Shown: piece after piece, positions 1 to 64,000 of the stretch
Layout of the letters: every line of letters starts with the position of its first letter
Numbering within the stretch: position 1 is the first letter of the stretch
Source of the DNA: Calothrix anomala FACHB-343
GTDB taxonomy: Bacteria; Cyanobacteriota; Cyanobacteriia; Cyanobacteriales; Nostocaceae
Length of the DNA stretch: 64,000 nucleotides
Reading direction: 5' to 3'
NCBI RefSeq assembly: GCF_014696435.1
Contig: NZ_JACJQG010000032.1
Span: 28,470 to 92,469, forward strand
The notes under the pieces: model-generated
Told to the model about the DNA's origin: nothing
The model's input: the letters and a program-made list of their open reading frames with translations, nothing else
The model's database searches: none
Made by a program: the position numbers and the translations under genes

Positions 1-853
1 GCTGAAGATAATCTTTGGTAAAACCACGAGCGTAATCTTGTTCGGGATGATGTAGTAGCGCATAGGTACCCCACCATAAACTTAGAGAGTAGAGTAAGCA
101 ACCCTGTCTCTCCAGGGTTTGGGGAGATAGGGAACATTGATTAAACAGTTCTAAACTGCGATCGTAATGTTGGCGAGACTGCTCCATTGAACTGGAGGTA
201 GCTCGACCAAGCATAAATTCTAAACTGGCTTCTAGTTCAAAATTAAGGCTTAAACGCCGATTTTGTAATTCATGCCATGCTGACTCTAATTCTATTCGAC
301 GTGGGGAACCAACTTGCAGATTTAAGGCGTTACTGTCAAGATATCTCCCTGCACCAGCGTTCAATACTTTGGTAAAAACATCATCAGCTGTTTCTTCGAT
401 AAACTCTATTAAATTATGAGATGCGATCGCAAATTCAACTGTTGTCGCCCAACTTTGTAAATCTGGCGCTAACCGGATCAGCTTTTGCAGTACTTCATCT
501 GTGATCCACAACACCAAGGGAAAATGAAAGTTCTTTCTAAACTCTTCTCGTACTTGGTTAGCGGTAGTCAAAACTTGCTCTAAGTTGTTAACCGCCTCTA
601 AACCAGATACCATCAAAGCTTGGGGATGCTCCTCACCGAGGGAATCTTGGATAGCCTGGAAAAGTTTATTCACAGATTTATCCAATGTTATTTCCCGAAT
701 CGCCAATTCATTGGATGCTTGCAGGCGTTGTACTAAGCTTTTCCGCAGGCTAGCAGCATTACAAAGGGCTAAAATTAGAGAGAATTCTCCTTGAGAAGTA
801 GATATTGCCCAATTCAATTCCTGTAAGGAACTTTCGTTATTCTCCAAACTCAT
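1..853 (-). CDS. Helical (TPR-like) partner of P-loop ATPase, partial
   Basis: The reading frame starts at an ATG at 853-851 and runs without a stop to the left edge, so the C-terminus is missing. The start shares one base with the TGA of the upstream ATPase gene (TGATG arrangement), which indicates translational coupling. The visible ~284 residues are mostly helical. They include a stretch resembling the 'PLVLW..D..L..L.R.APDL.SWA' block seen in cyanobacterial proteins paired with P-loop ATPases, followed by a region that looks like the start of tetratricopeptide-type repeats. No catalytic motif is visible. It probably acts together with the ATPase next door. The function is unknown, and the TPR assignment is inference from composition. 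Confidence 0.75.
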   Translation of the reverse strand, partial: MSLENNESSLQELNWAISTSQGEFSLILALCNAASLRKSLVQRLQASNELAIREITLDKSVNKLFQAIQDSLGEEHPQALMVSGLEAVNNLEQVLTTANQVREEFRKNFHFPLVLWITDEVLQKLIRLAPDLQSWATTVEFAIASHNLIEFIEETADDVFTKVLNAGAGRYLDSNALNLQVGSPRRIELESAWHELQNRRLSLNFELEASLEFMLGRATSSSMEQSRQHYDRSLELFNQCSLSPQTLERQGCLLYSLSLWWGTYALLHHPEQDYARGFTKDYLQ

Positions 854-2160
854 CACTTTAACCCTGGTGCTTCTGCCAAAATTGGATTTAAATCAAACCA
901 AAAACCATCGCGATCGCAATACTCATACACAAACCTACTGTGTACTAAACTGCGATAGCCTTCATCTCCATTTACCTGTTTATTTTTCGCTACTCGACGC
1001 AGCAATTCCCATTCATCATCTGAAATGGCCAAAATCATTTGATTGCAGCGATATCTAACTATACTTTCTAATATTTCTTGCTGTAATGGCAATCTTCTTT
1101 GCTTTTTAATCCAATCATAGAGAAATCGTAATAATTCACGAACATGACCGCCACTAACAAGGCAAAGCCGCTCAAAAGTCTCTGGCTTGTCAAAAATCTC
1201 GAGAATTAAGTCTAGGCGTTGTTCTCGTGCTACATCAGGGAAAGCTCTTGCTAACACCATTTGTTTAAGTAGGTACATTCCCTCTTCACAAATACTGCCA
1301 TCACGTTGCTGTACTGGTACCATTGGTAGTACTTTGGGGTCTACCATAAATCGTTGAGTTAACCTTTCAATATCATTAGAAAACCTCAACGATAACGGAA
1401 TTGTGTACACCACATGGCACTTTAGCTGACGTAACTGTTCAGCTCTATCTACAAATAAATATTCTGGTTGTGGTCTTCCCCAAGGTTTGAGAGCAGTATC
1501 TAATCGATCGAGATTATCAACGATTACTACTAATCCCCGTTTGCCATTTTGCTTCAGCTTATTAGCAGCAGTTTCTAGCAGTTCTTCATTAATGACATCT
1601 AAAATACCTTTTGTGCGTGGTGCTAAATATTCTCTTAACTTGCTACGAAGCTCAGGACTATTTTTAGCTTTAGCTGTAATTTTACCAATCCCGACATTAA
1701 ACTCCGCAGACCATTCAAGTTCAACTTGCACCAGCTTGGCTGCACCTTCAAGTAACTTTCTTAGCCCTTTAGGTTCAGGAATTTTCAGTTGTTTTTCTAG
1801 ACTATCGAGACTTTCACTGACTCGGCGGGCGATCGCGAGTAAAATATCTCCAATATCAACATCGCCCATTTCTAAGTCTTGGCTGGACTCAAAATAAACT
1901 ACATGAAAGCCAGCTTCTTCTAATTCAGCTTTGAGTCTGAGTAATTCCGTAGACTTACCGCAGCCAATATGACCTGTAAATAATTCACAGGTAGGCTCAT
2001 CAGGTGAAAAAAACGTGATGTTTTCTTTTAACTCCTCAATAATTCTGCCACCGCGCACCGAGGAGAAATCAATATAGTACTTGCGATCCTCAGCATTCTC
2101 CACAGCCAAGGTTTTGCTGGGGTTACACGCCTGATAAAACTTTTGCAAATCCAGTGCCAT
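853..2160 (-). CDS. P-loop ATPase (AAA/STAND-like)
   Basis: A 435-residue protein if the ATG at 2160 is used; a GTG five codons upstream is possible but less likely. A Walker A motif GHIGCGKS lies near residue 62 and a Walker B-type strand LVVIVDNLDR near residue 213, so it is an ATP-binding and probably ATP-hydrolysing protein. No membrane segment or DNA-binding motif is evident. The C-terminal ~150 residues look like a helical and winged-helix-type region, as in many STAND/AAA ATPases. It overlaps the next gene by one base, so the two form a two-gene unit. Such pairs occur in filamentous cyanobacteria and may be signalling or conflict systems, but nothing in the sequence fixes the role. Confidence 0.85.
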   Translation of the reverse strand: MALDLQKFYQACNPSKTLAVENAEDRKYYIDFSSVRGGRIIEELKENITFFSPDEPTCELFTGHIGCGKSTELLRLKAELEEAGFHVVYFESSQDLEMGDVDIGDILLAIARRVSESLDSLEKQLKIPEPKGLRKLLEGAAKLVQVELEWSAEFNVGIGKITAKAKNSPELRSKLREYLAPRTKGILDVINEELLETAANKLKQNGKRGLVVIVDNLDRLDTALKPWGRPQPEYLFVDRAEQLRQLKCHVVYTIPLSLRFSNDIERLTQRFMVDPKVLPMVPVQQRDGSICEEGMYLLKQMVLARAFPDVAREQRLDLILEIFDKPETFERLCLVSGGHVRELLRFLYDWIKKQRRLPLQQEILESIVRYRCNQMILAISDDEWELLRRVAKNKQVNGDEGYRSLVHSRFVYEYCDRDGFWFDLNPILAEAPGLK

Positions 2161-2378
2161 CAAATACCTCGTCACAAGGCTTTTCCCTTAGTTTATACAT
2201 AAGCCTTGTGACATATTCCGAAATGTATATTAAGTAATTCTAATGGCAGTTAATAGGATACATAAGTAACATCCAAATTCAGAATTGCGATGGGCAAATG
2301 GCTAAACTCACACAGCCTTAAAACTCTAGTTTTCTCCAAAGCAAGTTTTATGATTGCAGACTGATGCAATCAAATGCG

Positions 2379-3971
2379 TCAAGCCATATTCAGTACTTTC
2401 CGTAATAGGGCTTGGTCTTCTAGCTTAACTTTTAACCGCCCATTTTCAATGTCGCGAATCCAGCTTTGGCTTTTACCTGTCAACTTAGCTAATTCTCGCT
2501 GCGACAGATTGAGGTTTTTTCGCGCTTGTAAAATTTGTTCTCCGAGTAAATCGCCTGTGGTTTTGGGCTGTCTTCTGGCTTTATTTAGTGTCCGTCTTGG
2601 CTTTTTATCTGAGTCTGAGTTGTGTTGCTCCCATTCAATTGGTAAGTTAAAAGATAAAATTCGCGCATTCATCAACAAATTCCACTTACCACGGGGGCCT
2701 GTATCTGTTAATCGGGTATCGCCACCACCATCATTTGTCCAAAATTCTAACGCGGCTTCTGGATCTTCGGGAATATCAGCTAATTTTGCCCATAGGGGTT
2801 GAATGTTTGGCGGATAGGTAACCGGATCGAATATCGGTTTTATTCCATAATGATTAAGTATTTCTAAATCGCTTTCAAATGTCCGCAACAAACGTTTGCG
2901 TTCTTCTCTTTGTCTGGCGGCTAAAGTGACTTTTGCTTCCCCATAAGCAACACGTAATAAGGTGGGAACAGTAATGCGTTGTTCTCTACCCATTTTGGTT
3001 TTAAACAGCAACCACAGCATGAGTCTAGCTGTACCTTCGTGTTGCTGCCAAATACTCATTACAGTAGTTAATAGTGTTTTAGGCAGAATACCATATTGAT
3101 AAAATGCGGTGCGTTCCTTACAGGCTTGTTTATTTAAGAAATGCTGCGCCCATAGTCCAGCTTTAATTTTAAAAGTTAAGCCAATTAAGTATTTACAGCC
3201 AATATCATCTTCTTGAAAGTGGTGTTCGATGTCAACTAGACGCCACAAGCGAGTACCAGCAATTGAGAATCCATTTATTCTACCTTGTGGCGGCCAGTCA
3301 ATAGAAACAATCAAGGAACAAGCTTGCAGAACGATGTTTTTCATTAATGCGAGTTTGACGTTTTTAGTCAAATCTTTGCGTTTTTCTAATCCTAAGTATT
3401 TCTCTAGCTGACGTTCATCAATGGCGAATTCTTGCTCCCAAGGTTGCTCTAAAGCGGTAGCATGAGCCGCAAAAATTAAATGAACGCAAGCTGCTCTAAT
3501 ATCTAAAGCTTCAATAGCCTCAATATCTGTAGTGCGATTATTAGTATTACATGGGTCTTGGATATAAAATGCGATCGCGCCTTTACCTTGATTCACTTGG
3601 CGACTATAAGATAAATGGCCAGCTTCATCAATTTCCCAATTTAAAGAAGTGCGTTGTGCTAGAACATTACAAGCTTCCCAAATCACAATCGCTGACGCAA
3701 AAGCATTGTTTTTACCATTAGAAAATAAATCTGGGCTGGTAGCATCTCGCGGTTCTACTTTACATCTACCCTTTTTCGCTTGCCAAGGAATTGGTGATTT
3801 TGTGGGACATGCAACTACACATTGCGGTTCAGAATAATAACCTTCACAATTATTACAAAGACAAGGATCGATCCAATATTCGTTGTTTTCGATTTTAATT
3901 GCACCCGTCGGACATTGGGGACGGCAATTATCACATCCAACGCAACTGTTGTTAGGAATTGTATATGGCAT
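2379..3971 (-). CDS. cnfR: CnfR/PatB, ferredoxin-HTH activator of nif genes
   Basis: A 530-residue protein, close to the usual ~530 for CnfR/PatB. The N-terminus is a two-cluster bacterial ferredoxin domain: cysteines at 10, 13, 16 and 20 (CX2CX2CX3CP) and a second set at roughly 37-54 (CLCNNC...CVVACP). The middle is a long region of unassigned function, and residues ~475-528 form an XRE-type helix-turn-helix (LSQRELAKLTGKSQSWIRDIENG). In other cyanobacteria this protein activates nif genes under low oxygen, with the FeS domain presumably sensing O2. In Anabaena it is needed for late heterocyst functions. It is divergent from fdxB across a ~1-kb spacer and next to a Cox2-type oxidase operon, which fits. 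Start ATG at 3971. Confidence 0.9.
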   Translation of the reverse strand: MPYTIPNNSCVGCDNCRPQCPTGAIKIENNEYWIDPCLCNNCEGYYSEPQCVVACPTKSPIPWQAKKGRCKVEPRDATSPDLFSNGKNNAFASAIVIWEACNVLAQRTSLNWEIDEAGHLSYSRQVNQGKGAIAFYIQDPCNTNNRTTDIEAIEALDIRAACVHLIFAAHATALEQPWEQEFAIDERQLEKYLGLEKRKDLTKNVKLALMKNIVLQACSLIVSIDWPPQGRINGFSIAGTRLWRLVDIEHHFQEDDIGCKYLIGLTFKIKAGLWAQHFLNKQACKERTAFYQYGILPKTLLTTVMSIWQQHEGTARLMLWLLFKTKMGREQRITVPTLLRVAYGEAKVTLAARQREERKRLLRTFESDLEILNHYGIKPIFDPVTYPPNIQPLWAKLADIPEDPEAALEFWTNDGGGDTRLTDTGPRGKWNLLMNARILSFNLPIEWEQHNSDSDKKPRRTLNKARRQPKTTGDLLGEQILQARKNLNLSQRELAKLTGKSQSWIRDIENGRLKVKLEDQALLRKVLNMA

Positions 3972-4989
3972 AATGCACTTCTAACTATACTCGTTGAGAT
4001 GTTTGGCTTAAGTCTCCCCTGGATGTTTACTTTGTATTTATTACATCCACGACTCACTACCAGTTGATTTTGCTAACAAGAAAGATTATTCTTGCTAGGT
4101 AATCTGTCCATATTCATTCTCAGATATTGCATCCACTGGTAAACTACTTCAGGCTGATCGCCAGAGCCTTATCATTTACTTCTTTATTAACTATAGATTT
4201 CATAATCATATTGAGAAGTTTGTTCACAATGAGCCTGGGGAGCTTTCTTAAGGATTTTATTCGCAAAGATTCAAAGAGTATTTTGTTAAGACCTTAAAAC
4301 CTTACCCTAAGTGTTTTTGGCGAACACTAACGCTTATATTTAATAGTATTCAACTTGTTTATTAATACTTTTAATATTTTACATTAATTCATATTCTGCC
4401 ATAAGTATTACAGTTTTGCAATTAAGCGAAGTTAGCGTTAAAATTTGCTGTATTGTGCAGAAATAACATTTGCTTTTTTGTTGTTTGTATCAACAATCAA
4501 CTATAAATTATCCCGGCAATAATTTGCATCCTAACTATTAGCTTAACAAAAGCGATCGCTATTAAGAAAACTTCATCTGTATATCTCAATACCTTGCCAA
4601 AGGCTATATATAGCAAGCAAAAAAATCTGATTTTGACAAGGGCATCAATTGTATCAAACTAGATTTTTATACTCATCGCTATTCATATAATTGATGTTTA
4701 ATGATAGAAGTTGCTGTTGATATTTTTAAAATTAACAATGCCCTATCATCGCAGAAAAAGCGGCAAGAGATGTTAAGCAAGCATGACTTAGATCGATATT
4801 ATTTTTGATTATTGCTAAAAGCTTTCAATTAACATAGTCAATACAGAAATCAATTACCATTTTGCAAAAGTCAGAAAATTTTGATGATAGCGAAATCCGG
4901 CTTTGATGACACAACCAAACTATTAAGATTAGGTTAGGATAATGATTAAGGCACCAACATATTTTTAGGCAAATTGCCGAGGATTTATC
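3972..4989. other. Long AT-rich divergent spacer between cnfR and fdxB
   Basis: About 1 kb without a convincing gene; the short frames near 3815-4067 overlap cnfR and are shadows. It must hold the promoters of both cnfR (leftward) and fdxB (rightward). The base composition is markedly AT-rich compared with the flanking genes. A TAGGATAAT-like -10 candidate lies about 50 bases before the fdxB ATG, but I could not pair it with a -35 or with a known operator with confidence. I see no long hairpin and no repeat array here. Confidence 0.6.
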
Positions 4990-5283
4990 ATGGCACAACT
5001 AACAGGATTAACCTTTGGAGGTAAAACTTGGACTCCAAAATTTGCTCAAGCAATTGATAAAGATAAATGTATCGGCTGTGGCAGATGCATGAAAGTATGC
5101 GGGTACAATGTCTTAGATCTAAAAGCTCTCAACGAAGAAGGCGAATTTGTTGAGGATGAAGATGATGAAGAAATTGAACGCAAAGTAATGGTTGTAGCTA
5201 CACCAGAAAACTGCATTGGTTGTGAAGCTTGTTCGAGAATTTGTCCGAAGAATTGCTACTCACACGCTCCATTAAACAACTAA
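4990..5283 (+). CDS. fdxB: Nif-specific ferredoxin III (FdxB)
   Basis: A 97-residue ferredoxin with two 4Fe-4S binding sets: C27, C30, C33, C37 and C75, C78, C81, C85. The first set ends in CG instead of the usual CP, and the sets are separated by a ~37-residue acidic insert (EDEDDEEIE). Both features are characteristic of the FdxB/ferredoxin III family found with nif genes. It probably carries low-potential electrons for nitrogenase function or cofactor assembly; the precise partner is not known from sequence. A GAGGA ribosome-binding site lies about 8 bases before the ATG. It is divergent from cnfR, a likely regulator. Confidence 0.92.
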
Positions 5284-5960
5284 AATGGTTTGCAATTAGT
5301 CATTATTTTCACTAGTTCAAGGAGGTACTATTACCAATTCAAAATTCAAAATTCAAAATTCAAAATTAAGAAATTCAGACTGTATGTGAGTTTCTAGCTT
5401 TGAATGTGTTTCTGAGTTTTAGAGAATTGGTATAAAAGGCAAGGTAATTTGAGGGGATTATAAAAAGGCAGATGGCAGTGGTTCGGCTACGCTCACCAAA
5501 CAGGCAGAAGGAAAGAAAGTGTGGAAAGTAAGCTTTGTAACCTTGTGCAACTGTGTAGTTATTTATGCTGGCTATGTTGCTTTAGTGTTTACTCGATGTT
5601 GGTAAAAAGTTCGTAGTAAACAAATGCGTAAATCTTAAAGTGTTATCTATTAACAAATCCATACTTGCTCGTCAAATAGCTAAATTCATATTAAAGCTAA
5701 AAGTACTCTCCTGAACTAGGTTTTCGTCAAAGTGGCAGGATACTTTGTCATCAAAATAAAGATATTAAATAAAATATTTTGGGGGGAAAGATATGAAAAG
5801 ATCTGGAAAATTCCTCCCAATTTTTATAAGTGTAAGTTAGAAAAAGAGAAAGAAAACAAAACGCTGCCCTGTAGATGAAGGGAAGAGGGATGAGGAAGGT
5901 AGGGGGGCAGGGGGACAAGGGGGACAAGGAGGACAAGGAGGACAAGGAGGACAATTGTAG

Positions 5961-5980
5961 AGACGCGATTCATCGCGTCT
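5961..5980. repeat. AGACGCGAT-type palindrome, copy 1
   Basis: A near-perfect 20-base palindrome (AGACGCGAT, two-base loop, ATCGCGTCT). Further copies occur at 44532-44551, 48958-48977 and 58662-58681. Three of the four directly abut or lie next to CCCAATG arrays. Confidence 0.85.
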
Positions 5981-5998
5981 TTGCCCGAAGCCCGAAGC

Positions 5999-6041
5999 CC
6001 GATGCCCAATGCCCAATGCCCAATGCCCAATACCCAATTCC
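5999..6041. repeat. CCCAATG heptamer tandem repeat (STRR type)
   Basis: Tandem copies of a seven-base unit close to CCCAATG/GCCCAAT. This is the class of short tandemly repeated repetitive sequences known from heterocystous cyanobacteria. It lies just before coxB, immediately after the AGACGCGAT palindrome. Confidence 0.85.
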
Positions 6042-6074
6042 CTTTGACGGCGTTTTACAGAGCAGGTGGTATGT

Positions 6075-7052
6075 ATGGAACAAATTCCCGTTTCACTATG
6101 GACTTTGGTTGCTGGGATATTAGTTTCCGCAATCAGCATTTGGATTGGTCAGCATCACAGTCTGTTACCTGTACAGGCGTCGTTACAAGCGCCGATGGTA
6201 GACGGGTTTTTTAATGTGATGTTTACGATCGCGATCGCTCTTTTCTTGGTAGTGGAAGGAACGATTGTGATTTTCTTGTTTAAGTACCGTCGCCGTCGGG
6301 GAGATAATACCGATGGTGTTCCCGTTGAAGGTAATGTTCCTCTAGAAATTTTCTGGACTGCTATCCCCACATTGATTGTCGTATGTTTGGGCATCTACAG
6401 CGTAGATGTTTTCAACCGCATGGGCGGCTTAGAACCAGCCGGTCATCCTCATGGCGGAACTCATGCGGCGCACATGAGCGGTAGTGCTATAGCGGCTACT
6501 TTGGATGAACCAGGAACAGTTCAAGCTGCGCCAAAAATTGGCATCGGCGCAACATCTAAAACCCAAGACAAAGCACCGGATTTAGTTGTTGATGTCCAAG
6601 GGATGCAGTACGCTTGGATTTTTAACTATCCCGATAGTGGCATTACTGCTGGGGAATTACACGTTCCTGTTGGTGCTGATGTGCAACTCAATTTGTCAGC
6701 ACAGGATGTAATTCACTCGTTCTGGGTACCAAATTTCCGCATCAAGCAAGACGCTATTCCTGGTATCGCTACTCAATTGCGGTTTGTCGCCACAAAGCCT
6801 GGTACATATCCTGTAGTTTGCGCTGAACTGTGCGGTGGTTATCACGGTTCGATGCGATCTGAGGTAATTGTGCATACTCCAGAAGAGTATCAAAGCTGGT
6901 TAGCAGAAAACCAAATTGCCCAAAAGCAAGATTTGCATCAAGCGATCGCAATTAACCCAGCTGACTTATCAACATCCGAGTTTCTTGCACCCCATGTAAA
7001 AGATTTGGGCGTGAATGCAGCAACTCTAGAGTCAATGGTCAAGAGTCATTAG
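6075..7052 (+). CDS. coxB: Cytochrome c oxidase subunit II (heterocyst-type Cox2)
   Basis: About 325 residues from the ATG at 6075; a GTG at 6066 gives a three-residue extension and is less likely. There are two N-terminal membrane helices (~10-30 and ~45-70), then a periplasmic cupredoxin domain. The CuA ligands are visible: a histidine in VIHSFW near 213 and CAELCGGYHGSM near 249. An unusual His/Gly/Ala-rich loop (HPHGGTHAAHMSG) sits between the membrane part and the cupredoxin core. It accepts electrons from cytochrome c or plastocyanin for O2 reduction. First gene of the coxBAC operon. In Anabaena the equivalent oxidase next to patB and fdxB is heterocyst-specific and lowers O2 around nitrogenase. 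Confidence 0.95.
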   Translation: MEQIPVSLWTLVAGILVSAISIWIGQHHSLLPVQASLQAPMVDGFFNVMFTIAIALFLVVEGTIVIFLFKYRRRRGDNTDGVPVEGNVPLEIFWTAIPTLIVVCLGIYSVDVFNRMGGLEPAGHPHGGTHAAHMSGSAIAATLDEPGTVQAAPKIGIGATSKTQDKAPDLVVDVQGMQYAWIFNYPDSGITAGELHVPVGADVQLNLSAQDVIHSFWVPNFRIKQDAIPGIATQLRFVATKPGTYPVVCAELCGGYHGSMRSEVIVHTPEEYQSWLAENQIAQKQDLHQAIAINPADLSTSEFLAPHVKDLGVNAATLESMVKSH

Positions 7053-7110
7053 TCATTAGTCATTGGTCATTAGTCATTGGTCATTAGTCATTGGTCATTA
7101 GTCATTGGTT
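7023..7110. repeat. AGTCATTGGTCATT tandem repeat after coxB
   Basis: A run of seven-base units alternating AGTCATT and GGTCATT begins at the coxB stop region and fills the first part of the coxB-coxA gap. It is followed by GACAAAGGACAAACCACAA-type repeats up to about 7215 and a short palindrome (GCGCCGGCGTCCGGC) near 7225-7240. Confidence 0.8.
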
Positions 7111-7275
7111 ATTGGAATCAAGGACATAGGACAAATGACAAAGGACAAACCACAAATGACAAAGGACAATGACAAACCACAAATGACAAACCACAAATGA
7201 CAAATGACAAAGCGCAAAGTCTGAGCGCCGGCGTCCGGCGATCAGAACTTTGTAAGAAGGACAAAGGACAAATAC

Positions 7276-8955
7276 ATGACAAAAGTAGAATTTCCGCGAA
7301 ATACGCCACCAGATAAAAATAAAGGACAAAATCCGGTGGTTGGTCACGCTGCACATCCCACAGCTTGGAGATGGCAGGATTATTTTACCTTTAATGTGGA
7401 TCACAAGGTCATTGGGATTCAATACCTGGTGACAGCGTTTGTGTTCTATATTATTGGCGGTTTGATGGCAATGGCGATTCGGGTTGAATTGTCAACACCG
7501 GAAGCTGATTTCATCGACCCCAATCTTTACAACGCTTTCATGACAAACCACGGGACAATTATGATTTTCCTGTGGATTGTTCCCAGTGCCATTGGGGGAT
7601 TTGGGAACTTCTTAGTACCGCTCATGGTTGGTGCTAGGGATATGGCTTTCCCCAAATTGAATGCGATCGCCTTTTGGTTAAACCCACCAGCAGGTTTGTT
7701 ATTACTTGCTAGTTTTATCTTTGGCGGTTCTCAATCTGGTTGGACAGCTTACCCACCTTTAAGTTTAGTCACAGCACCCATCGCTCAAAGTATGTGGGTT
7801 TTGGCGATCGTGTTGGTAGGGACTTCCTCAATTTTGGGTTCCCTGAACTTTGTCATCACCATTTTGATGATGAAAGTTCCCAGCATGAAATGGGATCAAT
7901 TACCTTTGTTTTGCTGGGCAATTTTAGCAACTTCCGTACTAGCACTTGTCTCTACACCCGTGTTAGCAGCCGGTTTGGTGCTGTTATTGTTTGACCTTAA
8001 CTTTGGTACTTCCTTCTTTAAACCAGATGCAGGCGGTAATGTTGTCCTTTATCAACATTTGTTCTGGTTCTATTCTCACCCGGCAGTATATTTAATGATT
8101 CTGCCCATCTTCGGCATTATGTCCGAAGTAATTCCCGTTCACGCACGTAAACCAATTTTTGGCTATAAAGCGATCGCTTATTCCAGCTTGGCTATTTGCG
8201 TTGTCGGGTTATTTGTTTGGGTTCACCACATGTTTACCAGTGGTACACCCGGCTGGATGCGGATGTTCTTCACCATCTCCACCTTACTTGTTGCCGTGCC
8301 CACAGGCGTGAAGATTTTCGGCTGGGTAGCTACATTATGGGGTGGTAAGATTCGCTTTACCAGTGCCATGCTATTTGCGATCGGCTTGTTATCCATGTTT
8401 GTCATGGGCGGCTTAAGCGGCGTGACAATGGGTACTGCTCCCTTTGACGTACATGTCCACGATACATATTATGTAGTGGCACATTTCCACTATGTACTAT
8501 TTGGCGGTTCTGTATTTGGGATTTACGCCGGTATTTACCACTGGTTCCCCAAAATGACTGGTCGGATGTTAAATGAAACTTGGGGAAGAATTCACTTTGC
8601 CCTGACTTTCATCGGTACAAACCTTACCTTCTTACCCATGCACGAACTAGGTTTGCAAGGTATGCCACGTCGCGTGGCAATGTACGATCCCCAGTTTATT
8701 AATCTTAACCAGATTTGTACCTTTGGTTCAATCATCCTGGGGCTTTCAGTTATTCCCTTTGCTTACAACGTGATTCAAAGCTGGCTCAAAGGGCCTTTAG
8801 CAGGTGATAATCCTTGGCAAGGCTTGACCTTAGAATGGACAACCGCTTCCCCACCAGCAATTGAAAACTGGGAAGAATTGCCCGTTGTTACTCACGGCCC
8901 TTACGACTACGGTCATGATCATGTGCCGGTAGGTACGCCAGAAGTTAGCGCGTAG
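7276..8955 (+). CDS. coxA: Cytochrome c oxidase subunit I (heterocyst-type Cox2)
   Basis: A 559-residue heme-copper oxidase core with about twelve membrane helices. The conserved metal ligands are present: the heme a histidine in NHGTIM near 92, the CuB histidine with its cross-link tyrosine in HPAVY near 267, the CuB HH pair near 317, and the HFH heme pair near 402 (DTYYVVAHFHYVL). The Tyr in HPAVY marks an A-type, proton-pumping enzyme of mitochondrial-like type. It reduces O2 to water in the thylakoid or cytoplasmic membrane. It follows coxB after a repeat-filled gap of ~220 bases and precedes coxC. An AAAGGA-like ribosome site lies ~8 bases upstream of the ATG. Confidence 0.97.
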   Translation: MTKVEFPRNTPPDKNKGQNPVVGHAAHPTAWRWQDYFTFNVDHKVIGIQYLVTAFVFYIIGGLMAMAIRVELSTPEADFIDPNLYNAFMTNHGTIMIFLWIVPSAIGGFGNFLVPLMVGARDMAFPKLNAIAFWLNPPAGLLLLASFIFGGSQSGWTAYPPLSLVTAPIAQSMWVLAIVLVGTSSILGSLNFVITILMMKVPSMKWDQLPLFCWAILATSVLALVSTPVLAAGLVLLLFDLNFGTSFFKPDAGGNVVLYQHLFWFYSHPAVYLMILPIFGIMSEVIPVHARKPIFGYKAIAYSSLAICVVGLFVWVHHMFTSGTPGWMRMFFTISTLLVAVPTGVKIFGWVATLWGGKIRFTSAMLFAIGLLSMFVMGGLSGVTMGTAPFDVHVHDTYYVVAHFHYVLFGGSVFGIYAGIYHWFPKMTGRMLNETWGRIHFALTFIGTNLTFLPMHELGLQGMPRRVAMYDPQFINLNQICTFGSIILGLSVIPFAYNVIQSWLKGPLAGDNPWQGLTLEWTTASPPAIENWEELPVVTHGPYDYGHDHVPVGTPEVSA

Positions 8956-9278
8956 AAATTAGGGGCTAGGGGTTAGAAAAAAGAGATTTCTATGAATGGC
9001 TAGCTTGAAAGAGTGGACTCCTACTGAGTAAAAATACTATTTCCTAGACTTTACCCTGAATCAATTTCAAATCTCTGGCTGCGTTGCTATCCCGCCTGGG
9101 AATCAATTCCCAGGCTAATAGCTAAAGTCTACTGAAGTAGACTAAGCAACATATTTCAGTCCACTTGAGTGGACTTAGACTATTAGCCCGGAACTTCAGT
9201 TCTGGGCGGGATGACACCACAGCACGATACTTCCTCCTAGCCCCTTCATCAGCAATTCATGACCACTAATTAAACAAT
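8956..9278. other. coxA-coxC spacer with multi-hairpin element
   Basis: About 320 bases without a gene. Positions 9091-9210 form a compact element bounded by CCCGCC and GGCGGG. It contains four consecutive small palindromes: CCTGGGAATCAATTCCCAGG, GTCTACTGAAGTAGAC, GTCCACTTGAGTGGAC and CCCGGAACTTCAGTTCTGGG. Because it lies inside the cox operon it could attenuate coxC or protect mRNA ends; that is inference. Confidence 0.75.
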
Positions 9279-9869
9279 ATGACCATAGCGACAACAACCA
9301 GCGAACAGCACCAAGAACATCACCCAGATTTACGAGTCTGGGGATTGTTAACCTTTCTCGTTTCCGAATCCCTGATGTTTGGGGGATTTTTTGCCACTTA
9401 CTTGTACTTGAGAGGTGGTACAGAAGTTTGGCCTCCCGAAGGAACAGAGGTAGAGTTATTTCTGCCGACAATTAACACCATTATTCTGGTGTCTAGTAGT
9501 TTCGTGATTCACTTTGGCGATAAGGCAATTAAAAAGAATAACGTCAAAGCCATGCGGTTTTGGTACATCCTCACCGCAATTATGGGTGCGGTATTCTTGG
9601 GCGGTCAGGTGTATGAATATGCCACACTAGGCTATGGCTTGACTACCAACGTTTTCGCCAACTGCTTTTACTTGATGACAGGATTCCACGGTTTGCACGT
9701 GTTTGTGGGACTGTTATTAATTTTAGGTGTGTTTTGGCGATCGCTCCGCCCAGGCCATTATTCTGCTACCAAACACACAGGCATTGAAATGGCAGAAATT
9801 TACTGGCACTTTGTAGACATCATCTGGATTATTCTCTTTACCCTAGTGTACATTCTCACTTTGTTTTAA
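9279..9869 (+). CDS. coxC: Cytochrome c oxidase subunit III (heterocyst-type Cox2)
   Basis: A 196-residue, five-helix subunit III, the short form usual in cyanobacteria and Bacillus-type oxidases. The family features are visible: an N-terminal membrane segment with the LVSESLMFGGFF block, and the conserved FHGLHVFVGL and EIYWHFVDIIWI motifs. It stabilises the CoxA/CoxB core in the membrane. It is the third gene of the cox operon, separated from coxA by the multi-hairpin spacer. Start ATG at 9279; no strong ribosome-binding site is visible. Confidence 0.96.
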   Translation: MTIATTTSEQHQEHHPDLRVWGLLTFLVSESLMFGGFFATYLYLRGGTEVWPPEGTEVELFLPTINTIILVSSSFVIHFGDKAIKKNNVKAMRFWYILTAIMGAVFLGGQVYEYATLGYGLTTNVFANCFYLMTGFHGLHVFVGLLLILGVFWRSLRPGHYSATKHTGIEMAEIYWHFVDIIWIILFTLVYILTLF

Positions 9870-9898
9870 ATTAGGGGCATGGGGCATGGGATGAGGAG

Positions 9899-9990
9899 GG
9901 GACAAGGGAAATAGGACAAGGGAGACAAGGAGGACAAGGAGGACAAGGAGGACAAGGAGGACAAGGAGGACAAGGAAGACAAGGAATTTT
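9899..9990. repeat. GGACAAGGA nine-base tandem repeat
   Basis: About eight or more direct copies of a nine-base unit close to GACAAGGAG. The same unit occurs at ~5907-5954 upstream of coxB. A frame reads through it but the composition is purely repetitive, so I do not call a protein. Confidence 0.85.
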
Positions 9991-10096
9991 AGATTTTAAA
10001 ATTCAAAACTTGTACCGAGCTTGTCAACGTATCCAAAATTGTTTTCAATGCCAATGCCCAATGCCCAATGCCCCATGCCCAATCTTGGAGATTCCT

Positions 10097-10582
10097 ATGC
10101 AACTAGATGCGAATAAATTCTCATGGTTTCAAGTTCCCGAAGATATCAAAAAGCTGTTAATTTTAGCTGCCGAGACTTGGGAAAATACCGCAGAATCTGA
10201 GAAATATATGCAACAGGCTATTGCTAAAACAGGCAATTATACAGATGTTTTAGTAGCAGCATATAGGTACTTTTATTACAAAAATAATTATTCATTAGCA
10301 TTGCAAACAACAAACCAATTATTAGATAAAATTAAGGAAGCAGAAAAATTTCCTGAAGAGTGGGAACAACTGCAACCGATTTTAGTGAGTCGGAAAGAAG
10401 ACCCTCAAATCAGGCTATATTTGAATGCTTACGCTGCTTCGGGATTAGTATTAGCAAAGCTAGGCAATATCGAAGAAGCTAAAATAATTAGTAGTCGAGT
10501 CAAAGCCATAGATCCAAATAACGATTTTGGAGCCGGAATCCTGCTGGATATTCTTACCCGTCCGCCTGAAGAAGAGGATTAA
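10097..10582 (+). CDS. Small helical (TPR-like) protein downstream of cox
   Basis: A 161-residue soluble protein. I chose the ATG at 10097 because a TTGGAG ribosome site lies six bases upstream and the longer frame (from 10010) runs through a CCCAATG repeat. The sequence is helical, with pairs of helices resembling tetratricopeptide units (LVAAYRYFYYKNNYSLALQ; GLVLAKLGNIEEAK). No signal peptide or catalytic motif is seen. It follows coxC in the same direction, as a similar gene does after the heterocyst oxidase operon in related genomes, so a role in oxidase or nitrogenase assembly is possible but unproven. Confidence 0.8.
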   Translation: MQLDANKFSWFQVPEDIKKLLILAAETWENTAESEKYMQQAIAKTGNYTDVLVAAYRYFYYKNNYSLALQTTNQLLDKIKEAEKFPEEWEQLQPILVSRKEDPQIRLYLNAYAASGLVLAKLGNIEEAKIISSRVKAIDPNNDFGAGILLDILTRPPEEED

Positions 10583-10874
10583 TAATTCGTAATTCGTAAT
10601 TCTTAAGCTCATCTCACCCCTAAAATGATTCTGCTGGCGAATCAGGGGTAAAAACTATCGTTTGTCTCGAAATCCCGCCCTCACCCTCAAGGGTGGGGCT
10701 AACCGGACAAAGCCTGCCTTTGCAGGCTCAATTTCTTTAGCCTGCGGAGGCAGGCTTTGTAGCATTAGCCCCAGGCTTATAGCCTGTGGGCGATCTGGCG
10801 GGCAAGTGAGAAAAGTTGTTGATCAACATTAAGGAGTCTAACCCACCATTCGTCAGATGTATCTTAAAAGAGTC
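10583..10874. other. Spacer with MITE-A copy 1
   Basis: The gap is almost filled by a ~137-base palindromic element (about 10674-10810). It runs from CCGCCCTCACCC to GGCGGGCAAGTGAG with an internal inverted repeat AAAGCCTGCCTTTGCAGGC / GCCTGCGGAGGCAGGCTTT. It belongs to the same family as the elements at 37981, 39988, 51893 and 59503. Confidence 0.75.
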
Positions 10875-11033
10875 ATGAATCATTCATTGTTCAATCACTT
10901 TCTTACCTTATCTCCCATACATTCTGCTACATTAATTCCTCCTCCTGTTGTTCGGATTGAACTTCCACCAATTAATTCGCCGTCGCTTCCGCCCGGCCCT
11001 GTTCTCCCACAAAATACTTTTCGATTAGTTTAG
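10875..11033 (+). CDS. Possible 52-residue proline-rich peptide
   Basis: An ATG-initiated frame of 52 codons that ends ten bases before the cupin gene. The second half is proline-rich (IPPPVVRIELPPINSPSLPP). Its ribosome site is weak (AAAAGAG), and there is no similarity I recognise. It could be a small real gene, a leader peptide for the cupin, or chance. Confidence 0.25.
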   Translation: MNHSLFNHFLTLSPIHSATLIPPPVVRIELPPINSPSLPPGPVLPQNTFRLV

Positions 11034-11043
11034 TTTAAAATTT

Positions 11044-11655
11044 ATGCAAGGTAGGGATTTTCTTGTAGCTGGCGATGGCAAGTTACAAGCTTGTAAATCT
11101 GCGAGAGCATGGGATTTACTGCGAGAGAATTATCGTCTTTATCGGTTTTTAACTGAAGTGGAAGACGTTCTCAATGATGTTGAGGATGAATCTAGCCGCT
11201 TACCAGAATTAAGAATGCTGGTAAGGCGTTTAATTGTCAATTCTTATTGGGTACGCAGTCAACATTTAGAACCTTGTCCCAAAACTGGCACTTCTGTGTT
11301 ACTCATGTATGATGAATTAGGTTTCCCGTTAACAGTGCAAACAGTCACTTTTGCACCAGGAACATCATCGACAATTCATAATCATGGAACCTGGGGAATT
11401 GTTGCAGTTTTAAAAGGTCAAGAAAAGAACACAATTTGGCGGCGTAATCCTAGCCCCGATGCCGAAAATAGAGTAGAAGCGACGGGAGAAATTCATCTAT
11501 TACCAGGAGATATTATTAGTTTTACTCCTGACGCAATTCATTCTGTAGAAGCAGTAGGTGATGAACCGACTGTGACTTTTAACGTCTATGGAGAAACCGA
11601 TCCTAAAGAAAGATTTGAGTTTAATCCAGTAACTCACATCGCCAAAAAATTTTAG
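11044..11655 (+). CDS. Cupin protein (cysteine dioxygenase-like)
   Basis: A 203-residue protein with a cupin barrel in residues ~85-190. The metal-binding set is visible as HNHGTWG near 114-120, an E in the following strand (LKGQEKN) and a later H in DAIHSVEA, the pattern of the cysteine dioxygenase/cupin superfamily. It probably binds Fe(II) and may oxidise a thiol or another small substrate. The N-terminal ~80 residues are helical. It sits between the cox operon and the nitrogenase-associated ArsC-like gene, all on the plus strand, which suggests a link to diazotrophic metabolism. The substrate cannot be read from the sequence. ATG at 11044, no good ribosome site. Confidence 0.85.
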   Translation: MQGRDFLVAGDGKLQACKSARAWDLLRENYRLYRFLTEVEDVLNDVEDESSRLPELRMLVRRLIVNSYWVRSQHLEPCPKTGTSVLLMYDELGFPLTVQTVTFAPGTSSTIHNHGTWGIVAVLKGQEKNTIWRRNPSPDAENRVEATGEIHLLPGDIISFTPDAIHSVEAVGDEPTVTFNVYGETDPKERFEFNPVTHIAKKF

Positions 11656-11801
11656 GCTCAATCAGCTATTGTGCTTTTAAATTGCACAATCTATCGTCAG
11701 GGCTGTCAACAGTCAACCGTCAACCGTCAACCGTCAACATCTGCGTAACTCTGCGTTGAAAATCACTAACCAGATAACAGATATAACCCGGAGATGAATC
11801 A

Positions 11802-12296
11802 ATGGCTAGAGTAATTTTTTATGAAAAACCAGGCTGTAAAGGCGGTACTCGGCAAAAAGTATTATTAACCGCCGCAGGACATGAAGTTGTAGCTTATAGC
11901 TTACTCACAGAACCTTGGACTGCGGAAAGATTGCGGTCATTTTTTGGCGATCGCCCCGTGTCCGAATGGTTTAACCGCAGTTCGCCCAGAATCAAATCTG
12001 GTGAGATAGTCCCGGAAAAACTCGATGCAGATACAGCTTTATTGCTGATGCTGCAAGATCCGCTATTAATTCGCCGTCCATTACTCCAAGTAGGCGATCG
12101 CCGCGAAGTTGGTTTTGAAGTTGAAACCATCGACGCTTGGATTGGCTTACAACCAGTCGATGAATCCTTCCGGGAAATGGCGGAAAACCTGATGAGCAAA
12201 GATTTACAAGGCTGTGCAGGTGGAAATCACGAACACCACCATCACGAAGGCGGTTGTAAGGGACACGAGAAAAAGCAAACTAGCTGTAGCCATTAA
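11802..12296 (+). CDS. ArsC/Spx-like nitrogenase-associated protein
   Basis: A 164-residue thioredoxin-fold protein of the ArsC family, subgroup often called nitrogenase-associated protein. The N-terminus holds the active-site region KPGCKGGTRQK (Cys11, Arg16), followed by the family core with RPLLQVGDRREVGFEVE. It does not look like a true arsenate reductase. The C-terminal ~30 residues form a His/Cys-rich tail (GNHEHHHHEGGCKGH then KKQTSCSH), a likely metal-binding extension. A GGAG ribosome site lies about 9 bases before the ATG. It ends a plus-strand run after cox, which supports a role in nitrogen fixation. The substrate is unknown. Confidence 0.88.
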   Translation: MARVIFYEKPGCKGGTRQKVLLTAAGHEVVAYSLLTEPWTAERLRSFFGDRPVSEWFNRSSPRIKSGEIVPEKLDADTALLLMLQDPLLIRRPLLQVGDRREVGFEVETIDAWIGLQPVDESFREMAENLMSKDLQGCAGGNHEHHHHEGGCKGHEKKQTSCSH

Positions 12297-12356
12297 ATCA
12301 GTTAATACCAATTCTCTGTGAAGCTGCACATTACAGCTATTTTCAGGTAAATAGCT

Positions 12357-12420
12357 GTAGGGGCACGGCATCGACAATCTTTTGGTACATACAATAATTT
12401 TACTAGTGCCGTGCCCCTAG
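12357..12420. repeat. 64-bp palindromic element, copy 1 (between convergent genes)
   Basis: Inverted ends GTAGGGGCACGGCA and TGCCGTGCCCCTA(G) flank an AT-rich centre. A 64-bp relative lies at 46941-47004 with the same ends and a similar right half (TCTTACTAGCGCCGTGCCCC). Here it separates the convergent ArsC-like gene and the giant kinase, ending three bases before the kinase stop codon. It could fold into a strong hairpin and act as a two-way terminator. Confidence 0.8.
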
Positions 12421-12423
12421 CCC

Positions 12424-15400
12424 CTAATTTGCTAAAAATTGCTCGATTAAGGCGGTTAATTGCTTGAGTTTAACGGGTTTAGCTAAATATTCACTGGCTC
12501 CAACGGCGAGACATTTTTCGCGATCGCCAAGCATAACCATTGCTGTGAGGGCAATAATTGGTATTGTGGCTAGTTGCTGATTTTGGCGAATTTGCTCAAT
12601 TGCTTGTAAGCCATCAACTATTGGCATTTGGATATCCATGATAATTAAGTCGGGATTCTGGCTGTAGACTAAGTCGATAGCTTCTTGGCCATTTCTCGCC
12701 ATGATTATGCGATAACCTTTGGCTTCTAGGTAACTAGAGATGGTGTTGATGTTGGCTTCGTTATCTTCGGCTAACAGGATTAGGGGTGATTGGGTGTTGG
12801 GTGCAGTAATGACTTGTGGTGGAGCGATCGCTTCTAAGTTGGGTGCTATATTTGCAGATGGGGTAAAGTTTAAAGTTGACAGTTGCTGAATCGGACAAGC
12901 AGAGTAAGGCAAATATATGCTAAAGCAGCTACCTTGACCGAGTTCGCTTTGTAAGCTGATATACCCGCCATGCATTTCTGTGATGCGTTTGACTAAAACT
13001 AACCCTAGTCCGCTACCTTCGTATTTACGGTTTAGGCTGCTGTCAATCTGGACAAAGGGTTGGAATAGTTTAGCGCGATCGCTGGGAGCAATACCAATAC
13101 CAGTGTCGGAGACGGAAAAGATAATCCAGTGATTTTCCTCTGTTGTCTCACCCACATTTTGTACAGTTACTTCTAAGCAAACTCGACCGCCACTAGGGGT
13201 AAATTTAATTGCATTGGATAATAGATTGATTAGTACTTGCTGGATGCGTCGCTCATCTACAGCGATTTCTTTTTCGAGTTTTGCCAAGCTCAGATGTAGA
13301 TGAATTTGTTTTTTAAATGCTTGTTGTTTAACTATATCTAAACTAGTTTTGCACAGCTGGGCTACGGAAACTTTGGCGATTTGTAATTCCAGCTTATCGG
13401 CTTCAATTTTTGACAGTTCGAGAATGTCGTTAATTAAAGCTAAAAGATGCTGTCCGCTACGTTCAATGGTGGCGATCGCTTGTTGCTGTTGGTGGTTTAA
13501 GTAACCCAATATCATATCTAGTAAACTTTCTGACATCCCCAAAATTGCGTTTAGGGGGGTGCGTAGTTCGTGACTCATATTGGCGAGGAACTCGTCTTTG
13601 AGGCGGGTAGCGCGACGTAGTTCGGCATTTGTCCGTTCTAAACCCTGTTCGTATTCTTTTTGTATGCGGATATCACGCATGATAGTGGAGAAAAATTCTA
13701 CTTCTCCTTGAGGGCATTTATGGGCAATTATTAATTGAGAAACGGGAATTTCTTGTCCTTGGGCATCTAATAAAATGTTTTCTCCCAACCAGCTACCATT
13801 GGTAATTGCTGCGGGTATAGCTTGCTGTTTCAGCAATTCTACACCTTGTTGGGGATGGTAATCGCTGGGTTTGTACTGTGTAATTTCTCCATCATCCAGT
13901 CCCCGCAGGCGTTTTAATGCGCTATTGTTCCAGATGGCGTTACCAGCTACATCAGCTATCAGGATGTAATCAGTTGAGGCTTCTAGTAAGGCAATCAGGC
14001 GATTTTGCGATGCTTCTAAGCGTTTGCGTTCTGTAATATCTGCAGCATAGCCGACAATTTCAATGGGATTTCCTTGGGAATCGCGCACTAGGCGGATTTC
14101 ATTCCACATCCAGATATAATGTCCTGCTTGATGCAAAAAGCGGTATTCATTAATTAGCTGCCCTTGTGCAAACAATTCTGGCATTTTCGCCAGTAATTGA
14201 GGTAAATCTTCTGGGTGGACATGGTTGATCCAAAAGCTAGACTCAGTCAAAAATTCTGCTGCAGTGTAGCCTGTGACATTATAGATATTGTCACTGACAA
14301 AGGTAGTCCCATAATCGCGATCGGGTTTACAGCTAAAAATCACAGCCGGACTAGCAGAGAGTACAAATTGCAATCGTTCTTTGAGGAGGAGATTTTCTTG
14401 TTCGGCTAGTTTGCGAGCTGTAATATCTTGGGCTGTACCAATGATTTGCTGCACTTGTCCTTCTGGATCGCGGCTAAAAATTGTATCCCAACTGTATAGC
14501 CAACGCCATTGGCCGTTAGCATCCCGCATCCGATATTCAAATTCGATAATTTCCCCATTTGCAGCCATGGCGATGCTTTCCCGTTGGGTAACTAATCGCT
14601 CTTGATCTTCAGGGTGTAACAAGTCTTGCAGGAAGTTAGCCCCCATTGCTTGCACAGCTTCCGGAGTATAGCCAAGAACTGAGGTAATCTCGCGGTTTAC
14701 GTAAACATTGCATTGGCTTTGCAAGTCGTAAAGATAAAGCATATTCGGTGACGCATCGGCAATTTGTTGAATAAATCGCTGACTGTCTTCTAATGCTAAT
14801 TCTGCTTGTTTGCGATCGCTAATATCTGCGGCATAACCGACAATTTCTACAGGGTTACCGTAGCGATCGCAAACTAAACGTAGTTCATTGCGCAGCCAAA
14901 TATAATATCCGGCTTTGTGTGAAAAGCGGTATTCATGAATGTGATATCCCTGCTCAAATAATTGAGACATGCCTTCTAATAACCGTGATACATCCCCTGG
15001 GTGAACGCGATCAATCCAGAAACTAGAATCAGATAAGAACTCTGCTGAGGTATAACCAGTTACATTAACGCTATTCTCGCTGATAAAAGTAGTACCGTAA
15101 TTTTCCTCGGTTGTACAGGTAAAAATAACAGCAGGATTAACAGCCAGTAAAAACTGTAACCTTTCCTTGAGTTGTTGATTTTCCTGTTCGGCTAGTTTGC
15201 GATCTGTAATATCTTGGGCTGTACCAATGATTTGTAAGACTTGCCCTTCAGCATCGCGGCTAAATACAGCATCGCGGCTATAAAGCCAGCGCCAATTACC
15301 ATCCGCATGTCTCATGCGATATTCTAATTCAATGATTTCCCCATCTGCAGCCATATGTAATCTTGCTAATCTGCTGGGTAGTTGGTTGAAATCATCGGGG

Positions 15401-18400
15401 TGTAACAAGATGGGAAACATATTCTCTCCTATTGCTTGCACAGCTTCAGGGCTGTAGCCGAGAATTGAGGTAATCTCACGATTCACGTAAATATTACGTT
15501 GTGTTTGCAAATCGCAAAGATAAAGCATATTTGGCGATGCATCGGCAATTTGTTGAATAAATCGCTGGCTTTCTGCTAATGCTAATTCTGCTTGTTTGCG
15601 ATCGCTAATATCGGCAAAATATCCTACAAATTCAATCGGCCTTCCTTCCTGATTCCGTACTAAACGCAGTTCATCCCCGATCCAGATATAGTATCCTTGT
15701 TGATGTAAAAAGCGATACTCGTGAGTATGATGTCCGGCTACAAATATTTCGGGAAGTTTGGCTAAAACCCAAGGGCGATCCTCAGGGTGAATATGGTCAA
15801 TCCAGAAGCTAGATTCTGCTAAAAATTCTTGTTGGCTATAGCCAGTTATATTGTAAATATTTTCACTAATAAAGGTAGCACTATAATTGCCCTCAGCTTT
15901 ACAGGTATAAATTACTGCTGGGCTAGAAGTAATTAAAAATTGTAATCGTTCTTTTAATTGTTGATTTTCTTGCTCGGCAATTTTGCGTTGCGCAGCTTGC
16001 CGATAGGCATCGCTAATATCAGCAAAGTAACCAATAAATTCAATGGGCGTTCCTTGCTGATTACGTACTACATGCAGTTCTGAGCGTAACCAGATATAAT
16101 GACCCTGCTGATGGCGGAAGCGATATTCATCAATATGCGATCCTGATGTTAATAATGGAGAATGAGCTAGTAAACCAGGGAGATCGTCTGGGTGAACGCG
16201 ATCGATCCAGAAGCTGGATTCAGCTAAAAATTCTGCTGGGGTGTAACCTGTGACGTTGTAGAGATTGTCGCTGATAAAAGTAGCACCATAATCGCCTTCA
16301 GGCTTACAGGTAAAGATTACGGCTGGACTAGCAGAAAGTAAAAATTCTAAGCGTTCTTTTAATTGTTGATTTTCTTGCTCTGCCAGTTTACGAGCGGTGA
16401 TATCAGTTAAGGTGCCAATGTAGCCAATGACTTGACCATTGGCATCAACTTCTGGGGCAACTTGGACGTAGAACCAATTAATACTGCCATCTGGACGTAA
16501 ATGTCTACCCTCACCTTGACCGATTGTATAATTGCCAGGAGTCATTTCAATATAACTTTCCATCCATTCAGCGAGGCGTTGCTCTCGATCCTCTGGATGC
16601 AAAGCTTCAATCCATCCCTTACCTAAAGCCGATTCTTTGGATCTGCCAGTCATTTGACTCCAGCGATCGTTAACATAGACGCAGTTTAAAGGCGCATCAA
16701 ATCGAAAAATTGCCACAGGAGCGGCTGCGGCTAAGGTAAGATAACGACGTTTGCTTTCTTTTAGCGCTGCTTCAGCTAATTTGCGTTGGGTGATGTCGGT
16801 TTCCGAACCAGTCATGCGAATGACTTGTCCAGATTCATCCCGCAATACTTGACCGCGATCTAGCACCCACATATAACTGCCATCTTGACATTGAGTGCGA
16901 TATTCAGTTTCAAAAAACTCAGTTCTCCCAGCAAAGTGGTCTTCAACAGCAGCCATAACGCGATCGCAATCATCTGGATGTATCCGGCTTAAACACTCAT
17001 CTGGGGAATCACTGATTTCATCGTCGCTAAAGCCACGCATCTGCTTCCAGCGCTGAGAATAAAATATTTTGTTATTCTTGAGATCCCAATCCCAAATACC
17101 ATCATTAGTTCCCCTGAGAGCTAATTGCCAACGTTCTTCACTAGCTTGCAAGGCTGCAGTGCGCTCGGCAACTCGGTTTTCTAATTCTTGGTTTAATTGC
17201 TGTAAACTTTGGGTAGCTAAATGGCGTTCAATGGCAATACTAGCAATATTTGCTGCTTGAGTAACAGTTTCGCATTCGCACAGATTAGGCGTGCGGTTTT
17301 CTCGATAATAAACGCCAAATACACCTAATATTTCCCCATTACTGCCAATAATTGGTACTGACCAACAGGCTTTTAAGCCTTGGGCTAAAGCCAAATCTCG
17401 ATAGTTTTGCCACAGTGGATCGCTAGCAATATCAGAGGTAATGACAGTTTCTTGACGAAAAGCAGCTGTTCCACAGCAACCCATTCCTTCATCAATGGGT
17501 AGTCCATTGATTTGTTGCATGTAGCTGTCTGATAATTGGGTACTAATGCCAAAATTCAATTTGCTGTTACCGTCGTGCAGCATAATAGAACATACGCCAT
17601 TGTCTAGCTGCATTTCGATGGCTTGCAGCAGATCGTGCAAAATGTCTGTGAGTGCTTCGGCTTTGGCAATGCGCTCTAAAATTGCGTTTTGTACTTGTAG
17701 TTGTTGGTAAGCGGTGGCTTGCTGAATCGCGATCGCTAATTGTACAGAAATCTCATGCAGTAAGGTTAATTCTCCTGGTTGCCAATGGCGATAGTCTGCA
17801 CATTGATGACCGACTAACAAACCCCATAATTTATCTGCTACTAAAATTGGGACTACTAAATTAGCTTTGACCTGAAATTGTTCTAATAAGCCTAAATAAC
17901 AATCAGCGTAACCATAGTTATAAATGTTATCAATGGCTAGGGTTTTACCATTACGATATAACTCTGCTGCTTCCTGGCGAAAACAAGGATCGTGAATAGT
18001 AGCTGCTTTTAAGGCTTGCCAATTCCCAGTTACAGACTCAGCGACAATTGTGCCACTCCAATCGGGTTGGAACTGATAAACTAACAAGCGATCGCACTGC
18101 AAAAAGTCCCTTAAAGCAGTCACCGCCGTATCTAATACTTCTTCTAAGTTGAGAGAAGCGCGAATTTTGTTAGCGATTTGTGTTAATAATTGTTCCCTGG
18201 CTACTTGTTCTTGAATTTTGGCGGTACGTTCCTGAACTAATCGCTCTACCAAAGCAGAAATCGTCATTGGGTTAAAAACACTCAATATTAAGCTTTGGGT
18301 GACAATACCTAATAATTCACCATCATCGCGGGTAACAATCACTTGATTGATTTGCTGCTGTTGCATTAATTGCCATACTTCTCCCAGGTAACTCTCTACA

Positions 18401-19134
18401 CCTACAGTATCCACAAATCTACCCATATGATTTTGGGCTGTAAATGCAGTTAAATCCTGGTCTACACCCAATATCTGCACAATGTCCCGTTCGGTCACAA
18501 TCCCTAAGGGAATAACTTTTGCATCAGAATTATCAACAATGACTACCGAATTAACGCCGCGATCGCTCATTAACTCTGACAATTCCGCTAGAGTTGCTGT
18601 AGGCGCTGCTTGGACGACAGATCGATCCATGACATCAGCTGTCGTCAGTAAATTCAAAAGGTCAAAGGGGCGCAACAGTTGACGTAAACTATCGTGGGTG
18701 AGTAGCCCTACCACCTGACCTTGGTGATCTATTAAAGGTAAATGACGAATGGGATAGTGCTGAAATAAACTCAGGGGTACAAAAATGTCAGTAAAATTTG
18801 TGACTTGCAAAGTGCGCACTGGGTAAGACATCACTTCCGCGATCGCTATTTCTGCTAAATTTTGTCCAGAACTGCTGAGGCGTACTAAATCGAATTGCGT
18901 AAAAATGCCTAATAATTTTGTATCTTCTATTACTAGAACACAACTATGTTGAGCTTGTAATAGTAGCGAATTAGATGTAGTATTATTTTCAGTTGTTAAA
19001 TTATTAGTAGTAGTACCTGCATTCATCAACGCGATCGCATCAACCACAGTAGCATCAGGCGCGATCGTCAAAGGATCGCGAATAATCGCCGTTGCCAATT
19101 CAGCTGGAAGCCATAAATTCGCAGGGGTAAACAT
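12424..19134 (-). CDS. Giant hybrid histidine kinase (4 CBS, 2 GAF, 9 PAS, HisKA-HATPase-REC)
   Basis: About 2236 residues from the ATG at 19134; a TTG at 19176 would add 14. Approximate domain order: two CBS pairs (1-290), GAF 1 (~320-480), GAF 2 (~480-650), nine PAS/PAC units (~665-1840), HisKA with the phospho-accepting His in MSHELRTPLNAILG near 1855, HATPase (~1960-2080; N and G boxes visible) and a receiver with Asp in DLIIMDIQMP near 2165. There are no membrane helices, so it is cytoplasmic. Four PAS units are near-copies of one type and two of another, interleaved, showing internal duplication. The CBS pairs could sense adenine nucleotides, which is inference. The gene stands alone, convergent with the nitrogenase-associated gene. 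Confidence 0.93.
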   Translation of the reverse strand: MFTPANLWLPAELATAIIRDPLTIAPDATVVDAIALMNAGTTTNNLTTENNTTSNSLLLQAQHSCVLVIEDTKLLGIFTQFDLVRLSSSGQNLAEIAIAEVMSYPVRTLQVTNFTDIFVPLSLFQHYPIRHLPLIDHQGQVVGLLTHDSLRQLLRPFDLLNLLTTADVMDRSVVQAAPTATLAELSELMSDRGVNSVVIVDNSDAKVIPLGIVTERDIVQILGVDQDLTAFTAQNHMGRFVDTVGVESYLGEVWQLMQQQQINQVIVTRDDGELLGIVTQSLILSVFNPMTISALVERLVQERTAKIQEQVAREQLLTQIANKIRASLNLEEVLDTAVTALRDFLQCDRLLVYQFQPDWSGTIVAESVTGNWQALKAATIHDPCFRQEAAELYRNGKTLAIDNIYNYGYADCYLGLLEQFQVKANLVVPILVADKLWGLLVGHQCADYRHWQPGELTLLHEISVQLAIAIQQATAYQQLQVQNAILERIAKAEALTDILHDLLQAIEMQLDNGVCSIMLHDGNSKLNFGISTQLSDSYMQQINGLPIDEGMGCCGTAAFRQETVITSDIASDPLWQNYRDLALAQGLKACWSVPIIGSNGEILGVFGVYYRENRTPNLCECETVTQAANIASIAIERHLATQSLQQLNQELENRVAERTAALQASEERWQLALRGTNDGIWDWDLKNNKIFYSQRWKQMRGFSDDEISDSPDECLSRIHPDDCDRVMAAVEDHFAGRTEFFETEYRTQCQDGSYMWVLDRGQVLRDESGQVIRMTGSETDITQRKLAEAALKESKRRYLTLAAAAPVAIFRFDAPLNCVYVNDRWSQMTGRSKESALGKGWIEALHPEDREQRLAEWMESYIEMTPGNYTIGQGEGRHLRPDGSINWFYVQVAPEVDANGQVIGYIGTLTDITARKLAEQENQQLKERLEFLLSASPAVIFTCKPEGDYGATFISDNLYNVTGYTPAEFLAESSFWIDRVHPDDLPGLLAHSPLLTSGSHIDEYRFRHQQGHYIWLRSELHVVRNQQGTPIEFIGYFADISDAYRQAAQRKIAEQENQQLKERLQFLITSSPAVIYTCKAEGNYSATFISENIYNITGYSQQEFLAESSFWIDHIHPEDRPWVLAKLPEIFVAGHHTHEYRFLHQQGYYIWIGDELRLVRNQEGRPIEFVGYFADISDRKQAELALAESQRFIQQIADASPNMLYLCDLQTQRNIYVNREITSILGYSPEAVQAIGENMFPILLHPDDFNQLPSRLARLHMAADGEIIELEYRMRHADGNWRWLYSRDAVFSRDAEGQVLQIIGTAQDITDRKLAEQENQQLKERLQFLLAVNPAVIFTCTTEENYGTTFISENSVNVTGYTSAEFLSDSSFWIDRVHPGDVSRLLEGMSQLFEQGYHIHEYRFSHKAGYYIWLRNELRLVCDRYGNPVEIVGYAADISDRKQAELALEDSQRFIQQIADASPNMLYLYDLQSQCNVYVNREITSVLGYTPEAVQAMGANFLQDLLHPEDQERLVTQRESIAMAANGEIIEFEYRMRDANGQWRWLYSWDTIFSRDPEGQVQQIIGTAQDITARKLAEQENLLLKERLQFVLSASPAVIFSCKPDRDYGTTFVSDNIYNVTGYTAAEFLTESSFWINHVHPEDLPQLLAKMPELFAQGQLINEYRFLHQAGHYIWMWNEIRLVRDSQGNPIEIVGYAADITERKRLEASQNRLIALLEASTDYILIADVAGNAIWNNSALKRLRGLDDGEITQYKPSDYHPQQGVELLKQQAIPAAITNGSWLGENILLDAQGQEIPVSQLIIAHKCPQGEVEFFSTIMRDIRIQKEYEQGLERTNAELRRATRLKDEFLANMSHELRTPLNAILGMSESLLDMILGYLNHQQQQAIATIERSGQHLLALINDILELSKIEADKLELQIAKVSVAQLCKTSLDIVKQQAFKKQIHLHLSLAKLEKEIAVDERRIQQVLINLLSNAIKFTPSGGRVCLEVTVQNVGETTEENHWIIFSVSDTGIGIAPSDRAKLFQPFVQIDSSLNRKYEGSGLGLVLVKRITEMHGGYISLQSELGQGSCFSIYLPYSACPIQQLSTLNFTPSANIAPNLEAIAPPQVITAPNTQSPLILLAEDNEANINTISSYLEAKGYRIIMARNGQEAIDLVYSQNPDLIIMDIQMPIVDGLQAIEQIRQNQQLATIPIIALTAMVMLGDREKCLAVGASEYLAKPVKLKQLTALIEQFLAN

Positions 19135-19667
19135 AGGCGAAAACAAAAGGTGAAACGCGCCTGAGACTGTAATCAAAAGTAAAGCAGATAAACAGTTAAC
19201 GCGATGTCAACTATTGTATCTTGTGGTTCTTTGCCTGTTGAGCTTGAATAGTCAAATATCAACAACGTTTAGTGGAAAAAATTTCTATTTACCAATTGCT
19301 TCATGATGGTGATTTCTCCGTAAAACTCGCAAATGCTAAGAATTGCTGACTCTCTTGAGAACAAAGCAAAACAGCATAATCAAGATGCTAATGGAGTTTA
19401 ATATTACTTTTGATTAATGAACTTTCATTAAAATTTTTTACTTTTCAGAGTTTGGCACAAAAATAGTGTATTTTATCGCATAAAAATTTTAATTTATGAT
19501 GAAATCTTCAAGGAAAGATCAGCTAATTTTCTAACTAGTCAAATCAATAGCGCTGAATCTACTAAACTCTGTTGAATAAGACACGAGGTAAGAGGTATAA
19601 AGCAAAAAGTTGAATTAAAAATTTGAAAAAAAATCTCATAAATAGTAGGGGCATGGCAGTGCCCATA

Positions 19668-19920
19668 GGTGTCAAATTAACGCAAAACCCATTTACCGCA
19701 AGGAACTGAAGTTCCTTGCTAATAGCCAAAGTCATCTCAAGATGACTAAATATCCTCAAAATCTTGAGTCTACTTCAGTAGGGGCGGGTTCACAGATATG
19801 CTCCAATAATTTACGACTATCTCGCTTAACCCGCCCCTACTTGGGCTTTGGCCCTGAGAATTCATTCTCAGGCGCGCGACAAAGCTAAGACAGAGGCTAT
19901 TTTTAGCTTAAGTTGACACG
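19668..19920. mobile_element. MITE-B copy 1
   Basis: Ends are GGTGTCAAATTAA and TTAAGTTGACAC, near-perfect terminal inverted repeats. Inside are small palindromes (AAGGAACTGAAGTTCCTT; AGTCATCTCAAGATGACT; CTGAGAATTCATTCTCAG). The same sequence, reverse-complemented, is present at 52079-52287. This copy is longer because it contains an extra palindromic GTAGGGGCGGG / CCCGCCCCTAC insert (~19780-19843). There is no coding capacity. Confidence 0.85.
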
Positions 19921-19975
19921 AATGGCAGGCCCTCTACAATATTATTGATGTACTTATAGACATCTTCATCGCCAC

Positions 19976-19998
19976 AAAAAAACCCGCTCATGCGGGCT
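19976..19998 (-). terminator. Rho-independent terminator of the hgl operon
   Basis: Read on the minus strand, AGCCCGC, a four-base loop and GCGGGTT are followed by a run of T (seven A on the plus strand, 19976-19982). It lies about 40 bases past the hglB stop and is a textbook intrinsic terminator for the leftward hgl transcript. Confidence 0.9.
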
Positions 19999-20036
19999 GT
20001 TTATCAATTACAAAACTCTACAAATGACCTACTAAA

Positions 20037-21539
20037 TTAGGCAACATTCAAAAAACCAGTCTGAATCAAATACGCAGTATAAGTCATAAACATTTCCCCA
20101 GTAATTGGCGGACAAGAAATAGAACTACCCTCAAGCGCTTTTAAAGTCTCCTCACAGCTAATGAAGGGTCGCTTTGATTGCAAATACAAATCGGGAATTG
20201 TTAGTTGCTCATCAGACCAACGTTCTAACAAAAACGGACGCAGTGTATATAAAGGATTATCCACAGAAGAGACATTATTAATTAACTCTTCTTGCCATTG
20301 TTCATAAGGAATCGCCTTTACAGGATAACCAAATGATTGTACCCATTTAATTAAAGTACTCAATGGCGCTGGTTGAGGATGTTGTAAATGAAAAGCTTTA
20401 CCAATAGATGAAGGCTGCATTGATAAATAAACAATCGCCTTGCTGACATAATCTACAGGAGACATATCCATCATATATTCTACATCTGGGAAATATCCCA
20501 TTTGCAGACAACCTTTGACCATCAAATTGATAAAGTCATGGGTATTACAAATACCTGTTTGGCTATCGCCAGAAATTAACGGCGGTCTGTGAATAGTAAC
20601 AGGTAAACCTCTGTCGCGGGCGATTTTTACTAACTTCTCAGCTACCCATTTTGTTTGTGAATAACCTAAGAAAATTCCTTCCCAATGATTAAAATCATCT
20701 TGCTCTTTCACTACCTTACCAGCATAAGCAGGTGATTCAAACACCGCTACGCTAGAAACATAATGTACAGGCTTGAGTTTAACTTGGCTAGCTAATCTCA
20801 AAACTTCTTGAGTACCTAACACATTGGCTGCTTTTAATGGCGCGTATGGATAAACATAATTCAACAAAGCACCACTATGATAAATAGTATCGATGTTAGC
20901 GGCTAAAATTTGAAACTGTTCTGCGCCCATACCCAACAAAGGTAGAGCTAAATCGCCAACAACCGGGACAATTCTCGATTTATATTTTTCATCCCAAATT
21001 GCATAAGCTTGGAGATTTTTTTCTAACTTGCTCTTACCTTCTTGAGGATTAGCAGCCCGTACTAAGCAGTAAATATCTGCATTAGTTTGTTCTAACAATT
21101 CCTTGATAATAAATGCGCCTAAATAGCCAGTACCACCAGTTAAAAAGACATGTTTTGGTTCAGTAATAGAAACTGGCGGTAAAGCATCAGGACGAATTGT
21201 CGGGTCGAGAACCGCCTCAGCATTTAAATCTAAAGCTGGGGGAGTATTTACAGCCGCAGTAGTATCTTGAATAACGGCATCTTGGGGTAAATCTTCAGCT
21301 AATCTTTGAGAAAGCGCCGCAATATTGGGATAATGCCATAATAGTAAAGGCGAAGGTTGGAAACCCAGCATTTTCTCTAACTTACTAACGAGAATCATTG
21401 CTTGGGCTGAATCCAAACCGTAATTTTCTAAATGTTCGTTAACATCTATCTCGTCAGTTTCTACCCCTAGTAACTCAGCCAAATTAGAAACCAGCCATGC
21501 TTGAATATCTGCTGCACTATAAGCGTTTTTAAGATTCAT
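20037..21539 (-). CDS. hglB: HglB: ACP plus thioester reductase
   Basis: A 500-residue protein, near the ~506 of HglB/HetM. Residues ~10-85 form a carrier domain with the phosphopantetheine serine at ~44 (YGLDSAQ). Residues ~130-495 form an extended SDR thioester-reductase with the NAD(P) motif [10 protein letters not shown] near 135 and the catalytic YSQTK near 291. It should release the finished HGL acyl chain reductively as aldehyde or alcohol. Its ATG lies two bases after the hglA stop, with a GGAGATG ribosome site inside the end of hglA, so the two are coupled. Last gene of the hgl operon, followed by the terminator. Needs HetI for carrier loading. Confidence 0.93.
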
Positions 21540-21541
21540 TT

Positions 21542-23212
21542 TTACATCTCCACTGTAGAACTAGCTGGGCGATACTGACTGTAGTAATCGGGAATTTGTA
21601 AGCCTTGTAATTTCAAACTTTGTATGCGATATAAAAATGCTGCTCCGATCATAATATGGTTAGCAACATCAACAACTTTGCGGTTTTGAGGTTCAGCTAA
21701 ATATGTACCGCGCACCCAGTCGTTGAAGCTACCCATCGCCGGGCCGCACCAAATTTGATAATCAACTTCCCGTCCTTTTTCACCAGAATTAGACCAACGA
21801 GAAGATAATCCTAAATACCAGCGAAAAATTAACGCCATTTTCAATTTAGGATTATTTACCGCCTTACCAAGTTTCTCTGGATTTCTTTGGGATAAATAAG
21901 CTGCTGTTCCTTCCCAAACTTCGGCAATGGTTTTGCGGAAAACTTGCTTTTCTAATTTCTCTTTTTCCGCTTGAGGGATTTCTTCAATTGAGTCATAAGC
22001 ACGATATAACTCATACAATTTTTGTGCCCGCATGGGGAACATTGTGCCGCGTTTGAGAACTTGTAATTTAACTCCCATTTCAAACATATCAGCAGCCGGA
22101 GCCATCATGACATCAGCCATTTCTGCTTGCGCGAGTAATTTTTTGGTATGTTCGCAAGCACCAGATTCCACACAAGATTGATTAATGGAACCTGTAACTA
22201 CATAAGCAGCACCCATCATAAAAGCTGCTAAGGCTGATTGTGGTGTAGCAATTCCCCCGGCTACCCCGATACGAATTGGTTGGGGGTAATGATATTGTTC
22301 TTGAATTTCATCTCTCAACGCCATGATGGAAGGTAAGAGACATACCAGAGGACGATTATCTGTATGTCCGCCAGAATCAGCTTCGACGGTAATATCATCA
22401 GCCATTGGAACTTGTGCCGCTAGGGTGGCTTGTAATTCAGTAATTAAGCCTTGTTCCACAAGTTCTTTGAGGATTCTTGGTGGTGGTGGTTGGAGGAATT
22501 TGCTGGCTACTTCTCGGCGAGAAATTTTGGCGATGACTTTATTTTTGATTTCAATTTGATTAGCATCATTTAAACTTAATCCCGCAACTCGGTAATAAAC
22601 AATGTTGGGTGTTAAGTCTAAAAATGCTGAGGCTTCAACTACTGTGACGCCATATTTAAGAAATAAATCCACAGCCCGACGTTCAATCATGGGTTCGTTG
22701 GGGCTGTGAATTAAATTAAAGGCATAGGGGCCTTGAGGTAGGGCTTGTTGGATTTTGTTGATGGCGGCTTCTAATCTATCTGGACTTAAGCCACCAGCAC
22801 CAAAGGAACTTAAAATTTTATCTTTTCCGAGGGCGATTACCATTTCCTCGGAAGCAATACCGCCAGCCATTGCACCAGTTGCATAGGCATATTTCACTCC
22901 ATAAAAGGAGAGAAAAGAGGGGTCGCCTAATTGGTGAATTTTAATGGGGGGAATTGATGCTAAGAGTTCTACTGGTGCGGTGACGGTGCTATCAACTGGG
23001 CATAAGTAGCCAACATTGGTAACGCCAATTCTGCCGGCGGCGTTGACTATATAACAGGGTTGTTCTAAGGTGAGGAATTTTTCTACTATGCCTTGTTGAT
23101 CGAATGATATGCAATCTAGGGAACCTTTCCAGATGAGATTTTGTCCATAGGAATAGCAGGTAAATCCTAGTCCGTTTTCGTGTTGGCTTAGTGGGGTATC
23201 GACAGTGGTCAC
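21542..23212 (-). CDS. hglA: PfaD-type enoyl reductase (HglA)
   Basis: A 556-residue FMN-dependent, nitronate monooxygenase-fold protein of the PfaD family, the trans-acting enoyl reductase of polyunsaturated-fatty-acid and HGL synthases. The TIM-barrel flavin region is visible ([27 protein letters not shown] near 325 and VVTGSINQ near 345). It reduces the 2,3-double bond after dehydration. The apparent start is GTG at 23212; no ATG lies close by. It is between hglC and hglB and overlaps the hglB translation signals. The symbol hglA is assigned by position and family, not by direct comparison. Confidence 0.85.
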
Positions 23213-23305
23213 GCTAGTTATCCCTCGATTATCAGTAATGCTTTATAAAGGGTGAAGGGGTGCGTTCGTTAAGTGTTGGCTTTGGTGTGAGGATTATGTT
23301 TTAAT

Positions 23306-23340
23306 GAACCGCCAAGACGCCAAGAACGCCAAGAGAAGAG
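23306..23340. repeat. AACCGCCAAGACGCCAAG repeat in hglC-hglA gap
   Basis: A short GAACCGCCAAGACGCCAAGAACGCC stretch in the 216-base gap between hglC and hglA. Related sequence occurs in each of the other three larger spacers of the hgl operon (26950, 28715-28800 and 30823-31010). Confidence 0.75.
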
Positions 23341-23428
23341 AGAAGATAGGGTGAAAACTTGGTATTTGTTTTTAGAGGACAGAGATTTTAAGGTTTCTAT
23401 TACGTCTGCCCTCTGCTTTTATACTTTT

Positions 23429-26400
23429 TTACGCTTCTTCATTGAGTAAGTTTTGGGCGCAAGCTAGTTGTAATTGGATAATTTCACTCATTTGCTTGCT
23501 AAAATCTTGTCGGGATTTTAAGAAGGCTGTATGTGCTTTGGTGACGTTGGCGTTGTTAGCATTGAGCTTTTGATATTGAGTCTTATTTAAATCGGACATA
23601 CGGATACTTTGACCAAATTTGCGAGTTATATGTTGTGGGGAAAAGCTGGGCTGAGTTGTTTTTGTCGCAGTGGTAGTTATCTCAGAGGATTTTAATTCTT
23701 CTGTGGAGATTAAACCGTGTTCCTTGATATTTTTCTCTGCGCTTGTGTCTGGCTGAAGGGTTGGCGGTAAAATATCATGGCTGGGTTGATTTGTGGTAGC
23801 AATTACCACGGGCTTGTTAAGTGAATTGATGATTGGATTTGTTTTGAGATAATCAACTGTGACAGTGTTGGTATCTTTTTCGTTTGCTGGGTTTTGGAAA
23901 AGTTGGCGATTTTCTGGACTCAATATTGAGTCAGTAATTGATTTACCACCTACGGTAATATTTCTGTGAGTTAATTTGCTTTTGTTTGCTGTTTCTGGGG
24001 GAAGTTCGTAAAGAGTAGAAATATCTACTTCAACTTGATGGCTGAGTAATTTGGCTAATGCTTTAACTATAGAAGTATGATCATCCATACCTCTGCGGTT
24101 GAGGGAGACGGTGATGTGTTCTTTTCCTTGCAGAGTTTTACTTATCCAGCGCGAACAGATACCGCCAGCACCAGCTTCGACAAAGATTTTGACACCATCT
24201 GCATACACGCGGTTAACTAGGCGGGGAAAATCTAGTTCTTGGCTGAGTCCGGTGGCGATACTGTGGGCGACTACTTCACTATTGAGTGAAATTGGTTTAT
24301 ACCCAGCTGCAGAATAGAAGGTAATACCGGGTAGTTCCTGAGTTGGCAAAGTGTTTAATTTGACTAACTCTGCATACTCGGAACGCATGGTTTCACAGTG
24401 GATTACATGGTCGAAGGGTGCAGGAAAAGCGTTGCAACCAAGGACTTTGATTACTCTTTGACAAGCTGCTGGTTCGCCGGCAATTAATACTTCTTCTGGT
24501 GTATTAATTTGCGTTAAATATACCCGATTCTCATTTTTCAGACATTCTCTGACTTTTTCTGGGGTAGTCATGAGTACATAGTTAGCCCAGAAGTTATTGT
24601 GTGAGGTGTCGGAGGCTGGTGGTAATCCCCAATATTCGCGTACAGCGTTTTTTGGCCCAGATAATCTATCGCCAAATAAGGCTGATGAGTTAAAGCTGTT
24701 ACTACCAGCAAAGAAATCACTCCAAACTCCTTGGGCTACCATCATGCTGGTTTCGCCTAAACTATAGCCAAACACATATTTGGGTTTGACTTGAAAGCGA
24801 TCGCGAATCACGGTAGTAATTAGTCTAGTAAAGAACATCTCTGCTTCAAACATTGCTAGGGAATCATCTAGCAATTTCTTCTCTAGGGTTTCTAGTTCTC
24901 TGGTAGACAATTTATGCAAGCTTCTGGGAAATACGAGTTTCTCTACATCCGAGACTCGTTTATAGAGACTCTTAACGAAAGGTTCCGCTTGCAGGTCGGG
25001 GAATAGGCGGAAGAGAGTCCGACCAATACCTACATAGGAATTTACCGCCGCCGGATAGACATAAGCTACCTCACCCTCTTTACCCAAAGGTTTAGAGGTG
25101 AAATAACTACCTATAGGTGTTTGCCAATCACTACCTTTTTCAAAGGCTGTATTTACGCCTTTTTGCGCTGAGGCGATTTCTTTGAGTAATTCTTTCTTGT
25201 TGCGTCCGGTAATAGATAAGGTGTATTTCGCTGTCGGATTCTGTTGGAATTTGACGAAATTCTGACTTGCAGCGTTAGTTAAAGACTCAGCCTTATCAAT
25301 GTCTTGTTGGAGATTATTTAACAAATTTAGCAAAGCCGAACAATCATCAGCCGCTACAGGGAATAGGTAAAAAGGCTGTTGTTGGAGATATTTATTGCTG
25401 AGATTGATTTGGTCTGGTTCATCAGACAAGATGACATGGGCGCAAGTCCCATCACAACCGATACCATTAATCGCCGCGATTCTATGGGTACTATCTTTAT
25501 GGAGGAACCAAGGTCTAGATTCTGTGGCGACAAAAAAAGGACTACCTTGCCAAACGTGGGGCGTTTTCACACCAGACCAGTTAGGAGTTGCGGGAATGTA
25601 GTTGTGATAGAGACATAAAGCGGTCTTAATTAAACTGGCGATTCCCGATGCTACATAAGTGTGTCCGATATTGGCTTTCACACTACCAATGGCACAATGT
25701 AACCCATCACCTACAGGGGGATAGGCTTGCAGCATCCCAGCGATTTCTGCTGCATCCTCTTGGGGAAAACCACTAGCAACTACTTCCACATAGTTAACTG
25801 CTGTGGGTTGAATATCCGCCATTTGAAAAGCGTTTTGACAGACTTGGTTGATTGTATCGGCATCTATAGATGTGGAAGAGGCCTGACCGATACTGATAGC
25901 ATCAACTACGGCATAAATGCGATCGCCATTTTGTTTCGCTGTATCATAACGTTTGAGAACAACTGCACCTGCACCCTCGCCTACTGTCCAACCATTAGCG
26001 TTTTGGTCGTAGCTTAAGGTATTCGCGCCAGTATTTACCGTTCCCCATTGGCTACGCAGCAAGACATTTTCTATCCCGCCAGCCAAATCCACAGCACCAA
26101 CCACAACAGCGTCTACTTCCTCGGTGAGGAGTAGCATTTGCGCTACTTCTAAAGCTTTGAAAGCAGAGGTTTCTACCGCCGTCATCGTGAAGGATGGGCC
26201 GGTAAAATTCCACAGCGAAGAAATCCGACTCGCCATGATGTTAGCGATGTAACTAAGGTATTCGCCAATCTCTACTTGATGGTGAACGCTATCTTTAACT
26301 ATTGTTTCTAATTGAGTAATTTTATCGGTTGGTAAAGCAATTTCTGCCGCATTCAAACCATCTTTAATTTGCCAGGATAAATTCCAGCGTTGTTGCAATT

Positions 26401-26800
26401 GATGCACAGATAATTCTGCCTCAGCCGCAATAACAACTGCAACATTTGCCCCTTCTTGAATTCCTGCATCTTTTAACGCCCCATCTGCCACTGTTAACAG
26501 TAACAGTTGTTGAGGATTGAGTTGTTCTACTTCATTTGGGGGAATTTTGTAAGCTAAAGTATCGAGGGTAAATTCTTTGATGTATGCGCCTATTGGTGCT
26601 TTACCATCGGGTAAGCCGTATTCTTGGAGTAAGTCGGCTTTCTCGTCTATGCCATACCATCGCTGGGATGGGAGGGGGATAAAATGCTGTTTGCCGTCAT
26701 AAATAGTACGTTCAAAAGCATCTAAATTTTGACATTCACCAAAAAAGGCGTCCATGCCCACAATGGCAATTTTGCTTGACTGTATTTCTTGTTCAAACAT
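23429..26800 (-). CDS. hglC: HglC: chain-length-factor KS plus acyltransferase
   Basis: A 1123-residue protein. Residues ~10-455 are a ketosynthase fold in which the active-site Cys is replaced by Glu (TAVETSAF near 207, where active KS has DAACSS). The first catalytic His region has become VEVVASGFP, although the last His (NIGHTYVASG) remains, so it is a chain-length-factor-type partner and not a condensing enzyme. Residues ~575-900 are an acyltransferase with a GYSLGE nucleophile motif near 682. The last ~220 residues are a linker ending in a helical HTAFLKSRQDF segment. It probably pairs with the 449-residue KS encoded just upstream. The hglC symbol rests on this architecture and position. 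Confidence 0.85.
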   Translation of the reverse strand: MFEQEIQSSKIAIVGMDAFFGECQNLDAFERTIYDGKQHFIPLPSQRWYGIDEKADLLQEYGLPDGKAPIGAYIKEFTLDTLAYKIPPNEVEQLNPQQLLLLTVADGALKDAGIQEGANVAVVIAAEAELSVHQLQQRWNLSWQIKDGLNAAEIALPTDKITQLETIVKDSVHHQVEIGEYLSYIANIMASRISSLWNFTGPSFTMTAVETSAFKALEVAQMLLLTEEVDAVVVGAVDLAGGIENVLLRSQWGTVNTGANTLSYDQNANGWTVGEGAGAVVLKRYDTAKQNGDRIYAVVDAISIGQASSTSIDADTINQVCQNAFQMADIQPTAVNYVEVVASGFPQEDAAEIAGMLQAYPPVGDGLHCAIGSVKANIGHTYVASGIASLIKTALCLYHNYIPATPNWSGVKTPHVWQGSPFFVATESRPWFLHKDSTHRIAAINGIGCDGTCAHVILSDEPDQINLSNKYLQQQPFYLFPVAADDCSALLNLLNNLQQDIDKAESLTNAASQNFVKFQQNPTAKYTLSITGRNKKELLKEIASAQKGVNTAFEKGSDWQTPIGSYFTSKPLGKEGEVAYVYPAAVNSYVGIGRTLFRLFPDLQAEPFVKSLYKRVSDVEKLVFPRSLHKLSTRELETLEKKLLDDSLAMFEAEMFFTRLITTVIRDRFQVKPKYVFGYSLGETSMMVAQGVWSDFFAGSNSFNSSALFGDRLSGPKNAVREYWGLPPASDTSHNNFWANYVLMTTPEKVRECLKNENRVYLTQINTPEEVLIAGEPAACQRVIKVLGCNAFPAPFDHVIHCETMRSEYAELVKLNTLPTQELPGITFYSAAGYKPISLNSEVVAHSIATGLSQELDFPRLVNRVYADGVKIFVEAGAGGICSRWISKTLQGKEHITVSLNRRGMDDHTSIVKALAKLLSHQVEVDISTLYELPPETANKSKLTHRNITVGGKSITDSILSPENRQLFQNPANEKDTNTVTVDYLKTNPIINSLNKPVVIATTNQPSHDILPPTLQPDTSAEKNIKEHGLISTEELKSSEITTTATKTTQPSFSPQHITRKFGQSIRMSDLNKTQYQKLNANNANVTKAHTAFLKSRQDFSKQMSEIIQLQLACAQNLLNEEA

Positions 26801-27169
26801 TGTTTATTGAGGGTAAGTAAGGTTTGTTATGTAGATAGGGCAGAGGGCAGAAGGCAGAAGGGAGGATTAGTAATTTTGGTGTGACTAAGTAGGTGGGTAA
26901 TAAGGTTCAGTTAAATGGTAGGCTTTGTGATTAAGTTTCATGATTTGATGAACCACAGAGACGCAGAGGGCGCGGAGAGAAGAGAGAAATTTTTAATTCT
27001 CTTGTGTTAAATTAATTGGAGAATTTTTTACACGGTAAGTTTTGTATTTTCTGTGTAAACTTTGAATCTTTATTACTTAACTTATAGAGAACAATAAACT
27101 TCATATTTCAGAAAAAAATTCCCTATTCCTCCCTTCTGCCCTCTGCCTCCTGCCTTCTGCCTTCTTGTC
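26801..27169. other. hglD-hglC spacer, repeat-containing
   Basis: About 370 bases inside the hgl operon with no gene. It contains the AACCACAGAGACGCAGAGGGCGCGGAG repeat (~26950-26986) and a CTTCTGCCCTCTGCC repeat at its right end (~27127-27165). A matching GGCAGAGGGCAGAAGGCAG lies at ~26838-26860, so the spacer is bounded by inverted copies of that motif. Confidence 0.65.
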
Positions 27170-28519
27170 CTACTTTTCCAGAATCAAATGTGAGTTAGTT
27201 CCACCAAAACCAAAGGCGCTTAAAGCTGCACGTTTAACAGGTGAATTATTTGGCCATGCAGTCAACTTTCTCACAATATTTTGGTCAGAAATTACGCTAT
27301 TTTCACTACCAATTGGTTCACTGATATTAATTGTTGGCGGAATCACGCCAGCATTCATACTGTAAATCGTCTTTGCTAAACCAACCATTCCCGCAGCTAC
27401 TAATAAGTGACCGACATTCGCCTTAGCAGAACCTACTAATGGCGATGCTTGATGTGTACCAAAGAAGGTTTCTATGGAGTTTAATTCTGTGGTGTCTCCT
27501 AATAATGTGCCGGTAGCATGACATTCCATATAATCAATGTCTTTCGGGCTGATTTGTGCCTCTTTATATGCCCGTTCAAAGGCGAGAGTTTGTCCTTTAG
27601 AATTGGGACTTAATAAATGCTTACCTTTACCATCATTAGAAAGTCCGTTACCAGCAATGGTGGCGAGAATTTTATCGCCATCTCTGACAGCATCGCTATA
27701 TCGCTTGAGCATTACCATCCCAATTCCGTCGGAGGTAATTAAGCCGCGAGAAGCCTTATCTAGAGGACGGCTGATACCATTTTCGGGATAACCTTGAATA
27801 CCCGAAAACAACATGCGTAAGAATAGCGGATCGACACAACTAATGGCACCTGCTAACATGACATCAGCTTTACGCGATCGCAAATAGTAAGATGCCAACT
27901 TAATCGCATAAAATGCAGAAGAACAAGCCGCGTCTATACAGAAATGATTGCCAGATAAAGAAAATGCTTGAGATACCAAGGCGGCTTGAAAGCCGGTTAT
28001 CATGGCATTATAGGGCGAAGGCTTCGCTGTAGTCGGTAACGCAGCCAACCGGAAATTTTTATCTTGTAACAATTCTGCGATCGCAGGTGAAATCGTTTGC
28101 TGATATATTGGAGCAAACAATTGATTAGACATCTTCGTGGGTAAGGATAAAGTTCCGAGAATTACCCCACATTTAGAGAGAACTTGTTGATTACCCCAAT
28201 AACCGCTATTTTGAATCGCCTGTTTTGCTGCATATAACGACCATTTAAAAGCATCATCCAAACTTTCGACTAATTCTCCAGGTAAATTGTACTCGCTGGG
28301 ATTAAATTGAAAATTCCGAACAAATCCACCTTGAAGAAAATATATTTTTTCCGGTTTTCCCTTAATTGGATCGTAAAATATTGTGGGATCTACACCCAAA
28401 TCCTCAACAGTAATAGTAGAAGTCCTATCTTTCTCTTCTGTCAGGTTATTCCAAAACTGCTCAGGATTATTGGCATCTGGAAACAGACATGATAATCCGA
28501 TAATTGCTATTTTTTCCAC
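27170..28519 (-). CDS. hglD: Stand-alone beta-ketoacyl synthase (HglD)
   Basis: A 449-residue complete ketosynthase with its catalytic triad intact: Cys in DAACSSAF near 196, His in ECHATGT near 334 and His in GHLLVAAG near 370. It performs decarboxylative chain elongation. The start is GTG at 28519, supported by a GAGGATATC ribosome site about 8 bases upstream. The next gene encodes a KS-like protein lacking the Cys, so the two probably form a KS/CLF heterodimer. The symbol hglD is inferred from order and function and may differ in published nomenclature. Confidence 0.8.
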   Translation of the reverse strand: MEKIAIIGLSCLFPDANNPEQFWNNLTEEKDRTSTITVEDLGVDPTIFYDPIKGKPEKIYFLQGGFVRNFQFNPSEYNLPGELVESLDDAFKWSLYAAKQAIQNSGYWGNQQVLSKCGVILGTLSLPTKMSNQLFAPIYQQTISPAIAELLQDKNFRLAALPTTAKPSPYNAMITGFQAALVSQAFSLSGNHFCIDAACSSAFYAIKLASYYLRSRKADVMLAGAISCVDPLFLRMLFSGIQGYPENGISRPLDKASRGLITSDGIGMVMLKRYSDAVRDGDKILATIAGNGLSNDGKGKHLLSPNSKGQTLAFERAYKEAQISPKDIDYMECHATGTLLGDTTELNSIETFFGTHQASPLVGSAKANVGHLLVAAGMVGLAKTIYSMNAGVIPPTINISEPIGSENSVISDQNIVRKLTAWPNNSPVKRAALSAFGFGGTNSHLILEK

Positions 28520-29062
28520 TGCTGATATCCTCGCAAATTAATTTTAGATTTTAGATTTTGGATTTTAGATTAACTGTATCTATGAATCATCTTGCTGCAA
28601 TGAAAAATCTCGTGATGTCATAAGCCGAACATATATATTTATTAAGACTTACGCACTAAATCTCCCAAACTCTCATTTCCACCGAAATTCTTATCGCCGG
28701 AAGCTATTACTCAGACTGCTCTCTGTGTCCTCTGTGTTCTCTGCGGTTCAATTTTCTAAAATTTCTCTTCTTGGCGTCTTGGCGTCTTGGCGGTTTATAA
28801 AAATAAATCTTATGGTTCTGAGTAAGTTAATATATCTGGCTTTTGGTGCGTTACGCTACGCGATAACACACCCTACTAGACTTTCACTAATCACATAGGA
28901 AAGCTAGATAATTAACCACATCAATTAGATTCCCAAACTTGACTGAACTTACGCCCTTACCCAAACTAAACTAAATGCAATCTATAGCATTTCCAAATTG
29001 AGTATAATACATCTAACTTTGTATTTCATCAATAAAGAAATGCTATAAATATCACGAATTCA
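28520..29062. other. KR-DH to hglD spacer, repeat-containing
   Basis: About 540 bases inside the hgl operon, with no supported gene. It includes CTCTGCGGTTCAATTTTC and CTTGGCGTCTTGGCGTCTTGGCGG repeats (~28715-28800), a GGTGCGTTACGCTACGCGATAACACACC palindrome (~28838-28868) and a TTTAGATTTTAGATTTTGGA run (~28545-28570). No terminator with a T-tract was found, so read-through is likely. An internal promoter is possible. Confidence 0.6.
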
Positions 29063-30796
29063 TTACTTAGCCTGTAGCAAACTCATAGGCGCGACAACAG
29101 CCTTAGCTCCTAAAATTCTAGAGTACAATTGCCCAGCGCGATCGTGGAGAATAAAATTAGCAGTTAAACCAGTTGCTTTTTTCTCCTTCACCTCACAAGA
29201 AACATAAAATGTTTCATCAACTGGTATTGCCCTATACTGTTCAGAAGTCGTTAACTGTCCCGGTAAACAAACTTCATTATGATAATGACTCAACCATACC
29301 CATAAAGGCTGTGTACTCAAGTCAGTTGCATAGGGATTGTGCCAATGAATCGGGAATTGTCCTTGCTGTTGTGGAGTAATTTGTCGCCAAAAACATTCCG
29401 TGGTAATTTTTTCCGAGTTAATATTTAAAACCCGTTGAATTTCTTGAAAACAAGGGCCATGAAATAATGTAGCCGGGCCATTTTGATAGAAGCCTTTACC
29501 TGTAGTTGTAATGATGCCATCTTCTGTGAGATTCACTGCATCATATATCGGTGCAACAGGCAATTCTCGCACCAGCTTAATAGTAGAAGTGAAATGATAA
29601 TGGGTTTTACCTTCAGGGGTTTTACTGAAGATAGTTGTTTGAAATTCAATAAACTCGCCGTCAACTTTGGCAATTTCTTTGAGTTGCAAAATATGTTCTT
29701 TGGCTACCGATTCATTAAAGGTAATTCCCTTAAGAACTTTGAAATCTTTGCAACTGAAATATCGATAACCTGGGTAAGCTTCTTCACAACCATTAATCAT
29801 CCAAGACATCGCACAGGTAGCAGGAACTACTGCATAACCAGCAATTACATGATCCTGTAAAAATGGATTGGCTTCGACGGTGATGCGACGACGGACGTAA
29901 TGAGTTTTTAGTTCGGGATCTAAAGGTGCGGGTGGGGGAATTAACGGACTACCAATTACTAATTGGGTAGTGTCGTGATGTTTGGGATGTAGTTCTTTAA
30001 CTAACATTTTGGTTCCCACTTCCACGGGGATAATATCTATTCCCCGTTCTGCAAAGGCTTTTTTCAGTTCTGGGGTTACCATTCCGCTATCCCAACCGCC
30101 CCAGTTAATGGCGACTACGTGACAGTTGGGATAGTACTGTTTCATCAAGTGGGCGGATTTGTTGAGGATTTCGTTAGCGATCGCATAATCGGATTGACCG
30201 ATATTGCCGTAAAATCCTGTAACGGAGGAGAATAATACTAAATGCTGGAGTTGTTCTGGGGGAACGCAATCTAAGAGGTTTTCTAGTCCTTGAACTTTGG
30301 CGGTGTAAACTTTTTCAAAATCCTGTTCTGTTTTCTTTTCGATTAATTTATCGGCTAAGTTCCCTGCACCATGTATGATGCCGGTAATTGGCCCCATACG
30401 GTTGACTACAGCCGCCAAGTTTTCTTTTAATGCTTGGGTATCGGTGACATCGACGCTTAAATATTCGGCTGTTGCGCCTGTTTGTTGAATGGCGGCGAGG
30501 GTTTTTTTGATTTCGCGGCTGGAGTGGATTTTGTTATAGATTTTTTGCACGTTCATGGGTGTGGGTTTCTCACCTTGGGCGAGAAGATTTTCCATGATAC
30601 GTTTTTTTAATGCAGGTTCTTCAAAGCAGTTTTGGGCGTATTCTGGTTCGGTTTCTAATAGTTGGGAACGTCCCAGGAGGATGAATTTACAGGGTTGTTT
30701 TTTGGCGAGTTCAATTGTGCATTCGGCGGTGATTCCTTTTGCGCCACCGCTTACTAGAAATACTGATGAGGGACGAATAGGTGTTTGGGTTGTCAT
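29063..30796 (-). CDS. Ketoreductase (catalytic half) plus dehydratase
   Basis: A 577-residue protein. Residues ~10-285 are an SDR-type ketoreductase catalytic domain with NADP motif SGGAKGITAE and active-site LFSSVTGFYG...SDYAIANE (Tyr near 202). Residues ~300-560 are a hot-dog dehydratase with HVIAG...VVPA around His317. In PKS/Pfa systems the catalytic KR half is normally preceded in the same chain by a structural half; here that half is the C-terminus of HglE. It reduces 3-keto groups and dehydrates the product. Position suggests equivalence to Anabaena hglF/hglG, but I leave the symbol blank. ATG at 30796. Confidence 0.88.
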   Translation of the reverse strand: MTTQTPIRPSSVFLVSGGAKGITAECTIELAKKQPCKFILLGRSQLLETEPEYAQNCFEEPALKKRIMENLLAQGEKPTPMNVQKIYNKIHSSREIKKTLAAIQQTGATAEYLSVDVTDTQALKENLAAVVNRMGPITGIIHGAGNLADKLIEKKTEQDFEKVYTAKVQGLENLLDCVPPEQLQHLVLFSSVTGFYGNIGQSDYAIANEILNKSAHLMKQYYPNCHVVAINWGGWDSGMVTPELKKAFAERGIDIIPVEVGTKMLVKELHPKHHDTTQLVIGSPLIPPPAPLDPELKTHYVRRRITVEANPFLQDHVIAGYAVVPATCAMSWMINGCEEAYPGYRYFSCKDFKVLKGITFNESVAKEHILQLKEIAKVDGEFIEFQTTIFSKTPEGKTHYHFTSTIKLVRELPVAPIYDAVNLTEDGIITTTGKGFYQNGPATLFHGPCFQEIQRVLNINSEKITTECFWRQITPQQQGQFPIHWHNPYATDLSTQPLWVWLSHYHNEVCLPGQLTTSEQYRAIPVDETFYVSCEVKEKKATGLTANFILHDRAGQLYSRILGAKAVVAPMSLLQAK

Positions 30797-30822
30797 TTGA
30801 TTTTTAAATGCCGATAATTAGA

Positions 30823-31010
30823 TTTGTTTTCTCTGCGTCTCTGCGTCTCTGCGTGAGAGAAAGGATTTTTAAACGAACCGCCAAGACGCCAAGGACGCGG
30901 AGGAAGAGTTTTAGAGAGCCTTTCGCGCAGAAGTCTCTTTGCGCCTTTGCGTGAGATAAAAAATTTTTATTGAACCGCAGAGGACGCAGAGAACACAGAG
31001 GAAGAGGAGT
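30823..31010. repeat. Repeat cluster between hglE and KR-DH gene
   Basis: The 302-base gap contains CTCTGCGTCTCTGCGTCTCTGCG, AACCGCCAAGACGCCAAGGACGCGGAGG and AACCGCAGAGGACGCAGAGAACACAGAGG in series. It ends with a CTTGTCTCCCTTGTCTTCC run that continues to the hglE stop (~31055-31097). These are three variants of one cyanobacterial repeat family, placed exactly at the split of the ketoreductase. Confidence 0.8.
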
Positions 31011-31098
31011 TTTAGAGAGTTTTTTGCACAAGGGAGATGAAGAAGTTAGTAATTTTTTCCTCCTTGTCTCCCTTGTCTTCCTTGTCTTCCTTGTCTTT

Positions 31099-34000
31099 TT
31101 ACTTGTCAGATGCGGTGACTAGGGTAACTCTTCCTTGAGTACTGTAGCCAACTTCACTGAGATAAAGGTTTGAGTCGTGCAGTTCGGCAATGATGTTTTG
31201 TGCCGCTTGTTGAGCATCAAGGGCAGGACTAATATCAACTGCTCTGGTGTATACTTTAGGCCATTCCCATCTGAGTGTTTTGGTTAGTCCAGCTAAACCT
31301 GCTCCGATGACGCCAAAGTTGGTGTTATGCTCAAAGCCGAAGGCTCCGTCTAAGCGAGCTACTGTGATAAAACTACTGCGTCCGTAACGTGCGGCTTCAT
31401 TGAGGGATTTTTTCAGGTGTTTGGCGATGAAGAAGATGTGTTTGACGATCGCCTTTTCTTGTTCAATGTAAGGAAGTGTCTTTGTGTGACTGACTTGGAA
31501 TACGGGGTGTATATGGATGAAGGCTCCAATGCTGCCGATATTGGTGGCTATAGCAGATAATTTATCTTGCAGTAGTTGTTCGCTTAAGTCGGCTAGGGGG
31601 ATGCGGGTAACGCTGGGGGGTAAGAGTGCTTGTTGGGGAATTACCGATTGGGGGAAGCTAAGAACTACAACTTTCCAGCCTTTATCTACTAGGGATTGTG
31701 CTACCACCGAGGTGGTGAGGGAACCATCGTCGGTAATTAACGCGATGTGTCCCTCTGGTAAGTTGAAGTCTAAGTAATCGGGTTGGGGAAGGTATTTGAG
31801 TTTGATGGGTAGACGTTGAACGTTATGTTCTACATCTATTATCGGCTCGTCGTCAAACTCAAATTCATGCTTTTTTTTTTCACCTCCAGCCAGCTTCTGG
31901 AGATAATCGACTATTTGTCCGATGGTGCGTAAGTCGCCGAGTTCTTCGATGTTTGGTTTGGGTAAGTCGGGGTACATTTCTTGCATCGCCCCCAGGATTT
32001 CTACTCGTTTGATGGAGTCGATTCCTAAGTCGGCTTCCATGTCCATTTCCAGTTCTAGCATTTCTACTGGGTAACCAGTTTTTTCACTAGTAATGTTGAG
32101 TAAGGTTTGACCGATATCTGCGTAGTCGGCGCTAGATGTTTCTACTTCGGGTTCGGGGGTGAAGGCGACTACTGGCTCAGGTGCAGCTACTACGGTTTCT
32201 ATAGGTGCAACTGGGGCGACTGGTGCGGGTGCTGTAACTACGGTGGCTACTGGGGCGACTACTTGAGGAATTTCCGCAACTTCTTGTACGGGGGTTGTTA
32301 CGGGAGCTACGGCGCTATTACCAGCAGCGTGGGTTTGCAGATACTCGACTACTTGACCAATTGTGCGTTTTTCAGCTAATTCTTCTAGGTTGGGCTTGGG
32401 TAGGTCGGGGTATAATTCTTGCAATCCGCCGAGGATTTCTACTCGTTTAATGGAGTCGATTCCTAAGTCGGCTTCCATATCCATGTCCATCTCTAACATT
32501 TCAATGGGGTAGCCTGTTTTTTCACTGGTGATGGCTAACAGGTTAGTACCCAGTTGAGATAAATCGACGGTGCTGGATGCAGCTACAGGTGCGGGTGCGG
32601 GTTCGGGGATGAAGGCGACTGTTTCGACTACAGGCGCAGGTGCGGCTACAGGTGCAGGAATCTCAACGACAGGTTGAGGGGGAATTTCCACAACTGGGGG
32701 TGCGGGAATTTCGGCTACGGGTTGAGGTGCGACAATTTTGGGAGCGGAGCCATTTTTGCTTACAGGCTCAATTTTTGGCTCAATTTTCGGCTCAACTACT
32801 GGTGTGGTGAGAGTTTCGACAATTTTCGCGGTAAGGGGAACCGGTGCTTCGGTAACGGGTTCGCTGACAAAGGGTAATGTTACCTGGGGTAGGGTAATTT
32901 CTTCACCAGAAACTACATGAGAGTATTCTTGCTGAATTAGTTGGAAAAAGTTTTTGGTATATTCGATTTGCTCTTGCAAATACTGCTCATGAATGCGGAG
33001 GGTTTCACCTTGTTGGGAATGAAACTGCATCATGCTGCGCTCTAAGCTTTCGGTGACAACTTGCTTAATTTTGGCGGTTTCCGCAGAGGTTTTAGCTTGA
33101 GCGAGTAAGGCGTTTTGTTGTTGCATCAGTTGGAAAAATGTTTTGGCATATTCCATCTGATGATTGAGATATTGTTCGTGAACTTGTAAATTTTCGCTTT
33201 GATTGTTCTGAAATTGAGCCAGGAGATATTCTAAACTTTCTAGAACTCTTTGATGATTTACAGGTTTTTCTGGTGTTTGCATCTTTGATTCCTGGGCGGG
33301 TATTTGTAAAAGAGTCGCAGGATTCATTTGAGGCTTGGGTTCTGGAGCATAAGTGACGCCGTTCATGACTGGGGTTGGTGCGGTGACGGTTTTCTTATGT
33401 CCGTTAGATTTAATGGGTGTGGGATTTACAGGTTCTATGTTCACAGGTGCAGGTGAAGGTGCAGAGAATTCAGGAGTACTGGTAACTGTAGGTGCGGGTA
33501 CAGAAAATTCGGGGGTGCTGGTAATTGTGGGTTCTGGGGTGCTAGCTAACTTGACTTGATGTCCGTTTTGCAAAGCTTGGGGGAAGGCGTTTTTGGTTTT
33601 TTCGGAAACGTAATTAATCCCGTTTAATTTGACAGTTAGCGCCTTTTTCTTTTCGTTTTCGGCTGCGGGGATAACAGGTGGTAGTTGATAAGGGTCGAGA
33701 TTTTGCAAATTCATCCCGACTACACGCAACTGTACAACCGCTTCTCGCAAAGAGCGATCGCTATTCTTTTGGGTGCTGGGGTTCAAGGAAATGGTAAGAT
33801 GTGGGCGATCGCCTAAAGTATCTTTGACTAAGTTGCTCAGTATTCTGCGGGGGCCAAATTCGACAAAGCAGTAACCACCAGCCGCATAGATATTTTCAAT
33901 CTCCTGCTTAAACAACACCGAGTTAGATAGGTGAGTTTCCAGGGTTTTTTGAATTATTGGCGATTCTTGGGGATATTTTTGCCCAGTAACATTACTGAAA

Positions 34001-36573
34001 ACTGGAACTTGGGGTGCATTAAATTTGACAGATTTAGTGGCGATCGCAAAAGATTTCTGTGCAAATGCAATCAAGGGGGTGTGGAAAGCTGCGGATACGG
34101 GGAGTAATACCGCCGCACAGCCTTTATCGTGCAATACTTGGCGAACTTTGGTGATTTCGGCGGTGGGGCCAGCTAAGACCACTTGAGTGGGAGAATTAAT
34201 ATTAGCGATCGCAACTTGAGGATAATGTCTGACAATCGCTTCTACTTTGGCAATTTCTTCTTTCACTGCCAACATACTACCGCGATCGTGGTCTGGATCT
34301 TGGGGAGCAGCCATTGCTTGTCCTCTAGCTTTCACTAAGAACAAGTAATCTTCTTCGCTCAATACACCCCCAGCCCATAATGCTGTCAGTTCGCCAAAGC
34401 TATGTCCGGCGACGAAATCGGATTTAAACCCGGCTTGTTGCATAATCTTATACAACCCAGCACTCAACACCCCGATTGCGGGTTGAGCATATTCTGTGCG
34501 TTGTAAAGCGGCTACTTGGGCGTTCTTCTCCGATTCTTCAAATGCTGGGTTGGGGAAGACAATTTCCGATAATGGGCGCAAATTATCTTTCAACAGCAAA
34601 CTATCCATTTTGCTGTAAAGACGGCGCAATTGGGGGAAATTCATCACTAATTCCCGACCCATCTCTAAATATTGAGAACCTTGTCCAGAGAATAAAGCGA
34701 CAACTTTACCAGCTAAATTCATTCCCGCAGAACGGAAGTAAATTCCCTGGGGATGTTCCCAAGAGATAGCCGCGCCTTTATGCTTGAGCCAGTCCAAACT
34801 AATTTGCATTAACTTGCAAGCTTCCTGCAAATTCTCTGCCACAAAACCAACTCTCGCCGCAGCTTGGGGAATTTCTTGGGCTGTACATTCCTGCACCAAT
34901 TGGGCATAATGTCTTTCGCCGTCTTTGGATTGCAACTTCGCCAAGGTTTCTTCGCACTTGGTTACTAGTTGTCCAGAAGTCCCCGCAAACAAGATAATTT
35001 CTGCTGGCGCATTATGTAAGCGGTAAGGCTTATCTTGTTCCGCTTCGTATTCTTCCAAAACTACGTGGTAATTAGTTCCACCAAAACCAAAGGAACTCAC
35101 ACCCGCGCGTCTGGGTGCGTCACCTTCCGCCCGAATCCAAGGTCTAGTTTCGGTATTCAAATAGAAGGAAGAATTTTTAATGTTAAGTTTGGGGTTCGGC
35201 TCGGTAATGTTAATCGTTGGCGGTAAAATCTTGTGATGTAGCGCCAAAGCCGTTTTAATTAAACTTGCAGCCCCCGCAGCCGCCTTTGTATGTCCAATTT
35301 GGGACTTGACACTTCCCAGAGCAATGTGCTGTTTCTTTGAGTCATGTTCAGCAAAGAAATCGCGCAAGGAACCGAACTCTGTCGGGTCGCCAGCCATTGT
35401 CCCTGTACCGTGTGCTTCCATCAAGCCTACAGTAGCGGGAGAAAAACCTGCATCTTCATAAGCCCGTTCTAAGGCTTTGATTTGACCTTCTTTGCGGGGA
35501 GCATAAATACTCTTGTAGCGTCCATCGCTAGAAGTACCGATACCTTTGATGACTGCATAGATTTTATCATTGTCCCGTTGCGCATCTTCCAGGCGCTTGA
35601 GGACAATCATCCCGATACCTTCACCCAGCATCATCCCGTCAGATTTAGCATCGAAAGGTTTGACGTTTTCGCTAGGAGATACAGCCGGGGTTTTGCTGAA
35701 GGAAATGTAAGCCATAATGGTGTTGTCTGTATCCACACCACCAGTCAGCATCATATCGCTGCGATACTCAACTAGTTCGCTAATCGCCATTTTCAAAGCG
35801 CCGAAGGAACTAGCACAAGCTGCGTCAACGACACAGTTCATCCCGCCAAAATTCAGCCTGTTGGCGATTCTCCCCGCGACAACGTTAGCTAACATCCCAG
35901 GGAAAGCATTTTCATCCCATTTAACGTAAGCGCTTTTAATTTTTTCAATAATTTGGGCGGTATCTTCATCAGATAAACCACTGCTTTTCAGCGCTTTTTC
36001 CCACACTGGATATTCTAACCTAGCGGAAAGTGGCATACCTAATTGTTTCGCCATCGCCACGCCGAGAATTACCCCGACCATTTCCCGGTTATAATCGCGA
36101 GATTCGCCATAACCAGCATCTTCCATTGCTTGCTTGGCAACCACTAAACTTAATAGTTGCGATACATCGGTAACTTCTAAAATGCTGGGAGGAATGCCAA
36201 ATTCCATCGGGTTAAAATCAACTTCAGGAATAAACCCGCCTCGTTTACAATAGGTTTTATCTTCCGGTGTTCTGGGGTTAGGATCGTAGTAATCCTTCAC
36301 GCTCCAATGGCTTTCAGGAACATCAGTAATACAGTCAGCCTTGCTAACAATATTCCGCCAATATTCCCGCAAATCACGCGATTGTGGAAATAAAGATGCC
36401 ATCCCAATAATCGCTATAGGATTTTGTTGTAATTGTCTGTTAATTTTGTTAATTGAAATTGGTTTATTTGCCGTCACTTTTTTCTCCTCTATAAACTTAA
36501 CCAAAGTTTTTTCACAGCTGTTGATCTCGGCTGCTAAATCAGCCAAGGCATTATCAATGGAATAAGCAGACAT
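31099..36573 (-). CDS. hglE: HglE: KS-AT-ACP-ACP-KR(structural half) synthase
   Basis: About 1824 residues from the ATG at 36573; a GTG three codons earlier is less likely. The order is KS (~50-515; Cys in DAACASSFG near 248, EAHGTGT, GHTKAAAGAA), AT (~630-950; LFSGQGSQ, GHSFGE Ser near 721), a long linker with a duplicated glutamine-rich helical segment (~1108-1219) and Ala/Pro/Val-rich spacers, two ACPs with LGIDSIKRVEILG serines near 1371 and 1518, and a C-terminal KR structural subdomain (~1590-1824) without catalytic residues. This Pfa-like layout is that of heterocyst glycolipid synthase. First gene of the hgl operon; the KR catalytic half is in the next gene. Confidence 0.93.
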   Translation of the reverse strand: MSAYSIDNALADLAAEINSCEKTLVKFIEEKKVTANKPISINKINRQLQQNPIAIIGMASLFPQSRDLREYWRNIVSKADCITDVPESHWSVKDYYDPNPRTPEDKTYCKRGGFIPEVDFNPMEFGIPPSILEVTDVSQLLSLVVAKQAMEDAGYGESRDYNREMVGVILGVAMAKQLGMPLSARLEYPVWEKALKSSGLSDEDTAQIIEKIKSAYVKWDENAFPGMLANVVAGRIANRLNFGGMNCVVDAACASSFGALKMAISELVEYRSDMMLTGGVDTDNTIMAYISFSKTPAVSPSENVKPFDAKSDGMMLGEGIGMIVLKRLEDAQRDNDKIYAVIKGIGTSSDGRYKSIYAPRKEGQIKALERAYEDAGFSPATVGLMEAHGTGTMAGDPTEFGSLRDFFAEHDSKKQHIALGSVKSQIGHTKAAAGAASLIKTALALHHKILPPTINITEPNPKLNIKNSSFYLNTETRPWIRAEGDAPRRAGVSSFGFGGTNYHVVLEEYEAEQDKPYRLHNAPAEIILFAGTSGQLVTKCEETLAKLQSKDGERHYAQLVQECTAQEIPQAAARVGFVAENLQEACKLMQISLDWLKHKGAAISWEHPQGIYFRSAGMNLAGKVVALFSGQGSQYLEMGRELVMNFPQLRRLYSKMDSLLLKDNLRPLSEIVFPNPAFEESEKNAQVAALQRTEYAQPAIGVLSAGLYKIMQQAGFKSDFVAGHSFGELTALWAGGVLSEEDYLFLVKARGQAMAAPQDPDHDRGSMLAVKEEIAKVEAIVRHYPQVAIANINSPTQVVLAGPTAEITKVRQVLHDKGCAAVLLPVSAAFHTPLIAFAQKSFAIATKSVKFNAPQVPVFSNVTGQKYPQESPIIQKTLETHLSNSVLFKQEIENIYAAGGYCFVEFGPRRILSNLVKDTLGDRPHLTISLNPSTQKNSDRSLREAVVQLRVVGMNLQNLDPYQLPPVIPAAENEKKKALTVKLNGINYVSEKTKNAFPQALQNGHQVKLASTPEPTITSTPEFSVPAPTVTSTPEFSAPSPAPVNIEPVNPTPIKSNGHKKTVTAPTPVMNGVTYAPEPKPQMNPATLLQIPAQESKMQTPEKPVNHQRVLESLEYLLAQFQNNQSENLQVHEQYLNHQMEYAKTFFQLMQQQNALLAQAKTSAETAKIKQVVTESLERSMMQFHSQQGETLRIHEQYLQEQIEYTKNFFQLIQQEYSHVVSGEEITLPQVTLPFVSEPVTEAPVPLTAKIVETLTTPVVEPKIEPKIEPVSKNGSAPKIVAPQPVAEIPAPPVVEIPPQPVVEIPAPVAAPAPVVETVAFIPEPAPAPVAASSTVDLSQLGTNLLAITSEKTGYPIEMLEMDMDMEADLGIDSIKRVEILGGLQELYPDLPKPNLEELAEKRTIGQVVEYLQTHAAGNSAVAPVTTPVQEVAEIPQVVAPVATVVTAPAPVAPVAPIETVVAAPEPVVAFTPEPEVETSSADYADIGQTLLNITSEKTGYPVEMLELEMDMEADLGIDSIKRVEILGAMQEMYPDLPKPNIEELGDLRTIGQIVDYLQKLAGGEKKKHEFEFDDEPIIDVEHNVQRLPIKLKYLPQPDYLDFNLPEGHIALITDDGSLTTSVVAQSLVDKGWKVVVLSFPQSVIPQQALLPPSVTRIPLADLSEQLLQDKLSAIATNIGSIGAFIHIHPVFQVSHTKTLPYIEQEKAIVKHIFFIAKHLKKSLNEAARYGRSSFITVARLDGAFGFEHNTNFGVIGAGLAGLTKTLRWEWPKVYTRAVDISPALDAQQAAQNIIAELHDSNLYLSEVGYSTQGRVTLVTASDK

Positions 36574-36912
36574 AGGAATCACAAATCTGAAGTACTGGGA
36601 ATTGCGAAGCTACAGTAAGACCAATTCAAAATTCAAAATTCAAAATTCAAAATTAAGAAAGTAAGTTTTTCTAGTGTTTTTGAGTTTGGATATTTTGTTG
36701 AATTTTGGATGATTGGTGTAATTTCCTGTGACTAAGCAATAATGAAAGCTATCTGTTGTAGTCAGCAGCTAGCTATCCTATCTGCAAAAGCTAAATGCTT
36801 TTCTGCGAATTAACACCACACCATATGTAAAGAATGAAGGCTTAAGGCTAAAAACTGATTTATATTCATTCTTTGACCTTCAAACTTTAGGGAACGTAAT
36901 TTTGCAAAAATT
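36574..36912. other. Upstream region of hglE
   Basis: About 340 bases containing the likely hglE promoter region and an ATTCAAAATTCAAAATTCAAAATTCAAAATT repeat (~36625-36660), the same motif as at ~5340. I found no convincing NtcA (GTA-N8-TAC) or other known operator by eye. Confidence 0.5.
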
Positions 36913-37191
36913 CTAGACAACGCCAGACTCTTGATATTGTGGCAATAGGTCAATAACGTTGTTGAAATTCGTAAAATAATCTTGAAGCGCCGTAGCTGCT
37001 TGACCTGTAAATTCAATCCATTCGTAATGGTAGAGATTTTGAGCAACTGTATCCCACTGAAGCAAGGGAAACTTAGGAGTAGCTATTAGGACAGAAACGC
37101 TTTTTTCTCCCAAACTAGTTTGACTATCTAAGTTGATTGCAGCCACGTAGCTGGTGTTAATGACAACGTTCTGTATTTTGATAAATGTCAT
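36913..37191 (-). CDS. Small conserved-type cyanobacterial protein, unknown
   Basis: A 92-residue soluble protein beginning MTFIKIQNVVINTSYVAAI. The start and the alternation of beta-like strands resemble a family of short hypothetical proteins common in Nostocales. No cysteine clusters, signal peptide or helices suggest a specific role. It lies ~340 bases upstream of hglE on the same strand and could share transcription. ATG at 37191; upstream sequence is AT-rich with no clear ribosome site. Confidence 0.6.
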   Translation of the reverse strand: MTFIKIQNVVINTSYVAAINLDSQTSLGEKSVSVLIATPKFPLLQWDTVAQNLYHYEWIEFTGQAATALQDYFTNFNNVIDLLPQYQESGVV

Positions 37192-38187
37192 AGCCAGTTT
37201 CAGCTTCCAGGATAATGTATTTTATGCAATTCGCCCGATAGATGTTGACAAGTTCGTTACAGAAAAAACCTCACCTTTACTCCGAATTTATGCAGTAATT
37301 GAAACAAAAATCGAGTCTTTGTAAGGTGATAACAAGGCGATTGGGTTTAGTTTCTTTCTTTTATGCTCCCAAGAAAATTACTAATTAACCTACCGCAGCT
37401 AAAGACTTGAATTAATACAAAGACTAGCACAAATTAAATAAACAGAATTGTTCATTTAAAGGAATTTAAGGAAGAAAATTGAGTGTTGCTGACAAAAAGC
37501 TTTGATGAAGCATAAAGTCCAAGTATCAACTTGTGCTTTAATTACTCAACACTAAATTTCTTGGGTTAATGGCTAGATATCGCTTAAATAATAATTACAA
37601 TAATCGCCGTAATAAATAAGTTATATAAATTACGTTCTTATTAGTACAAAGATAAGATGAAGTACTGACCGTATTTTTTTCAACATAACATCATAATTCC
37701 ACAATAAAAATTGAAGTTTTTTCAAGATAATTCAATTTAAACAATAAATAAGTGATATATAAAGCAAAGCTTAATTTTGCTAAAGTGCATGGTAAACATC
37801 AGGGGTTAGGGGTTAGGGGCTAGGGGCTAGGATAAATTGACTATTTGATATGGGAAATACAATTTTAGAATTGATTTTATGGGTGAAAAGGAGAGGATAA
37901 AATGCAGAATTTTATAGAGTTTTTAATTGGTTTAGATTATGATCTTTAACTACTCTCTCAATGTTGTTCCAAACATTCTCTCGCTTACCCAACAGACCGC
38001 CCACAGGCTGTAAGCCTGGGGCTAACGCTACAAAGCCCACCTACCCTTCGGGAACGTCTTCGACGAACGTGGGCTAAATTTTCTTAGCCCACGAAGGTAA
38101 ACTCATGTTCAATTAGCCGCACCCTTATAGGGTGACGGCGGTTTATTAGGTAAGTGAAGGGTGATACTATACTACTCCATGATTATT
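37192..38187. other. Long intergenic region with MITE-A copy 2
   Basis: About 1 kb without a supported gene. It is AT-rich to ~37800, then has AGGGGTTAGGGGCTAGGGG short repeats (~37800-37830) and a ~179-base MITE-A element (37981-38159). No terminator or RNA gene was recognised. Confidence 0.6.
37981..38159. mobile_element. MITE-A copy 2
   Basis: Begins TCGCTTACCC and ends AGGTAAGTGA, imperfect terminal inverted repeats. Within it are AGGCTGTAAGCCTGGGGCTAACGCTACAAAGCCCAC, a GTGGGCTAAATTTTCTTAGCCCAC hairpin and CACCCTTATAGGGTG. It is the same family as copies at 10674, 39988, 51893 and 59503. This copy carries a divergent centre (CTTCGGGAACGTCTTCGACGAACG). Confidence 0.75.
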
Positions 38188-38653
38188 TTTAACAGAGTTC
38201 TCTTGCAAATCAGTAATTAATAGCATCTTTACCCCTGAGGAAATTACTGCCCTCTCTGCCGAAATTGACCGCCAGTTAATAGAACTGCGCTCTGCTCCAG
38301 ATGCAGAGCAAAAACAAGGAGAGGATAAAATTTCAGATGAAAAATTGTTGGTAAAATAAACGGCAGCAATTACACAAGTTACACAAGAAAATTCTCGGAG
38401 TTTTTTGCAGAAATTTGGACGAGCTGCTAAAAGTGATTTATGCCAAGAGGGGGGAATGCTGAATAAGCAGTGGCAGAAATGGGGTGATTTGGATAATAAG
38501 GATGCTCTGGAACGCTTGGGTGCAGTATTGGTAACGATGGGTGTTTCGGGGGATGCGTTATCTCTTTTAGTTGTGGCGGTAACGGTGATTATTATTCATA
38601 TTGGGTTGAAAGCTTTTTGTGAAGATTATTCTGTGGAAGTGGATAATAAATGA
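38188..38653 (+). pseudogene. Broken membrane-protein gene with in-frame stop
   Basis: One continuous frame reads NSIFTPEEITALSAEID...DEKLLVK, then TAA, then continues in the same frame through an 82-codon stretch ending in a hydrophobic helix (GDALSLLVVAVTVIIIHIG). The only intact downstream part would need a TTG start at 38405. The in-frame stop and missing start suggest a decayed gene, perhaps a small membrane-anchored protein. The identity is unknown. Confidence 0.4.
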
Positions 38654-38722
38654 ATTTTGCATCACGCAAAGGCGCGGGTGTAGGTTGGGTTGAACGAAGT
38701 GAAACCCAACATGAGCAAATAT

Positions 38723-38839
38723 TATAGGGGTTATCGGTTGAGTCCACACAGTCTTAAGGGCACGGCAGTGATGCCCCTACAGGCGACGATATAATTTTGT
38801 TTTGCATCTAACACCACAAGCGCTATTTTTGAATTGGGA
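38723..38839. repeat. 117-bp direct repeat, copy 1
   Basis: Begins TATAGGGGTTATCGGTTGAG and ends CGCTATTTTTGAATTGGGA. A near-identical copy is at 38933-39052. The two differ by a three-base insertion (CCG) and a few substitutions. Confidence 0.85.
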
Positions 38840-38932
38840 TTATCTAATTTTGAAAAAAAATGCGGCAGATTGTAGGGGCAAGGCAATGCCTTGCCCTCTT
38901 GCCCTCTAGAATAATTGATGTGTCGCAAACTT

Positions 38933-39052
38933 TATAGGGGTTATCGGTTGAGTCCACACAGTCTTAAGGGCACGGCAGTGCCGATGCCCCTACAGGCGAC
39001 GATATAATTTTGTTTTGCATCTAACACCAGAAGCGCTATTTTTGACTTGGGA
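38933..39052. repeat. 120-bp direct repeat, copy 2
   Basis: Second copy of the repeat at 38723-38839, lying ~210 bases further on and abutting the truncated CHAT-domain remnant. It contains GGGCACGGCAGTGCCGATGCCCC, a short palindrome. Confidence 0.85.
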
Positions 39053-39365
39053 ATACCTGCATGGGTTAACCTAGCGGCTACACTACCCATTGCATCCTCT
39101 CCATCTTCGCCACCCATCGCCGCCGACTGACAGGCAGACAAAACAATTAACCCCACTTTTTGCCGATTCAGTTTTTTGCTATCCCTTCCGCCCGTTTATC
39201 GTCTACATCCGTAGTGTAATGTGCCGCATAAGTTTCTAAGTACCAGCGAATCTCTTCTCTGTCTGCTGCACTCAACGGTGAGGCAAAATCCAGCCTCTCA
39301 GTTTCTTGCCCATCAAATGTTACAATGACCTGATTATTCTCTGGGAAGCGGAGATTTAATTCCAT
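39050..39365 (-). pseudogene. CHAT-domain protease remnant
   Basis: The N-terminal 65 codons (ATG at 39365, MELNLRFPENNQVIVTFDGQ) match the start typical of cyanobacterial TPR/CHAT proteins and stop at 39168. Directly afterwards, in another frame, comes LIVLSACQSAAMGGEDGEDAM...ARLTHAGIP (~39156-39050), the catalytic-cysteine region of a CHAT (caspase-like) peptidase. The several hundred codons usually between these parts are missing, so this is a large internal deletion plus frameshift. Its 3' end is cut by the 120-bp repeat. Confidence 0.75.
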
Positions 39366-39569
39366 AGTCGGCTGTGTGGGCGTGGCAGGTTATTTGAGAT
39401 AATACAAACTTTTTAGCCTAAATTCCGTAAAAATGCCAGGCGATCGCGTTTGTTTTGAGAATGTCGCATAAGGGCGGGGAAACCCCGCCCCTACGATAAT
39501 GTTAATTACATCTGAGAATATTGATGGCGATCGCAAATTCGCCAATAACAAAAGCCACTATCGTTAAGT

Positions 39570-39840
39570 CAATAGCGGCTATTCTCAACTCAATAGTGGC
39601 TTTCCTTAACCCAATAGTGGCTTTGCTCAACTCAATAGTGGCTTTGCTCAACTCAATAGCGGCTTTGCTCAACTCAATAGCGGCTATTCTCAACTCAATA
39701 GTGGCTTTCCTTAACCCAATAGTGGCTTTCCTTAACCCAATAGTGGCTTTGCTCAACTCAATAGTGGCTTTCCTTAACTCAGTAGTGGCTTTGCTCAACT
39801 CAATAGTGGCTTTGCTCAACTCAATAGCGGCTTTCCTAAG
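39570..39840. repeat. 21-bp minisatellite, 13 units
   Basis: Thirteen head-to-tail units of a 21-base consensus CAATAGTGGCTTTGCTCAAC(T), the last one partial. Variation is confined to a few positions (AGT/AGC; TTG/TTC/ATT). Because 21 is divisible by three, all frames stay open: plus reads a heptad like NSIVALL, minus reads KATIELS. Open frames of 115 (plus, 39521-39868) and 105 (minus, 39502-39819) codons result. I cannot show that either is translated. Confidence 0.95.
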
Positions 39841-39868
39841 TTTCCTCTCTATTGGCTTCTTAAGATGA

Positions 39869-40347
39869 GCAATTATACTAATTTGAAAAAAGAATGTGAC
39901 CGATTATTGGGGCAAGACAATGGTCATTAATTTCAACTTAACGTGCAACCTTTTGGTTGACAAGCTTTTATCCTCACTCCCAACCCCTCGCTTACCCAAT
40001 AAACCGCCGTCACCCTCGAAGGGTGCGGCTAATTGAACAAAGCCCACCTTTGTGGGCTAAATTTTCTTAGCCCACAAAGGTGGGCTTTGTAGCGTTAGCC
40101 CCAGGCTTACAGCCTGCGGGCGGTACTTTGGGTAAGTGAGAGAACTTAATTTAACACCAATGGGCAATGCCTTGCCTTCTATCATATATTGATGTGTCGT
40201 CAACACTATTTGAATTGGTATTAGACACCGAAATATTACCGAATATTAGCTGAAATTTGTCCGTTTAAAAATTGCTATTTATACTGAACCAGATTTCGAT
40301 TTAATTAAGGCAAGCTATGTTTATAAGTATTTTATCAGGGCACATTT
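39869..40347. other. Spacer with MITE-A copy 3
   Basis: About 480 bases. It contains a MITE-A element at 39988-40142 and flanking ATTTCAACTTAACG / CTTAATTTAACACCAA ends that resemble MITE-B termini, so the A element may be nested in a B-like one. The remaining ~200 bases before the next gene are AT-rich and unassigned. Confidence 0.65.
39988..40142. mobile_element. MITE-A copy 3
   Basis: Starts TCGCTTACCC, ends GGGTAAGTGAGA. The centre is a long hairpin of AAAGCCCACCTTTGTGGGC and GCCCACAAAGGTGGGCTTT. Very similar to copy 4 at 51893-52048. Confidence 0.85.
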
Positions 40348-40752
40348 ATGAGTCGCAAAAAACGTAAATCCAGCGTTTTAGCAAAAGTTGAGTCAAGAGC
40401 CGCCGGAATAAAATTGATCGATCCAAATCTGAAACTGGATGATGAGTATAGTCTGGAAAAACTGCTGGAGTCAATAGAACAGTTACGTAATAAACTTGAG
40501 ATTCATAATAATGCTCTATCTTTAGCTGATTCTTCTTTAACTGAAGTTGAAGAGATGGAAAAAAATCTGGCTAAACTTTCTCAAAAGATGCTAATGCTAA
40601 TTGCTATTAAGTATGGCACAGATAGCCGTCAATATGAAACAGCAGGTGGTGTCAGAGAAAGCGATCGCGTTCGTAAAATGAGGTCGAGCCGCCGGAAAAA
40701 TGTTGCCCAACAAGCATCAGATAATAATAAGGTTGAGACTATTAGCGAATAG
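40348..40752 (+). CDS. Unknown helical protein
   Basis: A 134-residue basic-ended protein. It has a Lys/Arg-rich N-terminus (MSRKKRKSS), a coiled-coil-like centre (~45-100; LEKLLESIEQLRNKLEIHNNAL) and a second Arg-rich stretch (RVRKMRSSRRKN). It might bind nucleic acid or act as a structural partner, but no family is recognised with confidence. ATG at 40348. It is convergent with the ParB-like gene, with a CCCATGCCCC repeat between their ends. Confidence 0.65.
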   Translation: MSRKKRKSSVLAKVESRAAGIKLIDPNLKLDDEYSLEKLLESIEQLRNKLEIHNNALSLADSSLTEVEEMEKNLAKLSQKMLMLIAIKYGTDSRQYETAGGVRESDRVRKMRSSRRKNVAQQASDNNKVETISE

Positions 40753-40813
40753 AATGAGACTAGCTTGAAAATGGGCATGGGGCATGGGGCATGGGGCATG
40801 GGAAAGAGATTGA

Positions 40814-42139
40814 TTACCCCATTTTCTGACCTCGCTTTCCTGTCCATTTCTCCCAACGCCCAATTCCTCGGCTAATCAACTCCTCATTTTCATCGCCAGT
40901 AAAACAGATTCGCCCCATGCGTTCGCAAGCAATGAGAACTTCCCCATTCCCCATAAACGGCGCAATGACAAAATTATTGGGACTGGTATATAAATTAATT
41001 AAGTAATTAACAATTCCTTCTATACCTTCAATATTAATTGCTGTTTGTGGCTGGGATAAAGACTGATGTGAAAAAATCCCTACGTAGATATTTCCTAATA
41101 TTAATTCATACTGAAAAGGCATTTGATTACGCTTGTAAAATTCGTAAATTTGCCCTTGCGATCGCAATACCGCCACAACCCGCGCTTCCTCAGCCAAGTA
41201 ATTATGATTCCAACTAGGGGAAACAGTAGCGATCGCTAATGCTGCATCTGAGGGTAGCAAGTTCAGAAAGTCTTGCTCTGCCGTATCCCCACAATATACT
41301 AAATGCCGTCCTAACATCCATTCATCGCCCACTGTCACCTTTAGTGCTGGGTTAAATTCCCTCGCTTTCTCTGGTTGACTCTGGCTTTTCTTTTGCAGTA
41401 ATTTAGCTTCTTTTTCTGCTAAAGCACTGTTATAGGCTAAAATCTGTAATTCTTTCTGCTTATTTTGCGCCTCAGCCAGCAATTTAGCTTGAAGCTCAAC
41501 TTCTTTCAGATTTCCCTGTGCTTGAGCTAATTCTCCAGCTTGTTGTGCGGCTTCGGCTACAGCACGTTCTTGACTTCCAGCTCTAGCTATTTTTAATAAT
41601 GCTGTGGGACTTTCCGCGATCGCAGTTCCCTTAATCATTTGTTTGACATCGGGGTGAATTCCCTTGGCAATCTGCTTTCCATGCTGAAAAGTGCGCTCAG
41701 AATAGCCAGCTTCCTTAGCTAACTCCACAGTTCGTTTGAGAGGTGGTGAAATGATTTCACCAGCTTTGAGGGTATGTTGATTATCTCCTACCTTTGCTCG
41801 CAGTCCCATGCGTTCTAAAATGCGATCGCGTTCTAACCATAACTCCGAACGCTCTAGCGGTTCTAGCTCATTGCGGATTAAATTCTCGTCAATTTCCGCT
41901 AAACGAGCCTGTTCTGCATATTGGTAAGTCACAATATTACACTCAATTGCATCCAAACCCAACAGCTTACAAGCCGTCAACCGATGCAATCCTGCAATCA
42001 AATTTAGCTTTTGATCCACCGTAATCGGGTTTAACAGACCATTAGCCCTAATTGATTCCTTCAACTCATCAACCTTCTCACCCTTAATCGGACGGCGGTT
42101 ACAACCAACGAGAATTTGATTTATGGGCACAATAGGCAT
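40814..42139 (-). CDS. ParB-like protein fused to degenerate DNA-methylase domain
   Basis: A 441-residue protein. Residues ~1-95 are a ParB/Srx-like nuclease-fold domain (IRANGLLNPITVD; AGLHRLTACKLLG with the usual G-H-R motif). The middle is helical and Gln/Ala/Glu-rich (~190-270). The C-terminal ~160 residues resemble the N4/N6 DNA methyltransferase fold found after ParB domains in phage and mobile-element proteins (APFMGNGEVLIACERMGR near 400). The DPPY catalytic motif is absent, with SPSWNHN at the likely position, and the usual DPFxGSG has become APFMGNG. So DNA binding is likely and methylation unlikely. ATG at 42139. Confidence 0.75.
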   Translation of the reverse strand: MPIVPINQILVGCNRRPIKGEKVDELKESIRANGLLNPITVDQKLNLIAGLHRLTACKLLGLDAIECNIVTYQYAEQARLAEIDENLIRNELEPLERSELWLERDRILERMGLRAKVGDNQHTLKAGEIISPPLKRTVELAKEAGYSERTFQHGKQIAKGIHPDVKQMIKGTAIAESPTALLKIARAGSQERAVAEAAQQAGELAQAQGNLKEVELQAKLLAEAQNKQKELQILAYNSALAEKEAKLLQKKSQSQPEKAREFNPALKVTVGDEWMLGRHLVYCGDTAEQDFLNLLPSDAALAIATVSPSWNHNYLAEEARVVAVLRSQGQIYEFYKRNQMPFQYELILGNIYVGIFSHQSLSQPQTAINIEGIEGIVNYLINLYTSPNNFVIAPFMGNGEVLIACERMGRICFTGDENEELISRGIGRWEKWTGKRGQKMG

Positions 42140-43189
42140 AATTACTGTAGTTCAGTGCAGCCAGTTAAAACACCAACCATAGCATTAACATCTCAACAGT
42201 CAAGGGGTGTTTAGTCAATGGTCAATGGTCAATAGTCAATGGTCATTGATGACTCTTTCTTGTCCTCCTTGTCCCCCTTTGTCCCCTACGCCCCATGCCC
42301 ATTTTCTAATAATGTTTTATGGTACACAAATGACTTCACGATTATCGATTGATAATAGTAAAGTCGGTTGATTGATTATCATCTTTGAGAATTAACTGAG
42401 GAGAATTACTTAGTATATATTCGCTATTTTCTCAGCATTTTCTTGCAGAGATTGTGGGCATTGAAACATTAATTATAACGGCGAAAACTGGTTGACAAGC
42501 TAAAGGGTTTTTGCAATACTTTAACAAAGCTTTATCCTAGTTTTTTAAGTTATTTAGATAGTCGCTGCATTATTGGAGAAATTTTTGTATTAATAATGCT
42601 ACTAAATTCTTAGAGTATTTACTGTGCTAGATGTAAACAAGAAAACTAAGAATTTTATTAGTAACACCAGGGTAATTTAATTCTAGAAAAGAGTAATTTT
42701 TCTGTTCTTGCAAAGTGTAATCAATCGCATACAGCTAATCAGACTTATCCTATTGATTTCCGTTTGAAGATTGAGGAGTAAAATCACCTCTCACGGGTGA
42801 CTTATAGGACTTACACACCGAACATAAAAACCCTCACAAGGGTGGTCAAAAGTCAAAAGTCAATGGTCAAAATTTAGGTTTTTGGACTATGAACTATTGA
42901 CCATTGATAAAAAGCATGAAAAATATCTGACACTGTGTCAGTCCTAATTTATTTCCTGGGTATTATTTCAAAATTCATTCTTGCCATTTATTTAACAAAA
43001 AAATTGGCTAAGTTTCCTCTCAATAATTCATAGGATTTCCACTTGATTTCTTAACTACAAATAGCGTGTCAGTAATTTAATTTCAGTCATTCTGTCAATC
43101 TTTGGTAATTCTCATAACAAATGACCAATGACAAATGACCAATGACAAACTTTTAACTTATCCCTACTCAGCACCATCGGAATAAAAAT
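42140..43189. other. Long region upstream of hgdB
   Basis: About 1050 bases. It has GTCAATGGTCAATAGTCAATG repeats (~42210-42250), a CTTGTCCTCCTTGTCCCCC run (~42263-42290), AT-rich unique sequence, GTCAAAAGTCAAAAGTCAATGG (~42845-42870) and ATGACCAATGACAAATGACC (~43120-43147) close to hgdB. It should contain the hgdB promoter. No coding frame is supported. Confidence 0.55.
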
Positions 43190-44395
43190 ATGGCAGTAAA
43201 CAAGGAAAGCCCATTATTCAAACAGCCCGTACAAAAGTGGCAAATAGTTGTAGGAGTTTCTGTAGTCGTTGCTGCTGGGCTAGCGTCTTTTTTCGCTTTA
43301 TCAAGATTATTCTATCGCTCTAATTTTTACACTCGCCCAACAGAAACGCCACAAAAGGTTGCCCCAGCAAAAGTTGCGATCACTGCTTTAGGACGCTTAC
43401 AACCAGAAGGTGAAATTACTTATTTATCTGCACCTAATTCTATTAACGGTGTGCGAGTTGAAAAACTGTTAATTAAAGAAGGTGAAAAGGTACAAGCTGG
43501 ACAACTTTTAGCTTACCTAGAAGATTACAACCGGGCTACGGCTGCTTTACAACAAGCTTTAGATAAATTGCAAGTTGCTAAAGCCCAATTAGCCCAGGTA
43601 AAAGCTGGTGCAAAAACGGGAGATATTGACGCGCAAAAAGCAGCGATTGTGCGGTTAGAATCTCAGTTAAAAGGCGATGTAGCAGCGCAAGAAGCGACAA
43701 TTGCTAGAATTAAGGCGCAAGTAGAAAATGCCAAAACTGAGAACGATCGCTATCAGAAATTGTACCAGCAAGGTGCGATCGCAGCTTCCGTAGCCGATAG
43801 CAAAGCCCTGCAACTCAAAACTACACAACAGCAACTCGAAGAAGCCGAAGCCGCCTTAAAGCGTACTCGAGACACAGCCCAAAGCCAAATTCAGCAAGCA
43901 AAATCGCAACTTAACAGCGTTAAAGAAGTACGTTCTGTAGATGTAGAATTAGCGCAAACAGAAGTCAGAAGTGCGCAAACTGCTGTTAAACAAGCAAAAG
44001 CCGATCAAGATTTAACTTACATTAAATCGCCCATTGACGGCACAGTTTTAAAAATTCACGCCAGAACAGGCGAAGTAATTGCAACTTCTGGCTTTGCGGA
44101 GATAGGTAATATTTCGCAGATGTATGTAGTTGCAGAAGTTTACCAAACTGATATTCAAAAAGTGCGTAAAGGTCAAAAAGTGACCATTACCAGCCCTGCT
44201 ATTGTGGGTAAATTAAAAGGAACCGTAGAAGATGTAGGTTGGCAAGTTGATAAGCAAAGCATCTTCAGCCTTAACCCCAGTGCAGATACGGATCGCAAAA
44301 TTGTCGAAGTCAAAATCTGCATAGACGATCCCGCAGATAGCGCCAAAGTATCAAGACTTACCAACCTGCAAGTTGATGTGGCGATTCATATTTAG
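43190..44395 (+). CDS. hgdB: HgdB: DevB-type membrane-fusion protein
   Basis: A 401-residue HlyD/DevB-family periplasmic adaptor. It has a single N-terminal membrane anchor (~20-42), a lipoyl-like half (~85-115), a long coiled-coil hairpin (~115-270) and the returning lipoyl/beta-barrel half (~275-400). It bridges an inner-membrane ABC permease and an outer-membrane channel (TolC/HgdD type) for glycolipid export into the heterocyst envelope. It precedes hgdC, and an epimerase gene follows, matching the hgdB-hgdC-hgdA order known in Nostoc. No ATPase gene is present beside it. ATG at 43190. Confidence 0.88.
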   Translation: MAVNKESPLFKQPVQKWQIVVGVSVVVAAGLASFFALSRLFYRSNFYTRPTETPQKVAPAKVAITALGRLQPEGEITYLSAPNSINGVRVEKLLIKEGEKVQAGQLLAYLEDYNRATAALQQALDKLQVAKAQLAQVKAGAKTGDIDAQKAAIVRLESQLKGDVAAQEATIARIKAQVENAKTENDRYQKLYQQGAIAASVADSKALQLKTTQQQLEEAEAALKRTRDTAQSQIQQAKSQLNSVKEVRSVDVELAQTEVRSAQTAVKQAKADQDLTYIKSPIDGTVLKIHARTGEVIATSGFAEIGNISQMYVVAEVYQTDIQKVRKGQKVTITSPAIVGKLKGTVEDVGWQVDKQSIFSLNPSADTDRKIVEVKICIDDPADSAKVSRLTNLQVDVAIHI

Positions 44396-44475
44396 TCAAT
44401 AGTCAATGGTCAATAGTCAATAGTCAATGGTCAATAGTCAATGGTCAATAGTCAATAGTCAATGGTCAATAGTTG
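44394..44475. repeat. AGTCAATGGTCAAT tandem repeat
   Basis: About eleven seven-base units alternating AGTCAAT and GGTCAAT start at the hgdB stop codon and fill most of the hgdB-hgdC gap. They are followed by ATGACAAATGACC units and the AGACGCGAT palindrome (44532-44551). Confidence 0.85.
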
Positions 44476-44579
44476 TTAGACAAATGACAAATGACCAATG
44501 ACGAATGACGAATGACAAATGACAAATGTACAGACGCGATTAATCGCGTCTCTAACAATTAACAACTGAAAACTAACGA

Positions 44580-45758
44580 ATGAATTTTAAAATTCCTTTA
44601 GCATGGCTACAGCTAGTTCAGCAAAAAGTACGTTTTCTGGTAGCTGTAGCGGGGATTGCTTTTATTGTGCTGCTGATGTTTATTCAGCTAGGCTTTCAAG
44701 ATGCACTTTATTCTAGTGCGACTGCAGTACATCAAAGTTTGCGTGGAGATTTGTTTTTAGTTAGTTCGCAATACAAATCTATCACATCAAATCAAAGCTT
44801 TTCTCGCACTCGTTTATACCAAGCTTTGGGCTTTGATGGTGTTGAATCTGTTAGCCCGATTTATTTGCAATTTGCTAAGTTAAAAAACCCAGTCAATAAT
44901 GAAAAGTATTCGATTTATGTGATTGGGTTCGATCCGGGTAGGTCTGTTTTAAATATTCCCGAAGTTGAGGAAAATTTAGATAAACTAAAAATCCCGGATA
45001 TGATGCTGTTTGACCGAGATTCGCGTCCAGAATTTGGGCCGATTGCTGAAAGATATGACCAAGGAGAAAAAGAACAAACAGTTGAAATATTCCCGTTTAA
45101 TTCCTTAGTTGGTTATCGTGTTAGAGTTGCGGGATTATTTAGCTTAGGGCCTTCCTTTGGGGTAGATGGTAATTTACTTGTCAGCGATTCAACTTTTCTG
45201 CGCATCAATCCGAATACTCGCCCCGCAGAAATGATTGATATTGGTGTCATTAGCTTAAAGCCAGGTACTGACCCCGATAAAGTGCTGAAAAATTTAGAAG
45301 AATCATTGCCTAATGATGTTCAAGTTTTTACATATCAGGGTTTTATTGATTTTGAAAAACAATATTGGGCTGTGAGAACACCAATCGGGTTTATTCTCAA
45401 CTTAATGTTGACAATGGCTTCGGTAGTTGGGGTAGTAATTGTTTACCAAATTCTCTACAGCAACATTGCTACTCAATTTGTCGCTTATGCCACATTAAAA
45501 GCGATGGGTTATCCCAACAGCTATTTATTAAATGTGGTCTTTCAACAAGCTTTTATTTTGGCGATTTTTAGTTTTATTCCCGGATTTATTTTATCCGTGT
45601 TTATCTATGATTTTGCCATGAAAGCCACAAAGCTGCCGATTATGATGAGCTTTAATAATATAGTGCTGGTGTTAATTTCGGCGGTTTTAATGTGTATGAC
45701 TTCTGGGTCTTTGGCTATTAATAAACTGCGTTCTGCTGACCCGGCTGATATTTTTTAA
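44580..45758 (+). CDS. hgdC: HgdC: DevC-type ABC permease
   Basis: A 392-residue FtsX/DevC-type permease. It has one N-terminal membrane helix (~18-40), a large periplasmic domain (~45-265) and three C-terminal helices (~270-385) including the VVGVVIVYQILYSNI segment. It forms the inner-membrane part of the HGL exporter with HgdB. The energising ATPase is probably DevA-like and encoded elsewhere. The hgdB-hgdC gap is filled by repeats, so co-transcription is likely despite ~185 bases. ATG at 44580. Confidence 0.88.
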   Translation: MNFKIPLAWLQLVQQKVRFLVAVAGIAFIVLLMFIQLGFQDALYSSATAVHQSLRGDLFLVSSQYKSITSNQSFSRTRLYQALGFDGVESVSPIYLQFAKLKNPVNNEKYSIYVIGFDPGRSVLNIPEVEENLDKLKIPDMMLFDRDSRPEFGPIAERYDQGEKEQTVEIFPFNSLVGYRVRVAGLFSLGPSFGVDGNLLVSDSTFLRINPNTRPAEMIDIGVISLKPGTDPDKVLKNLEESLPNDVQVFTYQGFIDFEKQYWAVRTPIGFILNLMLTMASVVGVVIVYQILYSNIATQFVAYATLKAMGYPNSYLLNVVFQQAFILAIFSFIPGFILSVFIYDFAMKATKLPIMMSFNNIVLVLISAVLMCMTSGSLAINKLRSADPADIF

Positions 45759-45784
45759 ATTTTCGCATCATCAAGATTTTCGCC

Positions 45785-45840
45785 ACATCAAGGGCGGGGA
45801 GACCGCAATCCGCTAAGGGCGGGGAGACCCCGCCCCTACA
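45785..45840. repeat. GGGCGGGGAGACC / GGTCTCC-type palindromic repeat
   Basis: Two adjacent CAAGGGCGGGGAGACCGC / AAGGGCGGGGAGACCCCGCCCCTAC units between hgdC and hgdA. Similar short palindromes occur at ~39471-39496 and ~47672-47697. Confidence 0.75.
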
Positions 45841-45864
45841 CAACTCACCAATCATCTCTGCTTT

Positions 45865-46869
45865 ATGAACTTGGAAAACAAAACTCTTCTGATTACTGGA
45901 ATTGATGAATTTATCGGCTGGCGCGCGGCTGAGTTGGCTATTGCTAAGGGAATGAAGGTTAAAGGACTGCAAAGTTCTGCAGTTAAAGATAAGCAAGCAC
46001 AAGCTTTGGGCGTTGAGGTAATTGTTGGTAATCTGAACGATGCTAAAACTGTGCAAAAGGCTTGTCAAGGTGTAGATATTGTTTTACATACAGCCCAAAT
46101 TGCTCAAGAATCTGGTGCAATTAAGGAATTTCGCGAGATTAATGTTGAGGGAACGATTAATTTAGCAAAAGCTGCTAAAAGCGCTGGTGTCAAGACTTTT
46201 GTGCATCTTTCGAGTATTTTGGTTTATGGGTTTAATTATAGCGATCGCGTCAGCGAATCTGAACCCCTAGCCGACGAAACCAACCCTTACTGCAAAACCA
46301 AAATCGAAGCCGAACAAGCATTACTACCATTAAATAATCCCGCAGATTTTGGTGTAATTATCATCCGCGCTGGCGATGTTTACGGGCCGGGATGTATTCC
46401 TTGGGTAGTGCGTCCAGTTCATTTTATGCGTCAGAAGTTATTTGCTTATGCTAGCGATGAACATGGAATTATCAATCATGTATATGTTGATAATTTGATT
46501 GATGCTATCTTCTTAGCTGTCGAAAAAGAAACCTACGGGGAAATTTTTAATATTACAGACGGCGAACAAACCTCTTGGAAAGAGTACTTTACTCGTTTAG
46601 CCGAAATATCTGGTTCTCCTGCGCCAATGTCTTTAGGTAAAGAAGAAATCAAACTATTTCTTAAATTGCGCGTTCAAGGACAAAAGCTATTTCGTAAAAA
46701 AGCTGATATTCTGCCAGAGTCGATAGATTTTATGACTCGTCCCTACGCTTGTTCGATTGCTAAAGCTCAGAATTTATTGAATTACAGTCCTAAAATTGGG
46801 CTAGAAGCAGGCTTGCAAATTACTAAAGAATGGCTGGAGAAAACAGACATTCAGAATTTGATGAAGTAG
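45865..46869 (+). CDS. hgdA: HgdA: NAD-dependent epimerase/dehydratase-like
   Basis: A 334-residue extended SDR. The NAD-binding motif is TGIDEFIGWRAAE, one glycine short of the ideal GxxGxxG. The catalytic YCKTK lies near 147 and the DVYGPG motif near 170. The family includes UDP-galactose 4-epimerases. In Anabaena the hgdA product is required for correct HGL-layer formation. It follows hgdB and hgdC in the same direction, so it may provide or modify sugar nucleotide for the glycolipid. ATG at 45865; no strong ribosome site. Confidence 0.82.
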   Translation: MNLENKTLLITGIDEFIGWRAAELAIAKGMKVKGLQSSAVKDKQAQALGVEVIVGNLNDAKTVQKACQGVDIVLHTAQIAQESGAIKEFREINVEGTINLAKAAKSAGVKTFVHLSSILVYGFNYSDRVSESEPLADETNPYCKTKIEAEQALLPLNNPADFGVIIIRAGDVYGPGCIPWVVRPVHFMRQKLFAYASDEHGIINHVYVDNLIDAIFLAVEKETYGEIFNITDGEQTSWKEYFTRLAEISGSPAPMSLGKEEIKLFLKLRVQGQKLFRKKADILPESIDFMTRPYACSIAKAQNLLNYSPKIGLEAGLQITKEWLEKTDIQNLMK

Positions 46870-47187
46870 CAATCATAATATGGTGGGTAATGCCCACCCC
46901 TAACTCAATACAGTTCAGTTGGGCTGGGATGGATTATATCGTAGGGGCACGGCACCCACAATATATTTCACAACTAGAAAATCTTACTAGCGCCGTGCCC
47001 CTACAAAGATCCTTAACTTCTCTTCTTTTCTTTTCTTTTCTCTTCTTAGCGTACTTCGTGTCTACCCTGCGGGTTCTCCTTTGGAGTACGTGGTTCGTTA
47101 TCTTCTTTTTATTAAAACTACATACAAATAAAGCTTAAACAAGCAAAAGTTTTCATACTCGATTATGAATTAGGAGACTAGCAAACT
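46870..47187. other. Spacer with 64-bp palindrome copy 2
   Basis: About 320 bases. It contains the 64-bp palindromic element (46941-47004), a TTCTCTTCTTTTCTTTTC run (~47017-47045) and a small GTACTTCGTG...TTTGGAGTACG inverted repeat (~47050-47092). No gene. An AGGAGA ribosome site for the next gene lies at its end. Confidence 0.7.
46941..47004. repeat. 64-bp palindromic element, copy 2
   Basis: Same ends (GTAGGGGCACGGCA...GCCGTGCCCCTAC) and right-half sequence as 12357-12420. It may act as a hairpin or terminator after hgdA. Confidence 0.8.
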
Positions 47188-47661
47188 ATGTTAAAGATGT
47201 CTCAAATCTCAACTTTAATTGTTGCTACTTTAGCCAGTATCACCACAATTCCCACCGTCAAAGCTGCACCAGCAGAAACCCTCACTGTCGTAGTCAATAA
47301 TATCCGCAGCCAAAAGGGTGAAATTTGCATCGGCGTTTACTCTCAAGACAAAGCCAAAGCATTTCCTTTAAGCACTACAGATGTATTAAAAAGTACTTGC
47401 CAGAAAATCACAGGTAGCACTTTAAAACACCAATTTACAGGCTTAAAACCTGGGAATTATGCTGTTGCTATTGTGGACGATCAAAATGGCGATCGCAAAC
47501 TCAATCGCGACTTTTTCGGGATACCTACAGAAGGTTTTGGTATTTCTAAAAATCCTACTGTATCTGTGCAAACTGGTACGCCTAAATTCCGCGACGCTAG
47601 TTTTGCATTGAATAAAAATACCACAATTAACATCACTGTGAAATATTCCCTCGATCCATAA
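47188..47661 (+). CDS. Secreted DUF2141 protein
   Basis: A 157-residue protein with an N-terminal signal peptide (cleavage probably after TVKAA, ~28) and a single beta-sandwich domain of the DUF2141 family (GEICIGVYSQ; LKPGNYAVAIVDDQNGD...FGIPTEGFG). Two cysteines (in EICIG and STCQK) could form a disulfide. It is probably periplasmic. It lies between hgdA and the glycosyltransferases, so it may act in envelope glycolipid deposition, but its biochemical role is unknown. Good ribosome site AGGAGA ~10 bases before the ATG. Confidence 0.9.
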   Translation: MLKMSQISTLIVATLASITTIPTVKAAPAETLTVVVNNIRSQKGEICIGVYSQDKAKAFPLSTTDVLKSTCQKITGSTLKHQFTGLKPGNYAVAIVDDQNGDRKLNRDFFGIPTEGFGISKNPTVSVQTGTPKFRDASFALNKNTTINITVKYSLDP

Positions 47662-47712
47662 TATCAAGTCAAGGGCGGGGAAATCCCGCCCCTACGGGAG
47701 GCTCTAAAATTA

Positions 47713-48942
47713 ATGCCAGATTTGGATAAGTTTCTGTGTAACTCGTTGCTAGGTTGGCTAGTTATTCAAGTAATTCTCACCCTAGTATATTTACTGTCTT
47801 TATACTCCAATCAAAAAAACTTGTTACCAGATGACCAGTTACCCAAAACTGCAGTAATCCTCTGTTTGCGTGGAGCCGACCCCTATCTAAGGCAATGTTT
47901 ACGGGCATTATTGCAACAAAATTATCCCCAATATGAGCTAAAGATTGTTGTCGATCATCAAGATGACCCGGCTTGGAATGTTGCTGTTGATACAGTGCAA
48001 GCGCTAGGCGTAACCAATGTTGAAATTAGTCCTTTGCGCAATGTCCGCAATAATTGTAGTCTCAAGTGCAGTTCTTTAGTTCAAGCTGTCTCAGAATTGG
48101 ATGACTCTTATAAAGTCGTCGCCTTGGTAGATAGTCACAGTGTAGTTCATCCTAACTGGCTGCGGGAATTAGTCAATCCCCTAGCCCATCCCAAAGTCGG
48201 CGCAACTAGTGGTAGCTGTTGGTATTTGCCTAGAGGTAAATATTGGTGGTCTTTAGTACCTTATATATCTAATGTATCTCTAGTTATCCAAAAGTACCTG
48301 TTTGGGATGCCTTGGGGCGGAAGTTTGGCGATAAAAACCGAAGTAATTCAGCAAACAGGACTGTTAAATAAATGGAGTCTCGCTTTGTGCGAAGACATTT
48401 TGATTGGTAGCGTCTTACGCAAACATAAGCTGCGGGTGAAGTTTGTCCCTAGCTTATTCATGGTAAATCGGGAAGAAAGCGATTTATCTGGTTTAAAAAA
48501 TCAAATTCAGCGTCAAGTAATTGCTTCTCGACTTTATCACCCCCAACCCTCAGCGATTATTGGCGATACCATTTCTAGCATTATCATACCTACTTTGGTG
48601 TTGATGTCTTTAATTTGGACATCATTCACCGGGCAATGGGAAAATTTTAAAATGTTGTTAGGCTGTTACGTCAGCTATACCGTAGGACTACTGTGGCTGA
48701 TGTTAATTTTAGAGCATGGCGTACAGCAAATGACGCGCGATCGCTTGCAACCCATCGTCCCCATTACCTTTACCACAATCTTTAAACTGTTAATCGGTAT
48801 CCCCCTAACTCAATGGATCTACGGGTTAGGGCTATTGTCTACCTTAGGCATGACCACAATTACATGGCGCGGTATCAATTATCGCATCTTCAGCGCTTGG
48901 AATGTGCGGCTAGAGGAGTATAAGCCCTTTCGCCGGAGTTGA
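47713..48942 (+). CDS. Membrane GT2 glycosyltransferase, DxD-degenerate copy
   Basis: A 409-residue protein with an N-terminal membrane helix (~12-34), a GT2 (ceramide glucosyltransferase-like) catalytic domain (~45-285) and C-terminal membrane helices (~290-390). The donor-binding DxD, present as VDADT in the neighbouring paralogue, is VDSHS here. The later acid ED (CEDIL) and RQVIASRLYHP are kept. It is about half identical by eye to the next gene and clearly a tandem duplicate. It may glycosylate HGL, or have lost donor binding and act as a partner. A GGGAGG ribosome site is supplied by the end of a GGGCGGGG palindromic repeat. Confidence 0.85.
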   Translation: MPDLDKFLCNSLLGWLVIQVILTLVYLLSLYSNQKNLLPDDQLPKTAVILCLRGADPYLRQCLRALLQQNYPQYELKIVVDHQDDPAWNVAVDTVQALGVTNVEISPLRNVRNNCSLKCSSLVQAVSELDDSYKVVALVDSHSVVHPNWLRELVNPLAHPKVGATSGSCWYLPRGKYWWSLVPYISNVSLVIQKYLFGMPWGGSLAIKTEVIQQTGLLNKWSLALCEDILIGSVLRKHKLRVKFVPSLFMVNREESDLSGLKNQIQRQVIASRLYHPQPSAIIGDTISSIIIPTLVLMSLIWTSFTGQWENFKMLLGCYVSYTVGLLWLMLILEHGVQQMTRDRLQPIVPITFTTIFKLLIGIPLTQWIYGLGLLSTLGMTTITWRGINYRIFSAWNVRLEEYKPFRRS

Positions 48943-48957
48943 GGAGGCAAATTGTAG

Positions 48958-49062
48958 AGACGCGATTCATCGCGTCTGCCCCATGCCCCATGCCCCATGC
49001 CCAATGCCCCATGCCCCATGCCCAATGCCCCATGCCCAATGCCCCATGCCCAATGCCCAATG
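48958..49062. repeat. Palindrome plus CCCAATG/CCCATGC array between GT2 genes
   Basis: The AGACGCGAT palindrome (48958-48977) is followed directly by about 12 seven-base units alternating GCCCCAT and GCCCAAT to 49062, filling the spacer between the two GT2 genes. Confidence 0.85.
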
Positions 49063-49080
49063 ACTAAAAGGTGACCCAGC

Positions 49081-50340
49081 ATGAATGATTTGGCGGTGTT
49101 GCTGTCTCAGGTTTTACTGGGTTGGCTGGCCATTCAAGTCTTGTTAAGTTTGATTTTTTTGTGGAATCTGCGGTTTAACCAGAGCAAAATATTGCCAGAT
49201 GAGAAGTTACCTAAAACTGCAATTGTTCTTTGCTTGAGGGGTGCAGATCCATTTTTACCTCATTGTTTGCGTGCTTTACTCAATCAAGATTATCCTGAGT
49301 ACAATCTGAAGCTGATTGTTGACCGCAAAGAAGACCCAGCTTGGAAAATTGCGACTGATACTATCCAAGAATTGGGCGCTACTAATGTTGATATTAGTCC
49401 GTTGAGATTCATTCGCAAAAATTGTAGTCTCAAATGCAGTTCTTTGGTGCAAGCAGTGTCAGAATTAGACGCTTCTTATGAAGTGATTGCTTTAGTCGAT
49501 GCTGATACTGTGGTTCATCCCCATTGGCTGAGGGAATTGGTTAGTCCTTTAGCTAATCCACAAGTTGGGGCGACAACAGGTAACCGTTGGTACTTACCCA
49601 CAGGTAAATATTGGGGTTCCTTGGTGCGCTACATTTGGAATGTCTCCGCAGTTGTGCAGATGTATCTCTACGGGATTCCTTGGGGGGGAACTTTGGCGGT
49701 AAAAACCCAAGTGCTACACCAAACTGGACTTGTAGAGAAATGGAGTAAGGCTTTTGGCGAAGATACTATGATGCGTAGTGTCTTGGGTAAGAATAAGTTT
49801 AAGGTAAAATTTGTACCTTCGCTGATTATGCTCAATCGGGAAGAGACTGATTTACCAAGCTTAAGCTACTGGCTGAAACGGCAATTACTCGCATCGCGTT
49901 TGTATCATCCTTGGTGGTTGGCTGTAGTTGGTGACACGATTTTAACTATATTACTGCCAAATGCGATCGCACTTTTAGGGTTATTTGCCTTATTCACCCA
50001 ACAATGGCAAACTGCGATTTTCAGCTTAACTTGCTATGGCGGCTATATTTTCGGACTTCTCTTGGTGTTACTGACTTTAGAAACACAAATACAGCCAGTA
50101 ATCCGCCGTCATGGTGAAACCGCCAGCAAACTCTCACTCGCCACAATCATCAAAATTTACTTTGCGCTTCCTTTTACTCAATGGGTTTACGCTGTAGCCA
50201 TGCTGTCATCTTTTTGGATGCCAACCGTTAAATGGCGCGGTATCACCTATGAAATCAAAGGGCCTTGGAATCTACAACTCCTAGATTATCGCCCTTACAA
50301 AATTTTAGACCAACCGAGCGATCGCAAAATCTCCCTTTAA
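49081..50340 (+). CDS. Membrane GT2 glycosyltransferase
   Basis: A 419-residue paralogue of the preceding gene with the same layout: N-terminal helix, GT2 domain and C-terminal membrane helices. All expected motifs are intact: VDRKEDPA, the DxD in VDADTV near 139, the catalytic GEDTMM and RQLLASRLYHP. It resembles ceramide/sterol glucosyltransferases, which use a lipid acceptor, in keeping with a glycolipid pathway. An AAGGTGA ribosome site precedes the ATG at 49081. It probably shares a transcript with the upstream copy and the GT4 gene downstream. Confidence 0.9.
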   Translation: MNDLAVLLSQVLLGWLAIQVLLSLIFLWNLRFNQSKILPDEKLPKTAIVLCLRGADPFLPHCLRALLNQDYPEYNLKLIVDRKEDPAWKIATDTIQELGATNVDISPLRFIRKNCSLKCSSLVQAVSELDASYEVIALVDADTVVHPHWLRELVSPLANPQVGATTGNRWYLPTGKYWGSLVRYIWNVSAVVQMYLYGIPWGGTLAVKTQVLHQTGLVEKWSKAFGEDTMMRSVLGKNKFKVKFVPSLIMLNREETDLPSLSYWLKRQLLASRLYHPWWLAVVGDTILTILLPNAIALLGLFALFTQQWQTAIFSLTCYGGYIFGLLLVLLTLETQIQPVIRRHGETASKLSLATIIKIYFALPFTQWVYAVAMLSSFWMPTVKWRGITYEIKGPWNLQLLDYRPYKILDQPSDRKISL

Positions 50341-50423
50341 CTCTTCTCTGCGTCTCTGCGTGAAAAATCCTGCGTAAATCCGCAAATCAAAACCAGCAAT
50401 TTTCTTAAAAAGATCCTTATATC

Positions 50424-51689
50424 ATGAAAAAACAACCCCTCCGGATTGCCTTATTCACCGGATTATACGCCCCTTTTCTCACAGGCGTTTCCGTCGCCGT
50501 TCATCAGCGCGTTCGCTGGTTACTCCAGCAAGGACATGAAGTTTTTCTCATTCACCCAGAAATTAACGATAAATATCCTAAGCAAGTAGGGAATCGTCCC
50601 ATGCCAGGATTAGAAGAGTTACAGACATATCCTAACTTTTCTTCTTACGCTTTCCCTACCGAACCGCTAATTTTCTACAAATCTCTCCCCCAACCATTAA
50701 ATTACAAACACTGGAGCGATACTAAATTACTCCTCAACTTTCAACCTGATATTATTGTCGTGGAAGAATCAGCCCAAATGCGAGGAGTTTACTCAGCCTT
50801 TTTGCAAGGTTACGGTCGTGCTGTAGGAGTGAAATACGCCAAGCAAACAGGTACTCCGATTATCTCAGTATTCCATACAGATATCGTTGCTTATATCAAA
50901 TATTACTTAGGAAGTTTCTTCTTTAACTTGCTGCGTCCTATCATTCCCCTAATAGTCAAGCAAGTCAGCGATGCTTATACTGTTAACTTATTTCCATCAC
51001 GGGAACAGTTAATTAAATACGAAAAATTGCAATGTCAGCGTAGTGAATACGTTCCCTATCAAGGTATTGATTGCGAAAAATTCCATCCCCGGAATATTTC
51101 TTACAACCCTATTCCCAACGATAACAGACCAACTTTACTATTTGTTGGACGCATCACCGCCGAAAAGAATGTTACTCAATTAATTGATGCATTTCCTTTA
51201 ATTGCTGCCAAAATTCCTGACGTACATTTAGTAATTGTCGGTAGCGGCCCCTCAGACGAACAAATTCGCCAGCGTGCCCAAAAGTATCAATCGGGAATTA
51301 CAATTTGGGGAGAATCTCACGGTACAGAATTGTTAGGCTGGTTTGCTAGAGCCGATGTATTTATTAACCCTTCTGTTACCGAAAACTTCTGTACCACAAA
51401 TAATGAAGCATTAGCTTCTGGTACTCCTGTAGTTGCAGCTTTTGCACCCTCAACTACAGAACAAGTTACTCCCGGACACAACGGCTTTTTAGCTGAACCA
51501 AATAACCCCGCAGATTTTGCGAATAAAGTCATTGAAATTCTGCAAAATCCCGAACTGAAAGCAACAATGAGCCAAAACGCTCGCCCATCAATTTTAGAAT
51601 ATGATTGGTCAGCTTGTATGGAAAAGTTTGAAGAAAAACTTTATCAACTTGTGACTTTATCAACCAAAGCAACAGCCAACATTAAATAA
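50424..51689 (+). CDS. hglT: GT4 glycosyltransferase (HglT-like)
   Basis: A 421-residue soluble GT-B enzyme. The N-terminal Rossmann half carries the acceptor-side loop GLYAPFLTGVSVAVHQR. The C-terminal half has FVGRITAEKN near 240 and the EX7E motif in PSVTENFCTTNNEALASGTPVV near 330. It transfers a sugar from a nucleotide donor. Position after hgdA, the DUF2141 gene and the GT2 pair fits HglT, which glucosylates the HGL aglycone in Anabaena; the symbol is by context. ATG at 50424. Confidence 0.78.
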   Translation: MKKQPLRIALFTGLYAPFLTGVSVAVHQRVRWLLQQGHEVFLIHPEINDKYPKQVGNRPMPGLEELQTYPNFSSYAFPTEPLIFYKSLPQPLNYKHWSDTKLLLNFQPDIIVVEESAQMRGVYSAFLQGYGRAVGVKYAKQTGTPIISVFHTDIVAYIKYYLGSFFFNLLRPIIPLIVKQVSDAYTVNLFPSREQLIKYEKLQCQRSEYVPYQGIDCEKFHPRNISYNPIPNDNRPTLLFVGRITAEKNVTQLIDAFPLIAAKIPDVHLVIVGSGPSDEQIRQRAQKYQSGITIWGESHGTELLGWFARADVFINPSVTENFCTTNNEALASGTPVVAAFAPSTTEQVTPGHNGFLAEPNNPADFANKVIEILQNPELKATMSQNARPSILEYDWSACMEKFEEKLYQLVTLSTKATANIK

Positions 51690-51713
51690 AGCGATCGCTT
51701 TTCTGATTTTATC

Positions 51714-51740
51714 TAGCTCCCATGCTCTGCGTGGGAGCTA
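51714..51740. other. TAGCTCCCA / TGGGAGCTA hairpin after hglT
   Basis: A perfect 9-base inverted repeat with an 9-base loop, about 25 bases after the GT4 stop. No T-run follows, so it is only a possible terminator or mRNA end. Confidence 0.45.
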
Positions 51741-51892
51741 AAATCGTGAGACTCCGTCTCAATTTATCAGCAGACGAGGCCAAGCATCACAAATATGAAT
51801 TTTTCAGCATAAGGTATGCAGGTAGGGGCATGGCACATTGGTGTCAACGTGAAACCCTTTTGGTTGCAAAGTTTTGTCTTCATCCCCAACCC

Positions 51893-52048
51893 GTCGCTTA
51901 CCCAATAAACCGCCGTCACCCTAGAAGGGTGCGGCTAATCACACGAAGCCCACAAAGGTGGGCTTTTTTCTTTAGCCCACAAAGGTGGGCTTTGTAACGA
52001 TAGCCCCAGGCTTTCAGCCTGCGGGCGGTACGTCGGGTAAGCGAGAGA
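51893..52048. mobile_element. MITE-A copy 4
   Basis: Ends TCGCTTACCC and GGGTAAGCGA are a perfect 10-base terminal inverted repeat, the best of the family. The centre holds an AAGCCCACAAAGGTGGGCTT hairpin and CAGGCTTTCAGCCTG. Confidence 0.85.
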
Positions 52049-52078
52049 AATTTTTTTATACCAATTAAGGGGGCATAG

Positions 52079-52287
52079 GTGTCAACTTAATTGGTATAAA
52101 TAGCCTCTGTCTTAGCTTTCTCACTCGCCTGAGAATTTATTCTCAGGCTAATAGCCCAAGTCTACTAAAGTAGACTCAATAGTAGACTCAACACTTTGAG
52201 AATATTTAGTCATCTTGAGATGACTTTGCCTATGAGCAAGGAACTTCAGTTCCTTGTGGTAACCAGGTTTTGCGTTAAGTTGACACC
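52079..52287. mobile_element. MITE-B copy 2 (inverted)
   Basis: Ends GGTGTCAACTTAA and TTAAGTTGACACC are perfect 13-base inverted repeats. The interior is the reverse complement of 19668-19920, including the AGTCATCTTGAGATGACT and GTCTACTAAAGTAGAC palindromes. Confidence 0.88.
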
Positions 52288-52301
52288 AATGAACGCAGAA
52301 T

Positions 52302-53633
52302 TTATACATTCATAAAGACAAGTGCTTCTTGTAACAACTCTGGTGGCAACTTATCTGGTAAAACTCTCAAAGCATATTCGCGGCATTCTTTATTCTCAAT
52401 CGTGAAGCGGGCGGCAGCAATGGCTTCCGGCCAAACTTCTGGCCATTGCTCTGCTAAGGCAATCAAGGCATAGGCACGAAATCTTTCATCTTCAATTGCG
52501 CGTGCGCCTGTGACTGCTTCTTCCAGTAAATCAGGTGTCAATTTTTCGACTAATCCACTTAAAGCATAGGCACAACATTCATCATCTCTAACTCTGCAAG
52601 CAGCAGTGACTGCTTCTGGTAATACCTCTGGTAGGTACTCTGCTAATTCTCTCAATAACTCAGCGTGATATCTGCCATACTCAAGTAAGCGCGTAGCTAT
52701 AAGTACTTCTGGCAATACTTCTGGCAGTTTCATGCCTATGGACATCAAGGCATAGGCACGATAAAACGCATCTTTAATTGCGCGTGCAGCTAAAACTGCT
52801 TCTGGCAATAGTTCTGGCAGTTTTTCTGCTAAGACTGTTAAAGCAGTGGCGCGATCGCGATGATTTTTAATTGAGCGTGCGGTGGAGAGTATTTCTGGCA
52901 AGAGTTCTGGCTGCTTTTCTGCTAAAACTATTAAAGTAAAGACGCGATCGCTTTTATTTTTAATTGAGCGGGCAATTTTTACTGCTGCTTTTAAACACTC
53001 AGGTGGCAGTTTCTTGGCTAAAGCTCTTAAAGCATTACCGCGTTGATCATCGGACTCAATCTCTTTAGCAGCATTAAGTGCTTCAGGTAACAACTCTGGC
53101 GGTAGTTTCTCTGATAAAGCTATCAAGACAGTAGCGCGATCGTAATCAGACTGAGTTAAGGCTACGGCGCTGAGTGCTTCTGACAATACCTCTGGCAGTT
53201 TGTCTGTTAAGCCATTCAAAGCATAACCGAGAGCATACCCATCTTTAAGCGATCGCGCGGCGGTGACTGTGGCTGCTAACAAATCATCGGGTACTTTTGC
53301 TGCGAAAGCATTCAAGGCTTCAGCGCGATATCTCTCTTCCTGAATTAAGCAAATAACTTTAAGTGCTTCTGGTAACAACTCACTAGATAGTTTTTCTAGT
53401 AAAGGAATTAAGGTATAGGCCCGATCGGAATCATACTCAATGAAGTTTACAGCCGTGAGTGCTTCTGAAAGTGCTGTTATTGTTAAATTTGCTGGCAAAT
53501 AGTTGACTAACTCAGTCACAGCTTTTACTTTTGGCTGTGGTTCTAGGTTTTTTAGTACATAAGCTAATCCTTGTTCTGGTGTCCAAAGATTATTTTTAAC
53601 CAAGGCTACTAGAAATTCTACTGATAAAGTCAC
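52302..53633 (-). CDS. Helical-repeat (HEAT-like solenoid) protein
   Basis: About 443 residues. There is no ATG near the start; a GTG at 53633 or TTG at 53639 must be used, so the start is uncertain. Most of the protein is built from repeats of ~33 residues with the pattern LPEVLPEAL-AAR-IKD--YRA-AL--LAEK, at least ten of them from about residue 60 to the end. They predict an alpha-solenoid used for protein binding. No catalytic domain, signal or membrane segment. It is divergent from the TspO-like gene. The partner is unknown. Confidence 0.75.
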   Translation of the reverse strand: MTLSVEFLVALVKNNLWTPEQGLAYVLKNLEPQPKVKAVTELVNYLPANLTITALSEALTAVNFIEYDSDRAYTLIPLLEKLSSELLPEALKVICLIQEERYRAEALNAFAAKVPDDLLAATVTAARSLKDGYALGYALNGLTDKLPEVLSEALSAVALTQSDYDRATVLIALSEKLPPELLPEALNAAKEIESDDQRGNALRALAKKLPPECLKAAVKIARSIKNKSDRVFTLIVLAEKQPELLPEILSTARSIKNHRDRATALTVLAEKLPELLPEAVLAARAIKDAFYRAYALMSIGMKLPEVLPEVLIATRLLEYGRYHAELLRELAEYLPEVLPEAVTAACRVRDDECCAYALSGLVEKLTPDLLEEAVTGARAIEDERFRAYALIALAEQWPEVWPEAIAAARFTIENKECREYALRVLPDKLPPELLQEALVFMNV

Positions 53634-53820
53634 TGCCAAATTTTCAACATATACTAAAGTTCATTTGCCTAGAAAATCGTCGATTTTGCATTATCGAACT
53701 GTATTTCTGTAGGCTCTACCTCAAAATTAACATAACAGTTATGCCACAAAAAGGCGATCGCACATTGCACTCTGCTAAAGAACTATAAGCTAAAGATATA
53801 TTGAGTTAGCCATCCATCTC

Positions 53821-54603
53821 ATGCAACAGTCAACTCAAGGCAATAACCGTGATTTTATTCGTCAATTGGCAACCTTAGCGGCTATTATCGGCGCTTTTGT
53901 GGTCAATGTCATATCTAACATTTTTCCGTTAAATGGTCTGAGTATTGGGCAAATTTCCAATACTTTGTTTAAAAATGTCTCGATTATTCCTGCTAACTAT
54001 GCTTTTGCTATTTGGGGATTGATTTACCTTGGTTTATTTGCTTTGGGAATTTATCAATTTCTCCCCAGTCAGAAGGAAGATGCAGATTTACGCAATACAG
54101 GATATTTACTGGTAATTGCTTCCATTGCTCAAAGTATTTGGGTATACCTGTTTCTCTCTCGGCTGTTTGTTTTATCCGTTATCGCCATGTTGTTAATTTT
54201 GCTACCTCTCATTGCTATTTACTTGCGGTTAAATATTGGCAATCAGCATGTCTCGCGGCAGAAAAAATGGTATCTTTATGCACCTATTAGCATTTATCTG
54301 GGTTGGATTAGCGTTGCAACTATTGTCAATGTAGCTTGTGCTTTATATTTCCAAAATTGGAACGGGTGGGGTATTTCTGCGGAATCCTGGACTGTAATGC
54401 TGTTAGCGATCGCATCTGCAATTGCGGCTACAATTGTGATTCAGCGTCGAGATATTGCTTATGTGGGTGTAACAGTGTGGGCAATTTTAGCGATCGCTGT
54501 CAAGCACTGGAATAACCCTATACTGAGAAATGTAGCAATAGCTTTGGTAATTGCGCTTGTTGTAATTACTATAATCAAATACGTAAAACAATCCATTAAT
54601 TAA
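53821..54603 (+). CDS. TspO/MBR-like membrane protein
   Basis: A 260-residue integral membrane protein with about seven hydrophobic helices. The block NYAFAIWGLIYLGLFALGIYQ and later tryptophan-rich helices resemble the TspO/tryptophan-rich sensory protein superfamily, but it is longer than classical five-helix TspO (~160 residues). Members bind porphyrins or other hydrophobic ligands; the ligand here is unknown. ATG at 53821. Adjacent genes are not obviously related in function. Confidence 0.75.
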   Translation: MQQSTQGNNRDFIRQLATLAAIIGAFVVNVISNIFPLNGLSIGQISNTLFKNVSIIPANYAFAIWGLIYLGLFALGIYQFLPSQKEDADLRNTGYLLVIASIAQSIWVYLFLSRLFVLSVIAMLLILLPLIAIYLRLNIGNQHVSRQKKWYLYAPISIYLGWISVATIVNVACALYFQNWNGWGISAESWTVMLLAIASAIAATIVIQRRDIAYVGVTVWAILAIAVKHWNNPILRNVAIALVIALVVITIIKYVKQSIN

Positions 54604-54729
54604 TTTTTTGCGGTGCGTTGCGCTACGCGACAACACACCCTACATAATTTATCTTATTTAAATCAATCAAAATTCACAAATGACCATTGACTATTGACTA
54701 TTGACTATTGACTATTGACTATTGACAAA

Positions 54730-56037
54730 TTAACTTTGTTGTACAGGAATTTTAATAATAAATTCGCTTCCTTCTCCAGGAGTTGAATTACATTCTAATG
54801 TACCGCCATGCTTTTGAGTGATGATTTGATAGCTAATCGCCAAGCCTAAACCTGTACCTTGTCCTACTGCTTTGGTAGTAAAAAAGGGGTCAAAGATGCG
54901 GTTTTTTACCTCTTCGGGAATTCCTAATCCATTATCTGCGATCGCAATTGTTATCTGTTGTGAATTATCGAGAAAAGTACGAATTTTAATTTGCTGAGAA
55001 TTTGCTTTTATCTGCTGCGATTCTGGCTGGTTATTATTTGCTTCTAAAGCATCAATTGCATTTAGCAAGATATTCATAAAAACTTGATTCAGTTGTCCTG
55101 CATAGCATTCAACAAGAGGTAATTTACCATAATCACGAATTACTTCAATTGCTAGGTGTTCTGGTTTATCGTTTAAACGGTATTGCAAAATCATTAATGT
55201 ACTTTCAATTCCTTGATGAATATCCACAGCTTTAAATTCTGCTTCATCCATACGCGAAAAGTTACGTAATGAAAGCACAATATTGCTAATTCTTTCTGCA
55301 CCTATTTTCATTGAAAGTAGGAGTCTCTGTAAATCATCAACAATAAATTCTAAGTCGATTGCTTCCGCTATTGCTGCTAATTCTGGATGATATTCAGGAT
55401 AAATTCGCTGATAAATATTAATAATCGTCAATAAATTATTTGTATATTCATTCACATAGTTAATATTACCGTAAATAAAATTAATTGGGTTATTAATTTC
55501 GTGAGCTATACCCGCAACCATCTGACCCAAACTAGACATTTTTTCACTTTGGATTAGTTGAGTCTGGGTTTGTTTTAATTCAGTCAGAGTTTGCTGAAGT
55601 TTGGCTTCAGCCTGTCGGCGCTCGGAAATTTCTTCTAATAGGTTATTTTGGGTATTTATTAATGATAAGTGAACGTTAACACGAGCGAGAACTTCTTCTA
55701 CATGAATTGGTTTAGTAATGTAGTCTACTGCGCCTAATTGCAATCCTTTAATTTTATTTTCTAATTCAGTCAAAGCAGTCATAAAAATAATTGGAATGTC
55801 TTTAGTATTTTTATTAGCTTTCAGACGAGAACAAGTTTCAAAACCATCAATCCCCGGCATCATCACATCCAATAAAATTAAGTCTGGTTGAATAGATGGT
55901 ACTTTTTCGAGTGCCATTTCTCCACTTTTAACTACAGATACTTGAAATCCTGAGTTATGTAGAATCTCAAATAAAACGCGGATATTGTTGTTATTATCAT
56001 CAACAATTAAAATGGAATTTGTTTTACTATTTGACAT
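54730..56037 (-). CDS. Response regulator-histidine kinase (REC-HisKA-HATPase)
   Basis: A 435-residue cytoplasmic protein. The receiver (~8-125) has its phospho-acceptor Asp57 in [12 protein letters not shown] coiled-coil linker follows, then HisKA with the His in [18 protein letters not shown] near 177 and a HATPase (~285-430) with [14 protein letters not shown]. It lies 11 bases downstream of the MASE1 hybrid kinase stop, so the two are one operon. The upstream kinase, or its receiver, may phosphorylate the N-terminal receiver here. The signal is unknown. ATG at 56037. Confidence 0.93.
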
Positions 56038-56048
56038 GATATATATAA

Positions 56049-58448
56049 CTATTTTTCTAGATATGGTTTAATTAAAGCTGCAATTGCTTCAACCTCAAAT
56101 TCATCAGCCAGAGCTAATATTTTATTTGTAAAAGCTGCATAATTGGGAGCTAAATTCTGAATTCTGGTTGTTTCTGCTTGGATATTGGCAATATCACACA
56201 TTTGTACGGCTTGATACAAATTTTTCAGTTCTGATGCTGAAGGAATCATCATTTGCAATGATGCATTTGTTGTCTGTGGTTGGTGAGGCTTAAATTCTGA
56301 ATCTTGTGCATAAATCCAAGTTAATCGCAAATGATTTTGTAATTGCCAAAATAAATCTTCCATTTGTATAGGCTTAGGCAAAAAATCATTGCAACCTGCA
56401 TTGAGAGCTTCTTGGCGATGAAAATTAAATACACTTGCAGATGAAACTATGATAATTGTATTTTTAATCTCTAGGTTTTGGCGGATTTCTTGAGTCATAG
56501 TTAAACCATCCATTACAGGCATTTTTAAATCTGTAATAATTAGGTCTGGTCTGCATTTTATGGCTTGATTTAATCCTTCCTGACCGTTATAAGCATGAAT
56601 AATTTCAAAACCAAGGGGTTCTAATAAACTTGCTAACACAGAAAAGTTTTCCCAACGGTCTTCAACAATTAAAATTTTCCGAGTACGACCTGCAAATCCA
56701 ATAATAGTTTTGGGAGAATTAAATGTCTGATTAACTGTAGATTCTTCAGATTCACGTAAATTTAATTCAAACCAAAAAATGCTACCTTTATTAGGTTTGC
56801 TTTTGACTTGAATGCTGCTACCCATGAGATTGATAATTGTTTGACTAATTGCTAACCCTAATCCCGTACCTTCCGCCTGTTGTTCTCTGCTACCAACTTG
56901 TTCAAAGGGTAGAAAAATTTTTGTGAGTTGTTCCTCTGTTATACCTACACCTGTGTCGCGAATTTGAAAGCGCACGCGAGTAGTGCGAGAATTTAGTTGC
57001 CAATTTCCTACCTTGATAACTTGTACTTGTAAACTTACTCCACCATTACTAGTAAATTTAATCGCATTCCCTAAAAGATTAATCAAAACTTGCCGCAAGC
57101 GTTTATCATCGGCATAAATAATACTAGGTAATTTGTCAGTTGGTTGATAAGAAAAGCCAATTCTCTTTTGTTGTGCGCGGATTTTACAAATTTCTACTAC
57201 TTCTTGGAGAAACTTCGGAAAATGAAAATCTTGGGGTTGAAGTTCCATTTTCCGCGCTTCGATTTTAGCTAGATCGAGTACGTCATTAATTAAGGTGAGT
57301 AAGTGGGAACCACACTGATAAATAATGCTAATTCCTTTACGTTCTTTATCTGTGAAACTTTGAGAATTTTGCAGAATTTGTGCATAACCTAAAATTCCAT
57401 TGAGTGGACTACGAAGTTCGTGACTCATATTAGCGAGAAATTCGCTTTTGGCTTGATTAGCACTATCAGCAGCCAGTTTAGCTTCTTGAAGTTCCGCAGT
57501 GCGTTTTTCTACCCTTTGTTCTAATTCTTCTTTAGCTTTTCTGAGATGTTTTTCTGCTATTTTGTTTTCGTGAATGACGGCGCAGATGACAAAAGTTGTT
57601 AAGGCAACAACGCAAATAAAAGATTGTAATAATAATAAAGATTCATTAATTGATTGCCTAACAAACGATCCATAACCATGACTAGTACCGTAAACTGCGA
57701 TCGCGCTCACAATAGTCATGAGCAAGGTAGTTTCTCTTTGTCCAAATCTATATGCTGCGCAAATTAACGGTGGAATCAGCATATATTCTAAGGGATAGCC
57801 ACCAGAAAAGGCTATATAACTGATTCCCATCAAGGATAGCAACAGCAGCATTAACTCGCTAATTTGCCGCCAATTTAATTTTGTCTGTGGTTCGGGTTTC
57901 TCAAACCATGTCAAAATTGTTGGGACGATAATCAGCACACTAGCAATGGAACCAAAATACCAAATTCGCCAAGCATCTCCATAAGTCGCCCAAGATGTCA
58001 TCCCATCAAAACATTGCAGGCTAATCCCTAAAGTAGCGCTGACTAAAGGTGCAACCGAAATCAGCACCAAAAATTTAAACACATCTGCAGAACGATGGAG
58101 CAAATGATGATGTTTAATGAAGCGTTTAATTAGAAAGGCGTTGATTAGTGGCTCAATCACACCAACGATAGAACCAAGAATGCCCAACCCAGGATGTTTA
58201 TAGAACAGTAAAATATTGATAATTAATTCACTCAGCAATATTCCTGGTACGACACGATACCCTAACAGCAGAATAATCGCTACATAAACCCCAGATGAAG
58301 GCCAAATAGGTGTTACACCATTCTCATAAGACATGGATGCTGCTAATTTAGCCAGACAAAAGTGGATGATGGGAATTGCGATCGCTGCGATCGCGACTGT
58401 ACGATCTAAAACTAGTCGAGATTTTCTCTTCGTAGAACTTGGTTGCAT
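56049..58448 (-). CDS. MASE1 hybrid histidine kinase
   Basis: About 799 residues from the ATG at 58448; a TTG at 58496 would add 16. The N-terminal ~20-295 are eight or so membrane helices of MASE1 type. Then come a coiled coil, HisKA with the His in [16 protein letters not shown] near 341, HATPase (~450-565), a receiver (~590-710; Asp in [10 protein letters not shown] near 637) and a C-terminal ~70-residue helical tail often seen in such kinases. It is a membrane sensor at the head of a two-gene kinase operon. The ligand is unknown. Confidence 0.93.
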
Positions 58449-58608
58449 CGCTTCTCTGTGCTTTTTATTACCACTGGAAAGCAGCAACAGATACAATACT
58501 GAACCCAGTAATGATCTGATGTGGAGGCGATCGCTTGTAGCATATACTACTTCAGCTATGCCTCAACTTCATATTTCCCAAAAGTTCTACAGTAATAACT
58601 TTAATATT

Positions 58609-58681
58609 GGGCATGGGGCATGGGGCATTGGGCATGGGGCATTGGGCATTGGGCATGGTACAGACGCGATTCATCGCGTCT
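58609..58681. repeat. GGGCATTGGGCATGG array plus AGACGCGAT palindrome
   Basis: About seven seven-base units (reverse orientation of CCCAATG/CCCATGC) followed by the palindrome at 58662-58681. It lies between the MASE1 kinase start and the hetI stop. Confidence 0.85.
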
Positions 58682-58723
58682 GTACAATTGTCCGCCTTCC
58701 CTGCTCCCTGCTCCTCTGCCTCT

Positions 58724-59449
58724 TCATCCGCCATATTCCCAGCAATGCAAGTCCCAGCCAAAGCCGAGTACTGCTAAAGCGGCGACGTAATTGTTGGCTG
58801 GTACTAGTTCTAATAAACTCCAGTCTGGCTGCGTCAGTAACTTTGCTGGTTGTGTAGTAGTCAGGGAAATTTCTACTTGTTCTAATTGAGCTATGCCTTC
58901 ACCAGTGGCTTTTAGGTAAGCTTCTTTACAAGTCCAATAGCGAAAAAATACTGAGGATTTTTCCTCATCAGGAAGCGATCGCACTAGTTCATATTCTCGT
59001 GGTAAAAAGAATCTGTGGGCGAGAGATTCTAAATCTGACAGGGGACGAATGCATTCCAAATCTATCCCTAATTGACGATTTTTACTCACAGCACACAAAG
59101 CTAAATTTTGGGAGTGCGATAAATTAAATGCTAAACCACTGTCAGCAAATTTACTTGCTAAAAATGGTTTACCTCGTGGTTCGTAATCAAACTGCACTTC
59201 TTTAGCTGTCACACCTAAGTAACCACCTAATATTGTTCGCAGGCTACCACGCCCAGCAATGAAACGTTGACGATGTTCGGAAAAATAAAATCTGTTAGCA
59301 CGAACTAATTCATCCTCAGAGAGAGATAATGCGAGTTTTTCTAAACTTGATTCTGGTTGTTCTAGATTAATTCGCCAAATATGGACATCATTCGGCAATA
59401 AGGTGAAATCTGCCGGTGTAGGTAGCCATAGATGGTTAGCAAAAGTCAT
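58724..59449 (-). CDS. hetI: HetI: Sfp-type phosphopantetheinyl transferase
   Basis: A 241-residue protein from the ATG at 59449, matching the ~237 of Anabaena HetI. A longer frame up to 59707 runs through a MITE and should not be used. Sfp motifs are intact: FNLSHSQNLAL, LGIDLECIRP and FRYWTCKEAYLKATGEGI. It transfers 4'-phosphopantetheine from CoA to carrier-protein serines, and should activate the ACPs of HglE and HglB. In Anabaena hetI lies near hglB and hetN; here it is ~37 kb away from hglB and no hetN is visible. Its 5' region is interrupted by a MITE 54 bases upstream. Confidence 0.92.
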   Translation of the reverse strand: MTFANHLWLPTPADFTLLPNDVHIWRINLEQPESSLEKLALSLSEDELVRANRFYFSEHRQRFIAGRGSLRTILGGYLGVTAKEVQFDYEPRGKPFLASKFADSGLAFNLSHSQNLALCAVSKNRQLGIDLECIRPLSDLESLAHRFFLPREYELVRSLPDEEKSSVFFRYWTCKEAYLKATGEGIAQLEQVEISLTTTQPAKLLTQPDWSLLELVPANNYVAALAVLGFGWDLHCWEYGG

Positions 59450-59896
59450 CGAGTTAACGCATAAGAAATTGGTGAGTTTAGCTATTTTACTGGAGTTTAG
59501 ACGGGAGCATCCCAATTTTGACGCAATACCCTCAAGGGTATTGCTATACCAACAAAGCCTGCCTTCGCAGGCTATCAAACTTTTAGCCTGCGAAGGCAGG
59601 CTTCGTATTTCTAGCCCCACCCTTATAGGGTGAGGGCGTTTTTGCACATTTGGGATGCTCCCGTTTAGACTAGAGAAACGCGATCGCAATTCGCTTATAT
59701 ATTGCAATCCGCTTATATAAAGATTTTATAAAGTTAAGAACAAGATGTAGTGAATTTGCCGTTCTGATTGGATTGCTCATGAATTAGCAAGTATATAATT
59801 ACACAATGCAACCAAATACAAGAGGTTCAATTATACCTAATTAACTCCGTATTTATAGTTGCAAAGTAACGCAAATACTCAGTTGTCTATATTGAC
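59450..59896. other. hetI upstream region with inserted MITE
   Basis: About 450 bases between divergent hetI and the PEP-CTERM gene. Positions 59503-59662 are a MITE with a target duplication. The rest (59671-59896) is AT-rich and should carry the PEP-CTERM promoter and perhaps the original hetI promoter. Confidence 0.7.
59503..59662. mobile_element. 160-bp MITE-A-related element with 8-bp target duplication
   Basis: Ends GGGAGCATCCCA and TGGGATGCTCCC are a perfect 12-base terminal inverted repeat. Immediately outside on both sides is GTTTAGAC (59495-59502 and 59663-59670), an 8-base direct repeat typical of insertion. The interior has AAAGCCTGCCTTCGCAGGC / GCCTGCGAAGGCAGGCTT and CACCCTTATAGGGTG, shared with MITE-A. 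Confidence 0.92.
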
Positions 59897-60640
59897 ATGA
59901 AAATAACTTTATCAACATTTATTGCTTCTTCTGCCCTGTCTGCTAGTATGGCTGTGGCTGCAATGGCCACTTCTGCACCAGCCCAGGCGTTTCAAATTAC
60001 CATCGAACCTAAGTTTGGGAGTACTGAGAAGACAGGTGCTTCTGCACTGTTGGATTTCAACTTTTCTCAATTCGCAGATAATCAGGTCAAGCTGAATTTG
60101 GATATTACCAACACCACTGATGGAACTAAAGGTGACTTTAAAGCAACAGAGGCTACTTTAGTTGGGCTAGCATTTGACGCCGATAATTTTGATCCTGGTG
60201 CTCCCGTTGGATTCAACAGTTACAATCCAGGTACTAGCGGCTTTACAAAGTTGTGGGTTAAAGGGATCGATACTCCCAGCTTACCACCCTATGGTGACTT
60301 CGATGTTGCTATTAGCCCTCCACGCAACACGTTTGCTGGTGGAAATCCCCAGGATGGTTTAACAGCAGGTCAATTTACTACTGTTAGTTTCCTATTTGAC
60401 ACCAGCTTAAGTGCCGATGAGCTTTCTGATGCACTGGAGAATGGATTTCTCAATCAAGCTTTTCGGATAGCTGGGCGATTCCAACAGGTGAATGCTGGTG
60501 GTGGAAGTGATAAAGTTTTGGGTGGTATCGTCAAGGGCGGCGAACCAGTACCTGAACCTACTACTATAGCTGCATCACTTTTGGCACTAGGCGGACTTGG
60601 TTTGTTTAAGAAGAAATTTCAGCACAAACAAGCTGTCTAG
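59897..60640 (+). CDS. PEP-CTERM exported protein
   Basis: A 247-residue protein with a signal peptide (1-31, cleavage after APAQA) and a C-terminal PEP-CTERM sorting signal: VPEPTT, a hydrophobic helix and a KKKFQHK tail (~217-247). The ~185-residue body is beta-rich and Gly/Asn/Asp-rich with no cysteines. Such proteins are processed by an exosortase and end at the cell surface or in exopolysaccharide. It is divergent from hetI, but nothing else ties it to glycolipids. A nested inverted repeat follows the stop. Confidence 0.92.
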   Translation: MKITLSTFIASSALSASMAVAAMATSAPAQAFQITIEPKFGSTEKTGASALLDFNFSQFADNQVKLNLDITNTTDGTKGDFKATEATLVGLAFDADNFDPGAPVGFNSYNPGTSGFTKLWVKGIDTPSLPPYGDFDVAISPPRNTFAGGNPQDGLTAGQFTTVSFLFDTSLSADELSDALENGFLNQAFRIAGRFQQVNAGGGSDKVLGGIVKGGEPVPEPTTIAASLLALGGLGLFKKKFQHKQAV

Positions 60641-60680
60641 ATTAACTAGTCAGCACTGACTAATTGTCTATCAATCTAGG
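60638..60680. terminator. Nested hairpin after PEP-CTERM gene
   Basis: An inner perfect palindrome TAGTCAG-CA-CTGACTA (60647-60662) is nested within CTAGATT / AATCTAG (60638-60644 and 60674-60680). It has no strong T-run, so it is a candidate terminator only. Confidence 0.4.
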
Positions 60681-61252
60681 GTTCGTCTACCAACCACATT
60701 ACTGCTCTTTTCTTTTTTGTTCCAGCTGTGCTTTTTCCATACTCTTTCCCCACACTTTACCCATAATGAGCGATCGCGGGCACGCCAATCAAATAACGCT
60801 ACACAACTAATTGCGCGTATGCCTAACAACTGAAACATTTCTCACAACAAAACTCTATTTAATTCTCTTTAATTGTCAAAAATTGCAATAATAGTACGGG
60901 AAGCCTTGTCTGGTATAGCCCCTCAACAAAAAATTGGCACACCTTGCGCATCAGTTAATACTGTTTTATGATAAGGCGGCTTTGAATCGGGAATTAAACT
61001 TTGGCGATCGCAACTTCTTAACTAAACAGTGTTAAACAGTCATAGCTCGATGATTTTGTAGTCATCTGAGCCAGATTGTAGGGTGTGTAACATATCAGCT
61101 AAAAAAATTCCTGTACTTTAGGGTAGATTTATTTATCCTTGTATCTTAAGCTTTATGTTAGATTTAAAATCTTTTTTATAATCGATCAAGAATTCTTTGT
61201 ATCTATCAAAGGTTCTTATTTATCCTTAATAAGTAGTAATAATTTTTTAAGA
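60681..61252. other. Spacer between PEP-CTERM gene and rpaA
   Basis: About 570 bases with a transposase remnant (~60905-61020), a GTAGGGTGTGTAAC repeat end (~61079) and an AT-rich stretch ahead of rpaA. The in-frame extension upstream of rpaA (from 61139) is AT-rich and not protein-like. Confidence 0.55.
60905..61020 (-). pseudogene. Transposase remnant (IS5/IS4-like)
   Basis: On the minus strand one frame reads PDSKPPYHKTVLTDAQGVPIF before a stop. The VLTDAQGVPI block resembles the conserved strand around the first catalytic region of IS4/IS5-group DDE transposases (usually LVDxxGxPL). No start, no terminal repeats and no catalytic DDE set remain. Confidence 0.45.
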
Positions 61253-61996
61253 ATGCCGAGGATTCTTGTCATAGACGATGACCCAGCAATTTCAGAACTC
61301 GTTGCCGTCAACTTGGAAATGGCTGGCTACGATGTTAGTCAAGCAGAAGACGGGATAAAAGGTCAGGCTTTAGCTCTCCAGCTACAACCAGACTTAATTA
61401 TGCTTGATTTAATGTTGCCCAGGGTAGATGGATTCACCGTTTGCCAACGGCTGCGGCGCGATGAGCGCACAGCTGAGATTCCTGTGTTAATGCTGACTGC
61501 TTTAAGCCAAACACAAGATAAGGTGGAAGGCTTCAACGCCGGGGCTGACGACTATTTGACCAAGCCCTTTGAAGTTGAAGAAATGCTGGCTAGAGTCAGG
61601 GCGCTATTGCGGCGTACTGACCGTATTCCCCAAGCAGCAAAGCATAGCGAAATTCTCAACTATGGCCCCTTAACTCTTGTTCCCGAAAGATTTGAGGCCA
61701 TTTGGTTTCATGAGACAGTCAAACTGACTCACCTGGAATTTGAGTTACTTCATTGCTTGCTCCAGCGCCACGGACAGACGGTTTCTCCTAGCGAAATCCT
61801 GCGGGAAGTTTGGGGTTACGACCCAGATGACGACATTGAAACAATTCGAGTCCATATTCGCCACCTCAGAACCAAACTTGAACCAGACCCCCGTCATCCC
61901 CGCTATATCAAGACAGTGTATGGTGCTGGATATTGTCTGGAGTTACCAAGCCTCCCTCCCTCTGCTGAAGGAGCTTCAACATCAGTTGTGGAATAA
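61253..61996 (+). CDS. rpaA: RpaA-type OmpR-family response regulator
   Basis: A 247-residue protein from the ATG at 61253, chosen because homologues begin [11 protein letters not shown] and the upstream frame is AT-rich. The receiver (3-118) has Asp52 in [10 protein letters not shown] and Lys in DYLTKPF. The winged-helix DNA-binding domain (~140-235) includes [21 protein letters not shown] and the nearly invariant [22 protein letters not shown] end. These features are those of RpaA, the circadian-output and phycobilisome-association regulator conserved in cyanobacteria. It stands alone; downstream is a hairpin. Confusion with RpaB or another OmpR paralogue is possible but less likely. Confidence 0.85.
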
Positions 61997-62469
61997 AATC
62001 AGGATAAGTTTTCTTCTTGACCTGAGCCATAAATTGGCACTCTGTTCTGTCAAAGTTAGTGAGTGCCAATAGGATACTGCGTCGGAAATTGGTGTAACAT
62101 AAGCAAATACTGCTTGTAGTTCAGCTCTTCATTTGCTCGCACTAACCATAACTGCTTGTCAGTATTTCAACATTTCCAGACGCTGATATCCTTTGATAAC
62201 TTGTGTTTATCTTGATTAACCCTCTATATCACTCTTTCTAGAAAAATCTCCAATCCTGACTTACTCAGATTTTTATCGAGCCATCAAAGTTTGAGCTTTT
62301 TATGGGGGATATGATGCTTAAACCTAGAATAAATCTGAGTTTTGCATGAAGGCGATAATTTTTCTCTAAGAAAAGTGAAATAAGAGGGTTATTTTTTAGA
62401 ACTTACCTCACTGACAATTTCAAATAATTTTGTAGTGAGGACTAAATTCCTGATTCTCTTTTTTAATGC
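61997..62469. other. rpaA downstream region
   Basis: About 470 bases between convergent rpaA and the hydroxylase-SDR gene. It contains the hairpin at 62033-62070, otherwise AT-rich unique sequence with no gene seen. Confidence 0.5.
62033..62070. terminator. Perfect 10-bp hairpin after rpaA
   Basis: ATTGGCACTC (62033-62042) and GAGTGCCAAT (62061-62070) form a perfect inverted repeat with an 18-base loop, 36 bases after the rpaA stop. No T-run follows; it may end or stabilise the rpaA mRNA. Confidence 0.5.
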
Positions 62470-63762
62470 TCAATTCACAATTTCATCGTGCTGCGCTTTT
62501 TTGCTAAACATCCGATAGTAAAGCCAGGTGCTAGTTTCTTTGATAGGAAAAAGTACATATGTCAAAGGATTTATCGTCACAATAATATTGCGGAAGTCGC
62601 GCTTGGCAAAAAACAAAATTGCCCTAGCAACTTGCTGTGCTGACATCACCCCATAGGGATTAAGTTGACTTTTGAAAGGCCCCAAAATTAACTTGCGAAT
62701 TATACAATCCCCATCTAAGCGCTTGAGGGTGACAACTTCACCTAAAGCGCGTTTACTCAGTTCATAAAGGGGGCTAAAGGCAGGCGAGACTTCAGCTTCA
62801 GAGGTGTTTACCCAAATTTCTTTAGTCGCTTTTGATTGGGGGCCTGTGACAGTGGAGATAAATATATCCATCAACCGCAATGTGGAAAAAGTGTTGACTT
62901 CATAGGAGGAATTAATCGCCTCTGGTGTGCGGTTACTATAGACATTGATTCCATGATTGAGAATCAAAATATCTACTTTCTCTAAACTCTTTTTTAATTC
63001 TGCTTCGTTACCTAATTCCCAAGGAATGATTGCGAGTTTATCTTGAGCTTGTAATTTTTCTGGGTGAGTAGTTAATGCTAAAACTTTGGCATTATGTTTA
63101 AGTAATTCAGTTGCTAATGCTTGTCCTAATGCACCAGAAGCACCAGTCAAAGCGATGGTTTTACCTTTTAGAGATAGCCCCGTTCCTAATATGGTATCGA
63201 CTAGGGGAAATACACCACTGTAATAGGCGTTAACATCATCAAAATGATGACGCCAGTGGTAAGAACGATTTACCCACCAAGTAGATGGAATTGTTTCTAA
63301 AGGGCCGGGGAGATGGGTATAATCTGTGTCAATTTTCCCAAGAAAATATCGGCGAGATGCACCATATAAAAAGGTAAAAGCATAAGCTACACCTAGCCAA
63401 AAGCCCATTTGGTTAAGTAGTAAAGCAATTAATGTCACAACGACAACTAATATACTGGACTCAACAATATCGTTATATAGCTGGGACTCTTGATATATTT
63501 TTGGGGAAACTACCGATAAATCCCGACGATATGCCATGTGATGCTTGTTATGCCATTTACTCATCCAAGTAAACTGGTGACATAAGGCGTGATAGCTATC
63601 TCTGACAACCTCCGCCAACAACAGCGAGAATAATCCCCAAAGAGCAAACTGTAAGCAGGTGTTGAGTAAATCCCAATTAATCTGTAATTGGCTTTCTATA
63701 TCAGCCCAGCCTTTAGTAAAAAAATTCATCGTAATTTTTTTGTACTCGTTGTCTGTAATCAT
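62470..63762 (-). CDS. Bifunctional fatty-acid hydroxylase/sterol desaturase-SDR fusion
   Basis: A 430-residue fusion. Residues ~1-190 are a membrane di-iron hydroxylase/desaturase-type domain with helices and His clusters (HALCHQF, WHNKHHM, HWRHHFDD). Residues ~195-420 are an SDR with NAD(P) motif LTGASGALGQAL near 200 and catalytic YELSK near 335. The fusion occurs in many cyanobacteria under the name bifunctional sterol desaturase/short-chain dehydrogenase; the substrate is unknown. A lipid hydroxylase plus ketoreductase near HGL genes could act on chain hydroxyls, but this is inference. The start could also be the ATG at 63729 (MNFFTKGW). Confidence 0.85.
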   Translation of the reverse strand: MITDNEYKKITMNFFTKGWADIESQLQINWDLLNTCLQFALWGLFSLLLAEVVRDSYHALCHQFTWMSKWHNKHHMAYRRDLSVVSPKIYQESQLYNDIVESSILVVVVTLIALLLNQMGFWLGVAYAFTFLYGASRRYFLGKIDTDYTHLPGPLETIPSTWWVNRSYHWRHHFDDVNAYYSGVFPLVDTILGTGLSLKGKTIALTGASGALGQALATELLKHNAKVLALTTHPEKLQAQDKLAIIPWELGNEAELKKSLEKVDILILNHGINVYSNRTPEAINSSYEVNTFSTLRLMDIFISTVTGPQSKATKEIWVNTSEAEVSPAFSPLYELSKRALGEVVTLKRLDGDCIIRKLILGPFKSQLNPYGVMSAQQVARAILFFAKRDFRNIIVTINPLTYVLFPIKETSTWLYYRMFSKKAQHDEIVN

Positions 63763-63894
63763 TCTTCATAATCTAATAAGAACGGTTTCAGGTCGAGTTG
63801 TCCAGTAAATAAAAATTAAAATGTAGAGACTTGACTATAAATATAATATATGCATTCTATCTGAAAAGAATCAGTTAGTGATGATTTGCGCTTA
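63763..63894. other. Spacer before IS element
   Basis: About 130 AT-rich bases between the divergent hydroxylase-SDR gene and the insertion sequence, probably holding the hydroxylase-SDR promoter. Nothing else was seen. Confidence 0.5.
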
Positions 63895-63929
63895 GAGGAT
63901 GTTTGAAAAGTCGGACAGATTGTAAAAAA

Positions 63930-63978
63930 GCTCTCTCGGTATACGCTGTGAATAGATAGTAGACAGCACCGAGAGAGC
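63930..63978 (+). promoter_or_regulatory. Hairpin masking the IS transposase ribosome site
   Basis: GCTCTCTCGGT (63930-63940) is a perfect inverted repeat of ACCGAGAGAGC (63968-63978). The right arm includes the GAGAGAG purine stretch that would serve as the ribosome site for the ATG at 63982. In read-through mRNA the site would be paired, while a transcript starting between the arms would leave it free. Confidence 0.65.
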
Positions 63979-63981
63979 AAC

Positions 63982-64000
63982 ATGAGTAAAGCATATCCCA
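63982..64000 (+). CDS. IS5-like transposase, 5' fragment
   Basis: Only the first six codons (MSKAYP) and one base are in the window. The assignment rests on this start plus the upstream terminal-repeat-like sequence and hairpin. No catalytic residue is visible. Confidence 0.6.

Follow-up and report, generated by a model that had tools for sequence, protein, structure and literature searches.

A ketoreductase encoded in two genes

The window, the whole 64-kb stretch of Calothrix anomala DNA analyzed here, contains an hgl-type cluster with a gene order of the HglE/HglF type, in which a KS-AT-ACP protein is followed by a KR-DH protein and then, according to Pfam, by a KS, a second KS-type protein, a PfaD-type reductase and an ACP-reductase protein. 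The first two genes are taken by us to be hglE and an hglF-like gene (Table 1). A gene for a 2250-aa hybrid histidine kinase with many PAS/GAF and CBS domains adjoins the cluster (window positions 12424–19176, reverse strand), and the cytochrome oxidase subunit genes COX2, COX1 and COX3 lie outside it, at 6066–9869. The domains and their order are the same as in the PUFA (Pfa) synthases and hgl-like islands treated in parts of PMC11804610, which describe islands of seven genes in five ORFs, mention gene fusions or fissions and define an hgl island by at least seven homologs of 19 Anabaena island genes; its passages on hgl-like islands do not describe a split ketoreductase or an A run.

Table 1. 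Positions of the genes, subdomain, spacer, repeats and A-run features in the window
Feature	Position	Strand	Basis
hglE (KS-AT-ACP-ACP-KRs, 1827 aa; stop codon 31099–31101)	31099..36582	-	ORF call and Pfam
hglF-like gene (KRc, about residues 10–285, then dehydratase; 577 aa)	29063..30796	-	ORF and Pfam
KRs, structural non-catalytic KR half, C-terminal in HglE	31102..31860	-	Degenerate SDR by profile
302-base spacer between KR halves	30797..31098	.	ORF coordinates
Dispersed repeat copy 1, about 90 nt	30936..31027	-	BLAST against own genome
Dispersed repeat copy 2, about 90 nt	30829..30918	-	BLAST against own genome
A10 run (GAA AAA AAA AAG; HglE residues 1568–1571; second ACP/KRs junction), candidate slippage/frameshift site	31871..31880	-	
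TGA in the -1 frame, 3 nt past the A run	31865..31867	-	
TAA in the +1 frame, 29 nt past the A run	31839..31841	-	

The PKS-type ketoreductase (KR) of this cluster is not a single chain, as it is in relatives; its structural half (KRs) and its catalytic half (KRc) lie on two ORFs with a gap between them. In HglE, Pfam identifies a KS, an AT and two ACP stretches, with no KR match in the tail of the protein. By profile, the tail matches short-chain dehydrogenases (SDRs; best E 2.9e-8), and at the YxxxK motif of SDRs the Tyr position is occupied by Phe and the Lys position by a residue other than Lys in the two alignments inspected. In the 577-aa HglF-like protein, Pfam identifies a KR and a PKS dehydratase. 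The initial annotation, which had assigned a KR half without catalytic residues to the HglE C-terminus and a catalytic half followed by a dehydratase to the next protein, is borne out on both points. The HglF-like protein contains K167, S191, Y204 and N208 in the usual motifs, together with a glycine-rich motif, and from these motifs we take the four residues to be the catalytic tetrad; the Tyr that had been predicted is present, at position 204 and not 202. A Tyr/Ser/Lys/Asn tetrad is described for active KRs in the relevant part of PMC5331325.

Structure prediction for KRs folded alone, a Rossmann-like half, gave a pLDDT of 85.9 and a pTM of 0.86. A natural single-chain relative was modelled as a standard PKS KR, in which the boundary between the halves is a low-confidence linker. 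The modular PKS KRs of MlnE (5d2e), PksJ (5ktk) and EryAI KR1 (2fr0) share the KRs plus KRc fold of the modelled relative, whereas the subdomains in the window come from two genes. Similarly, the KR halves of human fatty acid synthase (8eyi, chain range 1110–2111) are apart in sequence and still assemble; animal fatty acid synthase, however, separates them by an insertion within one chain, and the window by encoding them in two proteins.

The dN/dS ratio of KRs is 0.06–0.11 in the four pairs involving the window gene. Over 14 pairs it ranges from 0.055 to 0.516, compared with 0.028–0.200 for KRc, the highest KRs values going with small dS (the three pairs above 0.25 have a dS below 0.07). To judge from these ratios, KRs is under purifying selection, and it is less tightly constrained than KRc because its ratio is the higher one in 13 of the 14 pairs. 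It is decidedly unlikely that KRc is active without KRs, for example as a FabG-like oligomer, and that KRs has some other role such as that of a scaffold: SDRs such as FabG act without KRs, and the KRs profile itself resembles whole SDRs, but KRs is found in 110 of the 114 split loci and is fused to KRc in the relatives whose chain models as a standard KR.

Distribution of the split and nature of the spacer

At a cut-off of E ≤ 1e-60, the HglF-like protein has matches in 99 of the 388 genomes searched within the order, in 216 of 218 within the family and in 49 of 386 within the phylum, these three sets overlapping. From a subset of all matches, 150 scorable loci were fetched and classified by open frame as split (114), one chain (29) or intact KR with a break before the KR (seven). 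The window clade comprises 87 rows of a 145-row tree, and all 87 are split at the same boundary. Twenty loci added later are likewise all split, as expected from their choice among split-sized matches, and 80 loci obtained with a single-chain query, which favours one-chain loci and returned several loci of the first set, comprise 57 with a one-chain KR and 23 that are split. Two loci (L002 and L003) were dropped as other SDRs, L001 was replaced by the window's own sequence, and L129 was left out of the trees, as were L017, L075, L128 and L132, in which the KRs match is missing or broken and which count as split by open frame only. Three MAGs named Chloroflexaceae or Anaerolineae (L218, L224 and L226) also have a KR split at this place, without an A run.

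In the trees, which were built with FastTree and quick IQ-TREE, the outgroup rows are one chain, and split and one-chain rows alternate, so that seven changes of KR state are needed on the 145-row tree and eight on an 85-row tree. A topology with the split rows in a single clade fails the AU test (p-AU 6.6e-5; 31 of 48 rows), and fission and/or fusion has therefore recurred. A reversible model of fusion and fission is better than a fission-only model (2 dlnL 6.5), a moderate difference on a tree with long outgroup rows. The fused form, which the initial annotation had suggested seeking in other genomes, is present in a sister clade that we take to be the putative hgl-like islands of PMC11804610; inside this one-chain clade, L092, L094 and L097 are split again, with 153, 25 and 270 bases, respectively, from the stop codon to the start of the match. 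Since the gene boundary falls in a flexible linker, the join appears to be dispensable, and was lost and probably regained several times. By these comparisons, the split KR is old, widespread and not made by repeats. The boundary common to the clade, the conservation and low dN/dS of both halves and the position of the boundary in the modelled linker also favor the suggestion that the two genes encode a trans-complementing split KR.

The spacer has the 302 bases that had been reported, the three bases next to it belonging to the HglE stop codon. Repeats are indeed present within it, in the form of two full copies and a short GACAAGGAA-type tandem and not as three tandem variants. With the gap as query and its own genome as target, BLAST found 51 matches, which are the gap itself, two inside the gap and at least 48 elsewhere, a lower bound given that 40 of 495 first-look candidates were scored. 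One repeat core reappears within the cluster in two further gaps, at 23311 and 28770/28778. The lengths of 110 spacers range from 0 to 1675 bases with a median of 195, values that depend partly on guessed start codons (the guess is poor for L092, L094, L097 and L108). Within the window clade, spacers extend from tens of bases to 1.7 kb, and some enclose whole genes. Nine of the 110 (L049, L062, L064, L065 and L068–L072) hold a membrane-type ORF of 150–210 aa with a weak CarboxypepD_reg-like match below the Pfam cut-off (two of the nine scanned), and six more such ORFs occur among the 20 later loci (within L233–L241), the sizes overall being 150–225 aa. In L074 and L080 (two of 110 spacers), the KR halves flank a gene for a PapA-like acyltransferase of about 470 aa, and in L121 and L149 (two of 110) and L248 (one of the 20 later loci) they flank a FabG-like SDR gene.

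Among ten spacers of the genus and a neighbour, three, including that of the window, contain two repeat units, and seven contain one. Resemblance to another spacer was found for 94 of the 106 spacers of at least 50 bases, and 32 share repeat pieces with the window spacer; outside the near relatives most of these pieces are short and some are reversed, as expected from dispersed repeats. The spacers of the next nearest rows (L006, L007 and L145) have no detectable similarity to that of the window. The repeat family is common in the KR gap, which argues against calling all spacers unrelated; thus, of the two signs of an ancestral split named in the initial annotation, the common split point was found throughout the clade, and unrelated spacers only in part. 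The other reading offered there, that a recent repeat insertion cut a single KR gene and left a decaying or accidental pair, is rejected as almost certainly wrong, because although the gap consists largely of dispersed repeats whose pieces recur in other spacers, the whole clade shares one boundary, the repeat number varies among congeners while the split is constant, the next nearest spacers are dissimilar, some spacers hold genes, and both halves are under purifying selection. The gap is much better described as ordinary intergenic DNA that was settled by repeats and, in some lineages, by genes, a view that we hold to be probable jointly with the overall explanation given below.

A conserved A run ahead of KRs

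The A10 run in hglE is the sole A10 in the window, in which shuffles average 3.05, and in 13 loci totalling 203,613 bases the run is present 13 times, together with four other A9 runs. In the window clade, the run is an in-frame A10 in 83 of 87 rows, an in-frame A11, A9 or A8 in one row each and an out-of-frame A9 in L070. Both lysine codons in the run are AAA in all 87 rows, with no synonymous steps, compared with 45–93% AAA and 4–20 synonymous steps in ten other conserved lysine columns. These columns show that the run is kept at the nucleotide level beyond what the protein requires. The Glu column of the run is invariant too, but the same holds for two other Glu columns, so that it is not special. 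Each of the 86 in-frame rows of the clade has stops in both alternative frames, within 20 and 38 nt; under these limits, taken post hoc from the data themselves, 100% is reached in two columns out of 399, namely the run and its neighbour, the median being 19%. Ranked without such limits among the 399 columns, the run is second by maximum and 17th by mean distance to the stops, and the latter rank weakens the stops as sole evidence.

KRs lies out of frame behind this run in a part of the relatives. KRs data are available for 146 loci, of which 91 have an in-frame run of A8–A11, 25 have a run out of frame and 30 have no run of at least seven, the zero frame of L100 and L120 resting on short open stretches of 37 and 43 codons. 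In the class with an intact KR and a break before it, the break falls on the A run that links KRs to the second ACP. The out-of-frame loci span several families; 22 of them (20 with A9, one with A8 and one with A10) share a -1 shift, or one additional A in the RNA, and three A10 loci (L081, L083 and L097) have the opposite shift. Most of the out-of-frame KRs readings appear to lack a start of their own, because a start codon is absent from eight of the 25 as far as 90 nt into KRs, lies only inside KRs in 15 and is ahead of it in two. Out-of-frame runs occur in 11 of the 80 loci from the single-chain query, each of the -1 type and six of them absent from the first set, and among the 20 later loci 19 have an in-frame A10 and L245 an out-of-frame A11. 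No run is present in four split loci (L104, L105, L107 and L108) and in most single-chain loci. The singletons L070, L245 and L097 may be assembly errors or variants. In addition, two MAGs, named Gammaproteobacteria (L223) and Gracilibacteria (L216), contain a synthase of cyanobacterial appearance whose A11 or A9 run is out of frame, by either mis-binning or transfer.

A close known counterpart of this arrangement is dnaX. Parts of PMC5009743 state that runs of at least nine A's make RNA polymerase slip, and that the dnaX gene of Thermus thermophilus uses such slippage and has stops in both other frames, with the arrangement reversed in some bacteria; in E. coli, dnaX undergoes a -1 frameshift at A_AAA_AAG (passages of PMC5009743 and PMC1088944). 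Slippage has also been proposed for IS elements of Nostoc PCC 7120 with 8–10 A's (in part of PMC1088944). With its ten A's in the coding strand, the hglE run has the length for slippage of the dnaX type. As in dnaX, it is located at a domain boundary, both other frames stop nearby, a long and a short product are predicted, and the default is reversed in some relatives. Unlike dnaX, hglE encodes a polyketide synthase, and here the slip is one that we infer from sequence alone. We give about even chances to programmed slippage in hglE that would yield two synthases, a short one ending after the second ACP and a long one with KRs as a dock.

The main variant of this slippage account is a ribosomal -1 shift on A_AAA_AAG, like that of E. 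coli dnaX, in place of slippage by RNA polymerase, which is possible though on the unlikely side. The last lysine codon is AAG in 77 of 87 clade rows, so that GAA AAA AAA AAG contains A_AAA_AAG, and GGAGGT directly precedes GAA in 59 of 87; against this, a Shine-Dalgarno-like stretch within 14 nt is found in 68 of 87 clade rows and only in 4 of the 25 out-of-frame loci, and downstream RNA folding gave no strong signal for a frameshift stimulator (mean z -0.65 and -0.48, plain shuffles). It is doubtful that A10 is kept for the EKKK protein sequence or by codon preference, without any effect on frame. The residues are conserved and AAA makes up 74% of the lysine codons in these genes, yet neither lysine shows a synonymous change over 87 rows, as against 4–20 steps at the ten other lysines, and KRs is out of frame behind the run in 25 of 146 loci. 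A phase-variable tract, altered by slippage in DNA replication, has a slim chance: the out-of-frame L070 and L245 lie within an A10 clade, but an out-of-frame A9 is fixed throughout lineages that conserve the KRs reading.

Proposed forms of HglE with and without KRs

The explanation that we consider probable is that HglE and the HglF-like protein form one trans-assembled KR whose gene boundary is a linker, and that KRs stands behind a slippage-prone A run. KRs, at the C-terminus of HglE, would dock with KRc, at the N-terminus of the HglF-like protein, the latter also bringing the dehydratase, and the run would tie KRs to the ACPs, so that part of HglE may stop after the second ACP, without the dock. 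For the window gene, the short form is predicted to stop 3 or 29 nt past the run, six residues past the second ACP match (which ends at residue 1561) and beyond. HglE is most likely made both with and without the KRs dock; in the A9 relatives the default would be reversed, the long form needing the shift. The share of keto-reducing synthase would then be set at the level of the RNA or the ribosome. Trans assembly in the cell, ketoreductase activity (on a beta-keto thioester with NADPH), and slippage at the run and its use are all steps that we infer.

A catalytic domain is thus split at one place across a large clade of cyanobacteria and joined in close relatives, and the two states make the cutting and rejoining of PKS domains directly testable. 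Of the two findings, the A run is the more novel; no paper on a slip at this run was found among open-licence PMC papers. If the run slips, recoding would set the make-up of a polyketide synthase that is needed for nitrogen-fixing cells. In PMC11804610, the keto versus hydroxyl positions in heterocyst glycolipids could not be tied to island composition. A slip at the A run, if true, may be a hidden cause of these positions.
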